Shown: positions 1 to 64,000 of the stretch, in pieces | Layout of the letters: every line of letters begins with the position of its first letter | Numbering within the stretch: position 1 is the first letter of the stretch | From: Rhizobium leguminosarum | GTDB lineage: Bacteria; Pseudomonadota; Alphaproteobacteria; Rhizobiales; Rhizobiaceae | Direction of reading: 5' to 3' | Assembly (NCBI RefSeq): GCF_001679785.1 | Contig: NZ_CP016286.1 | Coordinates: 186,001-250,000, forward strand | DNA length: 64,000 nucleotides | Notes under the pieces: model-generated | What the model saw: the letters and a program-made list of their open reading frames with translations, nothing else | Database searches by the model: none | Told to the model about the DNA's origin: nothing | Program-made: the position numbers and the translations under genes

Positions 1-389
1 TCTTTGACGCATTTCGCCAGAATTACAACGCCGAGCGTCCACACGAGGCGCTCGCTATGGACGTGCCTGCTGATCATTACCGACCGTCACTGCGGCGCCT
101 GCCCGACCGCCTGCCTGAACCGGACTATCCGGCCGAGGCGGCGGTGCGCCGGGTGCGCTCCAATGGCGAGATCAAATGGAACGGCGACCTCGTCTATGTC
201 GCAGCAGCGCTGGCCGGCGAGGTCGTGGCGATCGAGGAGAATGAAGCGGGCATCTGGACGCTACGCTTCCATGCCCATCCGCTCGGCATCATCGACAGGA
301 AGACCAAGCGGCTTGTCCGCCCCAGCGCCCTGCAACCCCGACCAGCCGGCGCAGGGGCGGACACTGGTTTACAAGGGGGAGAACTGTAA
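1..389 (+). CDS. IS481-type transposase, C-terminal fragment
   Basis: The frame is open from the window edge (phase of base 3) to a TAA at 387-389. It starts inside the DDE core: the motif NYNAERPHEAL is the conserved block after the catalytic Glu of IS481-type and related integrase-core transposases. The roughly 90 residues after it (GEIKWNGDLVYVA, then FHAHPLGIID) match the C-terminal beta domain often seen after that core. The product would catalyse cut-and-paste transposition, but the N-terminal DNA-binding part and first catalytic Asp lie outside the window. Whether the complete gene is intact cannot be judged. Family is inferred from motifs, and IS21-like elements are a less likely alternative. 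Confidence 0.75.
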   Translation, partial: FDAFRQNYNAERPHEALAMDVPADHYRPSLRRLPDRLPEPDYPAEAAVRRVRSNGEIKWNGDLVYVAAALAGEVVAIEENEAGIWTLRFHAHPLGIIDRKTKRLVRPSALQPRPAGAGADTGLQGGEL

Positions 390-428
390 CCCATCTATCC
401 GGTTCAATCTGTTACCCATCTATCGGCT
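1..428 (+). mobile_element. Right end of an IS481-type insertion sequence (partial)
   Basis: Two near-identical direct copies of an 18-bp motif (TGTAACCCATCTATCCGG at 385-402 and TGTTACCCATCTATCGGC at 410-427) sit directly after the transposase stop. Repeated subterminal transposase-binding sites of this kind mark IS ends. The left end is outside the window, so neither the terminal inverted repeat nor a target duplication can be verified. Confidence 0.55.
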
Positions 429-511
429 GGACAGGCTCAAGGGCTTCCCCAAACAACGACCCCTTGCATCAGTATACCGATAGAGAGGGACGAGGTGTTC
501 GCCTCCTGCTG

Positions 512-555
512 ATCTCCCCCTTGTGGGGGAGATGCCCGGCAGGGCAGAGGGGGTA
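512..555. repeat. Rhizobial intergenic palindrome
   Basis: A 9-bp perfect inverted repeat (ATCTCCCCC at 512-520, GGGGGAGAT at 525-533) is followed by GCCCGGCAGGGC and a G-rich tail. This is the common dispersed intergenic palindrome of rhizobial genomes. It lies in the 284-bp gap between the IS end and the small membrane protein, where no other feature is visible. Confidence 0.6.
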
Positions 556-673
556 TCCAAGCACCGCCGTGGCTATTCCGGCAATCTACACCCATGCCGC
601 CCATGCTTCAGCAAGGTTGACCGATCTTCGCCCTGCTGCGTTGTCGAGCTTCGAAACATCCAGAGGGATTCCA

Positions 674-1018
674 ATGACGTTTGGTAGCGATGCGGTGAAG
701 GCGGACTGGAGATGGGCGCTGATCTTGCTCCACGTCTTGCTATGGGCAGCACTCGCTTTGCAGGCCTACCGGACGGCTGGCGCCTATAAGTTTGCCAGCT
801 GCTGGCAGATCATTCCAATCTATTTCCCGCCGCTGAACATGCTGCTCTGGGCAATCGCGATCTCTAGCTTCCTCGTGGTGCTGGCGGCGATTTTTCGTCC
901 GTCGATATGTCGACATGCGAGCTTCTGGGCAGCCTGCCATGGAACGATCCTGACGGCGGGATTGCTGGTGTGCAATTATTCAGCCTATGCGGCCGCCGGT
1001 CAGGTTAGCTGCCTGTAG
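674..1018 (+). CDS. Small integral membrane protein, function unknown
   Basis: A 114-residue protein read from ATG 674 (MTFGSDAVK), preceded by an AGAGGG Shine-Dalgarno-like stretch at 662-667. The frame is open further upstream, but that part runs through the intergenic palindrome and looks non-coding. Three hydrophobic segments are visible, near residues 12-30 (ALILLHVLLWAALALQ), 50-72 (LLWAIAISSFLVVLAAIF) and 82-105. This predicts a three-pass inner-membrane protein. No catalytic motif is recognised, and it stands alone between a mobile element and a convergent gene. I do not recognise a family. Confidence 0.55.
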   Translation: MTFGSDAVKADWRWALILLHVLLWAALALQAYRTAGAYKFASCWQIIPIYFPPLNMLLWAIAISSFLVVLAAIFRPSICRHASFWAACHGTILTAGLLVCNYSAYAAAGQVSCL

Positions 1019-1106
1019 GACGGCCTAACTCCTTCCGAGTTGCTCCGTCCGCTGGTCCTCTTGAAATTGCACTTGGGCGCAGATTTCGAGAGGCTATAGG
1101 CCATGC

Positions 1107-1415
1107 TCAGCGGCTCGATACACGCACTGCGCCGGCAGCTCGGAGACTGCGCTGGACGGCGGCGACCTGGCTGGATGCGATATCCACCGAGACCTCGATC
1201 TCGCCTTCGAGTGGCGCATCGCGACGGGCGCCATCGTCATGAGAGACATCCCCGCCTGATGGCGCCGAACCCGCACTGTTCCGGTCGCTTGCCGACTGGA
1301 TAAAGATGTCGGGCCTCGAAACCCCATGCTGCTGAACCAGATGTTCGACCGCGAGATCAGCGGCTTCGCGTGTTTCGAACGTGGCTCGGATGGTGATCGT
1401 GCTGTCGTCCGCCAT
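1107..1415 (-). CDS. Small conserved protein, BON/DUF-like fold unassigned
   Basis: A 102-residue soluble protein starting MADDSTITIRATFE at 1415, with an ideal AGGAGGC ribosome site a few bases upstream (complement of 1421-1427). The longer upstream frame lacks a ribosome site and was rejected. The N-terminal half (ETREAADLAVEHLVQQHG) reads as a beta-alpha unit, and the C-terminal half repeats a beta-alpha pattern (IEVSVDIASSQVAAVQRSL), suggesting a ferredoxin-like fold. An acidic linker with SHDDGARRD lies between. It is transcribed away from dinB. Similar small proteins are frequent in Rhizobium next to stress genes, but the function is unknown to me. Confidence 0.6.
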   Translation of the reverse strand: MADDSTITIRATFETREAADLAVEHLVQQHGVSRPDIFIQSASDRNSAGSAPSGGDVSHDDGARRDAPLEGEIEVSVDIASSQVAAVQRSLRAAGAVRVSSR

Positions 1416-1593
1416 TGGCTGCCTCCTGATATTGATGTCCACAGGATGAGAACGCCTTGGGCGGCTGGTAGTTCGACGGCAGGTCCAGGCCCACATTGGA
1501 ATTGTTGATATCGCGTCCCAAGACTGCTATGTTCTGTTTTTGTTTCGGCGCGCAATTTCAGATGCCGATCCCATCGCGATCGCTGAAACCGCC

Positions 1594-2682
1594 ATGAACG
1601 AGATAAGCTCACCCCCCGTCCGGAAGATCGTCCATGTCGACATGGATGCTTTTTATGCGTCGGTCGAGCAGCGCGATAATTCGGATTTGCGCGGCAAACC
1701 GATTGCCGTCGGCGGCTCGGCCGCCCGTGGTGTGGTGGCGGCGGCGAGCTATGAGGCCCGTAAATTCGGTGTTCACTCGGCAATGCCGTCGGTAACTGCC
1801 AAGCGCAAATGTCCTGACCTGATCTTCGTGCCGCCGCGCTTCGCCGTCTATAAGGCGGTGTCGCAGCAGATCCGTGAGATCTTTGCCGAATACACTCCGC
1901 TGATCGAGCCGCTGTCGCTCGACGAGGCCTATCTCGATGTGACGCAAAATCTGAAAGGCATGACGATCGCCACCGAGGTCGCTCTGGAGATCCGCGCCAA
2001 GATCAAGCAAGTCACCGGCCTCAACGCGTCGGCCGGGATTTCCTACAACAAGTTCCTTGCCAAGATGGCGAGCGACCTCAACAAGCCGAACGGCCAGGCT
2101 GTCATCACGCCGAAGAACGGGCCGGCCTTCGTCGAGCAGCTTCCAGTCCGGAAATTCCATGGTGTCGGACCGGCGACCACTGAGAAGATGCATCAACTCG
2201 GGATCGACACCGGCGCCGATCTCAAGGAGAAGACACTCGAGTTCCTCGTCGAGCATTTCGGCAAGTCGGCCCCCTATTTTTACGGCATCGCCCGCGGCAT
2301 CGACGAGCGCCAGGTCAAGCCCGACCGGGTGCGCAAATCCGTCGGTGCGGAAGATACCTTCTCACAGGACCTCCACGCCTTTGAACCTGCTCGCGAAGGG
2401 CTCCAGCCGCTGATCGAAAAGGTGTGGGGTTACTGCGAGGCCAACGGGATCGCCGCCAAGACAGTGACGCTCAAGGTGAAATATGCCGACTTCAGCCAGA
2501 TCACGCGCAGCAAGACGGTTCTGGCACCCCTGCCGGCAATCGCCGACCTCGAGGATCTGGTCAACCTGCTGCTCGCGCCGATCTTTCCGCCGCGAAAGGG
2601 CATACGGCTGCTCGGCGTCGCCCTCTCTTCGCTGGAAGGGCGACTACCGGCCGCGGAACCGCAGATGCGGTTGGCTTTTTAG
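1594..2682 (+). CDS. dinB: DNA polymerase IV (Y family)
   Basis: An error-prone lesion-bypass DNA polymerase of 362 residues. Catalytic carboxylates are visible in VDMDAFYASVEQ (Asp16, Asp18) and SLDEAYLDVT (Asp110, Glu111). The fingers/palm block SAGISYNKFLAKMASDLNKP and the little-finger region near the C-terminus are also present, and the length is normal for rhizobial Pol IV. ATG 1594 gives the usual short leader before the first catalytic motif. The upstream TTG at 1540 would add 18 residues not typical of the family. It stands alone. No clear LexA box was identified by eye, so SOS control is an assumption from the family. Confidence 0.93.
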   Translation: MNEISSPPVRKIVHVDMDAFYASVEQRDNSDLRGKPIAVGGSAARGVVAAASYEARKFGVHSAMPSVTAKRKCPDLIFVPPRFAVYKAVSQQIREIFAEYTPLIEPLSLDEAYLDVTQNLKGMTIATEVALEIRAKIKQVTGLNASAGISYNKFLAKMASDLNKPNGQAVITPKNGPAFVEQLPVRKFHGVGPATTEKMHQLGIDTGADLKEKTLEFLVEHFGKSAPYFYGIARGIDERQVKPDRVRKSVGAEDTFSQDLHAFEPAREGLQPLIEKVWGYCEANGIAAKTVTLKVKYADFSQITRSKTVLAPLPAIADLEDLVNLLLAPIFPPRKGIRLLGVALSSLEGRLPAAEPQMRLAF

Positions 2683-2828
2683 ACCGCCAGCATCGGCTGC
2701 CGCAGGGGCCCGGTGCGCATCCTTGAACGACGGCGACGACCATCCGTCGCCGCATTGGTTTTCATCCAACCGGATATCCGCGATTTCGGCGACCAGTGTT
2801 CCCATCGCAACCGATTTCGAGCTGGGCC

Positions 2829-2853
2829 GGAACCTCGTCGGCCCCCCGAAGTT
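2829..2853 (+). promoter_or_regulatory. Candidate EcfG-type promoter
   Basis: GGAAC at 2829-2833 is followed after 17 bp by GTT at 2851-2853, the spacing of the alphaproteobacterial general-stress sigma (EcfG) consensus. It ends 22 bp before the start codon of the gene at 2876. A match of this length occurs by chance a few times in 64 kb, so position is the main support. Confidence 0.4.
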
Positions 2854-2875
2854 TTCGGGACGAGGAGAATTCCAC

Positions 2876-3178
2876 ATGCATTTGATACAGTTGTTTATTC
2901 CGGCAGCGCCGCAAGCGGCGATCGACATCGAAGACATTATCGCGATGATTCAGCGCGAGATGACGGAGCGCCATGGCGGGGCGACTTCATACCTCAATTC
3001 ACCGGCAAAGGGGTTTTGGTCGAGTGGCGAGGGCACTGAAGAAGATACGGTCATCGTGATCGAAGTGATGGTGAACAGTCTCGATCGGGCCTGGTGGCGC
3101 CAATACCGGCGCAAACTCGAACAGCTGCTCGGGCAGGAAGAATTGCTTGTGCGGGCACTTCCTGTCGAAACGCTCTGA
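2876..3178 (+). CDS. Small acidic protein, function unknown
   Basis: A 100-residue protein from ATG 2876 (MHLIQLFIP) with a GAGGAG ribosome site at 2863-2868. It contains the pattern DIIAMIQREMTERHGGATSY, then an acidic mid region (EGTEEDTVIVIEVMV), then WWRQYRRKLEQLLGQEELLVRAL. This resembles an alternating alpha/beta small soluble protein. A possible EcfG-type promoter lies 22 bp upstream, which would place it in the general stress response. The start of the sialidase-like gene follows after 16 bp, so the two may be cotranscribed. I do not recognise a named family. Confidence 0.65.
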   Translation: MHLIQLFIPAAPQAAIDIEDIIAMIQREMTERHGGATSYLNSPAKGFWSSGEGTEEDTVIVIEVMVNSLDRAWWRQYRRKLEQLLGQEELLVRALPVETL

Positions 3179-3194
3179 CCGTCTGGAAGCCTCC

Positions 3195-4307
3195 ATGGAC
3201 ACGCAGTTCCGCAATCTTGAAATCTACCGCAGACGCGGCGAATTCGCGGGCTGGCCGGCAAATTATGGTCTCTGGTCGTGGGGTGACGAAATGGCCGTCG
3301 TCTTCGCGCGCGGCAAACTCGGAACGAAAGGGGAGTTGCACGAATTGGACCGTGATTACCCATTCCTACCCTGGCAGGCACGCAGCCTGGACGGCGGGCT
3401 GACATGGATGGGCGAGCCGTTCTGCGGCCGCGTGCCGGGCGGGCGCTCGCTTTCGGCCGACGAGCATTTGAACGCCGACCTCAAGGTCCGCCCCCGTCTG
3501 TCGGTCCGCGAAGACCTTTGCTCGATTGACGATCCCATAGACTTCCTCGATCTCGAGACGATCGTCATGTGCGCCAGAACCGATGTGCAGGGCGATGCTG
3601 TCAGCTGGTTCTATGTCAGCCGGGACCGGTGCCTGACATGGCAGGGTCCGTTTCGTTTCGCCGGTTTGCATCTTCCGATCTCGGCGCGCACCGATATCGT
3701 TCCTCTCGGCAGGGACGATGCGCTCTTCATGCTCGGCACGTCCAAAGAGGACGGCGCGGAAGGAAGAGTGTTCTGCGCGCGCACCGTGGATGGCGGGCGC
3801 AGCTTCGTCCTGCAAGGCTTTGTCGGTCCGGAACCTGGGGGCTATTCGATCATGCCGGCATCGACGGCACTTTCCGGTGGCGCCATCCTGACGCTGACGC
3901 GCTGCATGGGCAGAGGCGGTGGCAAGGGGTGGATAGAGGCCTTCACCTCCCATGACCAAGGGAGGACCTGGACGCCGGAAGGCTGCATCGTCGACAACAC
4001 GGGCAGTAATGGCAACCCGCCGGCGCTCGGGCGGATCGAAGGCATGCTGCTGCTCGTCTACGGCCACCGTGATCCGCCTTTTGGGATCAGGATGCGCATG
4101 AGTTTCGATGACGGCCGGACATGGGGCGCCGAAAAGATCATCCGGAGCGACGGTGGCACGGCTGATCTCGGTTATCCGAGACTCGTAAAACGCGGCGATG
4201 GATCCCTGCTCGCCGTCTACTACTTCAACGATGGCGACCGGGAGGAGCGTTACATAGCGGCGTCTATTGTGATGCCTGCCAACGATCAGAAACGCGAAGG
4301 AGCCTAG
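3195..4307 (+). CDS. Sialidase/BNR-repeat family protein
   Basis: A 370-residue protein built around repeated Asp-box motifs (S-x-D-x-G-x-T-W): SLDGGLTWM, SRDRCLTWQ, TVDGGRSF, SHDQGRTWTP and SFDDGRTWG. Five spaced copies indicate a six-bladed beta-propeller of the sialidase superfamily. No signal peptide is visible, so it is probably cytoplasmic, and true sialidase activity is doubtful without testing the arginine triad. ATG 3195 is preferred to an earlier in-frame start at 3147 that would overlap the preceding gene. The stop codon TAG is the first triplet of a dispersed palindromic repeat (4304-4437), so the original 3' end may have been altered. Confidence 0.75.
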   Translation: MDTQFRNLEIYRRRGEFAGWPANYGLWSWGDEMAVVFARGKLGTKGELHELDRDYPFLPWQARSLDGGLTWMGEPFCGRVPGGRSLSADEHLNADLKVRPRLSVREDLCSIDDPIDFLDLETIVMCARTDVQGDAVSWFYVSRDRCLTWQGPFRFAGLHLPISARTDIVPLGRDDALFMLGTSKEDGAEGRVFCARTVDGGRSFVLQGFVGPEPGGYSIMPASTALSGGAILTLTRCMGRGGGKGWIEAFTSHDQGRTWTPEGCIVDNTGSNGNPPALGRIEGMLLLVYGHRDPPFGIRMRMSFDDGRTWGAEKIIRSDGGTADLGYPRLVKRGDGSLLAVYYFNDGDREERYIAASIVMPANDQKREGA

Positions 4308-4437
4308 AGCCTTTCCGGGTTAGATTGAAGCATTCTGTTGGCTCAAACGGAGTCGGATGGTCGACCGGCCGGCGCGCATCGTAGCCCGGCTCTACGGCCA
4401 AGCCGGCCGGTCGATCAGCCGGCCCGTTTCAGCCAAC
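4304..4437. repeat. RIME-like palindromic element, truncated copy
   Basis: This sequence begins CCTAGAGCCTTTCCGGGTTA and contains GTCGACCGGCCGGC and GCCGGCCGGTCGATC arms. It is the inverted counterpart of the complete 149-bp element at 56455-56603 and lacks the second terminal arm. It matches the description of rhizobial intergenic mosaic elements. Its first TAG is the stop codon of the preceding gene. Confidence 0.75.
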
Positions 4438-4491
4438 CTTCCCGCAGATTTGCCTGGCAAATCGCAAGACTTGGAATCGCCGGACGCACCG

Positions 4492-4516
4492 GGAACAAAG
4501 CGGGCCATTCATGGTT
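4492..4516 (+). promoter_or_regulatory. Candidate EcfG-type promoter of the 4558-6540 operon
   Basis: GGAAC at 4492-4496, a 16-bp spacer and GGTT at 4513-4516 match the GGAAC-N16/17-GTT general-stress promoter pattern. It lies 41 bp before the first gene of a three-gene operon whose products are typical of stress-induced envelope proteins. Confidence 0.5.
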
Positions 4517-4557
4517 TGGGGCTTAGGCAGTTGCAGGCACGAATTGGGAGGTTCGAA

Positions 4558-5121
4558 ATGCAAAACGATTTCACAGATCCGGCAGGGGGGAGCGCGTCCG
4601 CGCTGACCCCGTCCTCATCCTCAGCTTCCGGTTCTTCGCCGGGAACGCGCACGTCCATTTCCGATCTGGAAGCGAAGGTGAGCGAGGATGTTTCCGCCGT
4701 CAAGGAAACGATCAGGGACGGTGCCGACACCGCCGTCGAAAAAGCCAAGGAAGTCATTTCCGAACGCACCAACTTTGCCGCTCGCCAGGTCGGCGGTGTT
4801 GCGATGGCGCTCGAGAAGGCCGGCGCCGAAATGGAAAGCTCCGGTCAGGCAGAAGTCGGACGATACGCCAAGCAAATCGGGCGGAGCGTGCAGACTGTTG
4901 CTCGGCGGATGGAAGGCAAGAACATCGGCGAACTCGCCAACATGACCGAAGAGTTCGGGCGCAAACAACCGCTCGCCTTTCTCGGCATCGCCGCACTTGC
5001 GGGCCTGGCCGCAAGCCGCTTCCTCACAGCGTCGGCGAAAAGGCAAACAACTGTCGCGTCGCGCGAACCATCAATCGGTCGCTCCGGCCCAGCAACGACC
5101 GGAGGCGAGAACAATGGCTAA
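4558..5121 (+). CDS. Amphipathic helical stress-operon protein (DUF883/nutrient-deprivation-like)
   Basis: A 187-residue protein from ATG 4558. A Ser-rich flexible N-terminus (SSSSASGSS) is followed by long amphipathic helices (AVKETIRDGADTAVEKAKEV). Near residues 130-160 comes a short hydrophobic stretch, KQPLAFLGIAALAGLAASRF, of the kind that anchors ElaB/DUF883 proteins in the membrane. It is the first gene of an operon with a holin-superfamily protein (8-bp overlap) and a DUF3618 protein. This three-gene arrangement is common in Rhizobiales. The role is unknown; stress protection of the envelope is an inference. Confidence 0.7.
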   Translation: MQNDFTDPAGGSASALTPSSSSASGSSPGTRTSISDLEAKVSEDVSAVKETIRDGADTAVEKAKEVISERTNFAARQVGGVAMALEKAGAEMESSGQAEVGRYAKQIGRSVQTVARRMEGKNIGELANMTEEFGRKQPLAFLGIAALAGLAASRFLTASAKRQTTVASREPSIGRSGPATTGGENNG

Positions 5122-5530
5122 ATCTTCAGAGAACACGCCCCTCTCCGAACTCGTCAGTGGCCTCGTTGGTGATGTCACGGGCCTGCTCCGCAAGGAAATC
5201 GATCTTGCCAAGACGGAGGCTTCGGAAAAACTTTCGCAGGCGCTCAGCGGCGTGGAGATCCTCCTCTTCGGATTGGTCCTGGCAATCGGGGCGGTCGGCG
5301 TCCTGCTGAGTGCCCTTGTCGGCGGTCTCGCGGCCTTCCTCGTGACACAGGGATTTAGCGAAACCACGGCCAGTGCGCTCGCCTCGCTGATCGTCGGCAT
5401 CATCATTGCCGGCATCGCGTGGGCATTGATCTCCCGAGGCCTCGCCGCACTTCGCGGCAGCAACATGACCCTGGATCGAACTGCGGCCTCGCTTCGCCGC
5501 GACGTTGATGTTGTGAAGGACAAAATCTGA
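5114..5530 (+). CDS. Putative Actinobacteriophage-holin superfamily III (PF07332) membrane protein
   Basis: A 138-residue protein from ATG 5114 with GGAGGCGAG upstream, overlapping the previous gene by 8 bp. An amphipathic N-terminus (LVGDVTGLLRKEIDLAKTEA) precedes two hydrophobic segments (LFGLVLAIGAVGVLLSALVG and ALASLIVGIIIAGIAWALI). This is the classic layout of the phage-holin superfamily III/DUF1469 group, which despite the name is a bacterial chromosomal envelope protein. The next gene starts within its stop codon. Translational coupling indicates the three products act together at the inner membrane. Confidence 0.8.
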   Translation: MAKSSENTPLSELVSGLVGDVTGLLRKEIDLAKTEASEKLSQALSGVEILLFGLVLAIGAVGVLLSALVGGLAAFLVTQGFSETTASALASLIVGIIIAGIAWALISRGLAALRGSNMTLDRTAASLRRDVDVVKDKI

Positions 5531-6540
5531 TGGAAAATCCAATGGAGAAAACATCGGCCGAGCTTCAGCGGGAGATCGACCAGGACCGCCGCCGGATCGG
5601 AGACCGGATTGACGCTATCCAGGAACGGATGTCGCCAGGCCAGCTGATCGATGAGGTGATTGCCTACGCCAAGGGAAGCGGCGGCGGAGAATATGTCAGC
5701 AATCTTGGCCACGCCCTCAAGGCGAACCCTCTGCCGGTCGCGCTGATGGGCGTGAGCCTCGCCTGGCTCATGGCAAAAGGCAGCCCGTCATCCGGCGACA
5801 CGGCGACCTGGAGGGAGGAACCTGAATACCCGCTTTATCCGGCGACTGGCCCGGTCCGCAGGATTGGCCCGCCGGCAATGGAAAACGGAGCGCGTTACAG
5901 CCATTTTGCCGACGAATCCGGCAAGAGGTTGAAAGCGTTGACTGACGAAACAGGGGGGCGTGCCGGCCATTTCATGGACGAGGCAGGCAAGACCTATCGC
6001 GGCTTCGCCGACGCTAGCGGAAAACAGATCAGTCAGATCACCGACGAGACTGGTGCAATGCTCGACGCGGCAACCGGCTGGGCGGCGGAGAAATGGGAGC
6101 AGGCGAAAAACGCCGCGAGCGACCTGACCGCCCGTGCGTCTGGCGTGGCGAGCTCGCTTTCGAGCCGATCCTCTTCGGCGGCGACCAGTCTTCAGGAGCA
6201 AACGAGCAAGCTCAACGAGGCGATCCTCATCCATTTCCGCGACCAGCCGCTGGTTGGCGGAGCTCTGGCTTTCGCGGTCGGAGCGGCGATCGGCGCGGCG
6301 TTGCCGCACACTGACACCGAGGATGAATGGGTCGGGGAAGCCGCAGATAGCGCGAAAGACACCCTCAGCCATCAGGCGCAGGGCGTCGTCGCGCAGGGTA
6401 AAGAGGTAGCGTCGGAGGTCTATCAAAAGGCCGTGGATGTTGCGTCCGATGCTCATGATGCCGTCAAGGAACGCGTGGTGGATGAAGCCGAAACTTTCAT
6501 AAATCGCAAGGACGGCTTAGGCGGAACCGATCGACCGTAA
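5530..6540 (+). CDS. DUF3618-domain membrane-associated protein
   Basis: A 336-residue protein whose ATG shares one base with the preceding TGA. The N-terminal DUF3618 signature is visible (ELQREIDQDRRRIGDRIDAIQERMSP, residues about 9-34). A short hydrophobic segment, NPLPVALMGVSLAWLMAKG, follows near residue 65. The centre holds degenerate repeats: FADESGKRLKALTDETGGRAG, then FMDEAGKTYRGFADASGKQ. A second hydrophobic stretch (LVGGALAFAVGAAIGAALPH) precedes a charged helical tail. Repeated DE(S/A/T)GK units suggest a coiled or LEA-like segment. It is the last gene of the stress operon. Function is unknown. Confidence 0.82.
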   Translation: MENPMEKTSAELQREIDQDRRRIGDRIDAIQERMSPGQLIDEVIAYAKGSGGGEYVSNLGHALKANPLPVALMGVSLAWLMAKGSPSSGDTATWREEPEYPLYPATGPVRRIGPPAMENGARYSHFADESGKRLKALTDETGGRAGHFMDEAGKTYRGFADASGKQISQITDETGAMLDAATGWAAEKWEQAKNAASDLTARASGVASSLSSRSSSAATSLQEQTSKLNEAILIHFRDQPLVGGALAFAVGAAIGAALPHTDTEDEWVGEAADSAKDTLSHQAQGVVAQGKEVASEVYQKAVDVASDAHDAVKERVVDEAETFINRKDGLGGTDRP

Positions 6541-6652
6541 AGGATCTAAACCGATCGGTTCTGGGCAAGGCTCCGGGCCAAAAGAGGCGCAGGGCTGACC
6601 CAGTCGGCTTCGATGAAATGAATGAACCGGCGCGGTCACTTGCCAAAACAAG

Positions 6653-6690
6653 AACAGGCGGCATCCGGGCCGCCTGTTTCCGCATTTCGG
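6653..6690. terminator. Hairpin terminator between convergent genes
   Basis: AACAGGCGG and CCGCCTGTT pair across an 8-nt loop (6653-6679), between the end of the DUF3618 gene and the convergent lipoprotein gene. The flanking runs fit a bidirectional intrinsic terminator. Confidence 0.65.
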
Positions 6691-6703
6691 GCAAACCGTC
6701 CGC

Positions 6704-7111
6704 TTACTTCTGTTCGGGCGCCAGGAACTCTGCGCAATAGGACGGACCGTTGACGCCGGGGATGTCGGCGACGGTGCGGATGTCGCGGATCGTGTAGTCG
6801 GAGTTGGTGGTGATTTCGGCCTGGCAGCGCAGATAGGCGGTGCGGGCGGATGCGATCTGCTTGCCGCGCTTGCCATCGGCGCCTTCGGCATATTTCGCCG
6901 GAATGCGCACGGTCTTGTAGCCGCCGCGCCAGGTATAGATGGTGCTCGAGCCTTGCTCGCTGTCGCTGATAGGCGGCCCGTAGGCGGCAAAGAAGATGCC
7001 GGCCGATTTGCCGACCCAGCGGGCCTCGATCGGATTGCCGGCGGAAGGAATGGTCGTGCATCCGGCAAGCGCAATTGCAAGCCCGGCCGCGGTCATGGTG
7101 CGGAAATTCAT
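6704..7111 (-). CDS. Small outer-membrane-type lipoprotein
   Basis: A 135-residue protein from ATG 7111 with an AGGGA ribosome site. A signal peptide ends in the lipobox LAGC (residues about 15-18: ALAGCTTIPSAG), so lipidation at Cys is predicted. The mature part has two further cysteines (YLRCQ, SYCAEF) that could form a disulfide, and an IYTWRGGYKTVRIPAKYAEG segment. The family is recurrent in Rhizobium but not named here. It faces the stress operon convergently and shares a terminator with it. A longer frame upstream lacks a ribosome site and was not used. Confidence 0.75.
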   Translation of the reverse strand: MNFRTMTAAGLAIALAGCTTIPSAGNPIEARWVGKSAGIFFAAYGPPISDSEQGSSTIYTWRGGYKTVRIPAKYAEGADGKRGKQIASARTAYLRCQAEITTNSDYTIRDIRTVADIPGVNGPSYCAEFLAPEQK

Positions 7112-7372
7112 CGTGTCGTCCCTGATCTCAAGCGCATTGGCTGCGAAGCCGCCGTCGCAGCGGTTTCGCCTGTCCCGTCTGCCCTTTAGCGCGGAACCTG
7201 GCAAAAGAAAATTGCTCCTGAGAGGCTTCCGTTCGATTTGCGAGAGGTGTGGCTTTTTGCTGCAGCCGCTCATCCGTAAACCCGTCACAACCCCGTCAAA
7301 ATTTCCGCCGGCTTTTTGGAATTTGGTGCTTGTGCAACCAGATAGGCTGTTCTATAGAAGCGCCGCTGGTCA

Positions 7373-7449
7373 CGGAGTGTAGCGCAGTCTGGTAGCGCAC
7401 CACGTTCGGGACGTGGGGGTCGAGTGTTCGAATCACTCCACTCCGACCA
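7373..7449 (+). tRNA. tRNA-Pro (CGG)
   Basis: A 77-nt cloverleaf with acceptor CGGAGTG/CACTCCG, D-arm around GCGCAGTCTGGTAGCGC, anticodon stem CCACG/CGTGG with loop TTCGGGA (anticodon CGG), T-arm GAGTG-TTCGAAT-CACTC and an encoded CCA. Its 3' 47 nt, plus one following base, are the left copy of a 48-bp direct repeat that ends the island at 25242. The terminator that should follow the tRNA is found instead after that far copy. Confidence 0.97.
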
Positions 7450-7450
7450 G
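7403..7450 (+). repeat. attL: left 48-bp direct repeat in tRNA-Pro
   Basis: Bases 7403-7450, from the anticodon stem to one base past CCA, are identical to 25195-25242. Integration into a tRNA 3' end by a tyrosine recombinase leaves exactly this: an intact tRNA at one end and a partial copy at the other. Confidence 0.92.
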
Positions 7451-7620
7451 TCTGAATTTGCTCGCTTTTTCCCGAATTTTTGAAAGCGATTTTAGGCCCT
7501 AAATAGGCGGACCCGACAGAAATCCCGACAGTTATTTTTTGAGGCTGTCGGGATATGTCCTTCCACATTTACTCGAATCCGATACCGTCTACAACCTGTA
7601 GACGCGGAATGGAGAATCGA

Positions 7621-7956
7621 ATGAAGCGCTTCGCAGTCACCCTAATGAGCGCACTATGTACATCTGTCGCACACGCCGACGATTTGGCAGTGCTGAAAAA
7701 GAAGGCCTGGTCGACTGCCGGTCAGAGCGGCTACGTCATCACTTACAAGCACGACGGCAAGATCGGTAAGGGTGCCAAGGTTTACTGCGTGAGTGGTGGC
7801 AAGCCTATCTATCTTGTAGAAGGTCTGGACAGGGGTGACGGGAAAAAAGTCGGAATAGGCGTTGGCACAGATGGAGTTTCGGGCGACCTCGCGGACGACC
7901 TTGCGCCCGGATATATGCGTTGGGCGATAGATGTCTGGAGGCTGACCTGCCGATGA
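7621..7956 (+). CDS. Small exported protein, function unknown
   Basis: A 111-residue protein from ATG 7621, with a GGAG ribosome site in GGAATGGAGAATCGA. An N-terminal signal peptide (MKRFAVTLMSALCTSVAHA) is followed by a likely cleavage site before DDLAVLKKK. The mature domain of about 92 residues has two cysteines (VYCVSGG and the C-terminal LTCR), suggesting one disulfide in the periplasm. It is the first gene inside the island after attL. No family is recognised. ATG 7609 is an alternative start with a worse ribosome site. Confidence 0.6.
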   Translation: MKRFAVTLMSALCTSVAHADDLAVLKKKAWSTAGQSGYVITYKHDGKIGKGAKVYCVSGGKPIYLVEGLDRGDGKKVGIGVGTDGVSGDLADDLAPGYMRWAIDVWRLTCR

Positions 7957-8029
7957 TTGGTGCTGCGGTGAGTCTTTCGCAGGATCACATCAGCATTTGC
8001 TGAAAAATGCACTGACCGGTGCTGGGCAC

Positions 8030-8365
8030 CTACCTGTCACACATCTCGACGAGCGTCTGCAGAACAGCCCCGACAGCGTGTTCGGTCAGGTTGGCAGGGG
8101 TACGATCAATATGATGCATGACCGCCTCATAAAATGTCGAGTCTGTGATCTTCGCATCCATTAAGCACTTGAGACGTAGCTGCTGCTGCGCTTGGTCTTT
8201 GACCGGGTCGTCCGAACCTCCGATAAACAGGTATCCTTCAAGCACGCCCCAAATATAGGCTCGGCCGTAGACAGGACTGGACTGCTTCACCTGAGCGCCG
8301 GTCAGAGCAAACACGGGCGACACCATCGCTACCGTGAACGCTATTATGTACATCAATCTCGTCAT
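8030..8365 (-). CDS. Small exported protein (Rap1a/Tai-like size), function unknown
   Basis: A 111-residue protein from ATG 8365 with GAGGGG upstream. It has a signal peptide (MTRLMYIIAFTVAMVSPVFA) and a mature part containing SSPVYGRAYIWGVLEGYLFIGG, a cysteine at LKCLMDAK and a terminal EMCDR. The pattern of an exported alpha-helical domain with YIxGxxEG and two cysteines recalls small immunity or periplasmic proteins of the Rap1a type, but the match is too weak to assign. It is convergent with the preceding exported protein inside the island. Confidence 0.6.
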   Translation of the reverse strand: MTRLMYIIAFTVAMVSPVFALTGAQVKQSSPVYGRAYIWGVLEGYLFIGGSDDPVKDQAQQQLRLKCLMDAKITDSTFYEAVMHHIDRTPANLTEHAVGAVLQTLVEMCDR

Positions 8366-8532
8366 CGTCTGCCCCTCCGCCACGATGACGTGTAACCTTA
8401 AATGAGCTTTTCGGAAATACGCATCAACTCCGACGCCCGAAGAGATCGCTAAGCGCCGATTTGGGACGGCCCTGGACAAGTGTTGACATTATCGCGGATG
8501 GGAACAAATGAGGAACGTATTCCGCCACCGGA

Positions 8533-8838
8533 GTGGAGCCTGTGAAACACCGCCGAAGCATCGATCTGACACGCATGCCTGACCCGCCGGTTGTCGTCGA
8601 CAAACCGAAGGAAGTTGCAGACCTGCACGATATCGCTCACGGGTTCGATGAATTGAGTTCGTGGGCGTTAATCGGCGGTCGCTGCAGCCGGTGTGAACGC
8701 GAAGGCTGGGTGGATCGCGACTGGCTCGAAGCGAAATATCCTTCAATGATTGTGAGTGGCCTAGCTCCATTATTGCGGTGCCGGAAGTGCGGCTCCAAGG
8801 GCAACAATCGCTGGATCGTGGGGAAGCCACCACGATAA
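8533..8838 (+). CDS. Zinc-ribbon protein, function unknown
   Basis: A 101-residue frame from GTG 8533 (a second GTG at 8542 is possible). Two CxxC knuckles, CSRCEREGW and CRKCGSKG, about 30 residues apart form a probable four-cysteine zinc ribbon. The segment between them (DRDWLEAKYPSMIV) is helical. This kind of small zinc-ribbon protein is common on rhizobial plasmids and islands. Start choice is uncertain because no ATG is available. It may bind nucleic acid, but that is inference. Confidence 0.6.
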   Translation: MEPVKHRRSIDLTRMPDPPVVVDKPKEVADLHDIAHGFDELSSWALIGGRCSRCEREGWVDRDWLEAKYPSMIVSGLAPLLRCRKCGSKGNNRWIVGKPPR

Positions 8839-9082
8839 CCAATGAATTATAAACGATCCGGAAACTAAAACTCATATCTTATAAAGTATATCGGCGACCA
8901 GTCGATGTGACAAATGCGGGGCAAAATCTGAAATCTGCCCCGCGTTTGTCACAAGCAACTGAAGTTGTTGCGTTTTATCTTGAAAAATCCGCATTTACAT
9001 ATTGTATTTAGCGATCATTTTAATAGGTTGTTTACTCGCACGATCCGATCATGATCGCGTTAGATTTGAAAAGGAGCCGGTC

Positions 9083-9397
9083 ATGTCGAATATGTTCACC
9101 TCTCGCAATCCCGCTGGCGTCGCGGCAGGTCAGACGGCCGCGATCTTTGGAGTGCTGGCAGCCGGTGCTGTTAATGCCCACATGTCCGGTCTCCAGGCCA
9201 TGCGTCAGGCTCGCGAATCCTCGAATTCACAGGTCCTCCGCTACCAGCTGAATGTCGCGATCAACCGGGCACAAGACCTGTGCGACGTCGCCGTTGCTCA
9301 GGCCTCCGAGATCGAGCAGTTGAAGGCCGAAAATGCTCGCTTGCGTGCTGCATCGGCAACGTACCTGGCGGCCGCACGGCGGAAGGCGGTTGCCTGA
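9083..9397 (+). CDS. Small protein with coiled-coil C-terminus
   Basis: A 104-residue protein from ATG 9083 with a strong AAAGGAG ribosome site. A Gly/Ala-rich, mildly hydrophobic stretch (AAGQTAAIFGVLAAGAV, residues about 13-30) precedes a predicted coiled coil (ASEIEQLKAENARLRAASATY). Its stop overlaps the ATG of the next small gene (ATGG/TGATGG junction at 9395-9399), so the two were cotranscribed before an IS3 element inserted into the second. Function is unknown. Confidence 0.6.
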   Translation: MSNMFTSRNPAGVAAGQTAAIFGVLAAGAVNAHMSGLQAMRQARESSNSQVLRYQLNVAINRAQDLCDVAVAQASEIEQLKAENARLRAASATYLAAARRKAVA

Positions 9398-9615
9398 TGG
9401 ATATCAACGAGGCAATTGATCGTTGGATGAACGGTCAGATGACGGTCAAGGAACTGTTCATGGCGACAGGCCTGCGCTCGGTCAAGTCGATCTATGATGA
9501 AGTGTTGAACGACAGGCTCGAACGTGACGTCGAGAGTTACGTTTGGGGTTACTGGCCTGCTGCCGGTTTCATGGACACGAGGTTAAGGTGTTCCTCCTGA
9601 AACCGGAGAGCATGA

Positions 9616-9906
9616 ATGCAAAGACGAATATTCAGCCGCGAGTACAAGCTTGAGGCGGTGAAGCTGGTCAGGGAGCGTGGGGTTGCCGTTGCGCAGGCTG
9701 CCCGTGATCTTGATGTCCACGAGAATGTGTTGCGCAAATGGGTTCGGGAATACGGCGACGATCCCAGCCAATCCTTTCCTGGAAAAGGGCAAATGAAGCC
9801 GGAGCAGCTTGAGATCGAGCGGCTCCGTCGTGAAGTCGCAAAGCTGAAGGCAGAGCGCGATATCCTAAAAAAGGCCGCAGCCTACTTTGCCAGGGACGCG
9901 ATATGA
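9616..9906 (+). CDS. IS3-family transposase OrfA
   Basis: A 96-residue helix-turn-helix protein (RREYK-type start; YKLEAVKLVRERGVAVAQAA, then VLRKWVREYG) with a leucine-zipper C-terminus (EIERLRREVAKLKAERDILK). It binds the IS ends. A canonical A-AAA-AAG slippery heptamer at 9867-9873 in its last codons would allow a -1 frameshift into orfB's frame and yield the OrfAB transposase. The stop overlaps the orfB ATG by 4 bp. Confidence 0.9.
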   Translation: MQRRIFSREYKLEAVKLVRERGVAVAQAARDLDVHENVLRKWVREYGDDPSQSFPGKGQMKPEQLEIERLRREVAKLKAERDILKKAAAYFARDAI

Positions 9907-10763
9907 AGTTCGCGTTCGTTGCAAAGCACCGCTCGATCTGGCCGGTGGCATGGCTCTGTGAAGCGCTGGGAGTTTCTCGTTCAGGTTTCCACGCCTGGTT
10001 CAATCGTTCTCCGAGCGAACATGCACGCCATGACGAGGTCCTGCTGGAAAGGATCAAGCAGAGTTTCCAGTCCAGCGACCGCACCTATGGTGCCCGACGG
10101 GTCTGGCACGATGTGCTGGAGGAAGGGTTATCCTGTGGCCTCCATCGTATTGAGCGGCTGATGCGCTTGAATGCGCTCAGGGCAAGACCGAGGCGGCGTG
10201 GCTTGCCAAAGGATGCCGGTGACCGTGCCGTCATCATGCCTAACGTGCTGGACCGCCAGTTCGTGGCAGACCGTCCGAACCAGAAATGGGTGGCTGACTT
10301 CACCTATATCTGGACCGCGGAAGGCTGGCTGTATGTCGCAGCCGTCATCGACCTGTTCTCACGCCGTGTCGTCGGCTGGTCGATGAATGCCAACATGACA
10401 GCCCAACTCGTCACAGATGCGCTGATCATGGCGATATGGCGTCGAGGAAAACCAGATGCTCTGCTGCATCACTCCGACCAGGGCAGCCAATATACCAGCG
10501 AGCAGTTCCAGCGCCTCATGGGAGATCACGGCATCACCTGCTCGATGAGCCGCTCTGGAAATGTCTGGGACAACGCTGCAATGGAGAGCTTCTTCTCCTC
10601 ACTGAAAACGGAGAGAACGGCACGGAAGGTTTATCGCACGAGGAATGACGCCAGAGCCGATGTGTTCGATTACATCGAGCGCTTCTACAACCCGAAGCGT
10701 CGCCACTCGACACTGGGCTATCTCAGCCCCAATGACTTTGAAACAAAGGTGGGATTAGCTTAA
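9903..10763 (+). CDS. IS3-family transposase OrfB (DDE integrase core)
   Basis: A 286-residue catalytic subunit. HTH_21-like N-terminus (SFQSSDRTYGARRVWHDVL), then the rve core with the catalytic acidic residues in WVADFTYI (D), HHSDQGSQYTS (D) and NAAMESFFSSLK (E). The tail RFYNPKRRHSTLGYLSP is diagnostic of IS3. All catalytic residues are present and no stop interrupts the frame, so the enzyme should be active as an OrfAB fusion made by the -1 frameshift at 9867-9873. Confidence 0.93.
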   Translation: MKFAFVAKHRSIWPVAWLCEALGVSRSGFHAWFNRSPSEHARHDEVLLERIKQSFQSSDRTYGARRVWHDVLEEGLSCGLHRIERLMRLNALRARPRRRGLPKDAGDRAVIMPNVLDRQFVADRPNQKWVADFTYIWTAEGWLYVAAVIDLFSRRVVGWSMNANMTAQLVTDALIMAIWRRGKPDALLHHSDQGSQYTSEQFQRLMGDHGITCSMSRSGNVWDNAAMESFFSSLKTERTARKVYRTRNDARADVFDYIERFYNPKRRHSTLGYLSPNDFETKVGLA

Positions 10764-10927
10764 CCTCGTGTCCGATAAACCGGCAGCAGGCCACTCTGCC
10801 TTCCCTGCCTCACTCCAAACAGAATGATGCGCAGCATCTCCGGCAAGCCAGGCAGACCCAAGCAGCGCTCGCGTCCCCTTCTGTTTGTATTAGGGAGCAA
10901 AAGCGTGGACAGGGAGGCCGATTTCCT

Positions 10928-11110
10928 GGGATTTGGAACCATTAATATTCCCAAATCCCCACACTCACCAATGTTGACGTTTTTTATTATTCCCAAATTC
11001 CCACACACTCTGTTGACGCGTATTTCATTTATTCCTGCGACCGAGGAATGGAGGGAATAAATACCTCTTGATTTATTTCCGCCGATGAACTGACACTGGA
11101 ATAAATCAAT
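10928..11110. other. Putative iteron-type replication origin / rep operator region
   Basis: AT-rich segment upstream of the initiator gene. Two direct repeats of about 31-34 bp, each with TATTCCCAAAT(C/T)CCCACAC and ending TGTTGACG, start at 10946 and 10988, exactly 42 bp apart (four helical turns). GGGATTTGG at 10928-10936 is the inverse of CCAAATCCC at 10951-10959. Four GGAATAAAT or inverse copies follow (near 11029, 11053, 11070, 11098), forming hairpins over the probable rep promoter. This layout fits iterons plus autoregulatory operators of Rep_3 plasmids. Confidence 0.6.
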
Positions 11111-11123
11111 ATGTAAAACGCAA

Positions 11124-12749
11124 ATGTCAGTTTCAAACCGTCCGCCGCTGCCTTCTCTCGCTCTATCGAGACCTCTGCCAAAAAGGCAAAACTTCCAGCC
11201 ATCCGCACGCGGTAGCCTTTCCAAAATTGCGGAGACCCCGCACCTTGTCCATGACCTCGCGCCCGAAAGCCCGCGACCAATGGCAATGCTGCAAGGGGTG
11301 AAGGTCGACAGCGACCATACAATGAGTGCCTTCGACCACGGCGTGTACGAATACCTTCAAAGCTGGTCATACGAGCACGACAAGTCGATGGAGCAGCGAG
11401 CATACCGCATGTGCTTGTCGACGCTCCGCCGGTTCTTGGGGCCTCATGCAAAGACCGCAGACATCGTAGCGTCCCTCGAAAAGCTGGGGGAGATCAAGCT
11501 ATCCTACACCCTGGCATCGGGTCCGCGCTTTATCGGCGTCAAAATCGTGACGAGTTGGTTGGAAGTGAAGGGGGAGGATACCGTAGTCGGTTGGCAGTGG
11601 CCGGAACCGATCCGTGAGCTGATGCGAGACCTGGGTGTCGGACGCTATGCCCATATTGAACTCGTTCCACTGACAACGGACGGCATGAGCAGCAGGTATT
11701 CAGCTCCATTATATAAGTGGCTTGCCTTAGAAGCCGCCCAGCGGAAATGGAAACCGGGTCAGGCAAACACATTTGAACTTCTGATCGAGCCCGGCCGATT
11801 GGTTTCAGAGATCGATTTCCCGGAAGATGAGGAGACCGGCAAATACAACATCGGGAAGCTGACCAAGTTCGCGACATCGACCTTCGTTGAGGACACCAAA
11901 AATGTCCGGAAGTTTTCAGTCGCTGTTAAGCCCGAATATGAAGCTGTCCGAGGTCGGAAGATCAGCGCGTATAAGTTCACGATCACCGTCAACCCGCCGT
12001 CTATGCACAATGTCCGCGTTCGTTACGGCAAGACCGAATTCCGGCGCGGAGGTCAAGACGAGCCCAAGTATCAGGTTCGGTCCGACACCTGGTTGAAGGC
12101 TACGAAAGCTTTCGGCGTCGAGGGCTCGCCAATGCACCATCTCGTCCATTGGAAAATCTTTGACCTCTGGCTCGTCGCGCTCCAGGAAGCGCTCGACAAC
12201 AAGGCTCTGACGCCAGGCTTCGAGACGCGTCAATATCGCGGTGAAAGCCTGCTGATGGCCATCGAAGCAGAAGGAGCGGACTTTGCTTGTTGGGGTTTCC
12301 TCTCCGAAGAAGTCGTCGAGCCCGATCTCCTGGAGCACCTAGAAATGCTCCCGCGCCATGAACGGTCCTACATAGAAATCAACGCCGATAACGGTCGCCG
12401 CGACCGCGTAGGTTGGAAAACCGACCGGCGTCGCAAAGTAAGTAAGAAGCTACATGACGCGATCTACGTACCGGAGGCGGTGGCCGAGGAGCCGGTGACT
12501 TTCGAGACCTGCACCAAAGCCAATGTCTATTTCAGCTTGTCAGTGGACGAACTGGAGAGCCGGATTTTCGAGAAGTTAAGAGCCCTGCGATGGAAGGGTT
12601 CCAGAACATTCACCCTGGTCTCCCACTACGCTGACGAGAACGGCCATGACGGCACCTGGAGTACCGATATCCATCCGACATACGAAGAGTGGTGCGCTCT
12701 CCTGAACAAGCTTTCAGCCGTCAAAAAAGGTACGGAGATTTACTCATGA
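11124..12749 (+). CDS. Replication initiator protein (Rep_3/RepB-like)
   Basis: A 541-residue protein. Two winged-helix-like units are visible. The first (VYEYLQSWSYEHDKSME to SLEKLGEIKL) is followed by SSRYSAPLYKWLALEA, which matches the S-x-Y-S-x-x-L-Y-x-L signature of Rep_3 initiators. The second runs from EIDFPEDEETGKYNIGKLTK to KPEYEAVRGRKISAYKFTI. The C-terminal 200 residues are extra and unassigned. It would bind the repeats upstream and start plasmid-type replication in the cytoplasm. The next gene overlaps its stop by 4 bp. A replication gene inside a tRNA-integrated island suggests an integrated plasmid or an element that replicates after excision. Confidence 0.75.
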   Translation: MSVSNRPPLPSLALSRPLPKRQNFQPSARGSLSKIAETPHLVHDLAPESPRPMAMLQGVKVDSDHTMSAFDHGVYEYLQSWSYEHDKSMEQRAYRMCLSTLRRFLGPHAKTADIVASLEKLGEIKLSYTLASGPRFIGVKIVTSWLEVKGEDTVVGWQWPEPIRELMRDLGVGRYAHIELVPLTTDGMSSRYSAPLYKWLALEAAQRKWKPGQANTFELLIEPGRLVSEIDFPEDEETGKYNIGKLTKFATSTFVEDTKNVRKFSVAVKPEYEAVRGRKISAYKFTITVNPPSMHNVRVRYGKTEFRRGGQDEPKYQVRSDTWLKATKAFGVEGSPMHHLVHWKIFDLWLVALQEALDNKALTPGFETRQYRGESLLMAIEAEGADFACWGFLSEEVVEPDLLEHLEMLPRHERSYIEINADNGRRDRVGWKTDRRRKVSKKLHDAIYVPEAVAEEPVTFETCTKANVYFSLSVDELESRIFEKLRALRWKGSRTFTLVSHYADENGHDGTWSTDIHPTYEEWCALLNKLSAVKKGTEIYS

Positions 12750-13285
12750 TCGACCCGGATAAAATTCTGCCCAGCTGGCGCTTCGCTCTCGATCCGGCGC
12801 TGCAGATCGAGGCTAAAAAGTTCTATGATTTTGTCGACTATTGGCCGCCATATGGTTGGTCTGATGACCAGATCAAACGTTGGGTCGAGAAGGGGATCGT
12901 CGGTGAGATGTCGATCAATTGGCCACTGATCCACCATATCGACCAAAAGCTCGATGGGCTGGTCTCGAAAACGCTCATGTTGATGTGCCATCGGCCTCGT
13001 GATCTTCCGCCGGGGCACGCGCGGCTTTTCGGCAAGGCCTTCTTCAACGTGTCCGGTGCCGAAAGCGTCCGCCATGCAATGCGCTACATGATCGATCACA
13101 AGCTGAAAGGCGGCCCGAGACGGACAGCCCTGGAGCCAGGCGAAGAAGAGTACGATGACGGCCGGATCATCGCTCTGTCATCAGTTCGCGACGATGCTGT
13201 TCATCGTTCCGATCTTAGTGAGGATGCTAGGGATATACTGGAGAAGAAGGAGGAGCAGCAGAAGCTTTCGGTTAACCTTCGTTGA
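12746..13285 (+). CDS. Protein coupled to rep, function unknown
   Basis: A 179-residue protein whose ATG overlaps the rep stop (ATGA), with ACGGAG upstream, so it is translationally coupled to the initiator. It contains YWPPYGWSDDQIKRWVEKG near residues 33-51 and HRPRDLPPGHARLFGKAFFNVSG in the middle. The tail is charged (EKKEEQQKLSV). No family is recognised. Its place suggests a role in replication or copy control of the element, which is an inference from position only. Confidence 0.6.
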   Translation: MIDPDKILPSWRFALDPALQIEAKKFYDFVDYWPPYGWSDDQIKRWVEKGIVGEMSINWPLIHHIDQKLDGLVSKTLMLMCHRPRDLPPGHARLFGKAFFNVSGAESVRHAMRYMIDHKLKGGPRRTALEPGEEEYDDGRIIALSSVRDDAVHRSDLSEDARDILEKKEEQQKLSVNLR

Positions 13286-13360
13286 TTTTTCGCTTTACTC
13301 GGGGACTCCCTTGTGGTTGTGTAATCGCAGCCACAAATGCCTCGAAAGGGCACATCGAAA

Positions 13361-13468
13361 TGCGAGTCCTGACGATACGAATAGCCGAAAACCTATCCAG
13401 AGCCTGACGGCTTTGGTGTCCGCGCGTGCGGGCTTTCGGATTGTATCGACTGGATTAAAGGACTCGCA
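13361..13468 (+). ncRNA. Structured 5' leader RNA, unassigned class (candidate riboswitch/regulatory leader)
   Basis: Five helices close on each other in 108 nt directly before the ATG at 13472. P1: TGCGAGTCC 13361-13369 with GGACTCGCA 13460-13468 (9 bp). P2: CGATAC 13373-13378 with GTATCG 13443-13448. P3: CCGAAA 13385-13390 with TTTCGG 13434-13439. P4: CCAGAGCC 13397-13404 with GGCTTTGG 13409-13416 and a TGAC loop. P5: GTCCGC 13418-13423 with GCGGGC 13428-13433 and a GCGT loop. P3-P4-P5 form a three-way junction. The 3' strand of P1 overlaps AAAGGA, the probable ribosome site, so folding could block translation. It does not match a class I recognise. Confidence 0.6.
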
Positions 13469-13471
13469 ACT

Positions 13472-14023
13472 ATGGCGTTCACCCGCAAGTTTTACACTGC
13501 CGACACCCACTTTGGGCATGAGGGTATGCTCACCTTCGGCAGTCGCCCATTCGTCGCCGTCGCAGAGATGGATCGCACCCTCATCGACCTGTGGAATTCA
13601 ACGGTCGGCAAGGACGATATCGTCTATCACCTTGGTGACTTCGCCTTCGGGCTCGGCGATGCCGGACGTGTTCAGTCGATCTTCGCGCAGCTGCACGGAC
13701 GCAAGTTCTTGGTGCTCGGCAACCATGACGTCCGGAGCGATGGCTCTATTCATCCGACGCTGGCCGCGCTGGATTGGGCTGCGGCTCCGGCGCACTACAT
13801 GGAAGCACGCGATGAGGGCGAACGCGTGATCCTCGCCCACTATGCACAGCGCGTGTGGAACGCGTCGCACAACGGCAGCTTTCATTTCTTCGGCCACAGC
13901 CACAGCAAGCTCGAAGCGTTTGGTCGCAGCCGTGATGTCGGCGTCGACATGCCCGATTGCGGGTTTGCGCCTCGCACGTTCAAGCAGTTGACAGCGGGGA
14001 CGTCGCTGGAGATCGCGGCATGA
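13472..14023 (+). CDS. Calcineurin-like metallophosphoesterase
   Basis: A 183-residue protein carrying the complete metallophosphoesterase signature: D-x-H in ADTHFGH (Asp11, His13), GD at 55-56, GNHD at 83-86, AHY at 122-124 and GHSH at 141-144. Two metal ions should be bound. Size and motif spacing resemble phage/plasmid-type YfcE-like phosphoesterases; the substrate is unknown. It is the first of twelve overlapping cistrons (13472-19064) and sits directly behind the structured leader RNA. Its stop overlaps the next start by 4 bp. Confidence 0.88.
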   Translation: MAFTRKFYTADTHFGHEGMLTFGSRPFVAVAEMDRTLIDLWNSTVGKDDIVYHLGDFAFGLGDAGRVQSIFAQLHGRKFLVLGNHDVRSDGSIHPTLAALDWAAAPAHYMEARDEGERVILAHYAQRVWNASHNGSFHFFGHSHSKLEAFGRSRDVGVDMPDCGFAPRTFKQLTAGTSLEIAA

Positions 14024-14340
14024 ACCAGCACTCCGTCAACCGCCTGATCGAGGCTTTTCCGCAATACGCTGACGAGCAGTTGCTGGCACTGCCCCAGGAC
14101 TGGCTCGGTCCCATCAACGAACTCTACTGTGACCTTCGCGATATTCAGAAGCTCGATCCTGTACACCACCCGCTCGACGCTCTGCGCCCTTACGTCGATG
14201 TACAGTGGCTTTTTATCGAAGGCCGTTATGCAGTCTACGTGCGGCCTGTGGAGCCCTTTGAAAACTGGACCGGCGACCAGGGTCTGCGGCTTATCAAAGC
14301 TATCGAGCGTTTCGAAAAATCGACGGAGATCGTAGCATGA
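14020..14340 (+). CDS. Zinc-ribbon-operon protein 1 (N-domain only)
   Basis: A 106-residue protein in ATGA overlap with both neighbours. Residues 22-42 (LLALPQDWLGPINELYCDL) align by eye with the DGW block found at the same residue numbers (26-28) in the next three proteins, followed by the same alternating strand pattern (VDVQWLFIEGRYAVYV) and helix (GLRLIKAIERFEKS). It lacks the C-terminal CxxC...CxxH ribbon, so it looks like a truncated paralogue or a partner subunit. Function is unknown. Confidence 0.65.
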   Translation: MNQHSVNRLIEAFPQYADEQLLALPQDWLGPINELYCDLRDIQKLDPVHHPLDALRPYVDVQWLFIEGRYAVYVRPVEPFENWTGDQGLRLIKAIERFEKSTEIVA

Positions 14341-14762
14341 AGAAGGAAAACTTCTATCGTCTCCGCAATCTCTACCCGCACCTCTGCTGCTACGACGTCA
14401 TGGCGTTGCCCGACGGATGGACGCGAGTCGCCGAGCGTTTGCTTGTTGAACTCAATGCTATTCAGCCACACGTCGACGGTGTTTACGGAAGCCCGGTCCC
14501 GCTAAAAATCCAGGCTTACGGAGGGTTCGCGGTCGCTTTCGCGACGGTCAACACGTTGGGAGGTTGGGATCGCGACAAAGCAATTGCACTTGTCGAAGCG
14601 ATCCAGCGCTTCAACGCAGGTTGCAACAGCACATGCGAAGAGTGCGGCGAATCTAGCGCGATGATTGTCAAAGAGTACGACGGAAGTCGCCAGCAGCGAT
14701 TGTGCCAGCATCATGCTGGCGAACGCTTGCGTGAGTCGTACGACCGGGAGACTTTGCAATGA
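14337..14762 (+). CDS. Zinc-ribbon-operon protein 2
   Basis: A 141-residue protein. Its N-domain has LPDGWTRVAERLLVELN (DGW at 26-28). A central strand-rich part ends in a helix (DKAIALVEAIQRFNAG), and a C-terminal ribbon carries Cys100, Cys103, Cys123 and His126 (CEECGESS and LCQHHAG). The four ligands predict one bound zinc. It is a close relative of the next two gene products and is translationally coupled on both sides by ATGA. No biochemical role is known to me for this arrangement. Confidence 0.7.
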   Translation: MKKENFYRLRNLYPHLCCYDVMALPDGWTRVAERLLVELNAIQPHVDGVYGSPVPLKIQAYGGFAVAFATVNTLGGWDRDKAIALVEAIQRFNAGCNSTCEECGESSAMIVKEYDGSRQQRLCQHHAGERLRESYDRETLQ

Positions 14763-15172
14763 TCCGTGATATCGCCGACCGCCTGCGCGGTGAATACGAA
14801 TACCTTTTCCATGACAGCATGCGAGACCTGCCTGACGGCTGGACAGAGCCGCTCGTCCACCTGCTGGAGCGCATGTACCGCCTGTCGACAGTCGGACCCT
14901 CAAACTTCATGTCGCCGGGACTTATCACTTGGGTCAACCTGCGCGTTGAAGTCGGCTCGTCAAGCGCGAGCGCATTTGCGATGCCGATCATGGCACCCGG
15001 GAAGTGGCACCCTACGCGTGCCTTGGAATGCGTCGAGGCACTCCTCGCCTTCCACAGATCGACCCAGGAAACCTGCAGCGTATGCGGCAGCGAAGGCCAT
15101 CTGCGGATGCGGATTTTGGGCGGGACGAACGAAGGCGTCTACTGCGAAGAGCATGCGGGAGGTGTCGCATGA
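14759..15172 (+). CDS. Zinc-ribbon-operon protein 3
   Basis: A 137-residue paralogue of the preceding protein. DLPDGWTEPLVHLLERMY carries DGW at 26-28. The mid-domain ends with GKWHPTRALECVEALLAFHRS. The ribbon ligands are Cys106, Cys109, Cys129 and His132 (CSVCGSEG and YCEEHAGG). ATGA overlaps on both sides. Sequence has diverged strongly between paralogues apart from the DGW, W/WH and zinc positions, indicating old duplication rather than recent copying. Confidence 0.7.
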   Translation: MIRDIADRLRGEYEYLFHDSMRDLPDGWTEPLVHLLERMYRLSTVGPSNFMSPGLITWVNLRVEVGSSSASAFAMPIMAPGKWHPTRALECVEALLAFHRSTQETCSVCGSEGHLRMRILGGTNEGVYCEEHAGGVA

Positions 15173-15870
15173 GCCCGGACAACATCGACCGCATCCGCAC
15201 AATGCACCGTGCTTACTATCATCACAGTATCGACGGACTGCCTGATGGTTGGACCCAGCTCATCATGAATTTCCTCCATGCGATGGACGGCATCGGCGAC
15301 CTGACAGACAGCGTCTCGATCCGTTTTGAGCGCTGCCCGGATGGTTGCCGCGCATTCGTGTTTCCCGAGATGTCGCGCTGGCATCCGGAACAGATGAACA
15401 CGTTGCGGATCGCACAACGTGAGCTGTATGGGCTGAGCCAGCAGACGTGTGAAATCTGCGGAAACCCTGGCGCAATGGAGGGTAAGCGCGTCCTTTGTAT
15501 CGGGCATGCCGGGGGAGTAGCCGAGAAGGCCGCGCGTGAGCAGGCGCTCTATGATGAAGTCGCGTCCTTGTTTCCAGAAGGCCATGGTTCGGCAATCGAC
15601 CTGGGGGTTCCCGAACACCTTTGGGACCTTCTGTCGACAACTCTTCGAGCTATCCTCAAGCTCGTCGAAAGTGAGGATATCGTCGGCAAAGTCTTGATCA
15701 CGCGCATCGAATTCGACGGTGAAGCTCTGTTCGTCCGTGTCTGTTATCAGAACCTCGAAGCTGTTTTCCTCGGCATCCAGATGTCAATCAACGAAATGAT
15801 CTCAGACCTCGAAGTGCTTTCGGATGAGGCTACTCGCAAGCACAATCTGGGAGGCTCGGATGCTTCCTGA
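15169..15870 (+). CDS. Zinc-ribbon-operon protein 4 (duplicated N-domain)
   Basis: A 233-residue protein. Residues 1-115 repeat the family plan: GLPDGWTQLIMNFLHAM (DGW 26-28), SRWHPEQMNTLRIAQREL, then Cys94, Cys97, Cys110, His113 (CEICGNPG and LCIGHAGG). Residues 120-233 add a second N-domain (LFPEGHGSAIDLGVPEHLWDL followed by strands VLITRIEFDGEALFVRVCY) without a second ribbon. It therefore looks like a fusion of a ribbon-bearing and a ribbon-less paralogue. It overlaps the next gene by 11 bp. Function is unknown. Confidence 0.7.
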   Translation: MSPDNIDRIRTMHRAYYHHSIDGLPDGWTQLIMNFLHAMDGIGDLTDSVSIRFERCPDGCRAFVFPEMSRWHPEQMNTLRIAQRELYGLSQQTCEICGNPGAMEGKRVLCIGHAGGVAEKAAREQALYDEVASLFPEGHGSAIDLGVPEHLWDLLSTTLRAILKLVESEDIVGKVLITRIEFDGEALFVRVCYQNLEAVFLGIQMSINEMISDLEVLSDEATRKHNLGGSDAS

Positions 15871-16309
15871 GAACTTTGATCGCGAGAGTTACATCGCCGG
15901 ACTCCGTGAGAAGCACGCTCGCATCCTGCCGCCCGATATTGCTTTCTCCGTTGAAAATGGCTGGCTCCCGTTGATCGCCGAAAGCCTCGACCAGATCGAG
16001 CAAGCTCTCGGCCGTCACGGCTGGATCGCAAAGGCGAACATTCGTCAGATCAAAGAAAAACTCGGCGATCTACGCATCTACGTCCGACCGCGCTGGGAGT
16101 CCGCCAGCTTCCCGAAGGCTCTGGGTAACGAGCTATCCGACATCCGCGAGCGCTTCACGAGCAGGAGCGTCCAGACATGCGAAATCTGCGGTGACGCCGG
16201 ACAGCTCGATAATTTCGCGGGCTATCTCCAAACGCTGTGCCCCCGGCATGCTGATCAACGCCGGGAATGGATCGCACGCGGACGAAAGGGAGATGTATTC
16301 CATGATTGA
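15860..16309 (+). CDS. Zinc-ribbon-operon protein 5 (KEKxG type)
   Basis: A 149-residue protein from ATG 15860 with GGGAGG upstream. ENGWLPLIAESLDQI (GW 34-35) starts the N-domain. KEKLGDLRIYV (65-75) matches the KEKFGGLRFY motif I know from uncharacterised phage and plasmid proteins that also end in this ribbon. Ligands are Cys107, Cys110, Cys127, His130 (CEICGDAG and TLCPRHA). It links the DGW-type paralogues to that broader family. It overlaps the following gene by 8 bp. Confidence 0.72.
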   Translation: MLPENFDRESYIAGLREKHARILPPDIAFSVENGWLPLIAESLDQIEQALGRHGWIAKANIRQIKEKLGDLRIYVRPRWESASFPKALGNELSDIRERFTSRSVQTCEICGDAGQLDNFAGYLQTLCPRHADQRREWIARGRKGDVFHD

Positions 16310-16595
16310 TATCGTCCGCACCCCAGAGCAGGAAGCTGCCTATCTTCATCTGATCACAGCCCGGTTCCGCGAAGCCCACCGGATCAATGAGGCAGCTAAT
16401 CAGTACCTTACAGCAACTGTCGAGCTGTCTTTTGAAGAGCGCCGGGAGCTTCAGCGTCGCAAGGAATTTGTCACGCCGTTCTTTGCGCATCTCGCTGGTA
16501 TCGAGCGAGCATTTGTCGTTTTTCATACAACATTGCGGATTAACGACATCCTCTGGGCAGTCGAACGCGAGCGTCAGGAGGCCGAAGATGCCTGA
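16302..16595 (+). CDS. Small helical protein in zinc-ribbon operon
   Basis: A 97-residue, largely helical protein (EQEAAYLHLITARFREAHR, then ELSFEERRELQRRKEF). It has neither zinc ligands nor the GW block, so it is not an obvious paralogue. It overlaps both neighbours by 8 bp and must be translated with them. No family is recognised. Confidence 0.62.
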   Translation: MIDIVRTPEQEAAYLHLITARFREAHRINEAANQYLTATVELSFEERRELQRRKEFVTPFFAHLAGIERAFVVFHTTLRINDILWAVERERQEAEDA

Positions 16596-17292
16596 ACGTA
16601 TCGTCGGCGGCCGCGTCGTTCCAGATCGCCGGAAGGTGTATCGCATGGAGCCCATCCAGGTGATTGCGGAGCCGTTTTTGAAGGAACTGTATCCGCGTGT
16701 CGCGCGTCGGCCGGAAGTTGAAGGGGACATCGAGCCGTGGCGGCACGAATACGACAAGGTCTGGCACAATCACGGCGAAAAGATCGTTGACGATATCCAT
16801 GCTTTCGCCGACGTCCATCCTGTCGATGAGCAACGGGCTGGCGGAGCGATCAAGCATTGGGCATACGGCTGCGGTGAGCAATTCGGCGTCCATCACACTG
16901 ACGTGCACGGCGACCGATCTTACTATTGCATCGCCGTGCACGTCGGCTTGCTTGCATACACTGCGCACATGCGAGAGCTGCGGACACGGATGTACTGCGA
17001 ACATGGTTGGCATCGCGTAATCGAGCGCTTCCATGACGCGTGCTCCGGGCAGCCGGGCTACGGCTTTATCTCGGCGTCTGAAAAATGGGGCGGCTTGAAT
17101 CTTGTCTATCGTTGCGATCCCGCCGCTCAGGAACATTGTCGAGAGGCTGAGCGTGTCGCCATCGAACGGGCCTCGCACATATGTGAAAAGTGCGGTCTCG
17201 CAGGGGAGCTTCGACGGTCGGCCTGGCGCAAAACCTTGTGCGACCGGCACTGGCTCGAACGCAGCAAAGAGGGGCCCGATGAGGGAGTCTGA
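16588..17292 (+). CDS. Zinc-ribbon-operon protein 7 (long form)
   Basis: A 234-residue protein. The first 150 residues are unique, with many His, Trp and Tyr and a paired-Cys segment (YGCGEQFGVHHTDVHG). The C-terminal third has the family core: SEKWGGLNLVYRCD (EKWGG at 165-169) and a ribbon with Cys199, Cys202, Cys218, His221 (CEKCGLAG and TLCDRHW). TLCD.H is the best match in this operon to the ribbon of phage/plasmid relatives. It overlaps the next gene by 14 bp. Confidence 0.7.
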   Translation: MPERIVGGRVVPDRRKVYRMEPIQVIAEPFLKELYPRVARRPEVEGDIEPWRHEYDKVWHNHGEKIVDDIHAFADVHPVDEQRAGGAIKHWAYGCGEQFGVHHTDVHGDRSYYCIAVHVGLLAYTAHMRELRTRMYCEHGWHRVIERFHDACSGQPGYGFISASEKWGGLNLVYRCDPAAQEHCREAERVAIERASHICEKCGLAGELRRSAWRKTLCDRHWLERSKEGPDEGV

Positions 17293-17566
17293 TCTTCGCA
17301 ATCGTCACCCCGATCTCATCCATGCCGATGCAGAGATCATCGTCAGGTCAGAATGGCTGCCGTTGATCGACGAATACTTCGAGCATGTAAAAGAAATCTA
17401 CGGCGAGACAAAACCATCCATCTGCTTGCACACTGCTTACGAAGAGGGTGGCCTCGTCATCGACTGCGACGACACGCCGTGGAGCGGGAACCAGAGCCGT
17501 GAGCTGAAGCGTCGGGTTAGGGAACTAGCGCTCGATATTCATCGGAGGAGCCGGGATGTCCTATGA
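17279..17566 (+). CDS. Zinc-ribbon-operon protein 8 (N-domain only)
   Basis: A 95-residue protein from ATG 17279. RSEWLPLIDEYFEHVKEI (Trp26) mirrors NGWLPLIAESLDQI of protein 5, followed by two strands (SICLHTAYEEGGLVIDC) and a helix. The zinc ribbon is absent, as in protein 1. It overlaps its neighbours by 14 and 11 bp. It is a second ribbon-less paralogue, so a ribbon-less partner may be part of the design rather than decay. Confidence 0.62.
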   Translation: MRESDLRNRHPDLIHADAEIIVRSEWLPLIDEYFEHVKEIYGETKPSICLHTAYEEGGLVIDCDDTPWSGNQSRELKRRVRELALDIHRRSRDVL

Positions 17567-18014
17567 AACCGACTTCGTTCAATGGACACGAGATCAAGCG
17601 GCGCTGCTACGTGCTCTCGATCCATCGCCTACAGGTCTCGATGCCGACAATCTCGCGGAAGAAATCGAAGCGCTCGGCAGGATAGAAATCAGCAATATGT
17701 CGCGTCATTTGTATCAGCTATTGAACAACCTGCTGCTGCTGGCTGCGGGAGCGCCTGAGCAAAACCGTTGGATTCGAGATGCCTATTCCGCACACACGGA
17801 CGTAGTATTAGCGTCGTCTCCCTCGCTGGAGCATCACCTCGATCTGGCGCGGACGTACAAGCTCGCGCGTCGCGGAGCTGTCGACATGCTTGTCGAACTC
17901 AAGATCGAGGTTCCGGATTTCCCGACCACCTGTCCGCTGACTGTCGAGCAATTGCTCGATGAAGACTTCAACCTCCCGGCAGTTATTAGACTTATGGAGA
18001 GCCGAGATGTCTGA
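17556..18014 (+). CDS. DUF29 family protein
   Basis: A 152-residue protein with the DUF29 (PF01724) signature: YETDFVQWTRDQAALLRAL at the N-terminus and LDADNLAEEIEALGRIEI around residues 28-45, then HLYQLLNNLLLLAAG. DUF29 proteins are common in cyanobacteria, alphaproteobacteria and mobile elements; their role is not established. Here it is embedded in the zinc-ribbon operon with 11- and 8-bp overlaps. Confidence 0.85.
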   Translation: MSYETDFVQWTRDQAALLRALDPSPTGLDADNLAEEIEALGRIEISNMSRHLYQLLNNLLLLAAGAPEQNRWIRDAYSAHTDVVLASSPSLEHHLDLARTYKLARRGAVDMLVELKIEVPDFPTTCPLTVEQLLDEDFNLPAVIRLMESRDV

Positions 18015-18624
18015 TTTGATGACGCTGCGAGAAGCTGCCGATGTCCTTGGGGTTGACGTTGTGACTTTAGTCCACATCGTTGACGTCGGCGATACCATAC
18101 CAACCCCGTCAGTTCCCAAAGATTTTAAAGACATCGTCTTCGCGCCCGTTGACATCGAGCCTTTCAGGGCTGAACTGCGACGCCGCCGCTTTGAAGATTT
18201 CATGATTGAGTATGCGGACGTCTACACTGAAGACTCCGGACCGGGCGCGAGACATCTGGAGTTTGGGCCAGGTTGGACCAATATCCTCAGGGAATTCTGC
18301 GACGGGCTGCGCGAGTTTCAGAATGCCGGATACCGAACACGGCTTCGTTGGGGAAAAGAGAAATTTGGAGCGATGAGGCTATTCTACGATTGCAGCGACG
18401 AGATCGCTACGTACATCGCTGAGCGGAAGGGGATTGCTTACGGAAAGAGCCTAAGGACTTGCCAGGAGTGCGGAGAGCCAGCGCGGTTGCAGTTTGGCTA
18501 CTCAATCTGCCTCACCCTCTGCGACCGGCACAAGCATCTTGTCGGCGAGCCTGATCCGGCTCGGGACGGTGTAATTCTCGATGTCGACGCTTGGTCGAGG
18601 CAACAGCGGGGAGACCGAGAATGA
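18007..18624 (+). CDS. Zinc-ribbon-operon protein 10 (HTH plus ribbon)
   Basis: A 205-residue protein. Residues 5-25 (MTLREAADVLGVDVVTLVHIV) look like a MerR/excisionase-type helix-turn-helix. The family core follows: FGPGWTNILREFCDGL, then RWGKEKFGAMRLFYD (KEKFG 117-121). The ribbon ligands are Cys152, Cys155, Cys172, His175 (CQECGEPA and TLCDRHK). It suggests that the ribbon domain works near DNA, an inference from the HTH alone. ATGA overlap with the last gene. Confidence 0.72.
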   Translation: MSDLMTLREAADVLGVDVVTLVHIVDVGDTIPTPSVPKDFKDIVFAPVDIEPFRAELRRRRFEDFMIEYADVYTEDSGPGARHLEFGPGWTNILREFCDGLREFQNAGYRTRLRWGKEKFGAMRLFYDCSDEIATYIAERKGIAYGKSLRTCQECGEPARLQFGYSICLTLCDRHKHLVGEPDPARDGVILDVDAWSRQQRGDRE

Positions 18625-19064
18625 GACTACTGCGACCGGCGAACGACCAGCTGAGCGACTACACAACGACACTCGAATTTTTGGCTGGCAACTTGATCGC
18701 GCCCGGCTGCTCGGTCATTCTCGATGAGCAGCAGTATCCCGTATTGCTCGCGTTTCTAGATCGGATCGCAGCCATTGGCGACATCAAATTCAGGTTGGAG
18801 ATGTGCGTCGATCACCGCCCCGGGTACAGCGTTAGTTGGGATAACGATGGCTCTGAAGAGCAAGACGATGAAGTCGACCGATTGATGGGAGAACTCGTGC
18901 AGAGCCTGGGCTTCGATGCCGGGAGCATCTTTAAACCAGGGGTGATTGCTGATCCCGCCGATATCCTGAATGCCGCCGACAGACAGGATGCGGCTCGTGC
19001 AATCTTGGATAAGGTCCCAAACGCCGAGCCGGAAGACTGGGACGAGATGCCGAAAGACAAGTAA
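18621..19064 (+). CDS. Last gene of zinc-ribbon operon, function unknown
   Basis: A 147-residue acidic protein (many Asp/Glu in the second half; SEEQDDEVDRLMGELVQSLGF). It has a possible alpha/beta domain at the N-terminus (TTLEFLAGNLIAPGCSVIL, LLAFLDRIAAIGDIKFRLEM). No zinc ligands. Its low pI and position raise the possibility of a DNA-mimic or inhibitor role, which is speculation. It closes the twelve-cistron overlapping operon. Confidence 0.6.
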   Translation: MRLLRPANDQLSDYTTTLEFLAGNLIAPGCSVILDEQQYPVLLAFLDRIAAIGDIKFRLEMCVDHRPGYSVSWDNDGSEEQDDEVDRLMGELVQSLGFDAGSIFKPGVIADPADILNAADRQDAARAILDKVPNAEPEDWDEMPKDK

Positions 19065-19119
19065 ATCCAGGCATCTTCTCCCTCGAACGGATGCGAAACT
19101 GCCTTAACTTCCGAACTCT

Positions 19120-19443
19120 CTAATGACGCACGCGCCAGCTTGCCGGTTGCCGCAGCTCTGGCGGGACTTCCTTCCCGTCGAGGAGGAGCCTCATCATCGT
19201 AGCCTGGCACTCCTCCTCCTGTCGATCAGGTTCCGGTGCCGCAATCTGGTAGACGCTGATCAATTCGTACAGGGTCCCGATGTAGTCGATATCGAGCGCT
19301 GCCATTACGGTGTCGCGATCCATTCCGCCGTGACGATATCTTTCCAATGCATCCGTGATCTGTTCGTCAGTCCAGCGACGTCGAAGCTCGGCGATATCGT
19401 CGTCGTAGCCATCGCGGATGCGGGAGAGGTCTGGTGCGGTCAT
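19120..19443 (-). CDS. Small HTH-like protein, function unknown
   Basis: A 107-residue protein from ATG 19443, convergent with the zinc-ribbon operon. RRRWTDEQITDALERYRHG and RDTVMAALDIDYIGTLYELI read as two helix-turn-helix-like pairs; the latter resembles UPF0175/antitoxin-type folds. It is transcribed away from the palindrome-rich region before xis/int and could be its regulator. That function is inferred from position. Confidence 0.6.
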   Translation of the reverse strand: MTAPDLSRIRDGYDDDIAELRRRWTDEQITDALERYRHGGMDRDTVMAALDIDYIGTLYELISVYQIAAPEPDRQEEECQATMMRLLLDGKEVPPELRQPASWRVRH

Positions 19444-19503
19444 GTGAAGAGTATAGATCGCGCTGGTCCGACAGTCGCGTAGAATAATTTTTCTACGGCG
19501 CGT

Positions 19504-19543
19504 GATCAGTAATCAGGTGGGATTTCTGGCTTTGTTACTGATC
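19504..19543. promoter_or_regulatory. Inverted repeat, possible operator
   Basis: GATCAGTAA at 19504-19512 is perfectly inverted as TTACTGATC at 19535-19543, with a 22-bp gap. It lies between the small HTH-like gene and the excisionase gene. Confidence 0.45.
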
Positions 19544-19590
19544 GCATTTCGGAACAACCGGTTAGTGATGATCGATCAGCCGCGAAATAT

Positions 19591-19628
19591 ACAAATGTCA
19601 TCCAAATTCAAATTTGGTGGACATTTGT
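19591..19628. promoter_or_regulatory. 38-bp palindrome upstream of xis-int
   Basis: ACAAATGTC and GACATTTGT arms enclose CCAAATT and AAATTTGG, so almost the entire 38 bp is self-complementary. It is 106 bp before the excisionase gene. It could be an operator, a recombination directionality-factor site or a transfer-origin hairpin. No function is proven. Confidence 0.5.
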
Positions 19629-19733
19629 ATAGCTAACTAATTGAAAAATATTTGCTTTTTTGTTTGACCGTATTGCCTCCACGTCGTCCGACAGCTATCG
19701 TCCGCCCGTCTTAAAACAGGAACGCCCCAGTAC

Positions 19734-20210
19734 ATGGATGATATCAACGACCTCGCCAAGCGCGTGGCCGATACCGTTTTGCGTTCCCAACAGGTCCGCC
19801 GCGATATCGAGAAGACGAGGATAGCTTTGCGGCTCTGGATACCCTCAGAGACGGAGCTGGTGCCCATTCGTCGTGCCGTCTGCCACCCGCTGCTCGGTGG
19901 CATTCTCCGAAAGGACCCGCAGCGCGACGTGCCTGGACCGAATTTCACCCTCAATTCGTTGCGGCTGGCAATATCCAAAGGGCATCTCGTCTGCATCTGG
20001 AAGGCTGAGAAGCAGTATGTCACGCCCGCCGCACTGAGAGATTGGCTCGGCTTGTCTGAGGGCGTGCGCAGAACGTCAAGGGTAATTCGGTATCAGCCTC
20101 CGGCGGCAAAAACCAACTACGAAAAGCAAAAGGGTGGGGCGTCGGTAGCCAACGCGTCGGCGAAGCTCCTGTCCATGAAGGCTGCGCTGGCGAAAAAGAG
20201 AGGGAAGTAG
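19734..20210 (+). CDS. Excisionase-like protein
   Basis: A 158-residue protein ending one base before the integrase start (ATG 20212), so the two were cotranscribed. The segment FTLNSLRLAISKGHLVCIWKA followed by KQYVTPAALRDWLG has the strand-helix-strand pattern of small excisionases and MerR-type winged helices. A basic C-terminus (KLLSMKAALAKKRGK) fits DNA binding. The family assignment is by pattern and context only. Confidence 0.6.
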   Translation: MDDINDLAKRVADTVLRSQQVRRDIEKTRIALRLWIPSETELVPIRRAVCHPLLGGILRKDPQRDVPGPNFTLNSLRLAISKGHLVCIWKAEKQYVTPAALRDWLGLSEGVRRTSRVIRYQPPAAKTNYEKQKGGASVANASAKLLSMKAALAKKRGK

Positions 20211-20868
20211 GATGGGGCGCAAATCAGACGGTATCCGGCCCTGGTACGATAAGAAGATCGACAAATGGCATATCATCGACCCTGAACCTGGCGCACCAAA
20301 GTATCGGTGGAGCCTTGGTTTCGGCGGCGAAAAGACTGGCGAGAAAAGAGCTTTCGCCGAAGCCAAGGCCTACGAAGATGAAAAGAGGGCCGGTGGCCGC
20401 TTGATGATGACGCGACAGTCGACTTCAGATGTCACCGTCGCTGATCTGATTGCATTTTATATCGACCGCCGGATCGAAAACTTCGTGCCCGATGACGATT
20501 ATCCGAACGAACTGGTACGACAGGAGGACGTTCTCGGCCGCCTTGCGGTGCTTCTCGAATTCTTCGAGGACCTGCCGCTCGATTCAGTCAGCCGCGTCCG
20601 TTGCCTGGATTTCGGCAAGTTTGTCCATACTCGTGAAATCGCACGAGCCAAGGCGCTTCATGATCGACAATATGCGATCTATGAGGGCAAGCTTGCAGCA
20701 TTCCAGAAGAAGGCGGCAGCGAGAGAGAAGTTCGTCGCCGACCTTACCGGACGTGGGTGGAACCGTGTTTTACGGCCGCTGCGTAGCAAGCCGCCTGAAC
20801 CTTTGGAGCCCTTCAACCCGGCCTCGATTCCTTATCGACGGTCTGCATCTAGTACCACGCCACAGAGA

Positions 20869-21984
20869 TTATGACTCTTTGACGGGGTAAGCTTTACGGA
20901 GCTTTTTGCGGGCATTTTCGGTTGTGAACATCCATTGGATCTTTGCGCCGTGGGCGTTGCGTTGCTGCTCCCAGGCTGCGACTTCGGCGATTATGGTGTC
21001 TTTGTTGTCGATACGACGGTCGAGGCATTGGCTACGCAGGACACCGATCTCGATCTCGACCATGTTGAGCCAACTGGCGTGCTTGGGCGTGTGGTGGAAC
21101 TCCAGTCGCTTCAGCACCCTTCGAGCTTGCGGGGCGGGAAATGCGTCGTAAAGCGCCCCGGCGGAATGAGTGGAGAGGTTGTCCATCACCACGCGGATGA
21201 TCGGCGCGTCGGGATAATCGACGTCGACCAGTTCGCGCATGCACTCGGCGAAGTCTTGGTTGGTTCGCCGATCGGTGACCTTCACCCTGCGCCAGGGCCG
21301 GTGGGCGTCCATGAAGACAAACAGATTGACCGTGCCGTTTCGGCGATACTCGCAATCGTAGCGTTCAAGCTGGCCAGGCTTGGCCGCAATGGGCTCGCGC
21401 ACTTCGCCGATGAGTTGGGTCGGGCTCTCGTCGAAGCAGACCACGGGCCTTTGTGGATCAGGCGTTTCTGCGTAGAGGTCGAGAACATCCTCCATGCGCG
21501 CGACGTATTCCCCATCGATCTTTGGGATGCACCACATGTCTTTGCGCCAAGGCTTGAGATGGTTCTCAGCCAGCCGGCGACGCACGGTCTCCGAGGACAA
21601 CTGGTCATGATCGGTGAGCCGGACCATCTCATCTGCCAGAAGCTCCAGGGTCCAGCGGGCTCGCCCGGGCGGCGGCTTTGAGCAGGCGGTCGCTACCAAC
21701 AGCGCCTCCTCCTTGCTCGATAGCTTGCGCTCAACACCCGGGCGCGGTTCTTCGCTGAGCGCCCCTTCCAGATTGGCTTCCACAAACCGGCGTTTGGTCC
21801 GGTAAATCGTCGATCCGCTGACGTTCAAGGTTGCCGCGATCACCTCGTCGCTGAAGCCTTCGTTCGCTGCGACCAGGATCTGGGCGCGCTTGATCTTGCG
21901 CGACCTGTGGCACCCCCCGCTCAACAAAGCGGCCAGTTGGTCACGTTCCGATTGGCTAAGCTCTATGTGAAACTTTATATTCAT
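20869..21984 (-). CDS. IS630-family transposase
   Basis: A 371-residue protein from ATG 21984 (MNIKFHIELSQSERDQLAAL) with GGAGGTG upstream. N-terminal paired helix-turn-helix domains (ANEGFSDEVIAATLNVSGST, then ARWTLELLADEMVRLTDH). The DDE catalytic core has VVCFDESPTQL (D), RVVMDNLSTHS (D) and SWLNMVEIEIG (E). All catalytic residues are present and the frame is intact, so it may be active. The longer upstream frame was rejected because it overlaps the divergent gene and lacks a ribosome site. Confidence 0.93.
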   Translation of the reverse strand: MNIKFHIELSQSERDQLAALLSGGCHRSRKIKRAQILVAANEGFSDEVIAATLNVSGSTIYRTKRRFVEANLEGALSEEPRPGVERKLSSKEEALLVATACSKPPPGRARWTLELLADEMVRLTDHDQLSSETVRRRLAENHLKPWRKDMWCIPKIDGEYVARMEDVLDLYAETPDPQRPVVCFDESPTQLIGEVREPIAAKPGQLERYDCEYRRNGTVNLFVFMDAHRPWRRVKVTDRRTNQDFAECMRELVDVDYPDAPIIRVVMDNLSTHSAGALYDAFPAPQARRVLKRLEFHHTPKHASWLNMVEIEIGVLRSQCLDRRIDNKDTIIAEVAAWEQQRNAHGAKIQWMFTTENARKKLRKAYPVKES

Positions 21985-22012
21985 CGACACCTCCTTCAGC
22001 GTGGAGACGCAG

Positions 22013-22297
22013 ATGAATCCCAAAATGAGTCCCTCACTTGACCCGCAAGCCGCAACGGCAAGACGGGGCCTTACGCAGATCCAAGGCCAGTACCTGGCCT
22101 TCATCTACGCCTACAGCCGCATCTTCAAACAGCCTCCGGCCGAAGCCGACATGCGTCGCCACTTCGGCGTTACGGCTCCGTCTGTTCACCAGATGGTGCT
22201 GACCCTCGAGAAGGCGGGTTTTATATCTCGCGTGCCAGGCGCCGCACGCAGCATCCAACTTCTCATCCCACCAGAAGCCCTGCCAATTCTACGATAA
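22013..22297 (+). CDS. LexA-type winged-helix passenger protein of the IS630 element
   Basis: A 94-residue protein inside the IS, divergent from the transposase with 28 bp between the starts. LTQIQGQYLAFIYAYSRIFKQPP and ADMRRHFGVTAPSVHQMVLT match the LexA N-terminal DNA-binding domain (the TPRQ..L.FI......G..PS..E pattern). No autocleavage domain follows. It probably controls the shared promoter region and thus transposition, which is inferred from position. Confidence 0.72.
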   Translation: MNPKMSPSLDPQAATARRGLTQIQGQYLAFIYAYSRIFKQPPAEADMRRHFGVTAPSVHQMVLTLEKAGFISRVPGAARSIQLLIPPEALPILR

Positions 22298-22637
22298 GAC
22301 AAACCGTCATAATCTCTGTGGCGTGGTACTAGACGTTATCTGGAGGAGCTTAGCGCGGCCGTCACCTTTGCGGTCACCTACGAATTCATCCGTCACAAAA
22401 TTCATATCCACCTGCCACCGAAGTATGACCCTCGAAAGCATCAGTTCACGTTGGCGGACGTCCGTCGCATCATCAGGGCGGCGTATCGTCGCAAGGGCAT
22501 GGGCTGGGTCAACGGTAAGCCGGTCAAGGACCTGCCGACCCGGCGGCACCTTGCCCGCTTCGCCTTCCTCGCAATCACGACTGGATCGCGCAAAGACAAG
22601 ATCGAGCGCGTATCATTTTACAATGAAGGGGACCGCC

Positions 22638-24531
22638 TATAGCGCGACGATCAGGATGAGACGCCGCATTGCCTCGCCTGAACTGCTCCCTGAGAATGGG
22701 TTATTGCCTCATCTAAATTGCTCCCGACGAATCAACCTCGGGAGCTTTGATGAGGAAGGTAAGCATGGCGACACGTGTGGAATTGGTGGCGGCGATCAGT
22801 TGTCGCTATGTGTTAGGCGGGCGGGCCGAGAAGGCGAGGATGTTGGACGAGTTCGTGGCGCTCACGGGCTTTCATCGCAAGCATGCGATGCGACTGCTGC
22901 GAGGAGAACGCGAACCGGCGAAGGGTGGTCCTCGGCCAGGGCGCCGGGTTTACGGCGATGACGTGCGGGCGGCGCTCGTCGTTGTTTGGGAGGCGTCGGA
23001 TCGAATTTGCGGCAAGCGACTACACCCCCTGTTGCCAACACTGATCGAAGCGATGGAACGTCATGGACATGGCGATATGAATAGCGAGACGCGCCGGCAA
23101 CTCTTGACGATGAGCCCAGCGACGATTGATCGAGTCCTCAAGGAGATTAAAGCGAGCGCCACGGGTCCGCGGCGCCGGAAAGGATCAACGGCGATTCGGC
23201 GTAGTGTTCCCGTTCGAACGTTCTCGGATTGGGATGACCCCGCACCCGGCTTTGTCGAGGCTGATCTCGTTTCTCATTCCGGCCCGTACGCGAGAGGTGC
23301 CTTCTCGCAAACGCTGGTGTTGACCGATATAGCCACGGGCTGGACGGAATGCGCGCCGCTGCTGGTTCGCGAGCAAACGGTACTGATCACTGCGTTGACC
23401 GAACTGCGCAAGTTGCTGCCGTTCCCGCTGCTGGGCTTCGACACCGACAACGACAGTGTGTTCATGAACGAGAGCGTTCATGAGTATTGCTTGCGAGATA
23501 ATATCGAACTCACCCGTTGCCGCCCCTACCGAAAGAACGACCAGGCATTTGTCGAGCAGAAGAATGGCGCGATCGTGCGCAAGATCGTTGGATACCGACG
23601 CTTCGAGGGGCTGCGAGCCACCCGGGAGCTGGCCAAGCTTTATTCCTCAATGCGGTTGTTCGTGAATTTCTTTCAGCCATCATTCAAGCTGAAAGAAAAG
23701 CACCGTGACGGAGCCAAGGTGATCAAGCGCTATCATCGTCCCGCCACGCCTTATCAGCGGCTGCTTGACGACGCACGCACGCCGGAGGATACATGCCTTC
23801 GGCTCAAGGCGATGTACCTGACGCTCGATCCGGTTCGGCTGCTCCGCGACATACGGCTGGCACAAGAGAGATTGGTCGAAATTGCTGACAAGCCTGATGG
23901 TCCGCCTGCCACCGACGGCGAGGCATTACCGCTCGAAGACTTTCTGTCTGGCTTACGGATTGCTTGGCGTGGTGGTGAAGTGAAACCGACTGCCCGCTCC
24001 AAGCCAGCGGCCAAGCGAGAGCGGCGGAGGCCCGATCCTCTACTCGCCGTCACTGCCGAACTCGAGGATTGGTTCGAGGCGGAGCCTTGGCGAACTTCGC
24101 GAGAGTTGCTTGAACGCTTGCAGGTCAAATACCCCGGCGTGTATCCCGACGGCCTCATTCGGACCGTGCAGCGTCGAATGAAGATCTGGCGCAGTACACA
24201 GGCCAATGCGCTGGTGTTCGGGCCATTCGCCGATGCCGCGCGGCAGACGCAAAACGTAGAGGTCGTGCAGTGAGGCTCTTACCGCCAGGTTGGCCTTCGA
24301 CAACCCGCGGAAAACATGATGAACGCCCGCGAAGCCGCCCGCTCGCTACAGCGCTATTGAGGGCGCGCTCGCGAGCGGCTTCGCTACCTCCGTCACCTTG
24401 CACCAGGTGCGGGGACAAGATCGTAACAACCCGTGAGGCATTCGAGAACATCCGAGTGAGGCAACGGCATTATTCTCCGGGAACACTCTTGGGTGAGGCA
24501 ATACGAGTCTCACCTTGTTTGTCGCCGCGCA
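22638..24531 (+). mobile_element. ISNCY-like insertion sequence in integrase
   Basis: 1894 bp. Flanked by a 7-bp direct repeat GACCGCC (22631-22637 and 24532-24538). Terminal 25-bp imperfect inverted repeats end in TGAGAC, and internal copies of ATTGCCTC, with related TGAGGCAA copies at the other end, extend the similarity about 60 bp inward. The boundary choice is confirmed because exactly this excision restores the integrase reading frame. Confidence 0.85.
22765..24273 (+). CDS. ISNCY-like / integrase-core transposase
   Basis: About 502 residues from ATG 22765 (an in-frame ATG at 22750 is possible). N-terminal helix-turn-helix part (SCRYVLGGRAEKARMLDEF, GFHRKHAMRLLRGE). DDE core with GFVEADLVSH (D), LLGFDTDNDSVFMNE (D) and FVEQKNGAIVRK (E), then a basic linker and a C-terminal helical domain. 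No internal stop is seen. The canonical DSDNGSEF motif reads DTDNDSVF here, a conspicuous change near the second catalytic Asp. Confidence 0.85.
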   Translation: MATRVELVAAISCRYVLGGRAEKARMLDEFVALTGFHRKHAMRLLRGEREPAKGGPRPGRRVYGDDVRAALVVVWEASDRICGKRLHPLLPTLIEAMERHGHGDMNSETRRQLLTMSPATIDRVLKEIKASATGPRRRKGSTAIRRSVPVRTFSDWDDPAPGFVEADLVSHSGPYARGAFSQTLVLTDIATGWTECAPLLVREQTVLITALTELRKLLPFPLLGFDTDNDSVFMNESVHEYCLRDNIELTRCRPYRKNDQAFVEQKNGAIVRKIVGYRRFEGLRATRELAKLYSSMRLFVNFFQPSFKLKEKHRDGAKVIKRYHRPATPYQRLLDDARTPEDTCLRLKAMYLTLDPVRLLRDIRLAQERLVEIADKPDGPPATDGEALPLEDFLSGLRIAWRGGEVKPTARSKPAAKRERRRPDPLLAVTAELEDWFEAEPWRTSRELLERLQVKYPGVYPDGLIRTVQRRMKIWRSTQANALVFGPFADAARQTQNVEVVQ

Positions 24532-25194
24532 GACCGCCCTTGGATCGACCTCTATCAGGTAGTTGATGAGGTTACTGGTAAGCTCCTGTGGAAGGGTCGA
24601 TATCACCGGCTTGGAGAAGAAGAGGTTAGACACAAAACAAAGCAGGCACCTGACTTCCCGATCCCTGAAATCGTCGTCAAGCGGCTGGTCCGGTGGCGTG
24701 ATGAGGGCATCATCTATCCTTGTGCTTACCCCTACCACCGGCTTGGGAAGGAGGAGCCGGGTAACGTGAAGGATGGCATGAAGGCCATTTTCGAAGATAC
24801 ATTCGGCGACAATACCGAGTCTGTAATCCATACGTTCCGACATTCAGCAGCCACTTGGCTCTGTGCTCAGAAGGACCTTCCGCTTCCGAGCATCGCCGCT
24901 TACCTGGGCATGAGCACCGAGACGCTGGTGAAGACTTATGCGAAACACCGTGAGGAAGACCTTCAGAAAATTGCCGAAGCAATCTCCGATCCGCTGAGGA
25001 AATCGACGGGGGTCCACGCGGTGAAGTTGCGTGAGACGAAGCCGAAACAGGACAAGAACACCCGACAGAAATCGACAGAAAACGACAAAATGAAAATGAA
25101 TTGGAGTGAACGAGAATCAACGCCGGTGGCTAAAAGAAAAACAAATTCAATCGGAAAGGCCGCGTAGCAAGGTGACTCGATTACTGAAGCGGAT

Positions 25195-25242
25195 CGTTCG
25201 GGACGTGGGGGTCGAGTGTTCGAATCACTCCACTCCGACCAG
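25195..25242 (+). repeat. attR: right 48-bp direct repeat
   Basis: Identical to 7403-7450. It preserves the anticodon loop to the tRNA 3' end but no acceptor 5' half, so it is not a functional tRNA. The bases after it (CTAGAAACCCC) are those expected after the original tRNA. Confidence 0.92.
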
Positions 25243-25246
25243 CTAG

Positions 25247-25271
25247 AAACCCCGCTCCGGCGGGGTTTTTC
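25247..25271 (+). terminator. Original tRNA-Pro terminator, displaced by the island
   Basis: AAACCCCG pairs with CGGGGTTT across CTCCG, followed by TTTTT: a textbook intrinsic terminator 5 bp after the partial tRNA copy. The intact tRNA at 7373 has no such hairpin, indicating that the insertion separated the two. From here to the cytochrome gene at 25562 I see nothing else. Confidence 0.85.
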
Positions 25272-25561
25272 GTTTCTGGCGCTGCTATGCCGATTTTTGC
25301 ACGGCAACGATTGATCATCTCTTGCGACCAGCTCTCCCCGTAGTGAACGAAGTTGACGATGTCTGTGCGATGGTCCGACGCCTGTTTGATGGAGACCTTT
25401 AATCCACGACAAGGTCGATGAATTGGCTCCCGGGCTGTCGCTCCACCATATCGGCGGACATACGATGCTTAGTTCGTGGGCAAAGAGGTGCCGATCGCCG
25501 TAACGCAGTGATCGCTATTTCGGCGGCCCGATTTGGTGGATCGCCGACCCCGAACTGATCG

Positions 25562-26161
25562 TCAGAGGCCGGCAAGATAGTGAGCCATGGCAGCGATGTC
25601 GTCGGCCGAAAAATTGCGCACCAAGGCCGTCATGCGGGGCATGTTCGGGCGCTTGTTATCGTGAAAGTCGGAGAGGGTTTTGATCAGGTAGTCCAGCTTC
25701 TGATTTGCGACGCGCGGAGTGTTGGCGTATCCGACGAAACCCTCCCGGTGGCACGAGGTGCACTTCTTCTCGACGTCGAGCGCTTGGAAGCGGGTAATGC
25801 TCGCTGCGTCGGCCGGCTCGCGATAGGCGGGCCAGGGCAGTGCGGAGAAGTAGGCCGCAAGCGCCTTCATGTCGTCGTCGGAAAGATTCTTCGCGATCCG
25901 GCCCATGAGGTCGTCGGCGCGCGCTCCATTGCGATATTCCTGCAAAGCTATCAGCAAAGAGGACTCGTGCTGGCCGGCGATGATCGGCGTGTTCTTAACA
26001 GTCGGCAGACCTTTCCTACCGTGACACATCTGGCAAAGCTTGGCCTTGTGGGAGATTGCCGCCGGCGGTGGCGCAGCATTGTCCTGCGCTCCAGCCGGCA
26101 GCGGACCGAGGGCCACGAGAGCGGCGATGACGAACGGAGCGAGCGCCCTGCAGCAGGGCAT
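25562..26161 (-). CDS. Diheme cytochrome c (c4/c553 type)
   Basis: A 199-residue periplasmic protein from ATG 26161 with a signal peptide (ALAPFVIAALVALGPLPAGA). Two heme c sites are present: CQMCH about 40 residues in and CTSCH about 100 residues later. Each is followed by a distal Met candidate (DDLMGRIAKNLSDDDM; PNMPRMTALVRNFSADDI) and a YxxxL-type helix. Paired domains make it cytochrome c4-like, an electron carrier to terminal oxidases. The frame is open for 70 codons further upstream but that part is low-complexity and overlaps a promoter for the divergent gene. Confidence 0.85.
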   Translation of the reverse strand: MPCCRALAPFVIAALVALGPLPAGAQDNAAPPPAAISHKAKLCQMCHGRKGLPTVKNTPIIAGQHESSLLIALQEYRNGARADDLMGRIAKNLSDDDMKALAAYFSALPWPAYREPADAASITRFQALDVEKKCTSCHREGFVGYANTPRVANQKLDYLIKTLSDFHDNKRPNMPRMTALVRNFSADDIAAMAHYLAGL

Positions 26162-26251
26162 GCGAGGCCTCCAGATCGGGGCTGTGATGCTGATCTTATC
26201 AGGAGATGCAATCATTGGCGAGCGGACCCCCGTCGCCTGGGGCCATCGAAT

Positions 26252-26276
26252 GGAACCAACCCCGGCCAGCGCCGTT
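26252..26276 (+). promoter_or_regulatory. Candidate EcfG-type promoter of the DUF3309 gene
   Basis: GGAAC at 26252-26256, a 16-bp spacer and CGTT at 26273-26276 match the full general-stress consensus. It is 78 bp before the small ORF at 26355 and points towards it. Confidence 0.5.
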
Positions 26277-26354
26277 ATACGCGAGGGAGTCCCACCATGA
26301 GCAACGCCCGTCAGGCGCAAACGAGATGGTGATGGTCCTCCCAGGAGAACGCAC

Positions 26355-26441
26355 ATGGATCTCACAACCCTTCTCATCATCGTTGTGATACTTCTTTTGC
26401 TAGGCGGCGGCGGCTGGTACGGCCGAGGGCGCTGGTATTAA
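26355..26441 (+). CDS. DUF3309-like 28-aa hydrophobic peptide
   Basis: ATG 26355 to TAA 26439-26441 encodes 28 residues with a CAGGAG ribosome site 8 bp upstream. The peptide is a single hydrophobic helix (LTTLLIIVVILLLLGGGG) followed by WYGRGRWY, the plan of DUF3309 proteins, which are very short membrane peptides of rhizobia. An EcfG-type promoter lies upstream. Function is unknown. Confidence 0.7.
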   Translation: MDLTTLLIIVVILLLLGGGGWYGRGRWY

Positions 26442-26664
26442 AAGACGGTCGGCGTGGCACGCATCACTGGGTTGACGAGCGCTCCGGCTAACTGAGCGCG
26501 GCGGGACGGCGCCATTGGCATTGGCCGCCAGTTCAGGCTACCGTCTTCTCAGTGTGTTCCGATCTTGGTTGCGCATCCTCCAAATGCGGTTCGGTTGCGG
26601 TACGGCAATGATTGGCAACGATGGGGCGGAACAGAGCGTGTTTTGGCGTCACGTTCGAACGCGA

Positions 26665-26690
26665 AAAAGCCCGGCAATGCGGGGCTTTTG
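26665..26690 (+). terminator. Intrinsic terminator-like hairpin
   Basis: AAAAGCCC and GGGGCTTTT arms enclose GGCAATGC. It lies just before the degraded third tRNA fragment. Confidence 0.6.
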
Positions 26691-26704
26691 AGATTATTGT
26701 TGTT

Positions 26705-26736
26705 GTTCGGGACGTGAATCACTCCACTCCGACCAG
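26705..26736 (+). repeat. Degenerate third copy of the tRNA-Pro att sequence
   Basis: GTTCGGGACGTG followed directly by AATCACTCCACTCCGACCAG reproduces attL/attR with 15 internal bases deleted; the next two bases (CT) also match attR's flank. This points to an earlier or tandem integration at the same tRNA, with 25243-26704 as the remaining stub. Confidence 0.7.
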
Positions 26737-26819
26737 CTGTAACCCTCGATCATCATTCCCGAAATCAGGGTTGCCAATGTTTACCGAAATTCTCAGCTGA
26801 CGAAAAATGACGGCAACGA

Positions 26820-27269
26820 TCATTCCGACCGGAACGCGGCGGGAAGATCGACAGCGACGTCAAGCGGCTGGAAATGCCGCAGGTTTTCCGTAATGACGGT
26901 GAGGTCGTAGGCGCGTGCGGTCGCCGCGATGAAGAGATCGCCAAGGCCGGGATGACGGCCTTGGCTCTCGGCTTCATCTTCCAGAGCGCCGACGATGCGC
27001 GCGACAACGGTATCCATCGGCAAGATCCGATCCCCGAAACTCTCGGTGATGACGTCCAGCCATGTCGAAAGGCGCTTTGCCCGCTCGATCCCGCCGCGAC
27101 GGTGAAGGCTCCTCATTCCCTTCTCGATCTCCGCGACTGACAGAGCCGACAGAAACAGGCTATCGGCTTCGCCCTGCTCATGAAACCATGCCCGCACCGG
27201 ATCGGACGCCGGCGCCTTGCCCGGCGCGAGCTTCGAGATGATGTTCGTGTCGAGAAGATAGGCGGTCAC
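26820..27269 (-). CDS. PIN-domain toxin (VapC/FitB type)
   Basis: A 149-residue PIN-domain ribonuclease. The acidic cluster is visible in YLLDTNIISKL (Asp), LSVAEIEKGM (Glu) and LGDLFIAATARAYDLTVITENLRHF (Asp pair). It should cleave RNA with Mg2+ when freed from its antitoxin. It overlaps the upstream antitoxin gene by 4 bp, the usual type II arrangement. Length and the ENLRHF motif place it with VapC/FitB. Located just outside the island, near the degraded att copy. Confidence 0.9.
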   Translation of the reverse strand: MTAYLLDTNIISKLAPGKAPASDPVRAWFHEQGEADSLFLSALSVAEIEKGMRSLHRRGGIERAKRLSTWLDVITESFGDRILPMDTVVARIVGALEDEAESQGRHPGLGDLFIAATARAYDLTVITENLRHFQPLDVAVDLPAAFRSE

Positions 27270-27517
27270 AGATCGATATCGCGCATTTTCGAAGGGTTCC
27301 GCTCCAGCTCGACCCCGCCGGGAAACGTCAACAGGAAATCCCCGAAATTCGGCCGTGGCTTCTTCAAAGCCCTTTTCGCCGCCTCGGCCGCTTCGACGGA
27401 CACAAGCACGGCAGCGGGCTTTCCGTGCCGCGTGATCGTCACGAATTCCCCGCTTGCCGCTTCATCGACCAGACCGGCGAAACCGGCCTTTGCCTCTGCC
27501 ACGCTGATTGTCGACAT
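27266..27517 (-). CDS. Phd/YefM-type antitoxin
   Basis: An 83-residue protein with the Phd/YefM fold signature: MSTISVAEAKAGFAGLVDEA and FVTITRHGKPAAVLVS at residues about 1-40, followed by a C-terminal toxin-binding tail (KPRPNFGDFLLTFPGG). It binds the adjacent PIN toxin and represses the pair through the perfect palindrome 20 bp upstream of its start. Pairing of a Phd-type antitoxin with a PIN toxin is common. Confidence 0.9.
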   Translation of the reverse strand: MSTISVAEAKAGFAGLVDEAASGEFVTITRHGKPAAVLVSVEAAEAAKRALKKPRPNFGDFLLTFPGGVELERNPSKMRDIDL

Positions 27518-27536
27518 TGCAGTTCTCTATTTTAAA

Positions 27537-27552
27537 TGACCATATATGGTCA
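27537..27552. promoter_or_regulatory. Perfect palindromic operator of the toxin-antitoxin pair
   Basis: TGACCATATATGGTCA is a perfect 16-bp palindrome 19 bp upstream of the antitoxin ATG (27517, minus strand), the expected binding site for the antitoxin/toxin complex. Confidence 0.7.
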
Positions 27553-27667
27553 AAATAGACATTGCGCCGACGAAATCAAGAGGAGGATTTTCCAAGGGTG
27601 CATGGGGTCGCATGAATCAAGTTCGATGCATTGCGCTTTAGAACCGGCCGAAAGCGCATCCTTCCTC

Positions 27668-27701
27668 CGGTTATAATTTTTCTGCAGGAAAGTTATAACC
27701 G
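27668..27701. repeat. Inverted repeat, unassigned
   Basis: CGGTTATAA (27668-27676) and TTATAACCG (27693-27701) form a 9-bp perfect inverted repeat in the 436-bp gap between the divergent antitoxin and folC genes. It could be an operator. No known consensus matches. Confidence 0.4.
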
Positions 27702-27854
27702 AGGCGCAGCTGGCAGGGGGGCTCGGTAAATCGGCGCCGCATGGATCAAGTTCGAGCAGATCCCGGCTTTTGAGCGGTACCTCCATCCAGGTGCCCGCAA
27801 TTTGCAGTTCACACGAGCGCCGCTCTGGATTTCAGAATCATCTATGCTAGCATC

Positions 27855-27930
27855 GACGGCCTGCGTGACTGGCGATGAAGGTGGATACCACCGGGGAGCG
27901 CAGGAGTTTGGCCGCTCGCCTGGGCATCTG
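27855..27930 (+). promoter_or_regulatory. ZTP (pfl) riboswitch
   Basis: The conserved blocks of the pfl/ZTP riboswitch occur in order: CGTGACTGGCG, then GGTGGATACCACCGGGGAGCG split by the usual loop, then CCGCTCGCCTGGGCA. It senses ZTP/ZMP, signals of low 10-formyl-tetrahydrofolate, and controls folate and purine genes. It ends about 25 bp before the folC start, so control of translation or of termination near the start is likely. Confidence 0.92.
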
Positions 27931-27953
27931 GATCATGTTTGAGAAGGTGCCCC

Positions 27954-29252
27954 ATGTCGTCCCACATCGAAAGTGAACGGCTTTCGAATTCTTTAGCCGA
28001 GCTTGATCAACTCACGAATTGGGAGCGCCGACCGCGCGGAGATATGCGGGTCGATTTGGAGCCGATGCGCGATCTCGCTCGTCGGCTTGGCGATCCCCAG
28101 AACAGCTTCCGTATCGTCCATGTGGCCGGCACCAAGGGCAAAGGCTCGACTTGTGCCCTGATCGAAGCGGGTCTTGCGCGGGCGGGGCTCTCCGTCGGGC
28201 GATATGCCTCGCCGCATGTCATGCACATGACCGAGCGGGTTAGCATTGATGGCAGTCCGGTCGGCGAGGAGCGCCTGGCGGACGCGCTCGGGGCAGCGCT
28301 GACGGCGTTCAAAGACGCAAGGCGGGAGGCGACGGACGGGCAGGGGGCGACCTGGTTCGATATCCTGACGGTCTCGGCCTTTCTGATCTTCAGGTCGGAA
28401 AGGGTAGAGTGGGCCGTTCTCGAAACCGGACTTGGAGGGAGATGGGACTCGACCAATATCGTTCAAAGCGATGTCGCGGTTATCACCAATATCGATCTTG
28501 AGCACACCGAAATCCTCGGCAAAACCCGCGCGGCCATTGCCTTCGAAAAGGCAGGAATCATAAAGCGCGGTGCGACGGTCGTCACACTCCTGTCGGAGGC
28601 GGACGAGGCGGGTGCTGTCGTATCCGCTCGGGCAGCAGAACTCGGCTGTGCCGTGCGGCGCCCCACCGTGCCGGCCGACGCAACGATTGAGCAGCGGAAT
28701 GTTGCCCTGGCGGGCGCGGTTCTGGATGAACTCGGGAAAATGGGCGTCATGACAAAGGGCGCAAGCGCGATGTCGGAGCCTCTTGGAGAACAGCTCCTCG
28801 ATCCCTCAACGATCGAAGCTGCTCGCCTGCCAGGACGGCTCGAAAAGTTCGCCGTCGACACCAGCCACGGCGATAATGCCAAGGTCAATGTGGTGCTGGA
28901 CGGCGCTCATGTCCCGTTCAACCTTGCTGCGGTTCTCAGTGACCTTTCACAAGAAGAAAAATACCGCGCTCCCTGCATTGCCGTCATGTCAATCGCGGAA
29001 GACAAGGACGCGGCAGGCTTGCTGTCGACGATGACGCTGCATGATATGTCGATCATCTTCACCACCGTGGGCGCCAGATCGCGTTCGCCGGAACAGCTGA
29101 AGACGATTGCCGACACCCTTGGGCTGCTGAGCATCGTCATGCTCGACCCGCTCGAAGCCTATCAAGAAGCACTGGCAGGTGCCACGGAATCGGGCGCATG
29201 GGTTCTCGTGACAGGATCGCTCTATCTCGTCGGCATCATCCGCGCGGCATGA
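27954..29252 (+). CDS. folC: Folylpolyglutamate synthase / dihydrofolate synthase-like
   Basis: A 432-residue Mur-ligase-family enzyme from ATG 27954. The P-loop HVAGTKGKGSTCALIEAGL (about residues 56-74), the SPHVMHMTERVSIDG block and GLGGRWDSTNIV are diagnostic of FolC; DLEHTEILGKT supplies metal-binding residues. It adds glutamate to folates using ATP. A ZTP riboswitch immediately upstream fits that role. The central and C-terminal parts are somewhat divergent, so it may be a second FolC paralogue in the genome. A TTG start at 27939 is less likely. Confidence 0.88.
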   Translation: MSSHIESERLSNSLAELDQLTNWERRPRGDMRVDLEPMRDLARRLGDPQNSFRIVHVAGTKGKGSTCALIEAGLARAGLSVGRYASPHVMHMTERVSIDGSPVGEERLADALGAALTAFKDARREATDGQGATWFDILTVSAFLIFRSERVEWAVLETGLGGRWDSTNIVQSDVAVITNIDLEHTEILGKTRAAIAFEKAGIIKRGATVVTLLSEADEAGAVVSARAAELGCAVRRPTVPADATIEQRNVALAGAVLDELGKMGVMTKGASAMSEPLGEQLLDPSTIEAARLPGRLEKFAVDTSHGDNAKVNVVLDGAHVPFNLAAVLSDLSQEEKYRAPCIAVMSIAEDKDAAGLLSTMTLHDMSIIFTTVGARSRSPEQLKTIADTLGLLSIVMLDPLEAYQEALAGATESGAWVLVTGSLYLVGIIRAA

Positions 29253-29337
29253 GCGGGTGTGCACTCATGCCCCATAAAGACTGACCCATCCGACCTGGAG
29301 TTATACATGTATGTCCGGCGAAAATGACGGTTGGTCT

Positions 29338-29829
29338 CTATCCCAACTTGAAGATTGTCGAAAATTTCCGGAGTGCATCGAATGTGTTGACGCAGGGTAC
29401 TCCGAATACTTGGCAGACATTTGGTATGGGAACTCGACGCTTCGAATGTGGTTCGATCACTTCGTGAGTGATGATTGTGGCACCAATGGTTATAGCCTTC
29501 GCTATCAGCCATGGATCGGCTTTTGCCAGAAACTTTTCGATTGCTGCATCCTTATATCCGCCACCGGCAACGGCATCCACAACAGCTGCAAAGTTCCCCT
29601 GAGTCGCCGCGTCATCAACAGGCAGAAACCATGCCGCATCACGACGTTCTTTGGCCCACGCAGCGAGATCATCCTTCCCTTCAAACAATTCGTCTCGCAC
29701 GTTCACGATGGTGCCAACGTCTGTCCCGCAGACATTGTCCATCCACTCCCAAAAACCTGGGCATATATCGAACGCATAATACCGATTCTTCGCCTCGATA
29801 AAGATGTTTGAATCGAGGAGCAGCTTCAT
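29338..29829 (-). CDS. DUF4411 PIN-like toxin candidate
   Basis: A 163-residue protein whose ATG shares a base with the TGA of the upstream gene. It begins KLLLDSNIFIEAKNRYYAFD with the PIN-type first Asp. VRDELFEGKDDLAAW and DPWLIAKAITIGATIITHE supply the other acidic positions. DUF4411 proteins are PIN-like and habitually paired with ImmA/IrrE-type partners, here encoded directly upstream. A toxin role is the accepted prediction; no experiment is implied. Confidence 0.85.
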   Translation of the reverse strand: MKLLLDSNIFIEAKNRYYAFDICPGFWEWMDNVCGTDVGTIVNVRDELFEGKDDLAAWAKERRDAAWFLPVDDAATQGNFAAVVDAVAGGGYKDAAIEKFLAKADPWLIAKAITIGATIITHEVIEPHSKRRVPIPNVCQVFGVPCVNTFDALRKFSTIFKLG

Positions 29830-30989
29830 CAAGCGGCCTGTCTGCGCGAGTGAAATTTCATGATTGAGCCTGGCTGCGTGTTCAGCAGAGCTGCGGCTTG
29901 CCGGAGCAGGAGGCGCCCGGAAACAGCTTCATTTACAACCGAGTTCGTAAACCGGCCACCATTCCGGACAGGAAGCGTTTTGTAGAAATCGCCGCCACTA
30001 CCATTGTCCTCTTCCCATTTTTTGCTTTCGATCGCGTAATACCGTTTATAATCATCTTCAGAAATAAGCCCCAAGTCGTAAGCCCTGCGGGCGATAACGA
30101 TGCGACTTACCTTGAAGCGCCTGGTATTCAGGTCAATGTTCGACCCGGCTGGGATCTTTTCGACCCAGCGAGCTTTGAATTGATCAGTCGGGACGAGGAA
30201 TTCAGCCGCGATCTGATTACATTTCCGCTCAAGGGCGCGATGGGTCCCGTAATCGGAATCTCCGATCTGCACATTGGAAACGCCGCTCTCACCAAGCCAA
30301 ATATGGGCAAGCTCGTGAGCCAATGTAAAAATCTGAGCTGCTTTCGCATCCGCGCCATTTATGAATATCAAAGGTATGACTTTGTCGCTGATCGCAAAAC
30401 CGCGGAACTGCGAAACGGACAACCCACGCGACGTGTTGCTACCTACAACACCGTTGCGCATGACCCAGATTCCGGCGTCCTCCGACTTTTTCATGAGTAG
30501 CGTGAGGTATGCCTCCCAGTTGGCGACTGCCCTCAGATCGAGGCCCTCGTCGCGGAAGAGGACGCGCTTCATGTCATCTGCCACGTTTCTCGAATCGGCC
30601 GTCAGGTCAAAGCTGCTGACAAATGGCAGTTCGTCTCCGTCGATCTCCATACAGAAATCTCTGTACCAATCCCGCTTGAACATAACGTCCTTCAGCAGGT
30701 CGCGGAAATTGTGGTCGAGTTTGGTTGCAAGATCCCCGCCGACCGTTCGAAGATCCGGGATGGGTAAATCCTCTGGGGGCGGCTTTTTGAGGTAGAGAAA
30801 CCCAAATGGAATATGGAGACACTTTGCCAATTTTTGAGCTTGTGCAAACGACGGTTGATCAGTGCCGTCAAACCAACTGATGACGCGGTCGAGGTCGACC
30901 TTCAGTTTCTGGCTCAGTGTTTCGGCGTTCATGTCGGCGCGATCAGCGGCCCACACAATCATATCCGAGTTGATCAGCGCCTTGGTCAT
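29829..30989 (-). CDS. XRE-like HTH / ImmA-IrrE family metallopeptidase (antitoxin candidate)
   Basis: A 386-residue protein from ATG 30989. Residues about 18-70 form a Cro/XRE-like helix-turn-helix (MNAETLSQKLKVDLDRVISW). Near the middle, TLAHELAHIWLGESG contains the HExxH zinc site of the ImmA/IrrE (COG2856) family, with a downstream Glu in CNQIAAEFLVP. Fused HTH plus peptidase proteins of this type accompany DUF4411 toxins. The protease may destroy or neutralise a regulator under stress. Coupled to the toxin by TGATG. Confidence 0.88.
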   Translation of the reverse strand: MTKALINSDMIVWAADRADMNAETLSQKLKVDLDRVISWFDGTDQPSFAQAQKLAKCLHIPFGFLYLKKPPPEDLPIPDLRTVGGDLATKLDHNFRDLLKDVMFKRDWYRDFCMEIDGDELPFVSSFDLTADSRNVADDMKRVLFRDEGLDLRAVANWEAYLTLLMKKSEDAGIWVMRNGVVGSNTSRGLSVSQFRGFAISDKVIPLIFINGADAKAAQIFTLAHELAHIWLGESGVSNVQIGDSDYGTHRALERKCNQIAAEFLVPTDQFKARWVEKIPAGSNIDLNTRRFKVSRIVIARRAYDLGLISEDDYKRYYAIESKKWEEDNGSGGDFYKTLPVRNGGRFTNSVVNEAVSGRLLLRQAAALLNTQPGSIMKFHSRRQAA

Positions 30990-31255
30990 AATGGTTTCAG
31001 CAGTTGAGTCCCCACGGGGAGAGATTGCACACAGAAAGAAGTTAACGAAAACCCCCAGGCTCGCTCGGGTATATGAAATAAACATCTGCACAACACAATT
31101 TGTTTCAAATTCTGGCGATGTGTTAGAGAAACCCGCCGACCTTCTTCCCGCATGCCGTGTTGTCTGGTGTGCTAGATCAGCGCCAGTGACACACGCCCGG
31201 CGGCGATGGCGATACGTCTTTTCCAGCGTTTCCGACTCATCTCGTCATCTCAACC
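30990..31255. other. Intergenic region, no gene seen
   Basis: Between the divergent ImmA/IrrE-type and DUF982 genes. Frames here are short and lack ribosome sites. It must hold the promoter for the toxin-antitoxin operon; no clear palindromic operator was found by eye. Confidence 0.5.
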
Positions 31256-31280
31256 GGAACGAGTCCCCAAGTGATTCGTT
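31256..31280 (+). promoter_or_regulatory. Candidate EcfG-type promoter of the DUF982 gene
   Basis: GGAAC at 31256-31260, 16 bp, then CGTT at 31277-31280: a full consensus match 32 bp before the DUF982 start. Confidence 0.55.
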
Positions 31281-31311
31281 GAGTCGCGTGTCCAGCGTGA
31301 GGGGCTGCATC

Positions 31312-31551
31312 ATGAGCAAGCGACGAAGCTTCAAACCGGTGAAAATCACCATCAATGGGAAGACCAGAACCGTCTACAATGTCGTGCAGGCGGGCAACAC
31401 TTTGCTGAATGACTGGCCCGAGCAGACGCCGGCGGCCAAGGTGGCCGAACGGCTTGTGCTTGATGTGTTCAATGATGCCGCCGGGCCCGAGCAGGTGCGC
31501 CGCGCATTCATCACCGCGGCGAAGGCGAGCGACATCAAGTTCAGCTCCTGA
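31312..31551 (+). CDS. DUF982 family protein
   Basis: A 79-residue protein from ATG 31312 with GAGGGG upstream. It matches the DUF982 plan: a strand pair (VKITINGKTRTVYNVVQAGN), then LLNDWPEQTPAAKVAERLVLDVF, then EQVRRAFITAAKASDI. DUF982 proteins are small, multicopy and largely limited to Rhizobiales; their function is unknown. The promoter in front suggests general-stress induction. Confidence 0.85.
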   Translation: MSKRRSFKPVKITINGKTRTVYNVVQAGNTLLNDWPEQTPAAKVAERLVLDVFNDAAGPEQVRRAFITAAKASDIKFSS

Positions 31552-31577
31552 CCGGCGGTGTCGGCAAAAGCCATGGC

Positions 31578-31802
31578 TCACTTCCATGATACCTGTTCCT
31601 GGTTTCGCAGATCCCGGGTTTTGAACTGCGTCTCCATCCAGGCGGCCGATACGATCGCCGCGAGGAAGCCGAAGGTGAGGCAGGCGATGGCCTGGGTTCG
31701 CCACGAGACGAAGGTGACCGGCGCCGGGGTGACGGGCTTTTTCGCGCATTCGCCGGGCGGGCAGGCGCAGCCGGAAAAGGCCTTGATGACGCAATCGCTC
31801 AT
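31578..31802 (-). CDS. Small membrane protein with Cys-rich N-terminus
   Basis: A 74-residue protein. CVIKAFSGCACPPGECAKKP contains four cysteines, followed by one transmembrane helix (TQAIACLTFGFLAAIVSAAW). It is the last gene of a leftward cluster controlled from the operator region at 32350-32399. The product is unknown but recurs in rhizobial prophage-like regions by my recollection. The start overlaps the stop of an alternative upstream frame by ATGA. Confidence 0.55.
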   Translation of the reverse strand: MSDCVIKAFSGCACPPGECAKKPVTPAPVTFVSWRTQAIACLTFGFLAAIVSAAWMETQFKTRDLRNQEQVSWK

Positions 31803-31815
31803 GCTGCACCGCCTT

Positions 31816-32034
31816 TCACCGTGTCGATGGCGGCGAGGATCTTCTGGTGAAGGGGGCAGCCGTGATCGTCGCTGCCGTCGAAAAAGCGTTCGGCCTCCAC
31901 CGCGCCTTCAGGAGATCGGGTGCCCCGGCCGTGACGCGGGCCTTGGCGCGGGTCTTTTCGGCTGTCCCGGCCTGTCGGGCGGCAGGAAGGGGAGGGCTCT
32001 CGGTTGAAGCAGGTGTAAGGTTGGCGGCAGACAT
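31816..32034 (-). CDS. Small ORF of uncertain frame (possible frameshift)
   Basis: ATG 32034 with AACGGAG upstream opens a 72-residue frame (MSAANLTPAST). Its second half (PNAFSTAATITAAPFTRRSS) looks like noise. The alternative minus-strand phase ending at 31799 reads GAVEAERFFDGSDDHGCPLH there and couples by ATGA to the next gene. A single indel around 31900-31960 would join the good halves, so the gene is probably frameshifted or mis-sequenced. Confidence 0.35.
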   Translation of the reverse strand: MSAANLTPASTESPPLPAARQAGTAEKTRAKARVTAGAPDLLKARWRPNAFSTAATITAAPFTRRSSPPSTR

Positions 32035-32045
32035 CTCCGTTCCCC

Positions 32046-32309
32046 TCAGGCGTAGAATTGATCGTTACTGGCGATGCCCATGATCTCGCGGGCATAGCGG
32101 TAATGCTCCTCGACGGACGCCGCCGCCCCGCGCAGCCAGGATGGGCCGCGGATTGAATGTTCGGGACGGCGCAGGAAGGCGAAGCCAAGCGCGCCCATGC
32201 GCTGGGCCTCGATCGCCATATAGGCGCGGCAGTCGCCGATCGTCTGCGCGCCATTCCAGCGGGCATCCCGCTTGCTCTCCTCGGTCTCGATTTTGCGGAT
32301 GTGCTGCAT
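32046..32309 (-). CDS. Prophage-like leftward gene, function unknown
   Basis: An 87-residue protein from ATG 32309, the first gene of the leftward cluster. It reads RDARWNGAQTIGDCRAYMAIEAQ and later AASVEEHYRYAREIMGIAS, mostly helical and basic. The two GGTAT-ATACC operators lie 41-90 bp upstream of its start, so the S24 repressor at 33181 likely controls it. No family is recognised. Confidence 0.6.
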   Translation of the reverse strand: MQHIRKIETEESKRDARWNGAQTIGDCRAYMAIEAQRMGALGFAFLRRPEHSIRGPSWLRGAAASVEEHYRYAREIMGIASNDQFYA

Positions 32310-32349
32310 CGCCTGTCCTCTCGCGCCTCTGATCGAGTTGTGAGAGAAA

Positions 32350-32399
32350 GGTATTAATAATACCCGATCGCGTCAACCGTGAAAGGTATAAAAAATACC
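32350..32399. promoter_or_regulatory. Two operator copies GGTAT-N5-ATACC
   Basis: GGTATTAATAATACC (32350-32364) and GGTATAAAAAATACC (32385-32399) are 15-bp inverted repeats with identical arms, 35 bp apart, in front of the leftward cluster. The same motif occurs beside the repressor gene (33829-33844, 33887-33903). Confidence 0.7.
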
Positions 32400-32829
32400 C
32401 CTTGGATTGACGAGGTACGAATCATAGGTCTATGTCTGGGGCAGATGATTGGGCGACCGGGTGCAACTCCCGAGCTGACGAAGCCCAGCGGCGCGGGAAG
32501 CGAAAGTCCTTAAGTGCGCTGTCAGAAAATCAGGACGAGGGCGAAGCGAATGGCCCCTCTGGCACGTGTCCCATCCCGGCTCCGGCCTTCAGGACTTGGC
32601 CAATGCTCTCCCGGCTTCATGGGCTTTGCTCATGGGGTAGGGGGAAGCTTTGGCCGGAACCCTCCCTCACCAGCCTTCAGGAACCTTCTCCTCCTAAGCC
32701 TAAGAGATAGGATAGAGAACTGAAATTGGAGCAGATGATGAAAACAAAAAAAGGAGGTCGGCGGCACGAAATCGAAATCACCGACGGGGTGATCGATGCG
32801 GGTCTCGGATCACCGAACTTTTAAGGTCC
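32400..32829. other. Region without a convincing gene
   Basis: It lies between the leftward operators and the frame at 32830. A 29-codon frame from ATG 32735 (ending TAA 32822-32824) has a poor ribosome site and no recognisable product. Longer frames here have composition unlike coding sequence. I call nothing. Confidence 0.4.
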
Positions 32830-33078
32830 ATGGAAAGAGAAGCTGCCGACGGACATGTTCTCCCCGCCGCCATTCGTTTCATCCTGGCGGCGGTGACGAG
32901 GGTGGTGCGCGAACGGCATCCGGAGCTTCCACAATTTGTGGTTTCAGGGGATGAATCGTCTCGATATACCTCGCGATCCCGGTTGGGGTCGGCGAGCTTC
33001 GGAGCGAAATCCTACAGGCCGTACATCTCTCGTGCGGCGCTATACGCCAGGAGCAACACCGCTAGTGTGACGATATAG
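32830..33078 (+). CDS. Possible small ORF, weak
   Basis: An 82-residue frame from ATG 32830. The first half (MEREAADGHVLPAAIRF, then VTRVVRERHPELPQF) looks coding. The second half is Ser/Arg-rich and overlaps the small membrane gene on the other strand. It may be the stub of a gene truncated at its 3' end. Low confidence. Confidence 0.25.
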   Translation: MEREAADGHVLPAAIRFILAAVTRVVRERHPELPQFVVSGDESSRYTSRSRLGSASFGAKSYRPYISRAALYARSNTASVTI

Positions 33079-33116
33079 AACCAGATTCGGCCGGCGCGTG
33101 AGGAAGGGCGTATCAT
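33012..33116 (-). CDS. 34-aa single-pass membrane peptide
   Basis: ATG 33116 to the stop at 33012 gives a 34-residue peptide with one hydrophobic helix (IWFYIVTLAVLLLAYSAA) and a basic N-terminus. AGGG is upstream. It follows the repressor gene on the same strand after 64 bp and could be cotranscribed. Too short for family assignment. Confidence 0.4.
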   Translation of the reverse strand: MIRPSSRAGRIWFYIVTLAVLLLAYSAAREMYGL

Positions 33117-33180
33117 CCTGTTTTCCCTGTTGAAATATGATTGATTCGCGACGTTATTTCCGAGCCTTGCGCTGTCGCCC

Positions 33181-33828
33181 TTACATCTCGATGATCGATC
33201 GGCGGACGCGGCCGACGATGGTGACGGCGCCCTGGAATTCCGGCGGCGGCACGTCTTCGTAGGAAGCGGGCTGGAAGGGCGGATCGTCGTTTGGGCGATA
33301 GCGCTTGTAGGTTGCGGCGCCCGTCTCGTCGGCAACGACATAGAGGGCGTTCGGCGCCAGGCGCTTGTCGCGCAGATTGACGAAGATGATCGAGCCCGGC
33401 GGCGAGATCTTGTTCATCGAATTGCCTTCGACCTCGAGCGCGATCCATTCGCCATCGGGCAGGTCGAGGGCGGCGACCGTCGGGAATTCCGAAAAATCGG
33501 TGATCGGCGCCTGCTCGCTCAGCTGGCCGGCGCTGACCCAGGAGATTTTCGGCACATCGGCGACGGAGGCGGGCAGCTCATCCGGATCGAGCGCATTGCC
33601 GGTTCCGAACTGCAGCCAGTTGAGATTGACCTTGAAAGCGCGGGCATACTTCTTCGCATCGGCAATGCCGAAGCCGTTGCGGCCGGATTCATGCGCCTTG
33701 TAGACATTCGCATTCCAGCCGAACCGATCGACGATCGCCTTCGGGCCGGCAAAGCCCGCATTCTTCCGGGCCATGACGAGGCGCTTTGCGCGTTCTTCGC
33801 GTTCAAATTGTTCCTGATCTTTCAACAT
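33181..33828 (-). CDS. Phage-type S24/LexA-like repressor
   Basis: A 215-residue protein. N-terminal helix-turn-helix (ARKNAGFAGPKAIVDRFGWNANVYKAHESG) and C-terminal S24 peptidase domain. The catalytic Ser lies in EGNSMNKISPPGSIIF and the Lys in ATYKRYRP, so RecA-stimulated self-cleavage is plausible. It should bind the GGTAT/ATACC operators flanking it and repress the leftward cluster (32309 onward) and the rightward cluster (33912 onward). It defines the control region of a prophage-like element. Confidence 0.9.
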   Translation of the reverse strand: MLKDQEQFEREERAKRLVMARKNAGFAGPKAIVDRFGWNANVYKAHESGRNGFGIADAKKYARAFKVNLNWLQFGTGNALDPDELPASVADVPKISWVSAGQLSEQAPITDFSEFPTVAALDLPDGEWIALEVEGNSMNKISPPGSIIFVNLRDKRLAPNALYVVADETGAATYKRYRPNDDPPFQPASYEDVPPPEFQGAVTIVGRVRRSIIEM

Positions 33829-33904
33829 GATATAAAAAATACCCTAAAATAAGGTACATGTCATGCCCTAATGTGCTTGACATATCGGGTATTAATTGTA
33901 CCCT
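33829..33904 (+). promoter_or_regulatory. Repressor/rightward promoter-operator region
   Basis: A degenerate operator (GATATAAAAAATACCC, 33829-33844) covers the repressor start. A good one (GGGTATTAATTGTACCC, 33887-33903) lies within the spacer of a promoter formed by TTGACA (33877-33882) and TACCCT (33899-33904). Repressor binding there would block rightward transcription. Confidence 0.65.
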
Positions 33905-33911
33905 AATCGAC

Positions 33912-34163
33912 ATGACAAGCGCCGACATCATTCAACAACGGGCCACGTTCCGCGGCTGGGGAGACGACGCCATGAGGTTCACCATTTCCTCGGAAGAGCG
34001 GCTCGCCATGGACGTGATGCCGGCCGGCGTCGTCATTCACCGGCCGCAAGGCCCAAGGGGAGGGCGCATGTCGGTGATATCAGTTCGCAACGAGGATATT
34101 CCCTTCCTCGCCAAGGCCCTGCAGCAGGTGCTGAATGCCAACCGGGAGGTGGAATCGATATGA
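33912..34163 (+). CDS. First rightward prophage-like gene, function unknown
   Basis: An 83-residue protein from ATG 33912, about 8 bp after the -10 box, so the message may be nearly leaderless. RFTISSEERLAMDVMPAGVVIHRP suggests a small beta-rich domain. FLAKALQQVLNANREVE forms the C-terminal helix. It occupies the position of cro in lambda-like regions but lacks an evident helix-turn-helix. It overlaps the next gene by ATGA. Confidence 0.55.
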   Translation: MTSADIIQQRATFRGWGDDAMRFTISSEERLAMDVMPAGVVIHRPQGPRGGRMSVISVRNEDIPFLAKALQQVLNANREVESI

Positions 34164-34378
34164 CCATCTTCACCGCAACAGCCGCCGGCGAGTTCCAGCG
34201 CCGCGGTGCCCGCTACATCGGCTGCCCGGTGTGCGGCAAGGCGCTGTCGATTGCCGAGGTGATCGAGCGCCACTGTGAGAACTGCGATCGGCCAACGCGC
34301 CCGGAAGAGATTAGCGAGACGATGATCCCGCCCGGCGCTCTGTCGATCACCAACCCCGATAGCCCAGCCCCTCCCTGA
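34160..34378 (+). CDS. Small zinc-ribbon protein
   Basis: A 72-residue protein in ATGA overlap with the previous gene. CPVCGKAL and CENCDRPT, about 22 residues apart, form a probable four-Cys zinc ribbon. It is unrelated in layout to the CxxC...CxxH proteins of the tRNA island. Function is unknown. Confidence 0.6.
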   Translation: MTIFTATAAGEFQRRGARYIGCPVCGKALSIAEVIERHCENCDRPTRPEEISETMIPPGALSITNPDSPAPP

Positions 34379-34651
34379 CGGCTATCGGCCGCTGACGTCG
34401 TCGCCCTCCCTCGGCGACGCCAGCATCTCGGACGCGACTCTGTCGCGCCGAGCGGGTGCGGCGATGCCGTGCCCACCGGCGCGACTCTGTCGCGTCCGAC
34501 CCAGGCGGCGGCCTGGCAGACGACCGGAGCCTTTGCTCGCGCAAGAGCCGGCTCCGGTCGTCATCGATGAATTTGAATCAAGCACGGGACGAGCCACCCG
34601 CTCCGGCGGGAACGGCGGGCCGCGTTCGAAATCGGAAAGAAGGATCAAGCG

Positions 34652-34990
34652 ATGAGCTTCCAGGTCGAGGTCGCGCCAGCGCAGCAAAGCACGCACATGA
34701 ACGCGCTCGAGCTCTTCCGCACTGGCCGGGACTATATCGAGATCGCCGTCATTCTCGGGACGTCGGTGCCCTCGGTGGAGATCGAGATCCACCGGCTTCG
34801 AAGTGCGGAAAAGGGCGACACCGCCCAGCAGGACCATGCCGGCTCAGAGATCAGGCGGTTTCCCCGCCGCACTGTGAGGCCCGGCACCCCGGTCAATTTT
34901 GCCCGGCGGGCGACGGAGGCTGCGGGTTTGAGGCCAACCATTCATGGGGTCGTGACGGCCGCGAGCAGGAAAGGCACATCGCATGGCTAA
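34652..34990 (+). CDS. Small HTH-type protein, function unknown
   Basis: A 112-residue protein. ALELFRTGRDYIEIAVILGTSVPSVEIEIHRLRS (two halves of a helix-turn-helix) resembles sigma-70 region 4 or GcrA-like DNA-binding domains, followed by a basic tail. It begins the dense part of the rightward cluster, after a 270-bp stretch (34379-34651) holding two GCGACTCTGTCGCG-type palindromes and no gene I can support. It overlaps the next gene by 8 bp. Confidence 0.55.
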   Translation: MSFQVEVAPAQQSTHMNALELFRTGRDYIEIAVILGTSVPSVEIEIHRLRSAEKGDTAQQDHAGSEIRRFPRRTVRPGTPVNFARRATEAAGLRPTIHGVVTAASRKGTSHG

Positions 34991-35348
34991 GGACACGATG
35001 AGTGAGGAGATCATGGAGATCCTCCGCCCGGTGCTGGGCGAGGAGCTGGCGGCAGCGATCATCGAGCATCGCAAGCGCACGCTGAAGAAGCCGCTGACGG
35101 CTTATGCCGCGCGGATGCAGGCCAGGGAATATCTGATGACCGGCGACCCGGTCGGCGCCGCCGAGATGCAGATCTTCCGCGGCTGGCAGGCGATCAAATG
35201 CGACTGGTACCTCAAGGAGAAGGCGAGGGAGGCCGGGTCGATCAACAGCAGCGTGAGAAGGACAGCAGTCGATGCCGCACGAGATTTCCCCTCTGGTGAA
35301 GATCATTTCGGGGATGCTTTCTGGCTTCCCGGCATCCGCAGGCACTGA
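34983..35348 (+). CDS. Prophage-like early protein, function unknown
   Basis: A 121-residue protein. The first 85 residues (EEIMEILRPVLGEELAAAI; YAARMQAREYLMTGDPVGA) are helical. The tail (DFPSGEDHFGDAFWLPG) overlaps the next gene by 77 bp in another frame. That large overlap suggests its native stop was lost, or that overlapping coding is genuine. No family is recognised. Confidence 0.55.
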   Translation: MAKDTMSEEIMEILRPVLGEELAAAIIEHRKRTLKKPLTAYAARMQAREYLMTGDPVGAAEMQIFRGWQAIKCDWYLKEKAREAGSINSSVRRTAVDAARDFPSGEDHFGDAFWLPGIRRH

Positions 35349-35712
35349 TCCCGACATGCAGATCCGCGCCTATCTCGTCGCCGTCGAGGGCCTGCCGGCA
35401 GAGGCGGTCTGGCGGGCCGCCAAACGCTTCATCTCCGGCCAGGTGAGGGACCATAACCGCGCCTTTGCCCCGAGCAGTGCCAGCTTTGCCGAGGAGTGCC
35501 GCCATCAGCAGGCGGCGATCGAGGCCGAGCGCCGGCCGCGCCTGGAAGCCGAGCCCGAGGTGCCGCGGCCGAAAGTGCCGGCCTACAAGATGCAGCTGCT
35601 GCGCGATGCGGCCAATGGCAGCCGCAACGCCAAGCGGGAGCTCGCCCGCATGTTTCCCGACAACCCGATCATCGCCCGCGCCGCGTGGGACGCACAGGAG
35701 GCTACCAAGTGA
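35272..35712 (+). CDS. Prophage-like early protein (replication-associated?)
   Basis: A 146-residue protein. ISGMLSGFPASAGTDPDMQIR and AAKRFISGQVRDHNRAFAPSSASFAEECR give a helical N-terminal domain of the kind found in phage replication accessory proteins. It ends in a Pro-rich hinge and a basic helix. The assignment is by resemblance only. Its stop overlaps the GTG of the next gene (GTGA). Confidence 0.5.
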   Translation: MPHEISPLVKIISGMLSGFPASAGTDPDMQIRAYLVAVEGLPAEAVWRAAKRFISGQVRDHNRAFAPSSASFAEECRHQQAAIEAERRPRLEAEPEVPRPKVPAYKMQLLRDAANGSRNAKRELARMFPDNPIIARAAWDAQEATK

Positions 35713-36008
35713 CAATCACCTTTTGGACGGAGGACAAGATCGTCAAGGCGGAAAAGCTCTGGAAGGAAGGGCTGTCGGCGAGAGAGATCGCCAACCTGTT
35801 CGGCTCGAAGAAGAACACCGTCATCAACATGGCGCACCGCAACCGCGACAGGTTCCCCTCGAGGCAGGACACCTGGCATCCGCATCCGAAGGCGGGCCCG
35901 CCCGTCCAGCCGATCCGCCACCCCGACCGCGTGACGCGGGTGACCCTGTCGGGCGCGCATGTGACGATGCCGCGCGTGCCGAGCATCGATGGGCCTGCGG
36001 AGCCATGA
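35709..36008 (+). CDS. GcrA-like DNA-binding protein
   Basis: A 99-residue protein from GTG 35709. The N-terminal WTEDKIVKAEKLWKEGLSAREI followed by KKNTVINMAHRNRDRF matches the GcrA cell-cycle-regulator helix-turn-helix (W-T-x-E-x-V-x-x-L-x-x-L-W-x-x-G-x-S-A). It lacks the long linker and sigma-binding C-terminus of chromosomal GcrA. Phage-borne GcrA-like proteins are known in alphaproteobacteria. It could redirect methylation-dependent transcription, an inference. Confidence 0.75.
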   Translation: MTITFWTEDKIVKAEKLWKEGLSAREIANLFGSKKNTVINMAHRNRDRFPSRQDTWHPHPKAGPPVQPIRHPDRVTRVTLSGAHVTMPRVPSIDGPAEP

Positions 36009-36202
36009 GCCCGGTGACCCCACGCGAAACCGAAGTGATCCGCTGGATGGCGGAGGGAAAGACCGCCTCCGAGATCGGCACCATTCTCGGCATCTCGCCG
36101 ATCACCGTGAATACCCACATCGCCAACGCCAAAATGAAGCTCGGCGTCTTCAAGGAAACGGCGCTGGTCGCCGCGGCACTCAGAAACGGCATCATTCGAT
36201 AG
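36005..36202 (+). CDS. LuxR-type (GerE) HTH protein
   Basis: A 65-residue protein consisting only of a GerE domain: TPRETEVIRWMAEGKTASEI, then LGISPITVNTHIANAKMKLG. The ATG overlaps the preceding stop. No sensor domain is present, so it acts as a bare DNA-binding module, probably a regulator of late or neighbouring genes. Confidence 0.85.
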   Translation: MSPVTPRETEVIRWMAEGKTASEIGTILGISPITVNTHIANAKMKLGVFKETALVAAALRNGIIR

Positions 36203-36215
36203 AAGGACGATCAGC

Positions 36216-36809
36216 ATGGGCGGCAAAGCCACCAAGGTGAAGACAGGACGGACAAACAAGGGCGCCGGCCGGCCGCGCAAGGAAAACGTCGAGCGTTTTC
36301 CCGGCGGCAAGATCAAGCCCTTCGAAACTGAGAAGGACAATATCAGCGTGGCGGTCGCCGCCCGCCGCCGCATCCATGGCTTCGGCCGGACGGTTGCCGA
36401 TGAGACGGTCAAAAGCCCCTTTGCCGGCTACACCCTCGGCCGCATGTTCCTTGACGGCCTGATCACCGCCGAACAGCGCCAGGCCGGCGACGACTATGCC
36501 GAGACGATCGCCCGCTACCACAAGACCACAGGCATCCCGGCCCCGAGCCCGAGGGCGCAATCGCTGTTCTCAGTCAAAGGCCATGAAGGCGAACAGACCG
36601 AAACCTTCGCCGACCGCGCCCGCAAGGCCAGCAACCGCATGATGGCCCTGCAGGGCATCCTGCTCCGCTGCCCCGACGGGCCGCAGGTGCGCAGCATGGT
36701 CTATAACGTGACGGTGATGGACTACGACCATCTGCGCCAGATGCCGCCGCAGCAATTGCTGTGGCTGCGGAGGGGATTGACGGCGTTGCGGGGGGCGAGG
36801 GGTGGGTGA
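36216..36809 (+). CDS. Last gene of prophage-like cluster, function unknown
   Basis: A 197-residue basic protein with a Lys/Arg/Gly-rich start (GRTNKGAGRPRKENVERFPGG), mid helices (LGRMFLDGLITAEQRQAGDDY) and DYDHLRQMPPQQLLWLRRGL near the C-terminus. The AT-hook-like GRPRK suggests DNA binding. After it, phage-type genes stop abruptly: no terminase, portal, capsid or tail genes follow. Confidence 0.6.
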   Translation: MGGKATKVKTGRTNKGAGRPRKENVERFPGGKIKPFETEKDNISVAVAARRRIHGFGRTVADETVKSPFAGYTLGRMFLDGLITAEQRQAGDDYAETIARYHKTTGIPAPSPRAQSLFSVKGHEGEQTETFADRARKASNRMMALQGILLRCPDGPQVRSMVYNVTVMDYDHLRQMPPQQLLWLRRGLTALRGARGG

Positions 36810-36948
36810 TGGGGTGAGGTAAGGCCCGTGGGCGGCTCCCAGAGCCATACGAAGCAGCCTTGGCTTTGCCGAGCCCGATATATGGAAGGCAGAGACTTTT
36901 TGCGCTAACCCTTTGGCCTGCGCTTCGCTTCTGCTGTAGGATTTGCAA

Positions 36949-37305
36949 ATGAACGACATCGACCTGTCGCCGGAACTTTACGTCGAATTTTCTCGCGGAG
37001 GAGGCTCTGATTCCGGCAGCATCTACCATGTCACACGGCACAAGGCGGGTGGTCAGGTCTCTGCGCGTGTCGCACGTTTTTTCATCACTGACGCCAGGAT
37101 TCCTGCGGAAGGCTTTTTCCCCCACAAGAGACTCGACTGTTTCGTGGTCGACAAAAGGCTGGTTCCCAAGCCCGAGCGGCTTGCCGGGATTTTGTTTGAA
37201 GCCCTGAAAAAGCACGGTGCGATTGATGAGCCCGCGTGGCTGGAATGGTATGTTGCCAAGGGGTTAGGCGGCAAGCCCTACGGCGAGGTCTTAGACTTCG
37301 ACTGA
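36949..37305 (+). CDS. Hypothetical protein, alpha/beta
   Basis: A 118-residue protein from ATG 36949. Strand-rich start (LSPELYVEFSRGGGSDSGS, IYHVTRHKAGG), then FFITDARIPAEGFFPHKR and PERLAGILFEALKKHGAID. No known domain is recognised. It lies outside the repressor-controlled cluster with normal spacing and may be a chromosomal gene. Confidence 0.6.
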   Translation: MNDIDLSPELYVEFSRGGGSDSGSIYHVTRHKAGGQVSARVARFFITDARIPAEGFFPHKRLDCFVVDKRLVPKPERLAGILFEALKKHGAIDEPAWLEWYVAKGLGGKPYGEVLDFD

Positions 37306-38058
37306 CGCGATACAGCGACGGAAGCGAAAATTCGCCCATTACCCGTCGCCATTGCTGTATTGCCCCAGAGCTCACCCCACCCTCCGTCTTCCTCGGGCTT
37401 GACCCGAGGATCCACGCCGGCCTGCGTGCCGCGGCCTGGAGACACGGGCGGAAACGGGCGAGGGGCATGCTGCGACATCTCGATTCCCTCTTCTCCCCAG
37501 CGGGGAGAAGGTGCCCGTAGGGCGGATGAGGGGGCCGCGGAAGCCGGTCTTTCAACAACGTCCATGCGGGCTTCGGCCGCTGCGGCATTGTCTCTACTGT
37601 GTGATGGGGCACGGCGTTGCAGGTCAGGTTCTACGGGAGGGTGTGCCGGGCGGCCCCCCATCCGCCTGCCGGCACCTTCTCCCCGAGGGGAGAAGAGACT
37701 TGCGGCAGCCTCTCCGTTCCCATCGGCCTCAGGACGGTAGAGACCAGCCCGAAAGATAGGTGGATTTTCACAGTTGTTGGCGGTGTACTTGCCGCAAAGC
37801 TCACCCCACGCTCCGTCTTCCTCGGGCTTGACCCGAGGATCCACCTCGGCCTCCATCAGCAACGGGCATGGATCCCAGGCTCAAGGCCTGGGATGACGGA
37901 GGTTGGGGATCCGTTTTCGCCAATCTCCCAGCGGGTTGAGCCGGAACCCGCCGTGGAGCAATAGCAGACTCTGATCGACGTCTGACGGACCCTTTTCGTT
38001 GCCGCTCCATGGGAGTATTTTGCTCCCAAACTGTCTCAACTTGGCGCTGGAGAGTGCA
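37306..38058. repeat. 750-bp gap filled with rhizobial intergenic repeats
   Basis: A 45-bp unit starting CTCACCCCAC and containing the hairpin CCTCGGGCTTGACCCGAGG occurs at 37371-37415 and 37800-37844 with one mismatch. Palindromes of the TTCTCCCC...GGGGAGAA type lie at about 37491-37505 and 37677-37693. CCCAGGC...GCCTGGG follows near 37873-37894. Frames across this gap are not genes. Confidence 0.7.
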
Positions 38059-39633
38059 GTGTTTGCGGACGGCCGTCGCACGTTTCTGCTCTTTTTGGCC
38101 GTCGCATCGTGTCTACTGACGTTGGCGCCACAATTGGGTGCGGCAGACGACACCGTTACAATCGACAGCGGAATGCTGAAAGGTGAGAGGTCGGGCACGG
38201 TCGTCGGCTTCAAGGGCATACCCTATGCGGCACCGCCGGTGGGCGATCTGAGATGGCGCAATCCGAGACCGGCGGAGACATGGAGCGGTATCAAGGATGC
38301 CCGCGATTTCGGTCCGTCCTGCATGCAGACCGATGACCTGCCGAAGTCAGAAGATTGTTTGACCCTCAATGTCTGGACACCCGCCAAGCGTTCTCGGACA
38401 CCCCTGCCGGTGATGGTTTGGATTTATGGCGGCGCTCTTGCCCAGGGAAACACCCTTCAGTATCCCGGTGACCAGCTGGCCGCCCGGAGAGTTGTGTTCG
38501 TCAGCATGAACTACCGTGTAGGCCGATTGGGGTACTTTGCCCATCCGGCGCTGATGAAGGAATCCCCTGACGAGCCCGTCGGCAATTATGGTTACATGGA
38601 CCAGCTTGCAGCCTTGAAATGGGTCCGGCAAAATATCGAAGCCTTCGGCGGCGATCCGAAGAAAGTGACCCTATTCGGAGAGTCGGCCGGTGGCGGCTCG
38701 GTGATGGCGCACATGATATCGCCGTTGTCACGGGGATTTTTCCGCGGCGCCATCCTACAGTCACCGGGCCTGCCTACCGCGCGTGCTGAGAGTACGCCTT
38801 TGTCAACGTTGAAAGAAGCAGAGAAAACCGCGTTGGACTATGCGGCTTCTCTCGGAATCAATGGCAGCGATGCCGACGCTCTCACGGCCCTTCGGGCGCT
38901 GCCTGCGGAAAAGCTGACCGAAGGTGCATCGGCACATGACGTGCTGGCGGGAATGTCGACCGGCAAGCCCGTCATCGGCGTCTCAGGCCCGATTATTGAC
39001 GGAAAGTTTTTGCTCGAAACGCCGGAAGCGGCTTTTGCGGCAGGCCGTCAGGCGCCGGTTCCCGTCATCGTCGGGGCAAATAATCGAGATCTCGGTCTCG
39101 GTCAGGCCGCGACGAAAGACGATCTCTTCGCGCTGTTCGGGAAGCATGCTGCCGAAGCCCGCACCCTCTACGATCCGACCGGCCAACAGACGCTCGATGA
39201 GCTGAAGCAGCAGGTTCTGGCCGACAAAACACTTGTCGAACCATCCCGCCACCTCGCTGACGAGATGATCCGCGCTGGTCAGCCGACGTGGTGGTATCGT
39301 TTCTCCTATGTCGCCGAGGCTCTCCGCAACGATCCGGCATGGAAAGGCGCTCTGCACGGCTTTGAAATTCCGTATACGCTCAACATTCCAGACGCACTGG
39401 TGAAAGACAAGGTGACGCCTGCCGACTGGGCCATGGCCACATTGGCGAGTGCCTACTGGGTCCAATTTGCAACGAGCGGTGACCCCAATGGAGGCTCACG
39501 GCCAAAATGGCCTCACCACGACCCCTTCGTCCATAGGGTCATCGACTTCACCAATCACGGCGTGACGTTCGGAGCAGATCCGCTGAAGCTGAGGCTCGAC
39601 CTCTGGCAAAGGTATTGGCAGGAAAAGCAGTGA
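38059..39633 (+). CDS. Type-B carboxylesterase/lipase
   Basis: A 524-residue exported serine hydrolase from GTG 38059 with GGAGAG upstream and a signal peptide (FLLFLAVASCLLTLAPQLGAA). Hallmarks of the family: FKGIPYAAPPVGDLRWRNP near residue 55, EDCLTLNVWTP, the nucleophile elbow GESAGGGS, an acidic region around GANNRD, and the catalytic His in GALHGFEIPYT. It hydrolyses carboxylic esters in the periplasm or outside. The first 20 codons of the open frame before GTG lack a ribosome site. Confidence 0.88.
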   Translation: MFADGRRTFLLFLAVASCLLTLAPQLGAADDTVTIDSGMLKGERSGTVVGFKGIPYAAPPVGDLRWRNPRPAETWSGIKDARDFGPSCMQTDDLPKSEDCLTLNVWTPAKRSRTPLPVMVWIYGGALAQGNTLQYPGDQLAARRVVFVSMNYRVGRLGYFAHPALMKESPDEPVGNYGYMDQLAALKWVRQNIEAFGGDPKKVTLFGESAGGGSVMAHMISPLSRGFFRGAILQSPGLPTARAESTPLSTLKEAEKTALDYAASLGINGSDADALTALRALPAEKLTEGASAHDVLAGMSTGKPVIGVSGPIIDGKFLLETPEAAFAAGRQAPVPVIVGANNRDLGLGQAATKDDLFALFGKHAAEARTLYDPTGQQTLDELKQQVLADKTLVEPSRHLADEMIRAGQPTWWYRFSYVAEALRNDPAWKGALHGFEIPYTLNIPDALVKDKVTPADWAMATLASAYWVQFATSGDPNGGSRPKWPHHDPFVHRVIDFTNHGVTFGADPLKLRLDLWQRYWQEKQ

Positions 39634-40406
39634 CGGGGTCGGTGCCCGTCGCTGAGCCCCATGTCAGGGTTCCCAAAGAGACGACCACGTGTCCAGATTC
39701 GGTCAGAGCGCAACACCATTGTTGATTGCCCAAGTACGAAATGCTCTTTGGCGGCAGGTCTGCGCTCTATCGCCTCTCGCAATCGCCGAATTGCTTCGTC
39801 TTTATCCCCTACCAGCCAAGCTGCGCTGATTGACAGCAGAGACGGGCGATTCCGGAGGGCGGCAGCGAGATGCTGCATGTCACGATGCGAGTCTAGCCAT
39901 GGGATGCCGAAGGACCGCATTTTTTCGACGAGATCAGCGGATATCAAATTCAAGTTTGAGCCTGACTCAATCGCCCACCAATGATCCTGGCCATAGGCGA
40001 GGCTCCCTAGCCGTTCCCGAATTGTCGAGTCATATTCTTTGGGTTTTCCATTGATTGCGACCTGTCCTGCAAGCGCTGCAACAGCCGCCGCGTAGACTCC
40101 GAGATTGACAGTAAACTTTCCATTTTCGCCGGAATTCGAACTGCTCGCTTGGACATTCACGACCAGCCAGTTTTCCCCATCGGCTCGGTGCCAATTGCGT
40201 CCCGACTTCTTGAAACCATGCGCCTTCAGCAGGTTCGCAAATCCAAGCTTGATAACTTCATCGATCGGCTTCCGGCGGGTGAGCTCACGGGTGAGGTCGT
40301 CCAACCCACTGGCTGCTTTGTGGTACCTCCAGTCGACCTCATTGACTCCCGCATGAATTCTGGCACCGTTGTCGCGCCATTCAGCGGGGGCAGCGAATGT
40401 CATCAT
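39555..40406 (-). CDS. DUF4304 domain protein
   Basis: A 283-residue frame from ATG 40406, whose start would overlap the divergent methyltransferase start by 10 bp. An in-frame TTG at 40304 is an alternative. The DUF4304 core is clear: VIKLGFANLLKAHGFKKSGR, WHRADGENWLVVNVQASSS, then VNLGVYAAAV. The 5' part coincides with a dispersed repeat (40277-40336) also found upstream of the kinase gene at 42412. The 3' end overlaps the carboxylesterase by 79 bp on the opposite strand, so both ends are suspect. Confidence 0.65.
   Translation of the reverse strand: MMTFAAPAEWRDNGARIHAGVNEVDWRYHKAASGLDDLTRELTRRKPIDEVIKLGFANLLKAHGFKKSGRNWHRADGENWLVVNVQASSSNSGENGKFTVNLGVYAAAVAALAGQVAINGKPKEYDSTIRERLGSLAYGQDHWWAIESGSNLNLISADLVEKMRSFGIPWLDSHRDMQHLAAALRNRPSLLSISAAWLVGDKDEAIRRLREAIERRPAAKEHFVLGQSTMVLRSDRIWTRGRLFGNPDMGLSDGHRPRHCFSCQYLCQRSSLSFSGSAPNVTP
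40277..40336. repeat. Dispersed repeat, copy 1
   Basis: About 58 bp nearly identical to 42567-42626: GGTGAGCTCAC, then GGTGAGGTCGTCCAACCCAC, then TGGCTGCTTTGTGGT. Both copies sit at the 5' side of a minus-strand gene. Confidence 0.7.
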
Positions 40407-41212
40407 CCCACTATACGCATGGATCGAGCGAGGCAGAGCAACAGCGGTTGACCGCACTGAACAGGCGGCTCAACGAGCGGTGTATCGATGCCGCACAGCT
40501 CGCCGCCGGTGAACGCGTTGTTGATTTCGGAGCCGGCCTTGGTCAGTACTCGCGGATGATGGCACGGGTCACCGGCGTCCCGGTGCTCGGGCTGGAGCGA
40601 AGTCCCGAACAGATCGCCGAGGCGTTGCGCCAGGCGGCGGCCGACGACGAGACCGCAAAGATCGAGATGAGGCAGGGCGATGTCCTCGATCCGCCCCTTC
40701 GCGACGACGAACTGGGTCAGTTCGATGTCGCTCATGCTCGCTTCGTCCTTGAGCACATACCCGACCCGCTGCAGGTCGTCCGCAACATGGCGCGCGCGGT
40801 GCGGCCGGGTGGTCGTGTGATCCTGTCCGATGACGATTACGACGGTCTGCGGCTATGGCCAGAACCCCCGGGGTTCTCGTCGATCTGGAACGCTTATCAG
40901 CGCACCTATGACAGGCATCGCAACGACCCTATCATCGGGCGTCGCCTCGTGCAGTTGCTTCACCAGGCGGATCTGCGGCCTCGCCGTAACACGCTTGTCT
41001 TCTTCGGCGGTTGCGCGGGTGATCCCGATTTCGAGGATGTGGTTCGCAACATTGCGAGCATCGTCGACGAAGCGATCGACGACATCGTGGCGACCGGGCT
41101 TTCACGAGACGCGGTGACGGCAGGTCTCGACACCTTGATCGAGTGGAGCAAGGCGCCAGATTCGGCGGTGTGGTTCGGCATGTCATGGGCGGAAGGGATT
41201 CGGCCCCTCTGA
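40397..41212 (+). CDS. SAM-dependent methyltransferase
   Basis: A 271-residue class I methyltransferase. The SAM-binding motif I is RVVDFGAGLGQYSRMMAR, motif II ends with LGLERS, and FDVAHARFVLEHIPDPLQVVRNMARAVRPGGRV spans motifs IV-VI. The C-terminal part (DDIVATGLSRDAVTAGLDTL) may bind substrate, which is unknown. Preceded by a GGGGG-rich ribosome site. Divergent from the DUF4304 gene. Confidence 0.87.
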   Translation: MSSSHYTHGSSEAEQQRLTALNRRLNERCIDAAQLAAGERVVDFGAGLGQYSRMMARVTGVPVLGLERSPEQIAEALRQAAADDETAKIEMRQGDVLDPPLRDDELGQFDVAHARFVLEHIPDPLQVVRNMARAVRPGGRVILSDDDYDGLRLWPEPPGFSSIWNAYQRTYDRHRNDPIIGRRLVQLLHQADLRPRRNTLVFFGGCAGDPDFEDVVRNIASIVDEAIDDIVATGLSRDAVTAGLDTLIEWSKAPDSAVWFGMSWAEGIRPL

Positions 41213-41430
41213 CGTCGGCAGCCCTGTATTCCAGCGAGTCCACATTCGGTCAACTCTCATCGCCCACCCGCTCGCCGAGCGCCGGGAAAGGGCAAGCAGC
41301 CCCCTCTCGGCCACCAAGGGCCGATACGAGCCGGGTTACTTCGACGCGACATTCATTCGCGTCCGACGCCAATGCGTGGTGTCAGCCCCCACTGAGGATG
41401 ATTACAGCCGTCTGCCTTCATAGCAAGGCT

Positions 41431-41664
41431 TCACGAGGCTGAGAATTTCACCATGACACCGCGCTGGCGAAAGTAGGCCTCCATTCGCTTCCTGCCGGAA
41501 CGGTTATTCTGCACGAGTCTAGCCGGGTCGAATACGGCCTCTTTCAAACCCGCCCGCGTCAACGCTGCCTTGAGGGCCGCGATATGCACATCGATGTCGG
41601 CGTTGTCCGCCTGGAGCGACTCATAAATGCGGTTTGTTGCATCTGCTACGGTCGGTTCGCTCAC
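41431..41664 (-). CDS. Small conserved rhizobial protein
   Basis: A 77-residue protein (TVADATNRIYESLQADNADIDVH; LKAALTRAGLKEAVFDPARL; GRKRMEAYFRQRG). Helical, basic C-terminus. I regard it as conserved in Rhizobium from its pattern, without a named domain. It stands alone. Confidence 0.55.
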   Translation of the reverse strand: MSEPTVADATNRIYESLQADNADIDVHIAALKAALTRAGLKEAVFDPARLVQNNRSGRKRMEAYFRQRGVMVKFSAS

Positions 41665-41776
41665 GATTACACTCCTGTTGTCGTCTGGCTGGCCTGACCG
41701 TATTGGGGTGAAACTTGTTCACGTCAATGGGTGACAATGGATTGGATCATTTCATCCGCTTTCGAAGATGAATCAC

Positions 41777-41824
41777 TCAACGGCAGGAACAGCTCCGCCA
41801 CCGTCTCATGCTCCGGCGCCTCGG
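41777..41824 (-). repeat. Duplicated gene-end remnant, copy 1
   Basis: 48 bp matching 45220-45267 with two mismatches. On the minus strand both read as the C-terminus PEHETVAELFLPL. The surrounding 41724-41912 frame is probably a decayed gene end. Confidence 0.5.
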
Positions 41825-41908
41825 GGAAGAAGGCGGCCGTCCTCACGAGCGAGCTGGCCCGGACCCGCCGACGACGCAGACTGAGAATACCCCCGGCGCT
41901 GTGGCGTT

Positions 41909-42412
41909 TCATTCAAGGGCGGTGATGGCTGGATGGGTTTGCCGATCGTAAAGCGACAACTCCTCGGCGGTTGGCGGCTCGAACAGCTTTGACCACCTAA
42001 GCAGGTCCGCCCGCGAAATGTCGAACGTGCCGGCAGGAAGCGCGGCGTTTCGCCGGCAGACCCGGTCCCAAAGCGCATCAAAGGGAACGTCGAGGAAGCA
42101 GAGGACGACGCGGGCACCAGCTGCGCGAGCTTCCTCCCGGCAGGTGTCGCGTTCTGCCCGTGACCACACTCCCCAATCCACGACGACGTTACACTGAAGC
42201 CTGATGGCACGCAGAGCGATCTGCCATTGTCGGCTCTCGACTCTACCACGGCAGGGACCAGTTTCGGCTTCCGGCGTAGAGATGCCGGGGTAAAGCCTGT
42301 GCATCCAATCGTCTCCGGTCAGACGGAGGGCAGATGCTTCATGTTCGATGATCTTGGCGAGCGACGTCTTCCCCGAACCGGGAAGACCGCAAGTGAGGTA
42401 GAGCGTGGGCAT
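41909..42412 (-). CDS. P-loop kinase-like ATPase (AAA_33)
   Basis: A 167-residue protein from ATG 42412 (MPTLYLTCGLPGSGKTSLAK). Walker A GLPGSGKTS at residues 9-17. CNVVVDWGVWSRAERDTCREEA has the region of Walker B and the lid arginine. VVLCFLDVPFDALWDRVCRRN is typical of zeta-toxin/AAA_33 small kinases. The substrate is unknown; sugar, nucleoside or antibiotic kinases share this fold. The long upstream frame passes through a dispersed repeat and was excluded. Confidence 0.82.
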   Translation of the reverse strand: MPTLYLTCGLPGSGKTSLAKIIEHEASALRLTGDDWMHRLYPGISTPEAETGPCRGRVESRQWQIALRAIRLQCNVVVDWGVWSRAERDTCREEARAAGARVVLCFLDVPFDALWDRVCRRNAALPAGTFDISRADLLRWSKLFEPPTAEELSLYDRQTHPAITALE

Positions 42413-42566
42413 TGGAAAATCTCTGATTTGGGCTTGGCAAGGGGAAGTGGCCCCGCGGTGACGTGCAGGACTGTGCTTTCGAGGCCGCAAGGCGCGGCCA
42501 ATCAGAGGTGTGTTGCCATGGTCTGTCTTGTAGGACCGCTCTGCTCGAGGGTCAAGACGGAGCGCA

Positions 42567-42626
42567 TGGGTGAGCTCACCGGTGAGGTCGTCCAACCCAC
42601 TGGCTGCTTTGTGGTGCCTCCAACAA
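42567..42626. repeat. Dispersed repeat, copy 2
   Basis: Second copy of the 40277-40336 repeat, including a perfect 12-bp palindrome GGTGAGCTCACC (42569-42580). Confidence 0.7.
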
Positions 42627-42679
42627 TAAGCTGACTGTCAGCATCCCGCCCGCAGGCGGCGCCTTCGATGCCTCGCAAA

Positions 42680-43024
42680 TCAAGATCCGTAAGGAGGGGC
42701 AAAGAAGCAGTTCGCGTGGTCTTCGGTTGGGTGCAAGCAAATGTGAAAATGACTGTCTCCGGACGGAATGGTGTCACCATACGGAATTCGGAAGAAGTGT
42801 TGCTTTGTGACGAGGTGATGGTCGCCCGGATTGAGCAGCACTCTGAAACCGTCAGAACCGGTGCTCACGCTGGTACTCGGAATTTCGTGGCAATCGCCTC
42901 GTTCTTTGTCCCCTCGGCAGCAAGCGGGTGGATAGATCCATCCCGACTCGGTGTCGTGGGCGGTAGCGCCATTCCAGCAAGACAGCGTCGATAGGATAGC
43001 TGAGAAATACAAAGCGCGATTCAT
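42680..43024 (-). CDS. Small exported Cys/His-rich protein
   Basis: A 114-residue protein from ATG 43024. It has a signal peptide (ALYFSAILSTLSCWNGATA). The mature domain has paired cysteines (PPACCRGDKERGDCHEIP; HICLHPTEDHANCF) and several His, a plausible metal site or disulfide-stabilised periplasmic domain. Homologues are frequent as uncharacterised rhizobial proteins by my recollection. No function assigned. Confidence 0.65.
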   Translation of the reverse strand: MNRALYFSAILSTLSCWNGATAHDTESGWIYPPACCRGDKERGDCHEIPSTSVSTGSDGFRVLLNPGDHHLVTKQHFFRIPYGDTIPSGDSHFHICLHPTEDHANCFFAPPYGS

Positions 43025-43360
43025 CTTTTGTGTTCCGGGGGCGGCAGGTCGCAAATCTGCCGGCAATTGTGAGCGAGGTCCTGCCGCATGTAACGAACGG
43101 ACTCCGATCAAATGACGATATTTCCCCGATCGGCATCTTTGCCCGACCCCGTTTCGAATTAGAAAGGCATTTGCTGATATGGTCGCCCGCGAATTCCTCG
43201 ACGCCGACCAAGGCAGGAGATGCGTCATGGACGTTTCATGACGCAGATGTTGTTCGCATCGCGGCTCGACTGGTCTATCCGTCCAACGGATATGATCTGG
43301 GGACCGGCGGCTTGTGACAGCGCCGCATCTGACGCGCGGTTTGGCCGCCGCTGGCCGGCG
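43025..43360. other. Intergenic region, nothing recognised
   Basis: A 336-bp gap between two minus-strand genes. The plus-strand frames across it have no ribosome site or recognisable product. It should contain the promoter of the small exported protein. Confidence 0.4.
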
Positions 43361-44884
43361 TCATTCGGGAAGCCCTGCCGTTCGCAAGGCCGCTGCCAGC
43401 GCGTCCATCAAGTACGGCTGAAACAGGTTCGTTCGCACGTAGCCGCCGACCGAGAAATTCGGCGCCACCTCGATCAGTCGTCGTGCCGCAGAGTGCGCGG
43501 CTTCGACATTGCCAAGGCCGACGTGGCTGGCCGCCAGATAGGCGTACGGGATGCTGAAGCCGGGATTTGCCCGGACCGCCAGAGCGGCGTATCTGGCTGC
43601 GTCGGCGAAGGCGCCGGCAAAGAGGTGGGTCAGGGCGAGTGCGCAGTAGGGATGGTAGCTCAGCGGATCGTCGAGCGGGCTCAGCCGCAGCGCCTTGTGC
43701 GCATGTTCCACCGCCCGCTGGTGTCGCTCGCTGTGGGCACTGACCAAAGCGCTGAAGCCAAAGGCCAGGGCCGAATTGTTGTTCAATGCGAGAGCCCGGT
43801 CGAGCACCTCGACGGCGGCGTCGTAGTCCCGGGTGAGGTTGGCGCGGACGAACGCGCCGATGCTCATCGCCTGCGGGTCGTCGCTGTTGATGCCTAACGC
43901 AATGTCGGCGTGGCTGAGTGCGGTCGCCTTGTCTGCGGGATCCAACCCGTTGCGCAGGTAGCGCTGCTCGTAACACCATGCGGCATAGCCATGCGCAGCG
44001 ACATAGTCGGGCTGAAGCTCGATCGAGCGCGCCAGCAATTGCAGGGCCTTGTCCGTCTCGACGGGCGTGTTCGCGTGGGCGTGCGGCAGCGCCCGAAGGT
44101 AGAGATCGTACGCGTCCAGACTTTCGGGCCGCTTGCGGTGCGCACGCTCGATCTCCGCACGGCGGACACTCGGTTCGATCGAACCCACGATCTGCTCAGT
44201 CAACTGATCCTGGAGATCGAACACGTCCGTTGCCGCGCCCTCGAACCTGTCGGCCCAGACATTAGTGGCCGATGCGCCGTCGACAAGCTGGGCATTGATC
44301 CTCAGCCTCCCCCCGGACTGCCGCAAGCTGCCCTGCAGCAGGTAGCGAACGCGTAGTTCGGCGGCAATTGTGCGCAGATCGGCTTTCTCGCCCCTGAAGC
44401 CGAAGGAGGAATTGCGTGCGATGACGAACAGACCCGGGATCTTCGAGAGGTTGGTGATGATGTCCTCGACCAGCCCATCGGCGAAGTAGTCATTGGGCTC
44501 GTCGCCGCGCATGGTGGCGAACGGCAGCACGGCGATCGAAGGGCCGCCGAGCGCACTCTCGTCGCTACGCTCCAGCGACAGGCGGTAGCCCCGCCGCGAG
44601 ACGGTGGCCAAGACCGCATACCGGTCGTCGCCGAGCGCTCGCCGGATCTCGTGGATGCATTGAACGAGACTGTCGTCGGTAACGGCGGCGCCTCCCCAGA
44701 CGGCTTCAAGCAGCTCGGCCTTGCTGACCAGCCTGTTCGCGTTCTGGACGAGGTGGCGAAGGACCGCAAAGGCCTGCGGCCTGAGGGCGATTGCATCGCC
44801 GTTCTCAGGCCGGAGCGTCTCGCCTTCCAGGTCGACGACAACCTTGTTGAGGATAAGGGTGGCAGTTGCTGGCGAACCGACCAT
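43361..44884 (-). CDS. CadC/OmpR-type winged-helix regulator with TPR domain
   Basis: A 507-residue protein. N-terminal Trans_reg_C winged helix (LRPQAFAVLRHLVQNANRLV, TDDSLVQCIHEIRRALGDD, VSRRGYRL; residues about 30-105). A FlgO/adenylate-cyclase-associated domain follows (SIAVLPFATMRGDEPNDYFADG; NVWADRFEG). A C-terminal half of TPR-like helices (ALQLLARSIELQPDYVAAHG; AVEVLDRALALNNNSALAFG) completes it. No transmembrane helix is visible. This architecture is common in rhizobia, often linked to adenylate cyclases; the target genes are unknown. Confidence 0.85.
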   Translation of the reverse strand: MVGSPATATLILNKVVVDLEGETLRPENGDAIALRPQAFAVLRHLVQNANRLVSKAELLEAVWGGAAVTDDSLVQCIHEIRRALGDDRYAVLATVSRRGYRLSLERSDESALGGPSIAVLPFATMRGDEPNDYFADGLVEDIITNLSKIPGLFVIARNSSFGFRGEKADLRTIAAELRVRYLLQGSLRQSGGRLRINAQLVDGASATNVWADRFEGAATDVFDLQDQLTEQIVGSIEPSVRRAEIERAHRKRPESLDAYDLYLRALPHAHANTPVETDKALQLLARSIELQPDYVAAHGYAAWCYEQRYLRNGLDPADKATALSHADIALGINSDDPQAMSIGAFVRANLTRDYDAAVEVLDRALALNNNSALAFGFSALVSAHSERHQRAVEHAHKALRLSPLDDPLSYHPYCALALTHLFAGAFADAARYAALAVRANPGFSIPYAYLAASHVGLGNVEAAHSAARRLIEVAPNFSVGGYVRTNLFQPYLMDALAAALRTAGLPE

Positions 44885-45315
44885 GACGATCCTCAGGTGT
44901 GACGGATCCGTCGCCTAGCATACACCAGGTCTTCGCCGACGGCTCTTCATTCTTTCAGGGGTCTGGCCGGCGCAATTTTGGCAAATGACCGGAACTCGCT
45001 CGTTACTCGGACGCGGCGTGGTGTGTGGTCGCAATGAAGCACGACCGCGCAGGAGCGAAAAACGAAGTCTACCGCCCAATCTTGTCCGGTCGCTCCGTGA
45101 CCCTCCTGGGGCGCAAAGCAGCCTTATCCTTCGATGACGAAAAACCTTCACCGGGGTGGACAACGGCTTGTCCGCTTCTGGCGACCAGAAGGGACAAGCT
45201 GCCATCCGGCTGTGCTATTTCAACGGCAGGAACAGCTCCGCGACCGTCTCATGCTCCGGCACCTCGGAACACCACGCCCGATAGGGTCAAGAGACCCCAA
45301 CGCGAGCACCCGTCG
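44885..45315. other. Intergenic region with a decayed gene end
   Basis: No complete gene. It holds 45220-45267, the second copy of the remnant at 41777-41824 (minus-strand reading PEHETVAELFLPL). The rest shows no recognisable feature. Confidence 0.5.
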
Positions 45316-46347
45316 TCACGCTTTCACCGCCGAGAAAAACAGAAACCGCGGCTTGGTCGTCAGGCTCTGATAGGCCTGCGGAAAAAGCGTCCGGGCGCGC
45401 GGGTCGGGCTGGGGCTCGCTGACGATATCGATCTGAAATCCGGCCGACTTCAGCGCGTCGAACATGGCATGCAGCGGCCGGTGCCAGAAGCGCATGGCGA
45501 TATCCTTGCCGCCGCGCTGCCAGGTCTCATCGAAGCTGTAGGTCTCGAAATAATTGTCGCGGCCGGTCGAGGCGTGATCCATGAAGGGATGGTGGGTGGA
45601 AAAGACCAGGCGGCCGCCTTCGGGCAGCAGCCGGTTGAATTCCGAAAGCGGCTTCGACCAGTCGGGCAGATAATGCATGACGAGCGAGGCAAGGATCAGA
45701 TCGAAAGCTCTGTCCGCAAACGGCAATGCTTCGTTCAGATCAGCCGTTAGCAGGCGCGCGCGCCCTTCCAGCCGACGTTGCGCGATCTCAAGCATGCCCG
45801 CACTGGCGTCGATCCCGGTCACAACAGCCCCGCGCTCGATGAGCGCTGCTGAATGCGCCCCGCCGCCGCATCCCGCATCGAGCACGGAAAGCCCGGCGAC
45901 ATTGCCAACCAGGGCAAGAATAGCCGGCCGCTCGTAATAGGCATTCCAGGCATTGACCTCGTTATCGGCGTCATAAGCCGCCGCGAAGGCATCATAATCA
46001 TTCTCGGCCAAGATTTTCCCCTTTCCGAAGACTGTTCGAAGACGCCTGTGTGTCAGAAGCTTGCTCGATCGACCTGCAAATAGGCCGAGATCGCTTCGGC
46101 CGTAAGCAGGGAAGCGCGATGAACGGCCTCGCTTGGAGGTCCGAGCGCCATAGACATAGGCAGCAACCGTTTCGCATGTCGCGCCCTGCAGGATCATGTT
46201 GGCAGCCTGAAGGAGATAGGTGTCGTATTCATCGGCTGCGTTGCTTCGCCAAGCCGGATCATCGAGCTGACGAATTCCGATAGAATCCCAATGATCCCAC
46301 CCAATTTTGGGGAGGGCGCGAATGTCGATCTTGATGTGTTCACTCAT
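45316..46347 (-). CDS. Class I methyltransferase with fused N-terminal small-protein domain
   Basis: A 343-residue frame from ATG 46347. Residues 1-70 (IDIRALPKIGWDHWDSIGIRQ, DEYDTYLLQAANMILQGAT) look like a complete small rhizobial protein. An unconserved Arg/Ser-rich linker follows. From about residue 115 (AENDYDAFAAAYDADNEVNAW) a methyltransferase begins, with motif I LSVLDAGCGGGAHSAALIERG and motif post-I VTGIDAS, and FDLILASLVMHYLPDWSKPL. A TTG at the head of that domain could be its own start. The fusion probably arose by deletion between two genes. Confidence 0.75.
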   Translation of the reverse strand: MSEHIKIDIRALPKIGWDHWDSIGIRQLDDPAWRSNAADEYDTYLLQAANMILQGATCETVAAYVYGARTSKRGRSSRFPAYGRSDLGLFAGRSSKLLTHRRLRTVFGKGKILAENDYDAFAAAYDADNEVNAWNAYYERPAILALVGNVAGLSVLDAGCGGGAHSAALIERGAVVTGIDASAGMLEIAQRRLEGRARLLTADLNEALPFADRAFDLILASLVMHYLPDWSKPLSEFNRLLPEGGRLVFSTHHPFMDHASTGRDNYFETYSFDETWQRGGKDIAMRFWHRPLHAMFDALKSAGFQIDIVSEPQPDPRARTLFPQAYQSLTTKPRFLFFSAVKA

Positions 46348-46422
46348 GTCGCAACTTTTTACGATAAACGTTGCCGACACAACTGGGCCGGAAGCGGTCC
46401 TGCTGGCAAGCCCTTGCCACGC

Positions 46423-46866
46423 CTACGGCGTAACCGTCAGCCTGGCTTCCATCCCGGCTTCGTAGTGTCCCTTCATATTGCAAAAGAGCAGGTAGGTCCC
46501 AGGCACCAGCCTGGCATTCAGTTTGCCGCTGGCCCCCGGTTTCAGATCGGAAACCTCCCCAAGGCTTTTCAGCTTTGATTCATCGACGCGGTTTTTGGCA
46601 GCGTTGACCGGAATAGGCAGGTCCGGAGATTTCAGGCGAACGACGAGCATTTCATGCTGCTCCGTCATCGCATCATTATGGACTGCGAAGGTCGCGGGCC
46701 CGGCTTTCACCGTTGGCGGGTCGAGCTTCAGCGACATTGCACCGCCGCCCTCTCCATCTTCCGTGACATTGATCACGGTGGCGGCCGCAAAGCTTGCTCC
46801 GGGCAAACAGGCGAGAATGGCAGCTCCGGCGAAAAGGGGCAGCAGTCTGGCACGTGGTTTCATCAT
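46423..46866 (-). CDS. Exported cupredoxin-type copper protein
   Basis: A 147-residue protein with a signal peptide (LLPLFAGAAILACLPGASFA). Type-1 copper ligands are visible: His in MTEQHEMLVV and the Cys-His-Met cluster in YLLFCNMKGHYEAGM. It matches small plastocyanin/sulfocyanin-like rhizobial proteins. It should carry electrons or bind copper in the periplasm. Stands alone with GGAG upstream. Confidence 0.85.
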   Translation of the reverse strand: MMKPRARLLPLFAGAAILACLPGASFAAATVINVTEDGEGGGAMSLKLDPPTVKAGPATFAVHNDAMTEQHEMLVVRLKSPDLPIPVNAAKNRVDESKLKSLGEVSDLKPGASGKLNARLVPGTYLLFCNMKGHYEAGMEARLTVTP

Positions 46867-47196
46867 TGGTCTCCGTCGGGGTTTAAGAGTGGGGCGCTGA
46901 GAAGGTTGCTCAAGCCAAGGGTCATCCGGCGTGGCACGCAGTGGTCGCTGTCGTCATCGAAGGCTCGCTGGTTGTCGGTTTCGATCGCGGGAAGGGAGGC
47001 GTCCACTGCGTGCCGCACGAGAGCTGGTAGCGCGCCATTCTTGCGCGCACTTTGCCGGGATCATACCAATCCGTAAGAAATGCAGCCCCGGCCGTTCGAC
47101 CTCCGCACTTTACCAAAATGTATAGTTCCAGCGAGGTCCCCGTGAGGTTTGGAGCGCAGGCTTGGCGCCATCATTGTCAAGTCGAGGCCAGCTCTC

Positions 47197-48000
47197 ATGA
47201 ACATGCGCACCACACCTGCCGCCCTTATGCCGGCGATCCATCCGGTCAGCCTGCGGGTCAACACCTACCTGATCAATCTCGACCGGGCGCCATTGCGCCG
47301 GTTTCGAATGGAACGCCTGCTGGCAAGCTTCGGCCTTGCCTTCGAGCGGGTGGCGGCGGTCGATGGCGCGGGGCTGAGCCTGCCGCATCCGGGCTTCGAC
47401 GAAGCAGCCTATCTCAGCCGGCACGGCCGCCGGCCGAACCCTTTCGAGATCGGCTGTTATCTCAGCCATGTCGAATGCGCCAAGCGCTTCCTTGCCAGCA
47501 ATGCCGAGTTCGCGCTCATTCTGGAAGACGATCTCGATTTCGATGACGATCTGGCCGAGCTGCTCGATGCCGCCCTCGAGCACCAGGCGCGCTGGGACAT
47601 CCTGCGGCTGTCGACCGTCAATTCCGGGCGAAAGCACAAGGTGGAGCCGCTGACCGCGTCGCGCTCGCTCGCCATTGCGCTGACCCGCGAGAAGGGGTCC
47701 GGCGCTTATCTGATCAACCGCAAGGCAGCGGAGTGGATCGCCGGTGCGCTTGTCCCCATGCGCCTGCCCTATGATCTCGCCTTCGATCTGGAGTTCGATG
47801 ATGGGCTGAGCGCCTGTTTCGTCGATCCGGCGCCGGTGAGCCAAAGGGCCGATCCCTGTTCCCAGATCCAGGCAGGGCTGTCGGCATACCGGCTTGGCCG
47901 CCGCCGGCCGTGGAGCGTCCTGCCCTATCGCACGGCGACTGAGGTGCGCCGCTTTGCTCGCCGCTTCCGCCGGCTCGCGGCTTGGCGGATGGGAGGTTAG
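47197..48000 (+). CDS. Glycosyltransferase family 25 (LPS-type)
   Basis: A 267-residue protein from ATG 47197. The GT25 pattern is clear: VNTYLINLDRAPLRRFRMER near residue 22, EIGCYLSHVECAKRF, the acidic DxD-like FALILEDDLDFDDDL, and GSGAYLINRKAAEWI. It likely adds a sugar to lipopolysaccharide in the cytoplasm. An earlier in-frame start at 47149 lacks a ribosome site. Confidence 0.85.
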   Translation: MNMRTTPAALMPAIHPVSLRVNTYLINLDRAPLRRFRMERLLASFGLAFERVAAVDGAGLSLPHPGFDEAAYLSRHGRRPNPFEIGCYLSHVECAKRFLASNAEFALILEDDLDFDDDLAELLDAALEHQARWDILRLSTVNSGRKHKVEPLTASRSLAIALTREKGSGAYLINRKAAEWIAGALVPMRLPYDLAFDLEFDDGLSACFVDPAPVSQRADPCSQIQAGLSAYRLGRRRPWSVLPYRTATEVRRFARRFRRLAAWRMGG

Positions 48001-48136
48001 AGCATGTCGCGCAAAACTGCTCAGCGGTTTTCTGCGCTGTTCGGTAGCAACTGCCACCTGACGTTTACTCCATCGAAGGATATTCCGGATCCGATCACTG
48101 TGTGCTAGAAGTCGTGCGAGCGTCGGGGGACACGAC

Positions 48137-49477
48137 ATGTCCAATTTACTGCTGAGAGAACTTTCTTTGGTAGGACCCCGCTGCCCTATCATCACGGCGG
48201 ACCATCGGGATTATGAGCGCTATCGCAAAGTATGGAACGGTGTCGCCGATCGACGGCCTGCTGCGATTGTCCGCCCGCAAAGTGTAGATGATGTCCGCAA
48301 GGTCGTGCATGCAGCGGCGGCATCTCACGCCCTGCTTGCGGTGCGCGGCGGCGGCCACAGCCTTCCGGGATTTTCGACCTGCGATGGGGGACTTGTTCTC
48401 GATCTATCGGACCTAACTGCCATTGCCATCGATCGAGATACGCACACGATCGAGGTCGGCGGCGGGGCACTACTTGGCGATCTCGATCGCGCGACCGTTC
48501 CCGAAGGTTTCGTGGTACCGGCAGGCGTGATTTCGCATACGGGTGTGGCAGGTCTGACCCTGGGTGGCGGCATGGGATGGGCCAGCAGGAGATACGGCCT
48601 TACCATCGACAGCTTGCTGGGCGCGGAGATCGTGACCGCGGCTGGCGACGTCGTTTGGGCAAGCGCAACGTCTGAACCTGAACTCTTCTGGGGCATCCGC
48701 GGCGGCGGTGGCAACTTCGGCGTAGTCACCCGATTTAGGTTCAGGATGCATCCGCTTGGTTCCATCGTAGTCGGCCAATGGAGCTATCCTGCGGCCAACA
48801 TGAGGCAAGCCCTACAGGCGCTGCGCGACCGCGCGCATGGCCAACCGCGCGACTTTACGCTCAACTTCACCGCGACAGCCACGGGTCTCAGCGTGACAGC
48901 GGTTTGGTCAGGGGATGCTGCCCTCACTCACTCGGTTCTGTCACCGTTCGGGGCGCTTACCGATGGCGGCATAGGGAGCGTCGACAAGCTGCCCTATCTC
49001 AGCCTGCAGAGCCGTAACGACGAGCACTTCGCATGGTCACGACGATATTATTGCAAGGGAGGATTCTGGTCGGAAATCACCGATGAAGTCATAGACGCTA
49101 TCATGCTGGCAATCGCCGATGCGCCAACGCCGGATTCCGAAATTTACGTGTTGCAGCTTGGCGGAGCGGTCTCCGATGTACCGGACGAGGCAACTGCGTA
49201 TACGGGAAGAGGTGCAAGCTACTACTGGATTGCAGAGCCGGTCTGGGACGTCGCTGCCGATGACGACCGATGCATTGCTTGGGGACGGATCACGGGCAAA
49301 TCGCTTTCGAAGCTCTCGATGGCCGGGAACTACGTCAACGAGCAGGCTGATGCCGGGACGGTCGTAGCTTTAGATGCGTATGGCCCGGAGAAGTACCAGC
49401 GGCTTGCGTGCCTGAAGACGAGGTTCGATCCGCACAATATGTTCCGTCTCAATCAGAACATCACGCCGCTGGCTTGA
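48137..49477 (+). CDS. FAD-linked oxidoreductase, berberine-bridge (BBE) type
   Basis: A 446-residue flavoprotein. PCMH FAD-binding domain with VRGGGHSLPGFSTCDGGLV, whose His is the usual covalent flavin site, then GVISHTGVAGLTLGGGMGW and ELFWGIRGGGGNFGVVT. The BBE C-terminal signature near residues 425-440 (YQRLACLKTRFDPHNMFRLN) is complete. It oxidises an unknown alcohol or sugar with O2. No signal peptide. A rhizobial palindrome fragment (AGCATGTCGCGC) lies between it and the glycosyltransferase. Confidence 0.9.
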   Translation: MSNLLLRELSLVGPRCPIITADHRDYERYRKVWNGVADRRPAAIVRPQSVDDVRKVVHAAAASHALLAVRGGGHSLPGFSTCDGGLVLDLSDLTAIAIDRDTHTIEVGGGALLGDLDRATVPEGFVVPAGVISHTGVAGLTLGGGMGWASRRYGLTIDSLLGAEIVTAAGDVVWASATSEPELFWGIRGGGGNFGVVTRFRFRMHPLGSIVVGQWSYPAANMRQALQALRDRAHGQPRDFTLNFTATATGLSVTAVWSGDAALTHSVLSPFGALTDGGIGSVDKLPYLSLQSRNDEHFAWSRRYYCKGGFWSEITDEVIDAIMLAIADAPTPDSEIYVLQLGGAVSDVPDEATAYTGRGASYYWIAEPVWDVAADDDRCIAWGRITGKSLSKLSMAGNYVNEQADAGTVVALDAYGPEKYQRLACLKTRFDPHNMFRLNQNITPLA

Positions 49478-49601
49478 GTCCTATCCGCAAGGGTGCGAGG
49501 CCGGCCCAGGCTGCCCGGAACCCGACGTTAGGTTTTTCAACAGAGCAAAGTTGGTGGCAGTTGCTGCCGAATAGCGTGAATCTGAAAGATCGCGACGCGC
49601 T

Positions 49602-51080
49602 TTAGGACCTCTCCGCCGGCATCAACGGGAAGCCGATCGAAACGATGAGGCCGGGATGATTGTCCGCCATGGTGATGTCAGCCGAATGCAGGTCGGCGAT
49701 CGCCTTGACGAGGCTGAGCCCGAGCCCGCTTCCCGGCGTCGCGCGGCTCTTGTCGAGCCGGTAGAGACGCCGGAAGACCTTGTCCCTTTCATCGGCGGGA
49801 ATACCCGGACCGGTATCGGCGACCGCAACGATGGCGCGGCCGCCCTGACAGCGCAGCGAAACGGTGATCTCGGTTCCGGCCGGGCAGTGGTTGATGGCGT
49901 TTTCCACCAGGTTGGCGATCATCTGCGTCAACAGATCACGGTCGCCGCGGATGAGCGCGGGACAGCGCTCCGCGATATCAAGCGCCATCAGCGCGTCTTC
50001 CGCGACATCGACATAGACCTCGGAAATCACCGCAAGCACGGCGTCGAGATCGGTCGCCTGGAAACGCGCCTTGCGGGCGCCGGCCTCGATCTGCGAAATG
50101 CGCAGCAGCGCCTCGAAGGTGGCGTTGATCCGGTCGCTCTCGTGTCTGGCTTCGTCAAGCAGGGCCGAAACATCCGCCTGCTGGTCGTTTCCGGCCGCCG
50201 CGGCATCCAGCGTCAGGCGCAGCCTGTTGAGCGGCGTCTTCAGGTCGTGGGCGATATCGGCGCTCACCTGCCGCATGCTCTCGACCAATCTCTGCAGCCG
50301 CTCCAGCGCCGCGTTGATCTGGATCGCCACCGTATCGAGATCGTCGCCGTTGCCGGTGATGGCAATGCGGGCGTCGAGCGCGCCGTGGGAGACGTCGTTC
50401 ATGGTGAGGGCGACCCTATCCAGCCGCGCCTGGGCGCGAACGGCGAGAAAGACGCCGCCGCCGATCGCGGTCGCGACGACGATCGCGGCGGCCCATTCGA
50501 AGCTGACCAGCACGATGCGCAACATCTCGTCGACATCGTTGAAGTTTTCCGCCACCACCAGGCTATAGGGGCCGATGGTCGAGACCTGCATCCGGTAGCG
50601 TTCATGCCCCTTCAGCCCGACATCCCTGGAGGTGACGGTATAGACGCCGTTCGGGATGCGGGGTGCGGCGAAATTGCCGGCAAGTTTGCGCCCGCCTGTA
50701 TCCGTCAGCGAATAAAGCCCGTCGGAGGTCGACTGGAAGCTCGCATAATTGTTCAGCGTGTTGACCAGGTCCTGGGTGTCATTGGGCTCGTAGGTCGAGA
50801 CAACAAGCGAATTCATCTCTTTCAGCGACTGTTCGAGATCGCGCTCAAGGCCGAGGCGCAGCATGTGATAGATGATCGCGCCGCTCAAGATGAAGGTGAC
50901 GACGAAGAGCACGCCGAAGGTGACGGCAAGGCGGAACGGCGTGCTCCTGCGCAGGCTGGAGCATGATGCCGAAAAGTGTGCGCGGTTTTCGGACGACATC
51001 ATGCTCTTACTCTTTAAATTGCGAACAGGATTTGAGATTTTCAGGCCGATGGGCCTGAAATCATCCTGTTCGAGGCGCAT
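49602..51080 (-). CDS. Sensor histidine kinase
   Basis: A 492-residue kinase overlapping the response regulator by 20 bp. After an odd N-terminus, TM1 (LAVTFGVLFVVTFILSGAIIY) and TM2 (AAIVVATAIGGGVFLAVRA) enclose a periplasmic sensor of about 110 residues. HAMP, H-box SADIAHDLKTPLNRLRL, N-box LVENAINHCP, G1 VADTGPGIP and G2 GSGLGLSLVKA are intact. The first 43 residues are encoded by a dispersed palindromic repeat (50960-51071), so the native N-terminus was replaced or extended. The ligand is unknown. Confidence 0.9.
   Translation of the reverse strand: MRLEQDDFRPIGLKISNPVRNLKSKSMMSSENRAHFSASCSSLRRSTPFRLAVTFGVLFVVTFILSGAIIYHMLRLGLERDLEQSLKEMNSLVVSTYEPNDTQDLVNTLNNYASFQSTSDGLYSLTDTGGRKLAGNFAAPRIPNGVYTVTSRDVGLKGHERYRMQVSTIGPYSLVVAENFNDVDEMLRIVLVSFEWAAAIVVATAIGGGVFLAVRAQARLDRVALTMNDVSHGALDARIAITGNGDDLDTVAIQINAALERLQRLVESMRQVSADIAHDLKTPLNRLRLTLDAAAAGNDQQADVSALLDEARHESDRINATFEALLRISQIEAGARKARFQATDLDAVLAVISEVYVDVAEDALMALDIAERCPALIRGDRDLLTQMIANLVENAINHCPAGTEITVSLRCQGGRAIVAVADTGPGIPADERDKVFRRLYRLDKSRATPGSGLGLSLVKAIADLHSADITMADNHPGLIVSIGFPLMPAERS
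50960..51071. repeat. Palindromic repeat within the kinase 5' end
   Basis: Hairpin 1 pairs GCATGATG-CCGAAAA with TTTTCGG-CATCATGC (50960-51004). Hairpin 2 nests TTTCAGGCC/GGCCTGAAA (51039-51047, 51052-51060) inside GAACAGGAT/ATCCTGTTC (51023-51031, 51063-51071). This is a common rhizobial intergenic repeat, here translated as the kinase N-terminus and supplying the response regulator's stop codon. Confidence 0.75.
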
Positions 51081-51744
51081 GCAGGCTGTATCCGGTGTTG
51101 CGGACCGTATGCAGAAGCTGGACCTGGAACGGCTTGTCGACTTTTGCCCTGAGGCGGCTGATATGGGTCTCGACGACGCTGGTCTTCGGATCGAAGTGGA
51201 AATCCCAGACCCGCTCCAGCAGCATCGTCTTGGTGATGACCCGGCCTTCGCCGCGCATCAGCACTTCGAGCAGGGTGAATTCGCGCGGCTGCAGCTCGAT
51301 CACCTGGCCGGCGCGGCGGGCCTCCCGCCGGATCAGATCGAGCTCGAGATCGGCAACCTTCAGCACCGTCCTCTGCTCCTGCACCGGCGGCCGCCGGCCA
51401 AGCGCATTGACGCGCGCCATCAGCTCGGAAAAGGCAAAGGGTTTGACGAGATAATCGTCGCCGCCCGCCTCCAGCCCCTCGACCCGATCGTCAACGCCGC
51501 CGATCGACGTCAGGAACAGCGCCGATGTGCCGACCTTGGCAGCCCTCAGTGAACGCACGATCGCCAGACCGTCGAGGCCCGGAAGCATGCGATCGACGAC
51601 GATGACGTCATAGGCCTCGCGCTGCGCCTGAAACAGCCCATCGCGGCCGTCGCCAACCACGTCACAGACATGCCCGGCCTCGGAGAAGCCCTTGGCGATA
51701 TAATCGGACGTCTTGGTATCGTCCTCGATAAGCAGGATTCGCAT
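51061..51744 (-). CDS. OmpR-family response regulator
   Basis: A 227-residue regulator from ATG 51744 (MRILLIEDDTKTSDYI). Receiver domain with the acidic pair at residues 8-9, phospho-acceptor Asp in DVIVVDRMLPGLDG, Thr in LFLTSIGG and Lys in DDYLVKPFAF. Winged-helix output (LQPREFTLLEVLMRGEGRVI; SVVETHISRLRAKVD; VRNTGYSL). It is transcribed first, followed by its kinase. The last residues and stop lie in the inserted repeat. Confidence 0.93.
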   Translation of the reverse strand: MRILLIEDDTKTSDYIAKGFSEAGHVCDVVGDGRDGLFQAQREAYDVIVVDRMLPGLDGLAIVRSLRAAKVGTSALFLTSIGGVDDRVEGLEAGGDDYLVKPFAFSELMARVNALGRRPPVQEQRTVLKVADLELDLIRREARRAGQVIELQPREFTLLEVLMRGEGRVITKTMLLERVWDFHFDPKTSVVETHISRLRAKVDKPFQVQLLHTVRNTGYSLHAPRTG

Positions 51745-51902
51745 CAGCCCGATCGTTCCCGAATGCCTGGGGACGAGATCTAGCCGAGAGGAGGGCTTGG
51801 CCACAACTTACGGATTGGTAAGGTGCAGGGTGGGGGAGCGGCTTCAGACGCAACCGTGTCGTCACCCGCCCTCGTCCTTCGAGGCTCCGGCTTTGGCGGT
51901 AG

Positions 51903-53231
51903 TGTGCGGAAGGTTCTGCAAATTCACTGAGAGGGGCGGTCATGGCAGGCTGGTGATGTTCAACGTCACCTGATTCCCTGGAAGGAACGCCACCATGACC
52001 AAGACAGAAGATAAGACTGCTGTTGCTACCGTCAAAGACATTCTGCTTTCGAACCCCGATGGGCTGCACGAGGTGCTGCGCGCGGTGATGCAGGAGGTCC
52101 TTGAAGCCGAGATGGACGAGGCTTTGGGAGCCGCGAAAGGCGAACGCACGCCCGAGCGGCTCGGCTACCGCTCCGGCCATTACGGCCGCACGCTGATAAC
52201 GCGGGTGGGCAAGTTGGAACTCAGGGTGCCGCAGGACCGCTCGGGACACTTCTCCACCGAGCTGTTCGAACGCTACCAGCGCTCGGAGCGGGCGCTGGTC
52301 GCCACGCTGGCCGAGATGTATGTGCAGGGGGTGTCGACGCGCAAGGTCAAGGCGATCACCGAAGAACTGTGCGGGCATGCGTTCTCGGCCTCATCGATCT
52401 CGGCGATCAACAAGCGGCTCGATGAAAGCCTAAAGGCCTTTGCCTGCCGCCCGCTTCAAGAGCCCTTTCCCTATCTCATCCTCGATGCCCGTTATGAGAA
52501 GGTCAGAGAGGGCGGCGTCGTCAGGAGCCAGGCGGTGCTGATCGCCGTCGGCATCGACTGGGACGGCCGGCGGCAAATCCTGTCCGTCGAGATGGCCGGC
52601 CGCGAGAGCCGCTCGGCCTGGAAGGACTTCCTGTTGGGATTGAAAGCCCGCGGCCTCAAGGGTGTCGAGTTCGTCGTCTCCGACGATCATGCCGGCCTCG
52701 TCGCGGCGATCGGCGAAGTCATTCCGGAAGCCGCCTGGCAGCGCTGCTATGTGCACTTCCTGCGCAATGCGCTCGACCATCTGCCACGCAAGCACGGCGA
52801 CGATTGCCTGCAGGAACTGCGATGGATCTACGACCGGCGCGATCTCGCCGAGGCGAAAACCGATCTTTCCGCCTGGCTTGGCAAATGGTCGGGAAAATAT
52901 CCACGGCTGACCGGCTGGGTCGAGGAAGCCATCGAGCAGACGCTCACTTTCTTCCGGCTACCGCGCACTCACCACAAGCATCTCAAGAGCACCAACATGC
53001 TCGAGCGCCTCAACGAGGAAATCCGTCGTAGAACCTACGTCGTGCGCATCTTTCCCAACACCGAAAGCTGCCTGCGCCTGGTCAGGGCGCTTGCCGTCGA
53101 AACCCACGAAAACTGGATGGAGGCCAATCGATACATCAACATGGACGATCTCAGAGAGCATAAGAAACTCGCTCTCCGCAATGCCGCATGACCAGTCTCA
53201 TGACCGCCCTTTTTGCTGAACTTGACGCACA
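51903..53231 (+). mobile_element. IS256-family insertion sequence
   Basis: About 1329 bp. Ends TGTGCG...AAGGTTCTGCAAA on the left and the inverse, TGTGCG...AAGTTCAGCAAAA, on the right; GGGCGGTCATG is also shared inside both ends. A clear target duplication was not found by eye, so the exact outer bases are approximate. Confidence 0.8.
51995..53191 (+). CDS. IS256-family (mutator) transposase
   Basis: A 398-residue protein with AGGAACGCC upstream. N-terminal DNA-binding part (RAVMQEVLEAEMDEALGAAKGE; RLGYRSGHYGR). Catalytic DDE: LILDARYEKVREGG (D), FVVSDDHAGLVAAIG (D) and STNMLERLNEEIRRR (E). The cysteine-histidine motif WQRCYVHFLRN of the mutator family is present. The frame is intact, so the element may be active. 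Confidence 0.95.
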   Translation: MTKTEDKTAVATVKDILLSNPDGLHEVLRAVMQEVLEAEMDEALGAAKGERTPERLGYRSGHYGRTLITRVGKLELRVPQDRSGHFSTELFERYQRSERALVATLAEMYVQGVSTRKVKAITEELCGHAFSASSISAINKRLDESLKAFACRPLQEPFPYLILDARYEKVREGGVVRSQAVLIAVGIDWDGRRQILSVEMAGRESRSAWKDFLLGLKARGLKGVEFVVSDDHAGLVAAIGEVIPEAAWQRCYVHFLRNALDHLPRKHGDDCLQELRWIYDRRDLAEAKTDLSAWLGKWSGKYPRLTGWVEEAIEQTLTFFRLPRTHHKHLKSTNMLERLNEEIRRRTYVVRIFPNTESCLRLVRALAVETHENWMEANRYINMDDLREHKKLALRNAA

Positions 53232-53459
53232 TAACCCCTTTGGCCTCCGCACCTCAGATGAGGGCTGATCGTGGTGCTTGCCTCGGGCTACCGGCGCATC
53301 TTGCCGCTGCGCTTCCCATTGAACCAGGCTGCAACCTCTCTCCAGCCTCAGCCTGAAGGAGGGGGCTGGCCTGCGATGCGGATCGTATTTGTCACGAACT
53401 CGACGATTGATGTCGACGACGTCATGATCATTGTTTGCCGACTTAACTTCCCAGCCAGT

Positions 53460-53834
53460 CTAATTCCGGATCGACAGCAGATGAGCCATTGCATCAGTAA
53501 TCGCGTGGCTGTCGTAGGGTTTGGAGAAGAACCTGCTTCCGGTGGGGAGACTGCTCTCTTCGAGGATTGCTGCGCCCGACGCAACAATCAACCTCACAGG
53601 CGGCCACCGATCGTTGATGTAATGGGAGAGCTTGATGCCGTCCATCGTGCCAGGCATCTGAACATCGGTGAACACCAGATCGACATCGTCTCGGGATTCA
53701 AGGATGCCGATTGCCTCGTCCGCATCGCAGGCCTCCAGCGCTTCGTATCCCGCAGATACCACCAGATCGACCGCACCCATCCGGATGATCGTGCTGTCTT
53801 CGACGACCAGGACGACCGCCTTGCCATTTCTCAT
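53460..53834 (-). CDS. Single-domain response regulator (receiver)
   Basis: A 124-residue CheY-like receiver: VVLVVEDSTIIRM (acidic pocket), DLVFTDVQMPGTMDG (phospho-Asp), ASGAAILE, and SRFFSKPYD (Lys). No output domain. Together with the HisKA_2 kinase 74 bp upstream on the same strand it likely forms a phosphorelay of the general-stress type; partner specificity is inferred. Confidence 0.92.
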   Translation of the reverse strand: MRNGKAVVLVVEDSTIIRMGAVDLVVSAGYEALEACDADEAIGILESRDDVDLVFTDVQMPGTMDGIKLSHYINDRWPPVRLIVASGAAILEESSLPTGSRFFSKPYDSHAITDAMAHLLSIRN

Positions 53835-53908
53835 CGCTCACTCGGTCAATTGGAGGTGTGAGCCATCGCAGGCTCCGATGGGATAGCGCGTAGGAAGCCA
53901 TTCGGTTC

Positions 53909-54958
53909 CTACGCGGCCGTAGAAATGTCGCGGGAACCGGCGCTTTCCTGGTTGCTGATGGTGACGGCGGTGCCGGGACCCGCATCGCTCAGCTGAATTT
54001 CGCCATTCAGGGTCTTTACCAGCGCCTCCACAATGCCAGTCCCCAGCCCGGCCTTTGGTGCTTCGCGACCCGCAGGCATGCCGATGCCGTTGTCGGTAAC
54101 GGAGAGGGCCCAGTCGTCGCCGGATGATCGATAGTCGATGATGATTGTGCCCGTTCGCTCATCGGGAAAGGCGTGTTTGAGGGCGTTGATTGCAAGCTCG
54201 GTCACAATAAGCCCCAAGCGAACGGAAACGTCCGCGTCCACGGCGCTGTCGTCGGCCGTCACCTGAATCGAGAGCCTGTCCGGGTCAGCGATCATCGATG
54301 CGCCGAGGCTTTGGCAAAGCTGAGTGAAATAGGTGCGGAGTTCGACCTTGCCGCCGCTGGACGTCGAGAGTTGCCGTTGCAGGGTTGCAATCGACATGAC
54401 CCGGTGATGGGCGTTGTGGAGGTGCCCGCGCGCTTCCTCCGACTGGACCCGGCGGGCGCTCTGCATGAGTACGCTGGCAATGATCTGGAGGCTGTTTGCC
54501 ACCCTGTGCTGGACCTCCTGCAGCAGGATCGCATTATCGCGAACGAGATCATCTTTCAGCCGAGCCTCGGCGCGCACATCGGTCACGTCGGTGATGGCCA
54601 GAAGCAGGCGAATATGATCGATATCGCCGTCATCGAGCGTCCGCGCATTGACGACCAAGTGCCGTGTTTTCTGGTTTGGCCGTTGAAAGTCGATTTCGTA
54701 GGCTTCGATGTTGGCACTTCCAGAGGCGGTAGCCCTCAGCAGTGATGCAAGCTTGGGCATCGCCCATTCGCCGTTGCCAATTTCGCTGAGGCGTTGGCCG
54801 CAAACGGTCTTGGGGTCGATGTCGAAGGCCCGGCAGAACGACGCGCTCGCCGCGATGACCTTCAGGTCCTCGGATAGGAACAGCAGCGGCTCGTTGGATG
54901 ATACCACCACGGCAAGAGTGCTCGCAGCTTCGAAATGCACGATGGGGATCGTTTGCAT
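53909..54958 (-). CDS. PAS-HisKA_2/HWE-type histidine kinase
   Basis: A 349-residue soluble kinase from ATG 54958. N-terminal PAS (LLFLSEDLKVIAASASFCRAF, residues about 26-130). HisKA_2 phospho-acceptor LLQEVQHRVANSLQIIASVL, then the ATPase domain (LGLIVTELAINALKHAFP, VTDNGIGMP, GLGTGIVEALVKTL). No transmembrane segment. Such kinases feed PhyR-like or single receivers. The upstream 34 codons of open frame have no good start. Confidence 0.9.
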   Translation of the reverse strand: MQTIPIVHFEAASTLAVVVSSNEPLLFLSEDLKVIAASASFCRAFDIDPKTVCGQRLSEIGNGEWAMPKLASLLRATASGSANIEAYEIDFQRPNQKTRHLVVNARTLDDGDIDHIRLLLAITDVTDVRAEARLKDDLVRDNAILLQEVQHRVANSLQIIASVLMQSARRVQSEEARGHLHNAHHRVMSIATLQRQLSTSSGGKVELRTYFTQLCQSLGASMIADPDRLSIQVTADDSAVDADVSVRLGLIVTELAINALKHAFPDERTGTIIIDYRSSGDDWALSVTDNGIGMPAGREAPKAGLGTGIVEALVKTLNGEIQLSDAGPGTAVTISNQESAGSRDISTAA

Positions 54959-55269
54959 AGGGAGGCCCTCATGGGCCGGAGACTCACGGAGCAAGTCATC
55001 ACTCGGCAACAATGCCAACCGGCCAGAAGGCTCGGCCCGACAAAGAGACCTTAACACGCCTGAGAGGTAATCCCTTCATATTAAATATCGCGACTGCCAT
55101 GTCGGCGCGATGGGCCGATGATAACGAATATTGATTGTCTGGCAGCGAGGCCATCGAGCAGGAAGTCGAAAGGGTTTTGCCCACGGCGATCTCAAGCGCC
55201 GACCGGAGCGGGAGATCAACGCCTCAGCCCTCCTCGCCAGATGCAAGGAGGGTTGAACTCAAGGGCGGG
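54959..55269. other. Intergenic region, no gene seen
   Basis: Contains the promoter side of the HisKA_2 kinase and, at 55211-55269, the beginning of the 225-bp segment duplicated from 57691-57917, including a CCCTCC...GGAGGG hairpin. Confidence 0.5.
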
Positions 55270-55435
55270 TTAGATCGTCCGACGATAGCGGTCGCGCTCC
55301 TGCGCGATCTGCTCGGGCCCGTATGGATCGAGCGTGTCGTCGAACCGGGTCCAGCCCTGTTCGTTATAGGCACGCCGACGTTCGATCGGGTCGACCCAAT
55401 TTGACCCCTGGAGAATAGCCTGCGCCTCGGAGGCG
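55270..55435 (-). pseudogene. C-terminal fragment of the glycine-rich stress protein, duplicated
   Basis: About 55 codons in the minus strand match the last part of the gene at 57748-58347: they contain GSNWVDPIERRRAYNEQGWT and end like it at a TAA (55270-55272), with a handful of changes. No N-terminal part precedes it. The adjoining hairpin is also copied. It is a truncated duplicate, not a gene. From 55436 to 55735 I see no other feature. Confidence 0.8.
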
Positions 55436-55735
55436 AAAACTGTCGGTCCGCCTTCAGCCCTAAGAGCGGACTTTTTTGGTTATCGAAGGATAAGCCTGCT
55501 TTGCGCCCTCATGTCGGCCGTAGAGATCATCTTTGCCGCGAAAGCATGCATCGCCGGCGACCACGCTGGAAGTTTCAGTTGCGCCAAAACCGGAAGATAG
55601 AACTGCTCCGCAACAAGTCCGATTTACTTGGTCAGCAGACCTCTGGTCCGGTAGAGTCCCAAGTCTCCACCTGGCCGCGGACCGAAAAGCCGGGAAACGC
55701 TTATCTCATAGCAAGCTGATGCATCTGGAGTGCCT

Positions 55736-56458
55736 ATGATGAAGCCGAGCGGATCCACCGAGGCGGTGAGGATCGAGGACCTTGACGACGCGGGGCTGGT
55801 TGAACACGCGCGACAGCTTGACCCCGCCGCATTCTGGCTAATCATCAAGCGTCACAATCTGCGGCTTCACCGGGTCGCCCGCGCCGTCCTGAATGACGAC
55901 ATCGAGGCGGAGGACGTACTTCAGGAGACCTATATCCACGCCTTCACCCATCTGGCCGAATTCCGCGCGGAGGCGCGGCTGTCGACCTGGCTCACCCGGA
56001 TCGCGCTGAACGAGGCGCTGGGACGCCGCCGGAAAAGGCGACCCACCGTAGACGCGAAAGCCATCGAAGGCATGGTCGCTCCGTTCAGCGCACACAAGCC
56101 TGATCCCGAAGAGGCGGCCGCTCTCGCTGAAATCCGCGGCCTGCTGGAGCGAGCCGTCGGTGACTTGCCGGAGCCCTTTCGCATCGTCTTTGTCATGCGG
56201 GACGTCGAGGAAATGAGCATTGAGGAAACGGCTTTTCTTTTGGCATTGCGACCTCAGACAGTGAGCACCCGTCTTTATCGCGCACGCCGGCTGCTTCGCG
56301 AAGCGCTGCGGGACCAACTCGCCACCGTGTTCACGGATACGTTTCTCTTCGCTGGCGCTCGTTGTGACCGCCTCGCGCAATCAGTCCTCGATCGGCTCGC
56401 AATTCGCCTGGTTCGAAAGGCTACGCATCTGTTGAACGCGGCGACTGAGCGCACCTAG
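55736..56458 (+). CDS. ECF-type RNA polymerase sigma factor
   Basis: A 240-residue sigma factor from ATG 55736 (GTG 55730 possible). Region 2: RHNLRLHRVARAVLNDDIEA, EDVLQETYIHAFTHLAEFR, STWLTRIALNEALGRRRK. Region 4: LPEPFRIVFVMRDVEEMSIEE, LALRPQTVSTRLYRARRLL. The C-terminal tail of about 35 residues is longer than usual. The stop TAG is the first triplet of the RIME-like element at 56455-56603, so the 3' end may have been changed. The ferritin-like gene follows, a plausible target. Confidence 0.9.
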   Translation: MMKPSGSTEAVRIEDLDDAGLVEHARQLDPAAFWLIIKRHNLRLHRVARAVLNDDIEAEDVLQETYIHAFTHLAEFRAEARLSTWLTRIALNEALGRRRKRRPTVDAKAIEGMVAPFSAHKPDPEEAAALAEIRGLLERAVGDLPEPFRIVFVMRDVEEMSIEETAFLLALRPQTVSTRLYRARRLLREALRDQLATVFTDTFLFAGARCDRLAQSVLDRLAIRLVRKATHLLNAATERT

Positions 56459-56603
56459 AGCCTTTCCGGGTTAGCTGAAACGGGCCCGCTGATCGACCGG
56501 CCGGCTTGGCCGTAGAGCTGGGCTACGGCGCGCGCCGGCCGGTCGACCATCCGACTCCGTTTGAGCCAACAGAATGCTTCAATCTAACCCGGAAAGGCTC
56601 TAG
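56455..56603. repeat. RIME-like palindromic element, complete copy
   Basis: 149 bp with perfect 19-bp terminal inverted repeats (CTAGAGCCTTTCCGGGTTA and its complement). An inner palindrome is built on GTCGACCGGCCGGC-type arms around GCCGTAGAGCTGGGCTACGGC. The truncated inverted copy is at 4304-4437. Confidence 0.85.
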
Positions 56604-56761
56604 ACGCCGTCCACGCCGAGATTACGCCGGCTCCTTTCGCAGGGCTTTTGTAGCGGGACACGGGAATATTTTGGCGGCCCGGACCATCTAATCGTCAGGC
56701 AAATGCATTCGGCGCCGCGGTGCTGACAGCGGTGTTGAATCAACAAACATAGGAGACCGCC

Positions 56762-57625
56762 ATGCAGGGCGCACTTCACCTATCCCGGCGTCAGTCGCTT
56801 CAGGGACTTATCGTACTCGGTGCCGGAGCGGCACTCAGCGGAATTGCACGGCCTTCGCCGGTATCGGCACAGGACATATCGGACGAGGACATTTTCCGCT
56901 TTGCGCTCAACCTCGAATATATGGAGGCTGAATACTACCTCCGCGGCACCACCGGAATGGGCATCGACGCCGCCGATGCCGGTTCGAAACCCGGCGACGT
57001 CGTTGGTGGCAAGCAAGTCTCGTTCGAGACGCCGGCCATCGGCGAATTCATGCAGGAAGTCGCGGAAAACGAACTCGCGCACGTCCGCTTCTACCGCAAG
57101 ACGCTTGGCTCCAACGCGGTTGACAGGCCGGCCATCGATTTCGGTGCGGGCTTCAAAGCCGTCGCGGAAGCAGCGGGCCTCGGGCCGGACTTCGACCCCT
57201 TCGGCAACGAGACGAACTTCGTTCTCGGCGGGATGGTGTTCGAGGATGTCGGCGTCACCGCCTATGCCGGTGCGGCGACAGTTCTGAAAAACAAGGACTT
57301 CCTCGCCGCAGCCGCAGGCATCCTGGCGGTCGAGGCCTATCACATGGGAATGGCGCGATCTACGCTATACCGAAAGGGAGAGAAAGCCTGGAAGGCCGCC
57401 AACGCTGTCTCCGATGCCCGAGACAAAATCGGCGGATCAGACGATAAGGACCAGGGGATCCAGGGGGACGGAAAAGCCAACATCGTTCCCTCGACGCCCG
57501 ATGCGATCGCGTTCACCAGAACGCCGCAGGAGGTGCTCCGGATCGTCTACCTCACTGACAAGGACGGAGTGAGCAAGGGCGGCTTCTATCCGGAAGGGAT
57601 GAACGGCACGCTCAAGACCACCTGA
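56762..57625 (+). CDS. Ferritin-like domain exported protein
   Basis: A 287-residue protein with a probable twin-arginine signal (SRRQSLQGLIVLGAGAALSG) cleaved after SPVSA. Ferritin_2 domain (PF13668): LNLEYMEAEYYLRG, VAENELAHVRFYRKTLG, AYAGAATVLKN, AGILAVEAYHMGMARSTLY. The Glu/His positions form a potential di-metal site. Such proteins (desiccation-related/Rds1-like) are stress-induced periplasmic proteins. It follows the ECF sigma gene across the repeat. Confidence 0.87.
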   Translation: MQGALHLSRRQSLQGLIVLGAGAALSGIARPSPVSAQDISDEDIFRFALNLEYMEAEYYLRGTTGMGIDAADAGSKPGDVVGGKQVSFETPAIGEFMQEVAENELAHVRFYRKTLGSNAVDRPAIDFGAGFKAVAEAAGLGPDFDPFGNETNFVLGGMVFEDVGVTAYAGAATVLKNKDFLAAAAGILAVEAYHMGMARSTLYRKGEKAWKAANAVSDARDKIGGSDDKDQGIQGDGKANIVPSTPDAIAFTRTPQEVLRIVYLTDKDGVSKGGFYPEGMNGTLKTT

Positions 57626-57702
57626 GCCAGTTGCGACGAGTGACGATTGGCCACCGGAAACTGAGCGGATTGGTATCCGTTGCTCTGCGTGAGATCGACG
57701 CT

Positions 57703-57735
57703 TCAACCCTCCCTGCGACGTGCAAGGAGGGTTGA
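57703..57735. terminator. Terminator hairpin between convergent genes
   Basis: CAACCCTCC and GGAGGGTTG form a strong stem between the ferritin-like gene and the convergent stress protein gene. A copy of this hairpin is in the duplicated segment near 55228-55256. Confidence 0.7.
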
Positions 57736-57747
57736 ACTCAAGGCCGG

Positions 57748-58347
57748 TTAGATCGTCGGGCGATGCCGGTCGCGTTCTTGCGCGATCTGCTCGGGGGAAT
57801 AGGGATCGAGCGCGTCGTCGAACCGGGTCCACCCCTGCTCGTTATAGGCACGCCGACGTTCGATCGGGTCGACCCAGTTCGAACCCTGGAGGATGGCCTG
57901 CGCTTCGGAGGCGCGGGCGTCGTCGACCTTGGCCGTGACCAGGCTGCCGCCGCGGCGGACACCTTCGGCATAGAAGTGGGCATCGTCCTCAGGGACGCCG
58001 GAGTCGGTGAGGGCGCCGATCAGGCCACCAACCGCACCGCCGGTGACGGCGCCGGCGACAGCCCCGGCCGCAGTCATGGCCAGCCAGCCTTCGGCAACAA
58101 CCGGCCCGACACCAGGAATGGCCATCAGGCCCAGTCCGGTGAGCAGGCCGCCGGCGCCACCGGCGGCAGCGCCGATGACGGCGCCGGTCGCGGCATCCTG
58201 GCCAACGTCAGAGTCGCGATGGACGCGGCCAGCCTTGTTGGAGACGATACTGATGTCGTTCGAGGGAATGCCTGCCGCTTCCAATTTGGTGACGGCGGAG
58301 CGAGCGTCCGAGTAGTCGTCGAAAAGTCCGGTTACAGTTCTCATCAT
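57748..58347 (-). CDS. Glycine-rich general stress protein (YflT/GsiB-like)
   Basis: A 199-residue protein from the double ATG at 58347/58344 with AAGGAGAAG upstream. N-terminal YflT-like domain (VTGLFDDYSDARSAVTKLEAAG; DISIVSNKAG). Middle Gly/Ala-rich membrane-active segments (GAVIGAAAGGAGGLLTGLG; AGAVAGAVTGGAVGGLIGAL). C-terminus GSNWVDPIERRRAYNEQGWT. General stress proteins of this type are under EcfG in rhizobia. Its last 55 codons are duplicated at 55270-55435. Confidence 0.85.
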   Translation of the reverse strand: MMRTVTGLFDDYSDARSAVTKLEAAGIPSNDISIVSNKAGRVHRDSDVGQDAATGAVIGAAAGGAGGLLTGLGLMAIPGVGPVVAEGWLAMTAAGAVAGAVTGGAVGGLIGALTDSGVPEDDAHFYAEGVRRGGSLVTAKVDDARASEAQAILQGSNWVDPIERRRAYNEQGWTRFDDALDPYSPEQIAQERDRHRPTI

Positions 58348-58360
58348 GCTTCTCCTTGGG

Positions 58361-58673
58361 TTACTTGGCGACGATGTTGCCCTGATAATCGAGAGCAATG
58401 GAGACGGCTTTCCCGTCCTTCATGCCGAGGCCAGATCCCCTTGTCGTCGAGCTTGAGGTTCTTGACGTCGGTGTAACCCGCTTCCGCAATGCGATCCTTC
58501 GCCTGAGCTTCGGTAAAGCTGTTGGCGCCCTCAACGGGCGCGGTCGGATTTTTGGTGTCCGGGGTTGCAACCGCAGGTGTATTTCCATCCTTGGATGGAG
58601 CCGGTGTGGTTTGGGCAAAGGCTGCAATGGCAGACGCGCCCAGAATTGCCGCCGCGAAGACGATCTTCTTCAT
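58361..58673 (-). pseudogene. Exported PepSY-like protein, frameshifted
   Basis: ATG 58673 (MKKIVFAAAILGASAIAAFA, a signal peptide) leads to FTEAQAKDRIAEAGYTDVKN and LKLDDKGIW. After that the frame loses sense. The neighbouring phase continues MKDGKAVSIALDYQGNIVAK and stops at 58361, the ending expected for this family (KDGK.V.VALDYQGN). A short indel near 58430 explains it. It is either a recent pseudogene or a sequencing error. Downstream, the stress protein gene starts 14 bp later. Confidence 0.7.
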
Positions 58674-58718
58674 ATGTGTTTCTTCCATTTCCGGATCAGA
58701 TGAGATCCATGCGGTCAG

Positions 58719-58743
58719 AACACGCAGGAGAGATCTTTGTTCC
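58719..58743 (-). promoter_or_regulatory. Candidate EcfG-type promoter
   Basis: On the minus strand GGAAC (58743-58739), 17 bp, GTT (58721-58719), 46 bp upstream of the frameshifted gene's ATG. It would drive that gene and the glycine-rich stress protein. Confidence 0.5.
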
Positions 58744-59011
58744 GCGAGATTATGTAGTTGATTTTTCTAAATATATGGGAAAGCGGCGCGCTGCGGGTTA
58801 TTCTCTGCGGCGCCGGGGCAATGTAAGCAGACAGTAACGTTGTGGGGTAACCCACGATCCCACGGGCGCCTTGAGGAAGCGCCGCGGTGTAAGGCCCATC
58901 CTATAATCCTAGAGTTGTGCTTTTGTCATATCCAAGTGGTGGCAGCGCGGGGCCGCTCTCCTGCCGGCAGGTCGTGCGGTGACGGATGCGGCCCCGGCAA
59001 TGTCAGTGACT
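58744..59011. other. Intergenic region, nothing recognised
   Basis: GC-rich gap after the stress-gene promoter and before the end of the RidA gene, which is on the same strand. Small frames only, no ribosome sites. Confidence 0.4.
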
Positions 59012-59401
59012 TCACGGAATACGGGCGATGACCTTGATCTCGAAGTCGAAGCCGGCCAGCCAGTTGACGCCGATGGCGGTCCAATTCGGGTAGGGTGGCT
59101 TGCTGAACATCTCCTGCTTGACCGCCATGATCGTTCCGAACTGATTTTCGGGATCGGTGTGGAAGCTGGTGACGTCGACGATATCATCCAGCGTTGCGCC
59201 GGCGGCACTGAGCGTCGCCTTCAGGTTTTCAAAGGCGAGCCGCACCTGGCTTTCGAAATCGGGTTCGGGTGTTCCGTCCGAACGGCTGCCGACCTGTCCG
59301 GATACAAACAGCAGATCACCGGATCGGATCGCGGCGGAATAGCCGTGCTTCTCGTAAAGAGCGTGCCTGTCGGCCGGAAAGATTGCTTCGCGTTGGGTCA
59401 T
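59012..59401 (-). CDS. RidA/YjgF-family enamine/imine deaminase
   Basis: A 129-residue RidA-family protein: YSAAIRSGDLLFVSGQVGSRSDG, QVRLAFENLKATLSAAGATLDD, VVDVTSFHTD and WTAIGVNWLAG. The conserved catalytic Arg of RidA (normally R105 in a RxxVEV pattern) is not obvious: here the region reads NWTAIGVNWL, so it may belong to a RidA subfamily with other activity. Divergent from a TetR gene across three palindromic operators, so it is the probable regulated target. Confidence 0.85.
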   Translation of the reverse strand: MTQREAIFPADRHALYEKHGYSAAIRSGDLLFVSGQVGSRSDGTPEPDFESQVRLAFENLKATLSAAGATLDDIVDVTSFHTDPENQFGTIMAVKQEMFSKPPYPNWTAIGVNWLAGFDFEIKVIARIP

Positions 59402-59471
59402 TCTGATCTCTCTTCATTGTTGACAACGACCGTTGAGCGCGACGTATCGCTTCACATCTCGCGCCCAATTT

Positions 59472-59541
59472 GATATACGGTTCGTATGTGAAATGTATGA
59501 GATACGCATCGTATGTCAAGCCCATATACGCTTCGTATATG
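59472..59541. promoter_or_regulatory. Triple operator for the divergent TetR regulator
   Basis: Three palindromes of the form ATA(T/C)ACG-NN-CGTAT: GATATACGGTTCGTATGT (59472-59489), GATACGCATCGTATGT (59501-59516) and CATATACGCTTCGTATATG (59523-59541). Spaced about 25-29 bp between the divergent ridA-type and tetR-type genes. Confidence 0.75.
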
Positions 59542-59556
59542 AAATTGAGGGATCGG

Positions 59557-60150
59557 ATGGCAAGGAAACGCAGCGAAACGATGCAGGAAAATCGCGTCAA
59601 GCTGATCGCGGCGGCGCGCAAGACCTTTGCGGAAAAGGGCTATTCGGCAGCATCGATGGATGAGTTGACGGCGGACGTCGGACTGACACGGGGCGCGCTC
59701 TACCACAATTTCCAAGACAAGCGCGGGCTGCTGGCGGCGGTCGTCGATCAGATCGACACGGAGATGGCGGTGCGCGCTCAGGAGATCGGCGCGCGCGCAG
59801 GGAGTGATTGGCAGGGCCTGCTTGCCGAGGGTGCGGCCTATATCGAGATGGCGCTCAATCCCGAAGTCCAGCGCATCGTCCTGCTCGACGGACCGGCGGT
59901 GCTGGGCGATCCCTCGCAGTGGCCGAGCCAGAACAATTGCCTGCAGGTGACGAAGAGCACGGTTGAGCGCCTGATCGCCCAAGGCATCCTCAAGCCGCTC
60001 GACCCGGAGGCCGCCGCCCGATTGCTGAGCGGCGCGGCTCTCAATGCCGCCCTCTGGATCGCCGCGAGCGAAGACCCGCAGAGCGTGATGCCGAAGGCGG
60101 TCGAGGCTTTTCAGGCCTTGGCGGCAGGCTTGCTTGTGCAGCCTTTGTGA
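59557..60150 (+). CDS. TetR-family transcriptional regulator
   Basis: A 197-residue repressor from ATG 59557 with TTGAGGG upstream. The TetR HTH is RVKLIAAARKTFAEKGYSAA, SMDELTADVGLTRGALYHNF at residues about 14-55. The C-terminal ligand domain (IVLLDGPAVLGDPSQWPSQ) matches the TetR_C_ group near PF21351. It probably binds the three operators upstream and controls itself and the RidA gene. The longer open frame upstream runs through those operators and is not coding. Confidence 0.92.
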   Translation: MARKRSETMQENRVKLIAAARKTFAEKGYSAASMDELTADVGLTRGALYHNFQDKRGLLAAVVDQIDTEMAVRAQEIGARAGSDWQGLLAEGAAYIEMALNPEVQRIVLLDGPAVLGDPSQWPSQNNCLQVTKSTVERLIAQGILKPLDPEAAARLLSGAALNAALWIAASEDPQSVMPKAVEAFQALAAGLLVQPL

Positions 60151-60252
60151 TCTGCCAAGGGCCAAGTCGAGCGAAGGGACGTTCACCGCAGTAACGGCGA
60201 AAGTGGCTCCTTCTACAACGGAAAAGCCATCGCGAAATGGACTTGCGAATCG

Positions 60253-60270
60253 CATAAGTGTGTGCTTATG
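60253..60270. promoter_or_regulatory. ArsR-type operator palindrome
   Basis: CATAAG-TGTGTG-CTTATG ends 7 bp before the ATG of the ArsR-family gene, a typical autoregulatory site. Confidence 0.6.
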
Positions 60271-60277
60271 TGTGTGC

Positions 60278-60592
60278 ATGATCGAGAATGAGATTTTCCG
60301 AGCCTTGGCTGACCCGACCCGCCGCGCGATCTTCGAGAAGCTGGCGGCGGGCGGCATGAACGCCAGTGCCCTGCGTGAGGGCATGGAGATCAGCCAGCCG
60401 GCAATGTCGCAACACCTCTCGGTTTTGCGGAGCGCAAAGCTCGTGAGGGAAGAACGGCAGGGGCGTTTCGTGAATTACGAAGTCGATCCGGACGGGCTGG
60501 CTCTCATCGCACAATGGTTGGCGAAATATCTCGCCTACTGGCCTGCCCGCATCGAAGCTCTCAAGGTCTTGCTGAAGGATATGGACCAATGA
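60278..60592 (+). CDS. ArsR-family regulator
   Basis: A 104-residue winged-helix repressor: FRALADPTRRAIFEKLAAGG, MEISQPAMSQHLSVLRSAKLV, RFVNYEVDPDG. No metal-binding cysteines, so it belongs to the metal-independent SdpR/AHSA1-linked group. ATGA overlap with the SRPBCC gene downstream, a standard pair in alphaproteobacteria. Confidence 0.93.
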   Translation: MIENEIFRALADPTRRAIFEKLAAGGMNASALREGMEISQPAMSQHLSVLRSAKLVREERQGRFVNYEVDPDGLALIAQWLAKYLAYWPARIEALKVLLKDMDQ

Positions 60593-60948
60593 ACGATGGA
60601 AAGGCCAAGGAGCAGAAAGACGGCATCGAACTCGAATTCGATCTGGATGAACCGCCGCAAAAGGTCTGGCGTGCAATCAGCATTCCGGAATTTCGGGAAA
60701 ACTGGTTGCCGAAAGACGCTCTGGCCGATCCCACCCCGGCCACCATCACACCTGGCGAGGAAGTCCGTTATAGCCTGCGCGACGACGCGCCACCTTTCCT
60801 TGAAAGCACGGTGACGTTCACGATCGTCCCGAACGCGACCGGCGGCACCCGCCTGCGCATTATCCACGAGCTAACCGACGCGAGGCTTGACCGGACGGCG
60901 GAAACGGCCGCGAACAGCAACGGTCCGCCGCTCATGCTCGCCGCCTGA
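60589..60948 (+). CDS. SRPBCC/AHSA1-domain protein
   Basis: A 119-residue protein with the START-like fold: IELEFDLDEPPQKVWRAIS, FRENWLPKDAL, STVTFTIVPNATGGTRLRII. It is translated with the ArsR regulator and probably binds a hydrophobic ligand. The C-terminus is shorter than most AHSA1 proteins, lacking the final long helix. Confidence 0.82.
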   Translation: MNDGKAKEQKDGIELEFDLDEPPQKVWRAISIPEFRENWLPKDALADPTPATITPGEEVRYSLRDDAPPFLESTVTFTIVPNATGGTRLRIIHELTDARLDRTAETAANSNGPPLMLAA

Positions 60949-60994
60949 CGCGGCAAGCTCTCCCCTTTAATTTCTGGAAGATTGGAGTTCGCCG

Positions 60995-61606
60995 ATGCGC
61001 GAAGCGATGCAACTCGTCCCTATGGTCGTGGAACAATCCAGCAGAGGCGAGCGGTCTTTTGACATTTACTCCCGCCTTCTGCGCGAACGCATCATCTTCC
61101 TCAACGGCGAGGTCAACGATACCGTTTCCGCTCTGGTCTGCGCACAGTTGCTGTTCCTCGAGGCCGAGAATCCAAACAAGCCGATCAATCTTTACATCAA
61201 TTCTCCGGGCGGCGTCGTGACCAGCGGCTTCGCCATGTACGACACCATGCGCTTTATCCGCGCGCCAGTTCATACGCTTTGCATGGGCACAGCCCGTTCC
61301 ATGGGATCGTTCCTGCTGATGGCAGGCGAGGCCGGCGGAAGAGCTGCTTTGCCCAATGCCAGTATCCTCATTCACCAGCCATCCGGTGGCTTCCAAGGGC
61401 AGGCTTCCGACATGCTGATTCATGCCGAAGAAATTCTGAAGACCAAGCAGCGCATGACGCGGCTCTATGCGGAGCATTGCGGACGCTCCTATGAAGACTT
61501 CGAGCGCGGGATGGATCGCGACCGATTCATGACGGCGGAAGAAGCATTGGAATGGGGTCTTATCGACCGTATTCTAAAGGTTCGGGAAGAAACGGACAGC
61601 CCATAG
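60995..61606 (+). CDS. ClpP-family serine protease paralogue
   Basis: A 203-residue ClpP-like peptidase. [20 protein letters not shown] and [21 protein letters not shown] precede the Ser in [14 protein letters not shown], the His in [18 protein letters not shown] and the Asp in [19 protein letters not shown], so the triad is complete. The usual GQAASMG reads GTARSMG. The N-terminus ([20 protein letters not shown]) is canonical. Rhizobia carry several ClpP copies; this is a non-housekeeping paralogue, probably working with a ClpA/X ATPase encoded elsewhere. Confidence 0.9.
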
Positions 61607-61940
61607 ACAGTTTCACGGACGCAAAGAGTCCAGACAGGGCGGAACCGTTGCTGCAGCTATCGGTTAATCCGCCGAGGTCGCGGCGTGCCAATCGGACGCG
61701 ACGGAGATGGTGAACGCACCGGTTTTTCCGATTTCTCGGTGCGGGCGGAAACGCCAGGAGAGCACCTTACCCGTTCGCCGCGATCTCATCCCGCACAGCA
61801 GGATTTCGCGATGATCGAACCGCCAACCAGGGCCACACATCACTTTCTCCTGAGCGCGGAAGCCGCCGCCTGCTCATCAAAGGCGGTGGGACAGGCCAGC
61901 GACCATGCCCCGTGTTGATCGAGCAGTGGAGGAGAAGGTC
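61607..61940. other. Intergenic region with stress promoter
   Basis: No supported gene. A plus-strand frame from 61685 lacks a ribosome site and reads as noise. Holds the promoter at 61641-61665. Confidence 0.5.
61641..61665 (+). promoter_or_regulatory. Candidate EcfG-type promoter
   Basis: GGAAC (61641-61645), 16 bp, GGTT (61662-61665). The next supported gene is at 61941, so the leader would be long. Confidence 0.35.
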
Positions 61941-62159
61941 ATGAACAATGATAATTGGAAAGTCGGGCTTCGCGCGAAGCTGGAGCATCTCGTCGACGAC
62001 TGCGTTGTGGCCGGGGCTAGGCAGCAGGACGTTTTCGATACGATCATCAAGGAGATCGGCAATCTGCGCGCAGCCCTTGAGCGCGATCCCGACCCTGCGG
62101 AGGACGACACTGCCGTCATCGAGGAGCCTGCGAACGACTGGCCCGCGGCCGACAGGTGA
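61941..62159 (+). CDS. Small acidic protein, function unknown
   Basis: A 72-residue protein from ATG 61941 with a strong GGAGGAGAAGG ribosome site. GLRAKLEHLVDDCVVAGARQQ and DTIIKEIGNLRAALERDPDP are helices; the tail is acidic. Small proteins of this kind accompany stress genes in Rhizobium. No named family. Confidence 0.65.
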   Translation: MNNDNWKVGLRAKLEHLVDDCVVAGARQQDVFDTIIKEIGNLRAALERDPDPAEDDTAVIEEPANDWPAADR

Positions 62160-62208
62160 CTTGAACGAGGTCAAGAGGGGGCACGCGACCTGTTGGGGCG
62201 GGGCTTAT

Positions 62209-62234
62209 GGAACCAACTGGCGCCGCGGAAGGTT
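62209..62234 (+). promoter_or_regulatory. Candidate EcfG-type promoter of the GlsB gene
   Basis: GGAAC (62209-62213), 17 bp, GGTT (62231-62234), 82 bp before the GlsB/YeaQ-type gene. Confidence 0.5.
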
Positions 62235-62316
62235 ATAGTCTCGGCGATCGGTCTAGCTCGATCTGCGAGACGTGACAGCACGCGCCGGCCGCTCATAATT
62301 CACAAGGGGAATTGCT

Positions 62317-62574
62317 ATGGAAAATGCAGGTATCGGCTGGATCGCCGCCATCATCATCGGCGGCATTGCCGGCTGGCTCGCCGAATTGCTCATGAAGAGC
62401 AACATGGGCGTGCTGATGAACGTCCTTCTCGGTATTGTCGGCGCCATCGTCGCCAACTTTATCCTGTCACTCTTCGGCGTCGCCCTTGGCGGATGGCTGG
62501 GTTATCTGATCGCGGGCTTCATCGGAGCCTGCATCCTGATAGCGATTGCCAGAATGGTCAGACGGACGGCTTGA
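62317..62574 (+). CDS. GlsB/YeaQ/YmgE family stress membrane protein
   Basis: An 85-residue protein with three hydrophobic segments: GWIAAIIIGGIAGWLAELLM, VLLGIVGAIVANFILSLFG and LGYLIAGFIGACILIAIARM. This is the transglycosylase-associated (PF04226) plan; the name is historical and no enzyme activity is implied. AAGGGGA lies upstream. Induction by the general stress sigma is suggested by the promoter. Confidence 0.92.
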   Translation: MENAGIGWIAAIIIGGIAGWLAELLMKSNMGVLMNVLLGIVGAIVANFILSLFGVALGGWLGYLIAGFIGACILIAIARMVRRTA

Positions 62575-62583
62575 TCAAACAGG

Positions 62584-62612
62584 AGGCGGCTGCGCAACGG
62601 CCGCCTTCTTCA
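62584..62612 (+). terminator. Terminator after the GlsB gene
   Basis: AGGCGGC and GCCGCCT arms around TGCGCAACG, followed by TCTT, 10 bp after the stop. Beyond it, to 62954, I see no gene. Confidence 0.7.
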
Positions 62613-62954
62613 CGTTCTTGGTTAGCGCTCACGCGTGGTCGTCCGGCGTTCACGGATTGACCCAGCGGGAGGAGGTCAGCGCGCCCAGATTGCTGCGCAT
62701 CGATCGCGGCAGCAAGCTCCAGGCCTCGGCCGCGCCTTCGCTTGCCGGCCTGCTTGATAGGCGATCCCGTATTGTGAGTTTCAGGTCATGGGGCAGCGAT
62801 CGCCCCACGAGGCTACGGCCGAAGAATCGCGTCCTTAACCCGCACCAACGGAGGACGCGCCATGCCGTCATTTCTTGAAATCACACCTGGCAAGCTGAAT
62901 TGGATCGTCGGCCCCGGCGCCCAGACGCCGATGACCGCTCGCAGACATCCGAAC

Positions 62955-64000
62955 TCAACTCACCTTCGTGACCGGCGGTATCGTCCACGAGCCGTCGATG
63001 ATCGACGGGTTGCTCTCATTGGGCCAATAAAGCCGCATCATCAGGATGAACTTGCCCTTGGGCGCCGGAAGCCAGTTGGAATGCTTGTCGGCGCCTGGAT
63101 CTTCGTTCTGGATCAATAGATCGATCGACCCGTCGGCATTGGCCTTGAGCGGCTGGCGGGCGCTGATTGAGTAACGGTTTAGCGGGTTATCGACGAAGAA
63201 ATAGTCTGCGTCGTACATGGTCAGGGACCAAAACCCGGAAACAGGCGGAATCAGGCCCTGCTTGAAGGTCAGAACGTATTTTTCCGAACCGTTGTAGGCT
63301 CTCTTGATCAGACCGCTGTCCGCCTTCATGGACGTCGGATAGATAGCGTCTTGTGGACGGTTGGCTCCAAGGCCGATGGCGGTCACGAGCGCACGCTGGA
63401 TGTAGTTCGTTCCGTAGATGCCGGTCTTGGTCGTGTAGCCCCAGCCGTTGATGTCCTGAATGTCGCCGTCACTGAATTTGAAATGCAGCATGATGCGGGC
63501 GAAGGCGATCTGCGGAACGCGCTTGGCGAAGGCAGGATCGAACTTCGTCTTGTCGAAATCCTGTCCCGGAACGATGCCGATCTGGGCCAGCCGCTCGACC
63601 ATCGGCGCATCAGCGTCCGTTGGCGGATTGGTCTTAAGCAGTTCGGCGAAGAGGCTAAAGTACTCGACCGCGTCCATCTTGTTGACCTGCTCGCGAACCG
63701 CCGTCTTCATGTCGATCGAGGGGTCCACCTTACCATCCGGGGCGGCCCAATCAGTCCCGTAGGCACTTAGGGGAGCGAGCTTCATTTCGTCTTGAAGCTT
63801 ATGTACTTCCGCATAGTCCTCCGACGTGCCGGTGCAGTAGATGCGGCCAAGCAGCCACACGATGCTGGTCGGCGACTTGTACTGCCTCACGCCCTCCGGC
63901 AGCGTGCCTTCCCAGCCTGGGCCTGTAATGGCAAAGGTCTGCGCGTCGGTTCCTGTGGTGCGCTTCCCCGGAACGTCGAACACGGTTGTCCATCCGTCCA
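62955..64000 (-). CDS. DUF1254/DUF1214 domain protein, partial at window edge
   Basis: At least 348 codons, open through the window end, so the N-terminus and any signal peptide are missing. DUF1254 part: GPGWEGTLPEGVRQYKSPTS, IVWLLGRIYCTGTSEDYAEV. DUF1214 part: YTTKTGIYGTNYIQRALVTA, SGFWSLTMYDADYFFVDNPL, YSISARQPLKANADGSIDLL and WLPAPKGKFILMMRLYWP near the C-terminus. Such proteins are usually exported; the function is unknown. Confidence 0.9.
   Translation of the reverse strand, partial: DGWTTVFDVPGKRTTGTDAQTFAITGPGWEGTLPEGVRQYKSPTSIVWLLGRIYCTGTSEDYAEVHKLQDEMKLAPLSAYGTDWAAPDGKVDPSIDMKTAVREQVNKMDAVEYFSLFAELLKTNPPTDADAPMVERLAQIGIVPGQDFDKTKFDPAFAKRVPQIAFARIMLHFKFSDGDIQDINGWGYTTKTGIYGTNYIQRALVTAIGLGANRPQDAIYPTSMKADSGLIKRAYNGSEKYVLTFKQGLIPPVSGFWSLTMYDADYFFVDNPLNRYSISARQPLKANADGSIDLLIQNEDPGADKHSNWLPAPKGKFILMMRLYWPNESNPSIIDGSWTIPPVTKVS

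Follow-up and report, generated by a model that had tools for sequence, protein, structure and literature searches.

The 64,000-nucleotide window of Rhizobium leguminosarum DNA analysed here (contig NZ_CP016286.1) carries an operon, at 13472-19064 on the + strand, whose calcineurin-like metallophosphoesterase (MPE) and eight mutually related proteins probably act jointly as a single undescribed machine, since similar ordered sets occur in other rhizobial elements. The anatomy of the operon is well supported. It consists of 12 cistrons (c1 to c12, all on the + strand) and, as the original prediction had stated, every one of the 11 junctions overlaps by 4-14 bp (in order 4, 4, 4, 4, 11, 8, 8, 14, 11, 8 and 4 bp). 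An alternative start of c7 at 16293 would bring that overlap to 17 bp. Shine-Dalgarno-like stretches were seen by eye ahead of the cistron starts.

Among the 12 products, c2, c3, c4, c5, c6, c8, c9 and c11 form a single family, chained by phmmer with linking pairs at E-values from 4e-5 to 8e-14 (database of 12). The paralogy initially read from the sequence is real. Shuffled sequences gave no match at E < 0.05 in 14,400 query-by-shuffle comparisons, and the two sub-profiles of the family align from end to end (hhalign probability 98.4, E = 8e-15). The CxxCG...C..H ribbon is present in exactly the six products named earlier, c3, c4, c5, c6, c8 and c11, and absent from c2 and c9. Three of them are of the LPDGW type, with DGW at residues 26-28 as expected: c3 (14337-14762, 141 aa; phmmer against c4, 7.7e-14), whose ribbon reads CEECG...LCQHH, c4 (14759-15172, 137 aa), from which a genome search retrieved c3 at 1.8e-9 and c5 at 3.1e-9, and c5 (15169-15870, 233 aa; phmmer against c4, 1.2e-13). 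The extra C-terminal domain of c5 aligns with counterparts in the related loci L011-L013; its interpretation as a duplicated N-domain found no support (probabilities of 5.4 and 0.3). The two ribbon-less copies of the N-domain are c2 (14020-14340, 106 aa; phmmer against c3, 9.7e-7) and c9 (17279-17566, 95 aa), the latter reached at 2.5e-5 both by the family profile in its own genome and by phmmer against c6. The remaining members are c6 (15860-16309, 149 aa), a canonical KEKxG paralogue with ribbon, c8 (16588-17292, 234 aa; phmmer against c11, 4.7e-8), in which a helical-looking N-domain precedes an EKxG-type domain with ribbon, and c11 (18007-18624, 205 aa), in which a putative MerR-like helix-turn-helix (HTH) N-domain precedes a KEKFG domain with ribbon. 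Members with and without KEK are mixed in 19 of 22 arrays.

The AlphaFold model of c6 is confident (pLDDT 96.5, pTM 0.89) and shows an alpha-beta-beta-alpha fold followed by the ribbon, whose region comprises short strands and a helix. In the CxxC...C..H arrangement, which supplies the four putative metal ligands typical of zinc ribbon or treble clef proteins, C107, C110 and C127 are invariant and H130 is found in at least 90% of the sequences (n = 44), and the family ribbon is, on sequence grounds, a predicted zinc binder. The model of c11 reached a pLDDT of 92.6, and its Foldseek hits included many chains of the MerR family, whose DNA-binding domain is a winged HTH (best probability 0.98, none at E <= 0.001). 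Pfam returned no match for c11, and a search with it returned 68 proteins at E <= 0.001, itself included. In L011-L013, c11-type proteins begin with a stretch related to the N-domain of c8 (hhalign 95%). Profile A3, of which c6 is the first row, matches 836 proteins. The family gave nothing significant in Pfam, NCBIfam, PADLOC or PDB sequences; likewise, the window members and A3 gave nothing at cut-off or at E <= 0.001 in Pfam, NCBIfam, PHROGs and PDB, and 53 phage members compared with PHROGs hit three of these, one member each (best 4.9e-5). No known nucleic-acid-binding domain was matched in PDB sequence or fold searches, where a fold miss does not exclude one.

The enzyme of the set is c1 (13472-14023, 183 aa). 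It matches the PHROG 547 phosphoesterases at 2.5e-41 over most of its length, and its metal motifs DxH, GDx, GNHD, H and GHxH are all present, with D11, H13, D56, N84-D86, H123, H142 and H144 unchanged across all 9 MPEs in the alignment. Because c1 falls under the curated Pfam cut-offs (Metallophos 18.9 against 21.5 bits, Metallophos_2 18.8 against 27), its superfamily placement stands on these motifs and on PHROG 547. In both respects c1 is like phage calcineurin-like MPEs (PHROG 547; PDB 1xm7, aq_1665). It is also the sole match of the MPE profile in its own 8.57-Mb genome. As for how often paralogues cluster with such an enzyme, a check suggested from the outset, an MPE gene on the same strand lies immediately upstream, at no more than 1.5 kb, of 14 of 19 clusters of at least two paralogues, compared with 3 of 26 singletons (Fisher p = 3e-5, a statistic that ignores relatedness; some loci end at contig ends and the profiles were partly built from arrays later counted). 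The 14 array-linked MPEs are all less than 80% identical and fall into six groups at 60%. Five arrays have no same-strand MPE directly upstream, two of which (L185 and L188) have one inside or beside the cluster, and 20 of the 26 singletons have none anywhere in the stretch examined. In the literature searched, no description of a ribbon paralogue array with such an MPE was found.

The three other cistrons are not members of the family. The small protein c7 (16302-16595, 97 aa) has no Pfam match at cut-off, and c10 (17556-18014, 152 aa) is a DUF29 protein (PF01724, 4.4e-24; 85.7 bits for a cut-off of 22.5). Single-sequence profiles found no gene like c7 or c10 in other arrays, hence DUF29 does not look part of the conserved set; of the two companions originally assigned to the paralogues, the MPE recurs in other arrays and DUF29 was not found there. 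The last cistron, c12 (18621-19064, 147 aa), is unrelated to the family by profile (hhalign 0.3%), and its orthologues close the operon in L011, L012 and L013. Ahead of the operon, a 198-aa protein (12689-13285, + strand) encoded after the initiator-like gene has a homologue between rep and MPE genes in L011 (E = 3e-11). Behind it, a 107-aa protein (19120-19443, - strand), with no Pfam match at cut-off, is by eye similar to products of genes that follow the arrays of L010 and L012.

Within the genus, 10 of 148 genomes encode the family, and within the taxonomic family 29 of 346 do; arrays hold 2 to 8 paralogues. When gene pairs were compared between elements, 70 of 72 comparisons showed collinear order. 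The nearest relative of 72 of 75 domains lies in another element, and the 3 of 75 with a nearest relative in the same element compare with a label-shuffling mean of 3.7. Across two sets of sister elements, all of them other than that of the window, dN/dS lies between 0.09 and 0.38 in the 28 of 30 pairs whose dS is finite, a sign of purifying selection. Collinear order and low dN/dS point to a set that is old and fixed and not of recent origin, and the diversifying repertoire of recognition factors first envisaged is thus not borne out. Instead, the fixed gene order and the fusion of the c8 domain to c11-type proteins are signs of the other option then raised, a multi-component system.

The operon lies in a chromosomal element flanked by a 48-bp exact direct repeat of a tRNA-Pro 3' end. 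The attL copy (7403-7450, + strand) is the 3' end of the tRNA-Pro(CGG) gene (7373-7449, called by ARAGORN and Rfam) and the attR copy lies at 25195-25242 (+ strand); for the 24-bp core of the repeat, no match is expected by chance. A 541-aa replication initiator-like protein (11124-12749, + strand) has no direct Pfam match, PF01051 included, and is linked through intermediate ORFs to Rep3_N proteins. Its single-sequence profile hits ORFs in L170, L172 and L197 that the Rep3_N (PF01051) proteins of L010 and/or L012 reach with their own profiles. An integrase gene (20212-25107, + strand) is broken into three pieces (20212-20850, 22325-22636 and 24532-25107; tblastn with the L011 integrase, 63-65% identity), with transposase-like ORFs, assigned by eye, in both gaps. 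The element measures about 17.8 kb including insertions, and the paralogue operon is its largest gene block, with few other genes besides. The plasmid-like island first proposed is therefore plasmid-like in its initiator gene, but it is a chromosomal integrative element and not a plasmid, as shown by the att repeats and by the location of an operon protein on a 5.03-Mb contig.

The announced likeness to phage and plasmid proteins is supported by relatives in viral contigs and on plasmids. The domain is single-copy in 155 of 155 viral-contig loci (many of which share contigs); KEK conservation in this set is partly by construction, because the scan pattern contained KEK. HAD_SAK_2-like phosphatase genes lie within 1.5 kb of 34 of the 155 loci (19 contigs, one phage lineage). 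Among 91 scanned viral neighbours there were 8 HAD_SAK_2, 3 DNA ligase, 3 Metallophos and 1 RNA ligase; the neighbours matched 45 families, most of them once, and nucleotide enzymes are thus not the only neighbours. The domain is also fused to DUF1937/DUF4406 and to what we take to be a HAD-like domain, recognised by its motifs and without confirmation from Pfam or hhalign. Taken with the MPE, HAD_SAK_2 and ligase neighbours, these fusions suggest that several partners of differing fold are phosphoesterases or nucleotide enzymes. RNA repair systems combine an end-healing enzyme and an RNA ligase in one operon. The HAD_SAK_2 phosphatases of RNA-repair proteins (PF18143) adjoin the single-copy relatives, often in overlapping frames, in one phage lineage; their fold differs from that of the MPE, and Pfam found neither HAD_SAK_2 nor a ligase in the rhizobial operon, whereas both occur among the phage neighbours.

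We tentatively propose, as a possible reading, that small rhizobial integrative elements and some plasmids carry the operon as a fixed module, which encodes a multi-subunit phosphoesterase complex that acts on nucleic-acid ends or nucleotides. Through translational coupling, c1 would be made together with a heteromeric set of paralogues, all built on one alpha-beta-beta-alpha plus zinc-ribbon domain, which would assemble into a complex, hold phosphorylated nucleic-acid ends or nucleotides and present them to c1. Canonical members would bind substrate or enzyme through the KEKxG hairpin, those without KEK or without ribbon would be structural, and c11 would tether the complex to DNA via its MerR-like HTH. 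The complex may come into play upon entry of the element into a cell or during replication of the element, to heal damaged ends or to remove a host signal, in a counter-defence or establishment role. The MPE linkage, the collinear order, the nucleotide-enzyme partners of the viral relatives and the repair, thermonuclease and anti-restriction-type genes near plasmid copies speak for this reading. Against it count the missing match to a nucleic-acid-binding domain, the restriction of the HAD_SAK_2 linkage to one phage clade and the arrays that have no MPE directly upstream. A more speculative extension, which we regard as rather doubtful, is that the domain is a general partner of phosphoesterases of different folds (calcineurin-like, HAD-like) in phages and mobile elements, expanded in rhizobial elements into an obligate hetero-oligomeric machine, a new type of nucleic-acid repair or counter-defence complex in which canonical, degenerate and ribbon-less members surround a single enzyme.

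Other explanations appear unlikely to varying degrees. The operon follows an initiator gene in a small element with few other genes, a Rep_3-kind or Rep_3-linked initiator accompanies 11 of 19 arrays (for another 4, the Rep-like gene is so named solely from its position) and the modelled N-domain of c11 may be MerR-like, all of which would suit a replication, copy-number or excision control module whose DNA-binding members act on the origin or att sites of the element. We consider this unlikely, as one version of the operon is carried by a RepABC plasmid, some 23 kb away from repA, and control alone would leave the phosphoesterase unexplained. It is less probable that the paralogues sense phage components in an anti-phage defence system with the phosphoesterase as effector. 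The patchy spread of the family, the integrase-like genes by 15 of 19 arrays and an AbiEii-like gene upstream in L011 are in line with defence; however, purifying selection and old, fixed subfamilies are unlike an arms-race sensor repertoire, and a PADLOC scan of 10 of the 12 operon proteins (all but c2 and c9) gave nothing below E 0.01 (best E 0.01). The defence or counter-defence role raised in the original prediction was thus not shown. Anti-defence genes of plasmid leading regions are the first to enter a recipient and lie next to oriT. Close to their copies of the operon genes, two plasmids have a zincin-like or ArdC-like gene, two have NHEJ ligase and Y-family polymerase genes and three have thermonuclease genes, and on circular pRphaN841a the operon and mobF are separated by about 36 kb in one direction and 39 kb in the opposite one. 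The anti-restriction-type and repair neighbours recall the leading-region genes treated in the main text of PMC11541004, which does not mention phosphoesterase, metallophos or zinc, but the window copy is chromosomal. As evidence of a defence or counter-defence role, the neighbours seen on three plasmids, of anti-restriction, repair and toxin-antitoxin type, are only suggestive.

Phage satellites depend on a helper and carry packaging-interference genes. The window element shares with them, and with integrative plasmids, a tRNA att site, integrase pieces, an initiator-like gene and its size of about 17.8 kb with insertions. Besides, no capsid or relaxase gene was recognised by eye in its gene list, and the domain is common and single-copy in viral contigs, so that the array could derive from a single-copy phage protein and compete with or hijack the phage version. 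We hold such an interference module to be improbable: no helper phage or packaging gene was identified, no packaging-interference or mobilisation gene was recognised by eye, plasmid copies exist, the viral relatives come from metagenomic contigs without stated hosts and c11 matched nothing in 50,697 phage records. Very unlikely, finally, is the absence of any joint function, with independent cargo genes co-transferred and overlaps reflecting mere operon compactness. Array size does vary and c7 and DUF29 look like private insertions, but the collinear order, the recurrent MPE linkage and the N-domain common to c8 and c11-type proteins argue against it.

What emerges is a conserved, ordered multi-paralogue operon with an enzyme partner, built on a domain that viral contigs commonly carry, that plasmids also have and that lacks a curated family in the libraries searched. 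Tests can start from a defined set of genes and a confident fold, with the KEKxG hairpin as a functional candidate and naturally occurring variants at hand. If the proposed complex is real, mobile elements would have a further tool for their own establishment, a multi-subunit machine that processes ends or removes signals.

All eleven junctions of the twelve-cistron operon at 13472-19064 (+; c1 to c12) overlap, as the original prediction had claimed, by 4, 4, 4, 4, 11, 8, 8, 14, 11, 8 and 4 bp in order from c1 to c12, and TGA is the stop codon of each of c1-c11. Within this operon, c10 encodes a DUF29 protein and c1 a calcineurin-like phosphoesterase (MPE), the latter being assigned to that superfamily by its metal motifs and by its match to the PHROG 547 phosphoesterases, though it falls under the Pfam cut-off. 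A chain of phmmer matches joined c2, c3, c4, c5, c6, c8, c9 and c11 into one family, with 0 matches in 14,400 comparisons against shuffled sequences. Furthermore, the family profile recovered c3, c5, c6, c8, c9 and c11 in a whole-genome search, c4 as query recovered c3 and c5, and two family sub-profiles aligned end to end (hhalign probability 98.4). The C-terminal CxxCG...C..H ribbon is present in six of the eight members and absent from c2 and c9, in agreement with the predicted zinc-ribbon paralogues accompanied by ribbon-less copies.

The structure of c6 was predicted very confidently (pLDDT 96.5, pTM 0.89), with helices at residues 8-18 and 33-52, strands at 59-67 and 70-77, a helix at 86-103, the ribbon and a final helix. 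In this model, the invariant K65-E66-K67-x-G69 motif (KEK) is positioned where the two long strands meet. Among the predicted ribbon ligands of a putative metal, C107, C110 and C127 are invariant and H130 occurs in at least 90% of the 44 aligned sequences. The extra N-terminal domain of c11 resembles a MerR-type winged helix-turn-helix according to the Foldseek list, in which no match reaches E 0.001. Sequence and fold searches of the PDB gave no convincing match to the family fold. The family profile matched 836 database proteins at E ≤ 0.001, with no precomputed Pfam domain among the 120 listed. Likewise, neither Pfam nor the PDB sequence set gave a significant match to the paralogue family or operon, nor did NCBIfam and PADLOC, where the family members searched were c3, c4, c5, c6, c8 and c11. 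Three PHROGs matched one phage family member each (of 53), and no description was found in the open-access library searched. We regard the operon as new at the level of the gene system, and not as a demonstrated new mechanism.

The contig carrying the operon measures 5.03 Mb, in a genome of 8.57 Mb that we take to be from a Rhizobium on the basis of the nearest protein relatives. The operon lies between exact 48-bp repeats of a tRNA-Pro 3' end at 7403-7450 and 25195-25242, hence an element of about 17.8 kb; no match to the 24-bp core of the repeat is expected by chance. Small genes come first after the left repeat, followed by an IS3-like transposase pair (by eye), the initiator-like gene, a gene for a 198-aa protein, the operon and, last, the integrase pieces. 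The integrase gene is broken in this genome, being split in three with transposase-like ORFs in both gaps. Beyond attR, at 26716-26736, 21 bp of the tRNA-Pro 3' end occur a third time and may mark where a second, or an older, insertion ended. Just beyond it, two small overlapping genes at 26820-27517 (-) resemble, by eye, a PIN-domain toxin and an antitoxin.

Within the genus, profile A3 (first row c6) matched at least 10 of 148 genomes, and it matched at least 29 of 346 sampled from the family, spanning at least 24 of 109 genera, and a related profile at least 3 of 289 sampled from the class, all lower bounds that include the window's own genome and reflect a limited number of first-look candidates scored. 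Among plasmids, c11 as query found 7 records out of 72,556 (E ≤ 1e-5), and a plasmid paralogue found 22 (E ≤ 1e-3). The clustering of paralogues with an MPE, for which the original prediction proposed a profile search, was recovered in a sample of the window and 44 loci: 14/19 clusters (two or more family genes) had a same-strand MPE no more than 1.5 kb upstream, versus 3/26 singletons (Fisher p 3e-5, uncorrected), some loci ending at contig ends and five (the window, L050, L051, L166 and L167) containing sequences also used in building the profiles. Two of the five remaining clusters, L185 and L188, carry an MPE within the cluster or next to it in a different arrangement; in L052, L169 and L171, the stretch examined contains none. 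The 14 linked MPEs are all less than 80% identical and form six groups at 60%. Moreover, the MPE profile matched only once in the window's own genome, so the linkage there is not background. Rep_3-kind or Rep_3-linked initiator genes lie near 11/19 clusters and 6/26 singletons, and integrase-like genes near 15/19 and 5/26, the models being single sequences taken from these loci; of the five integrase models, the two compared with Pfam both scored under its cut-off.

The paralogues could represent a diversified repertoire of recognition factors, as originally suggested, or a set of specialised subunits. When 75 domains of 19 elements were placed in a FastTree phylogeny, c5, c6, c8, c9 and c11 grouped with counterparts from other elements (c9 with a support of only 0.73; c3 unresolved), and the nearest relative came from the same element for 3/75 domains against a shuffle mean of 3.7. 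Reciprocal-best genes were collinear in 70/72 comparisons (25 non-independent element pairs). In ten gene sets from sister elements (L011-L013 and L048-L050, window excluded), dN/dS was 0.09-0.38 in the pairs with finite dS (28 of 30), many of the dS being rough values above 1. In addition, the N-terminal domain of c8 shows relationship to the c11-type N-terminus of L011, L012 and L013 (hhalign 95.2 across 64 columns; by hmmsearch, 2e-4 to the window and 7e-7 to L010), and both KEK-positive and KEK-negative members occur in 19/22 arrays by pattern count. Taken together, these sequence comparisons point to a set of specialised subunits and away from a variable repertoire. Another gene, mutually similar by eye, lies within arrays at L048:10833-11354, L049:9589-10041, L050:10616-11143 and L052:8982-9452. 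An AbiEii-type nucleotidyltransferase (PF08843, 1.4e-7) is encoded at L011:498-1553 (-), upstream of that sister element's initiator gene.

Viral contigs were scanned with the KEK motif as seed, yielding at least 258 and at least 560 relatives in two scans, each among 600 stretches listed. Unlike the rhizobial arrays, 155/155 viral loci, many sharing contigs, carry exactly one family gene. HAD_SAK_2-like genes, all of one 50%-identity cluster, lie within 1.5 kb in 34 viral loci (19 contigs), often in overlapping frames. The 91 viral neighbours scanned matched 45 families, mostly one neighbour each, including HAD_SAK_2 (8), DNA ligase (3), Metallophos (3) and RNA ligase (1). In the flanks examined, the MPE profile had matches at 6 viral loci out of the first 80, none adjoining the family gene by coordinates. 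The ribbon domain is fused to one C-terminal domain in L113:7920-8645 and eight database proteins (P0155-P0160, P0162, P0213), and a stand-alone version of this domain is the next gene in L125:8277-8681. We take it to be HAD-like from its motifs, an assignment unconfirmed by Pfam or hhalign. In P0188, DUF1937/DUF4406 is fused to the ribbon domain. From these neighbours and fusions, partners of differing kinds recur around the family domain, several being phosphatase- or nucleotide-related.

On plasmids, a thermonuclease-family gene lies within operon versions at L014:7442-7843, L015:7256-7657 and L277:16453-16857. On a Methylobacterium plasmid (L018:5987-6924), the place of the ribbon paralogue overlapping this MPE is taken by a DUF6634 gene, and pAt12D13c and pAt2 also carry copies of DUF6634 close to family members.

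The recurrent phosphoesterase pairing, the conserved hairpin and ribbon, and the DNA-binding-like N-domain on one subunit lead us to propose, tentatively, that the paralogues may form a complex presenting substrate to the phosphoesterase, which would act on nucleic-acid ends or nucleotides. The operon is situated beside initiator genes, and on the plasmids pRphaN841a, pAt12D13c and pAt2 the family genes neighbour a thermonuclease gene, together with ligD and a Y-family polymerase gene in pRphaN841a and pAt2, a zincin-like gene in pRphaN841a and an ArdC-like gene in pAt12D13c. This context suggests that such a complex would act in establishment or replication.
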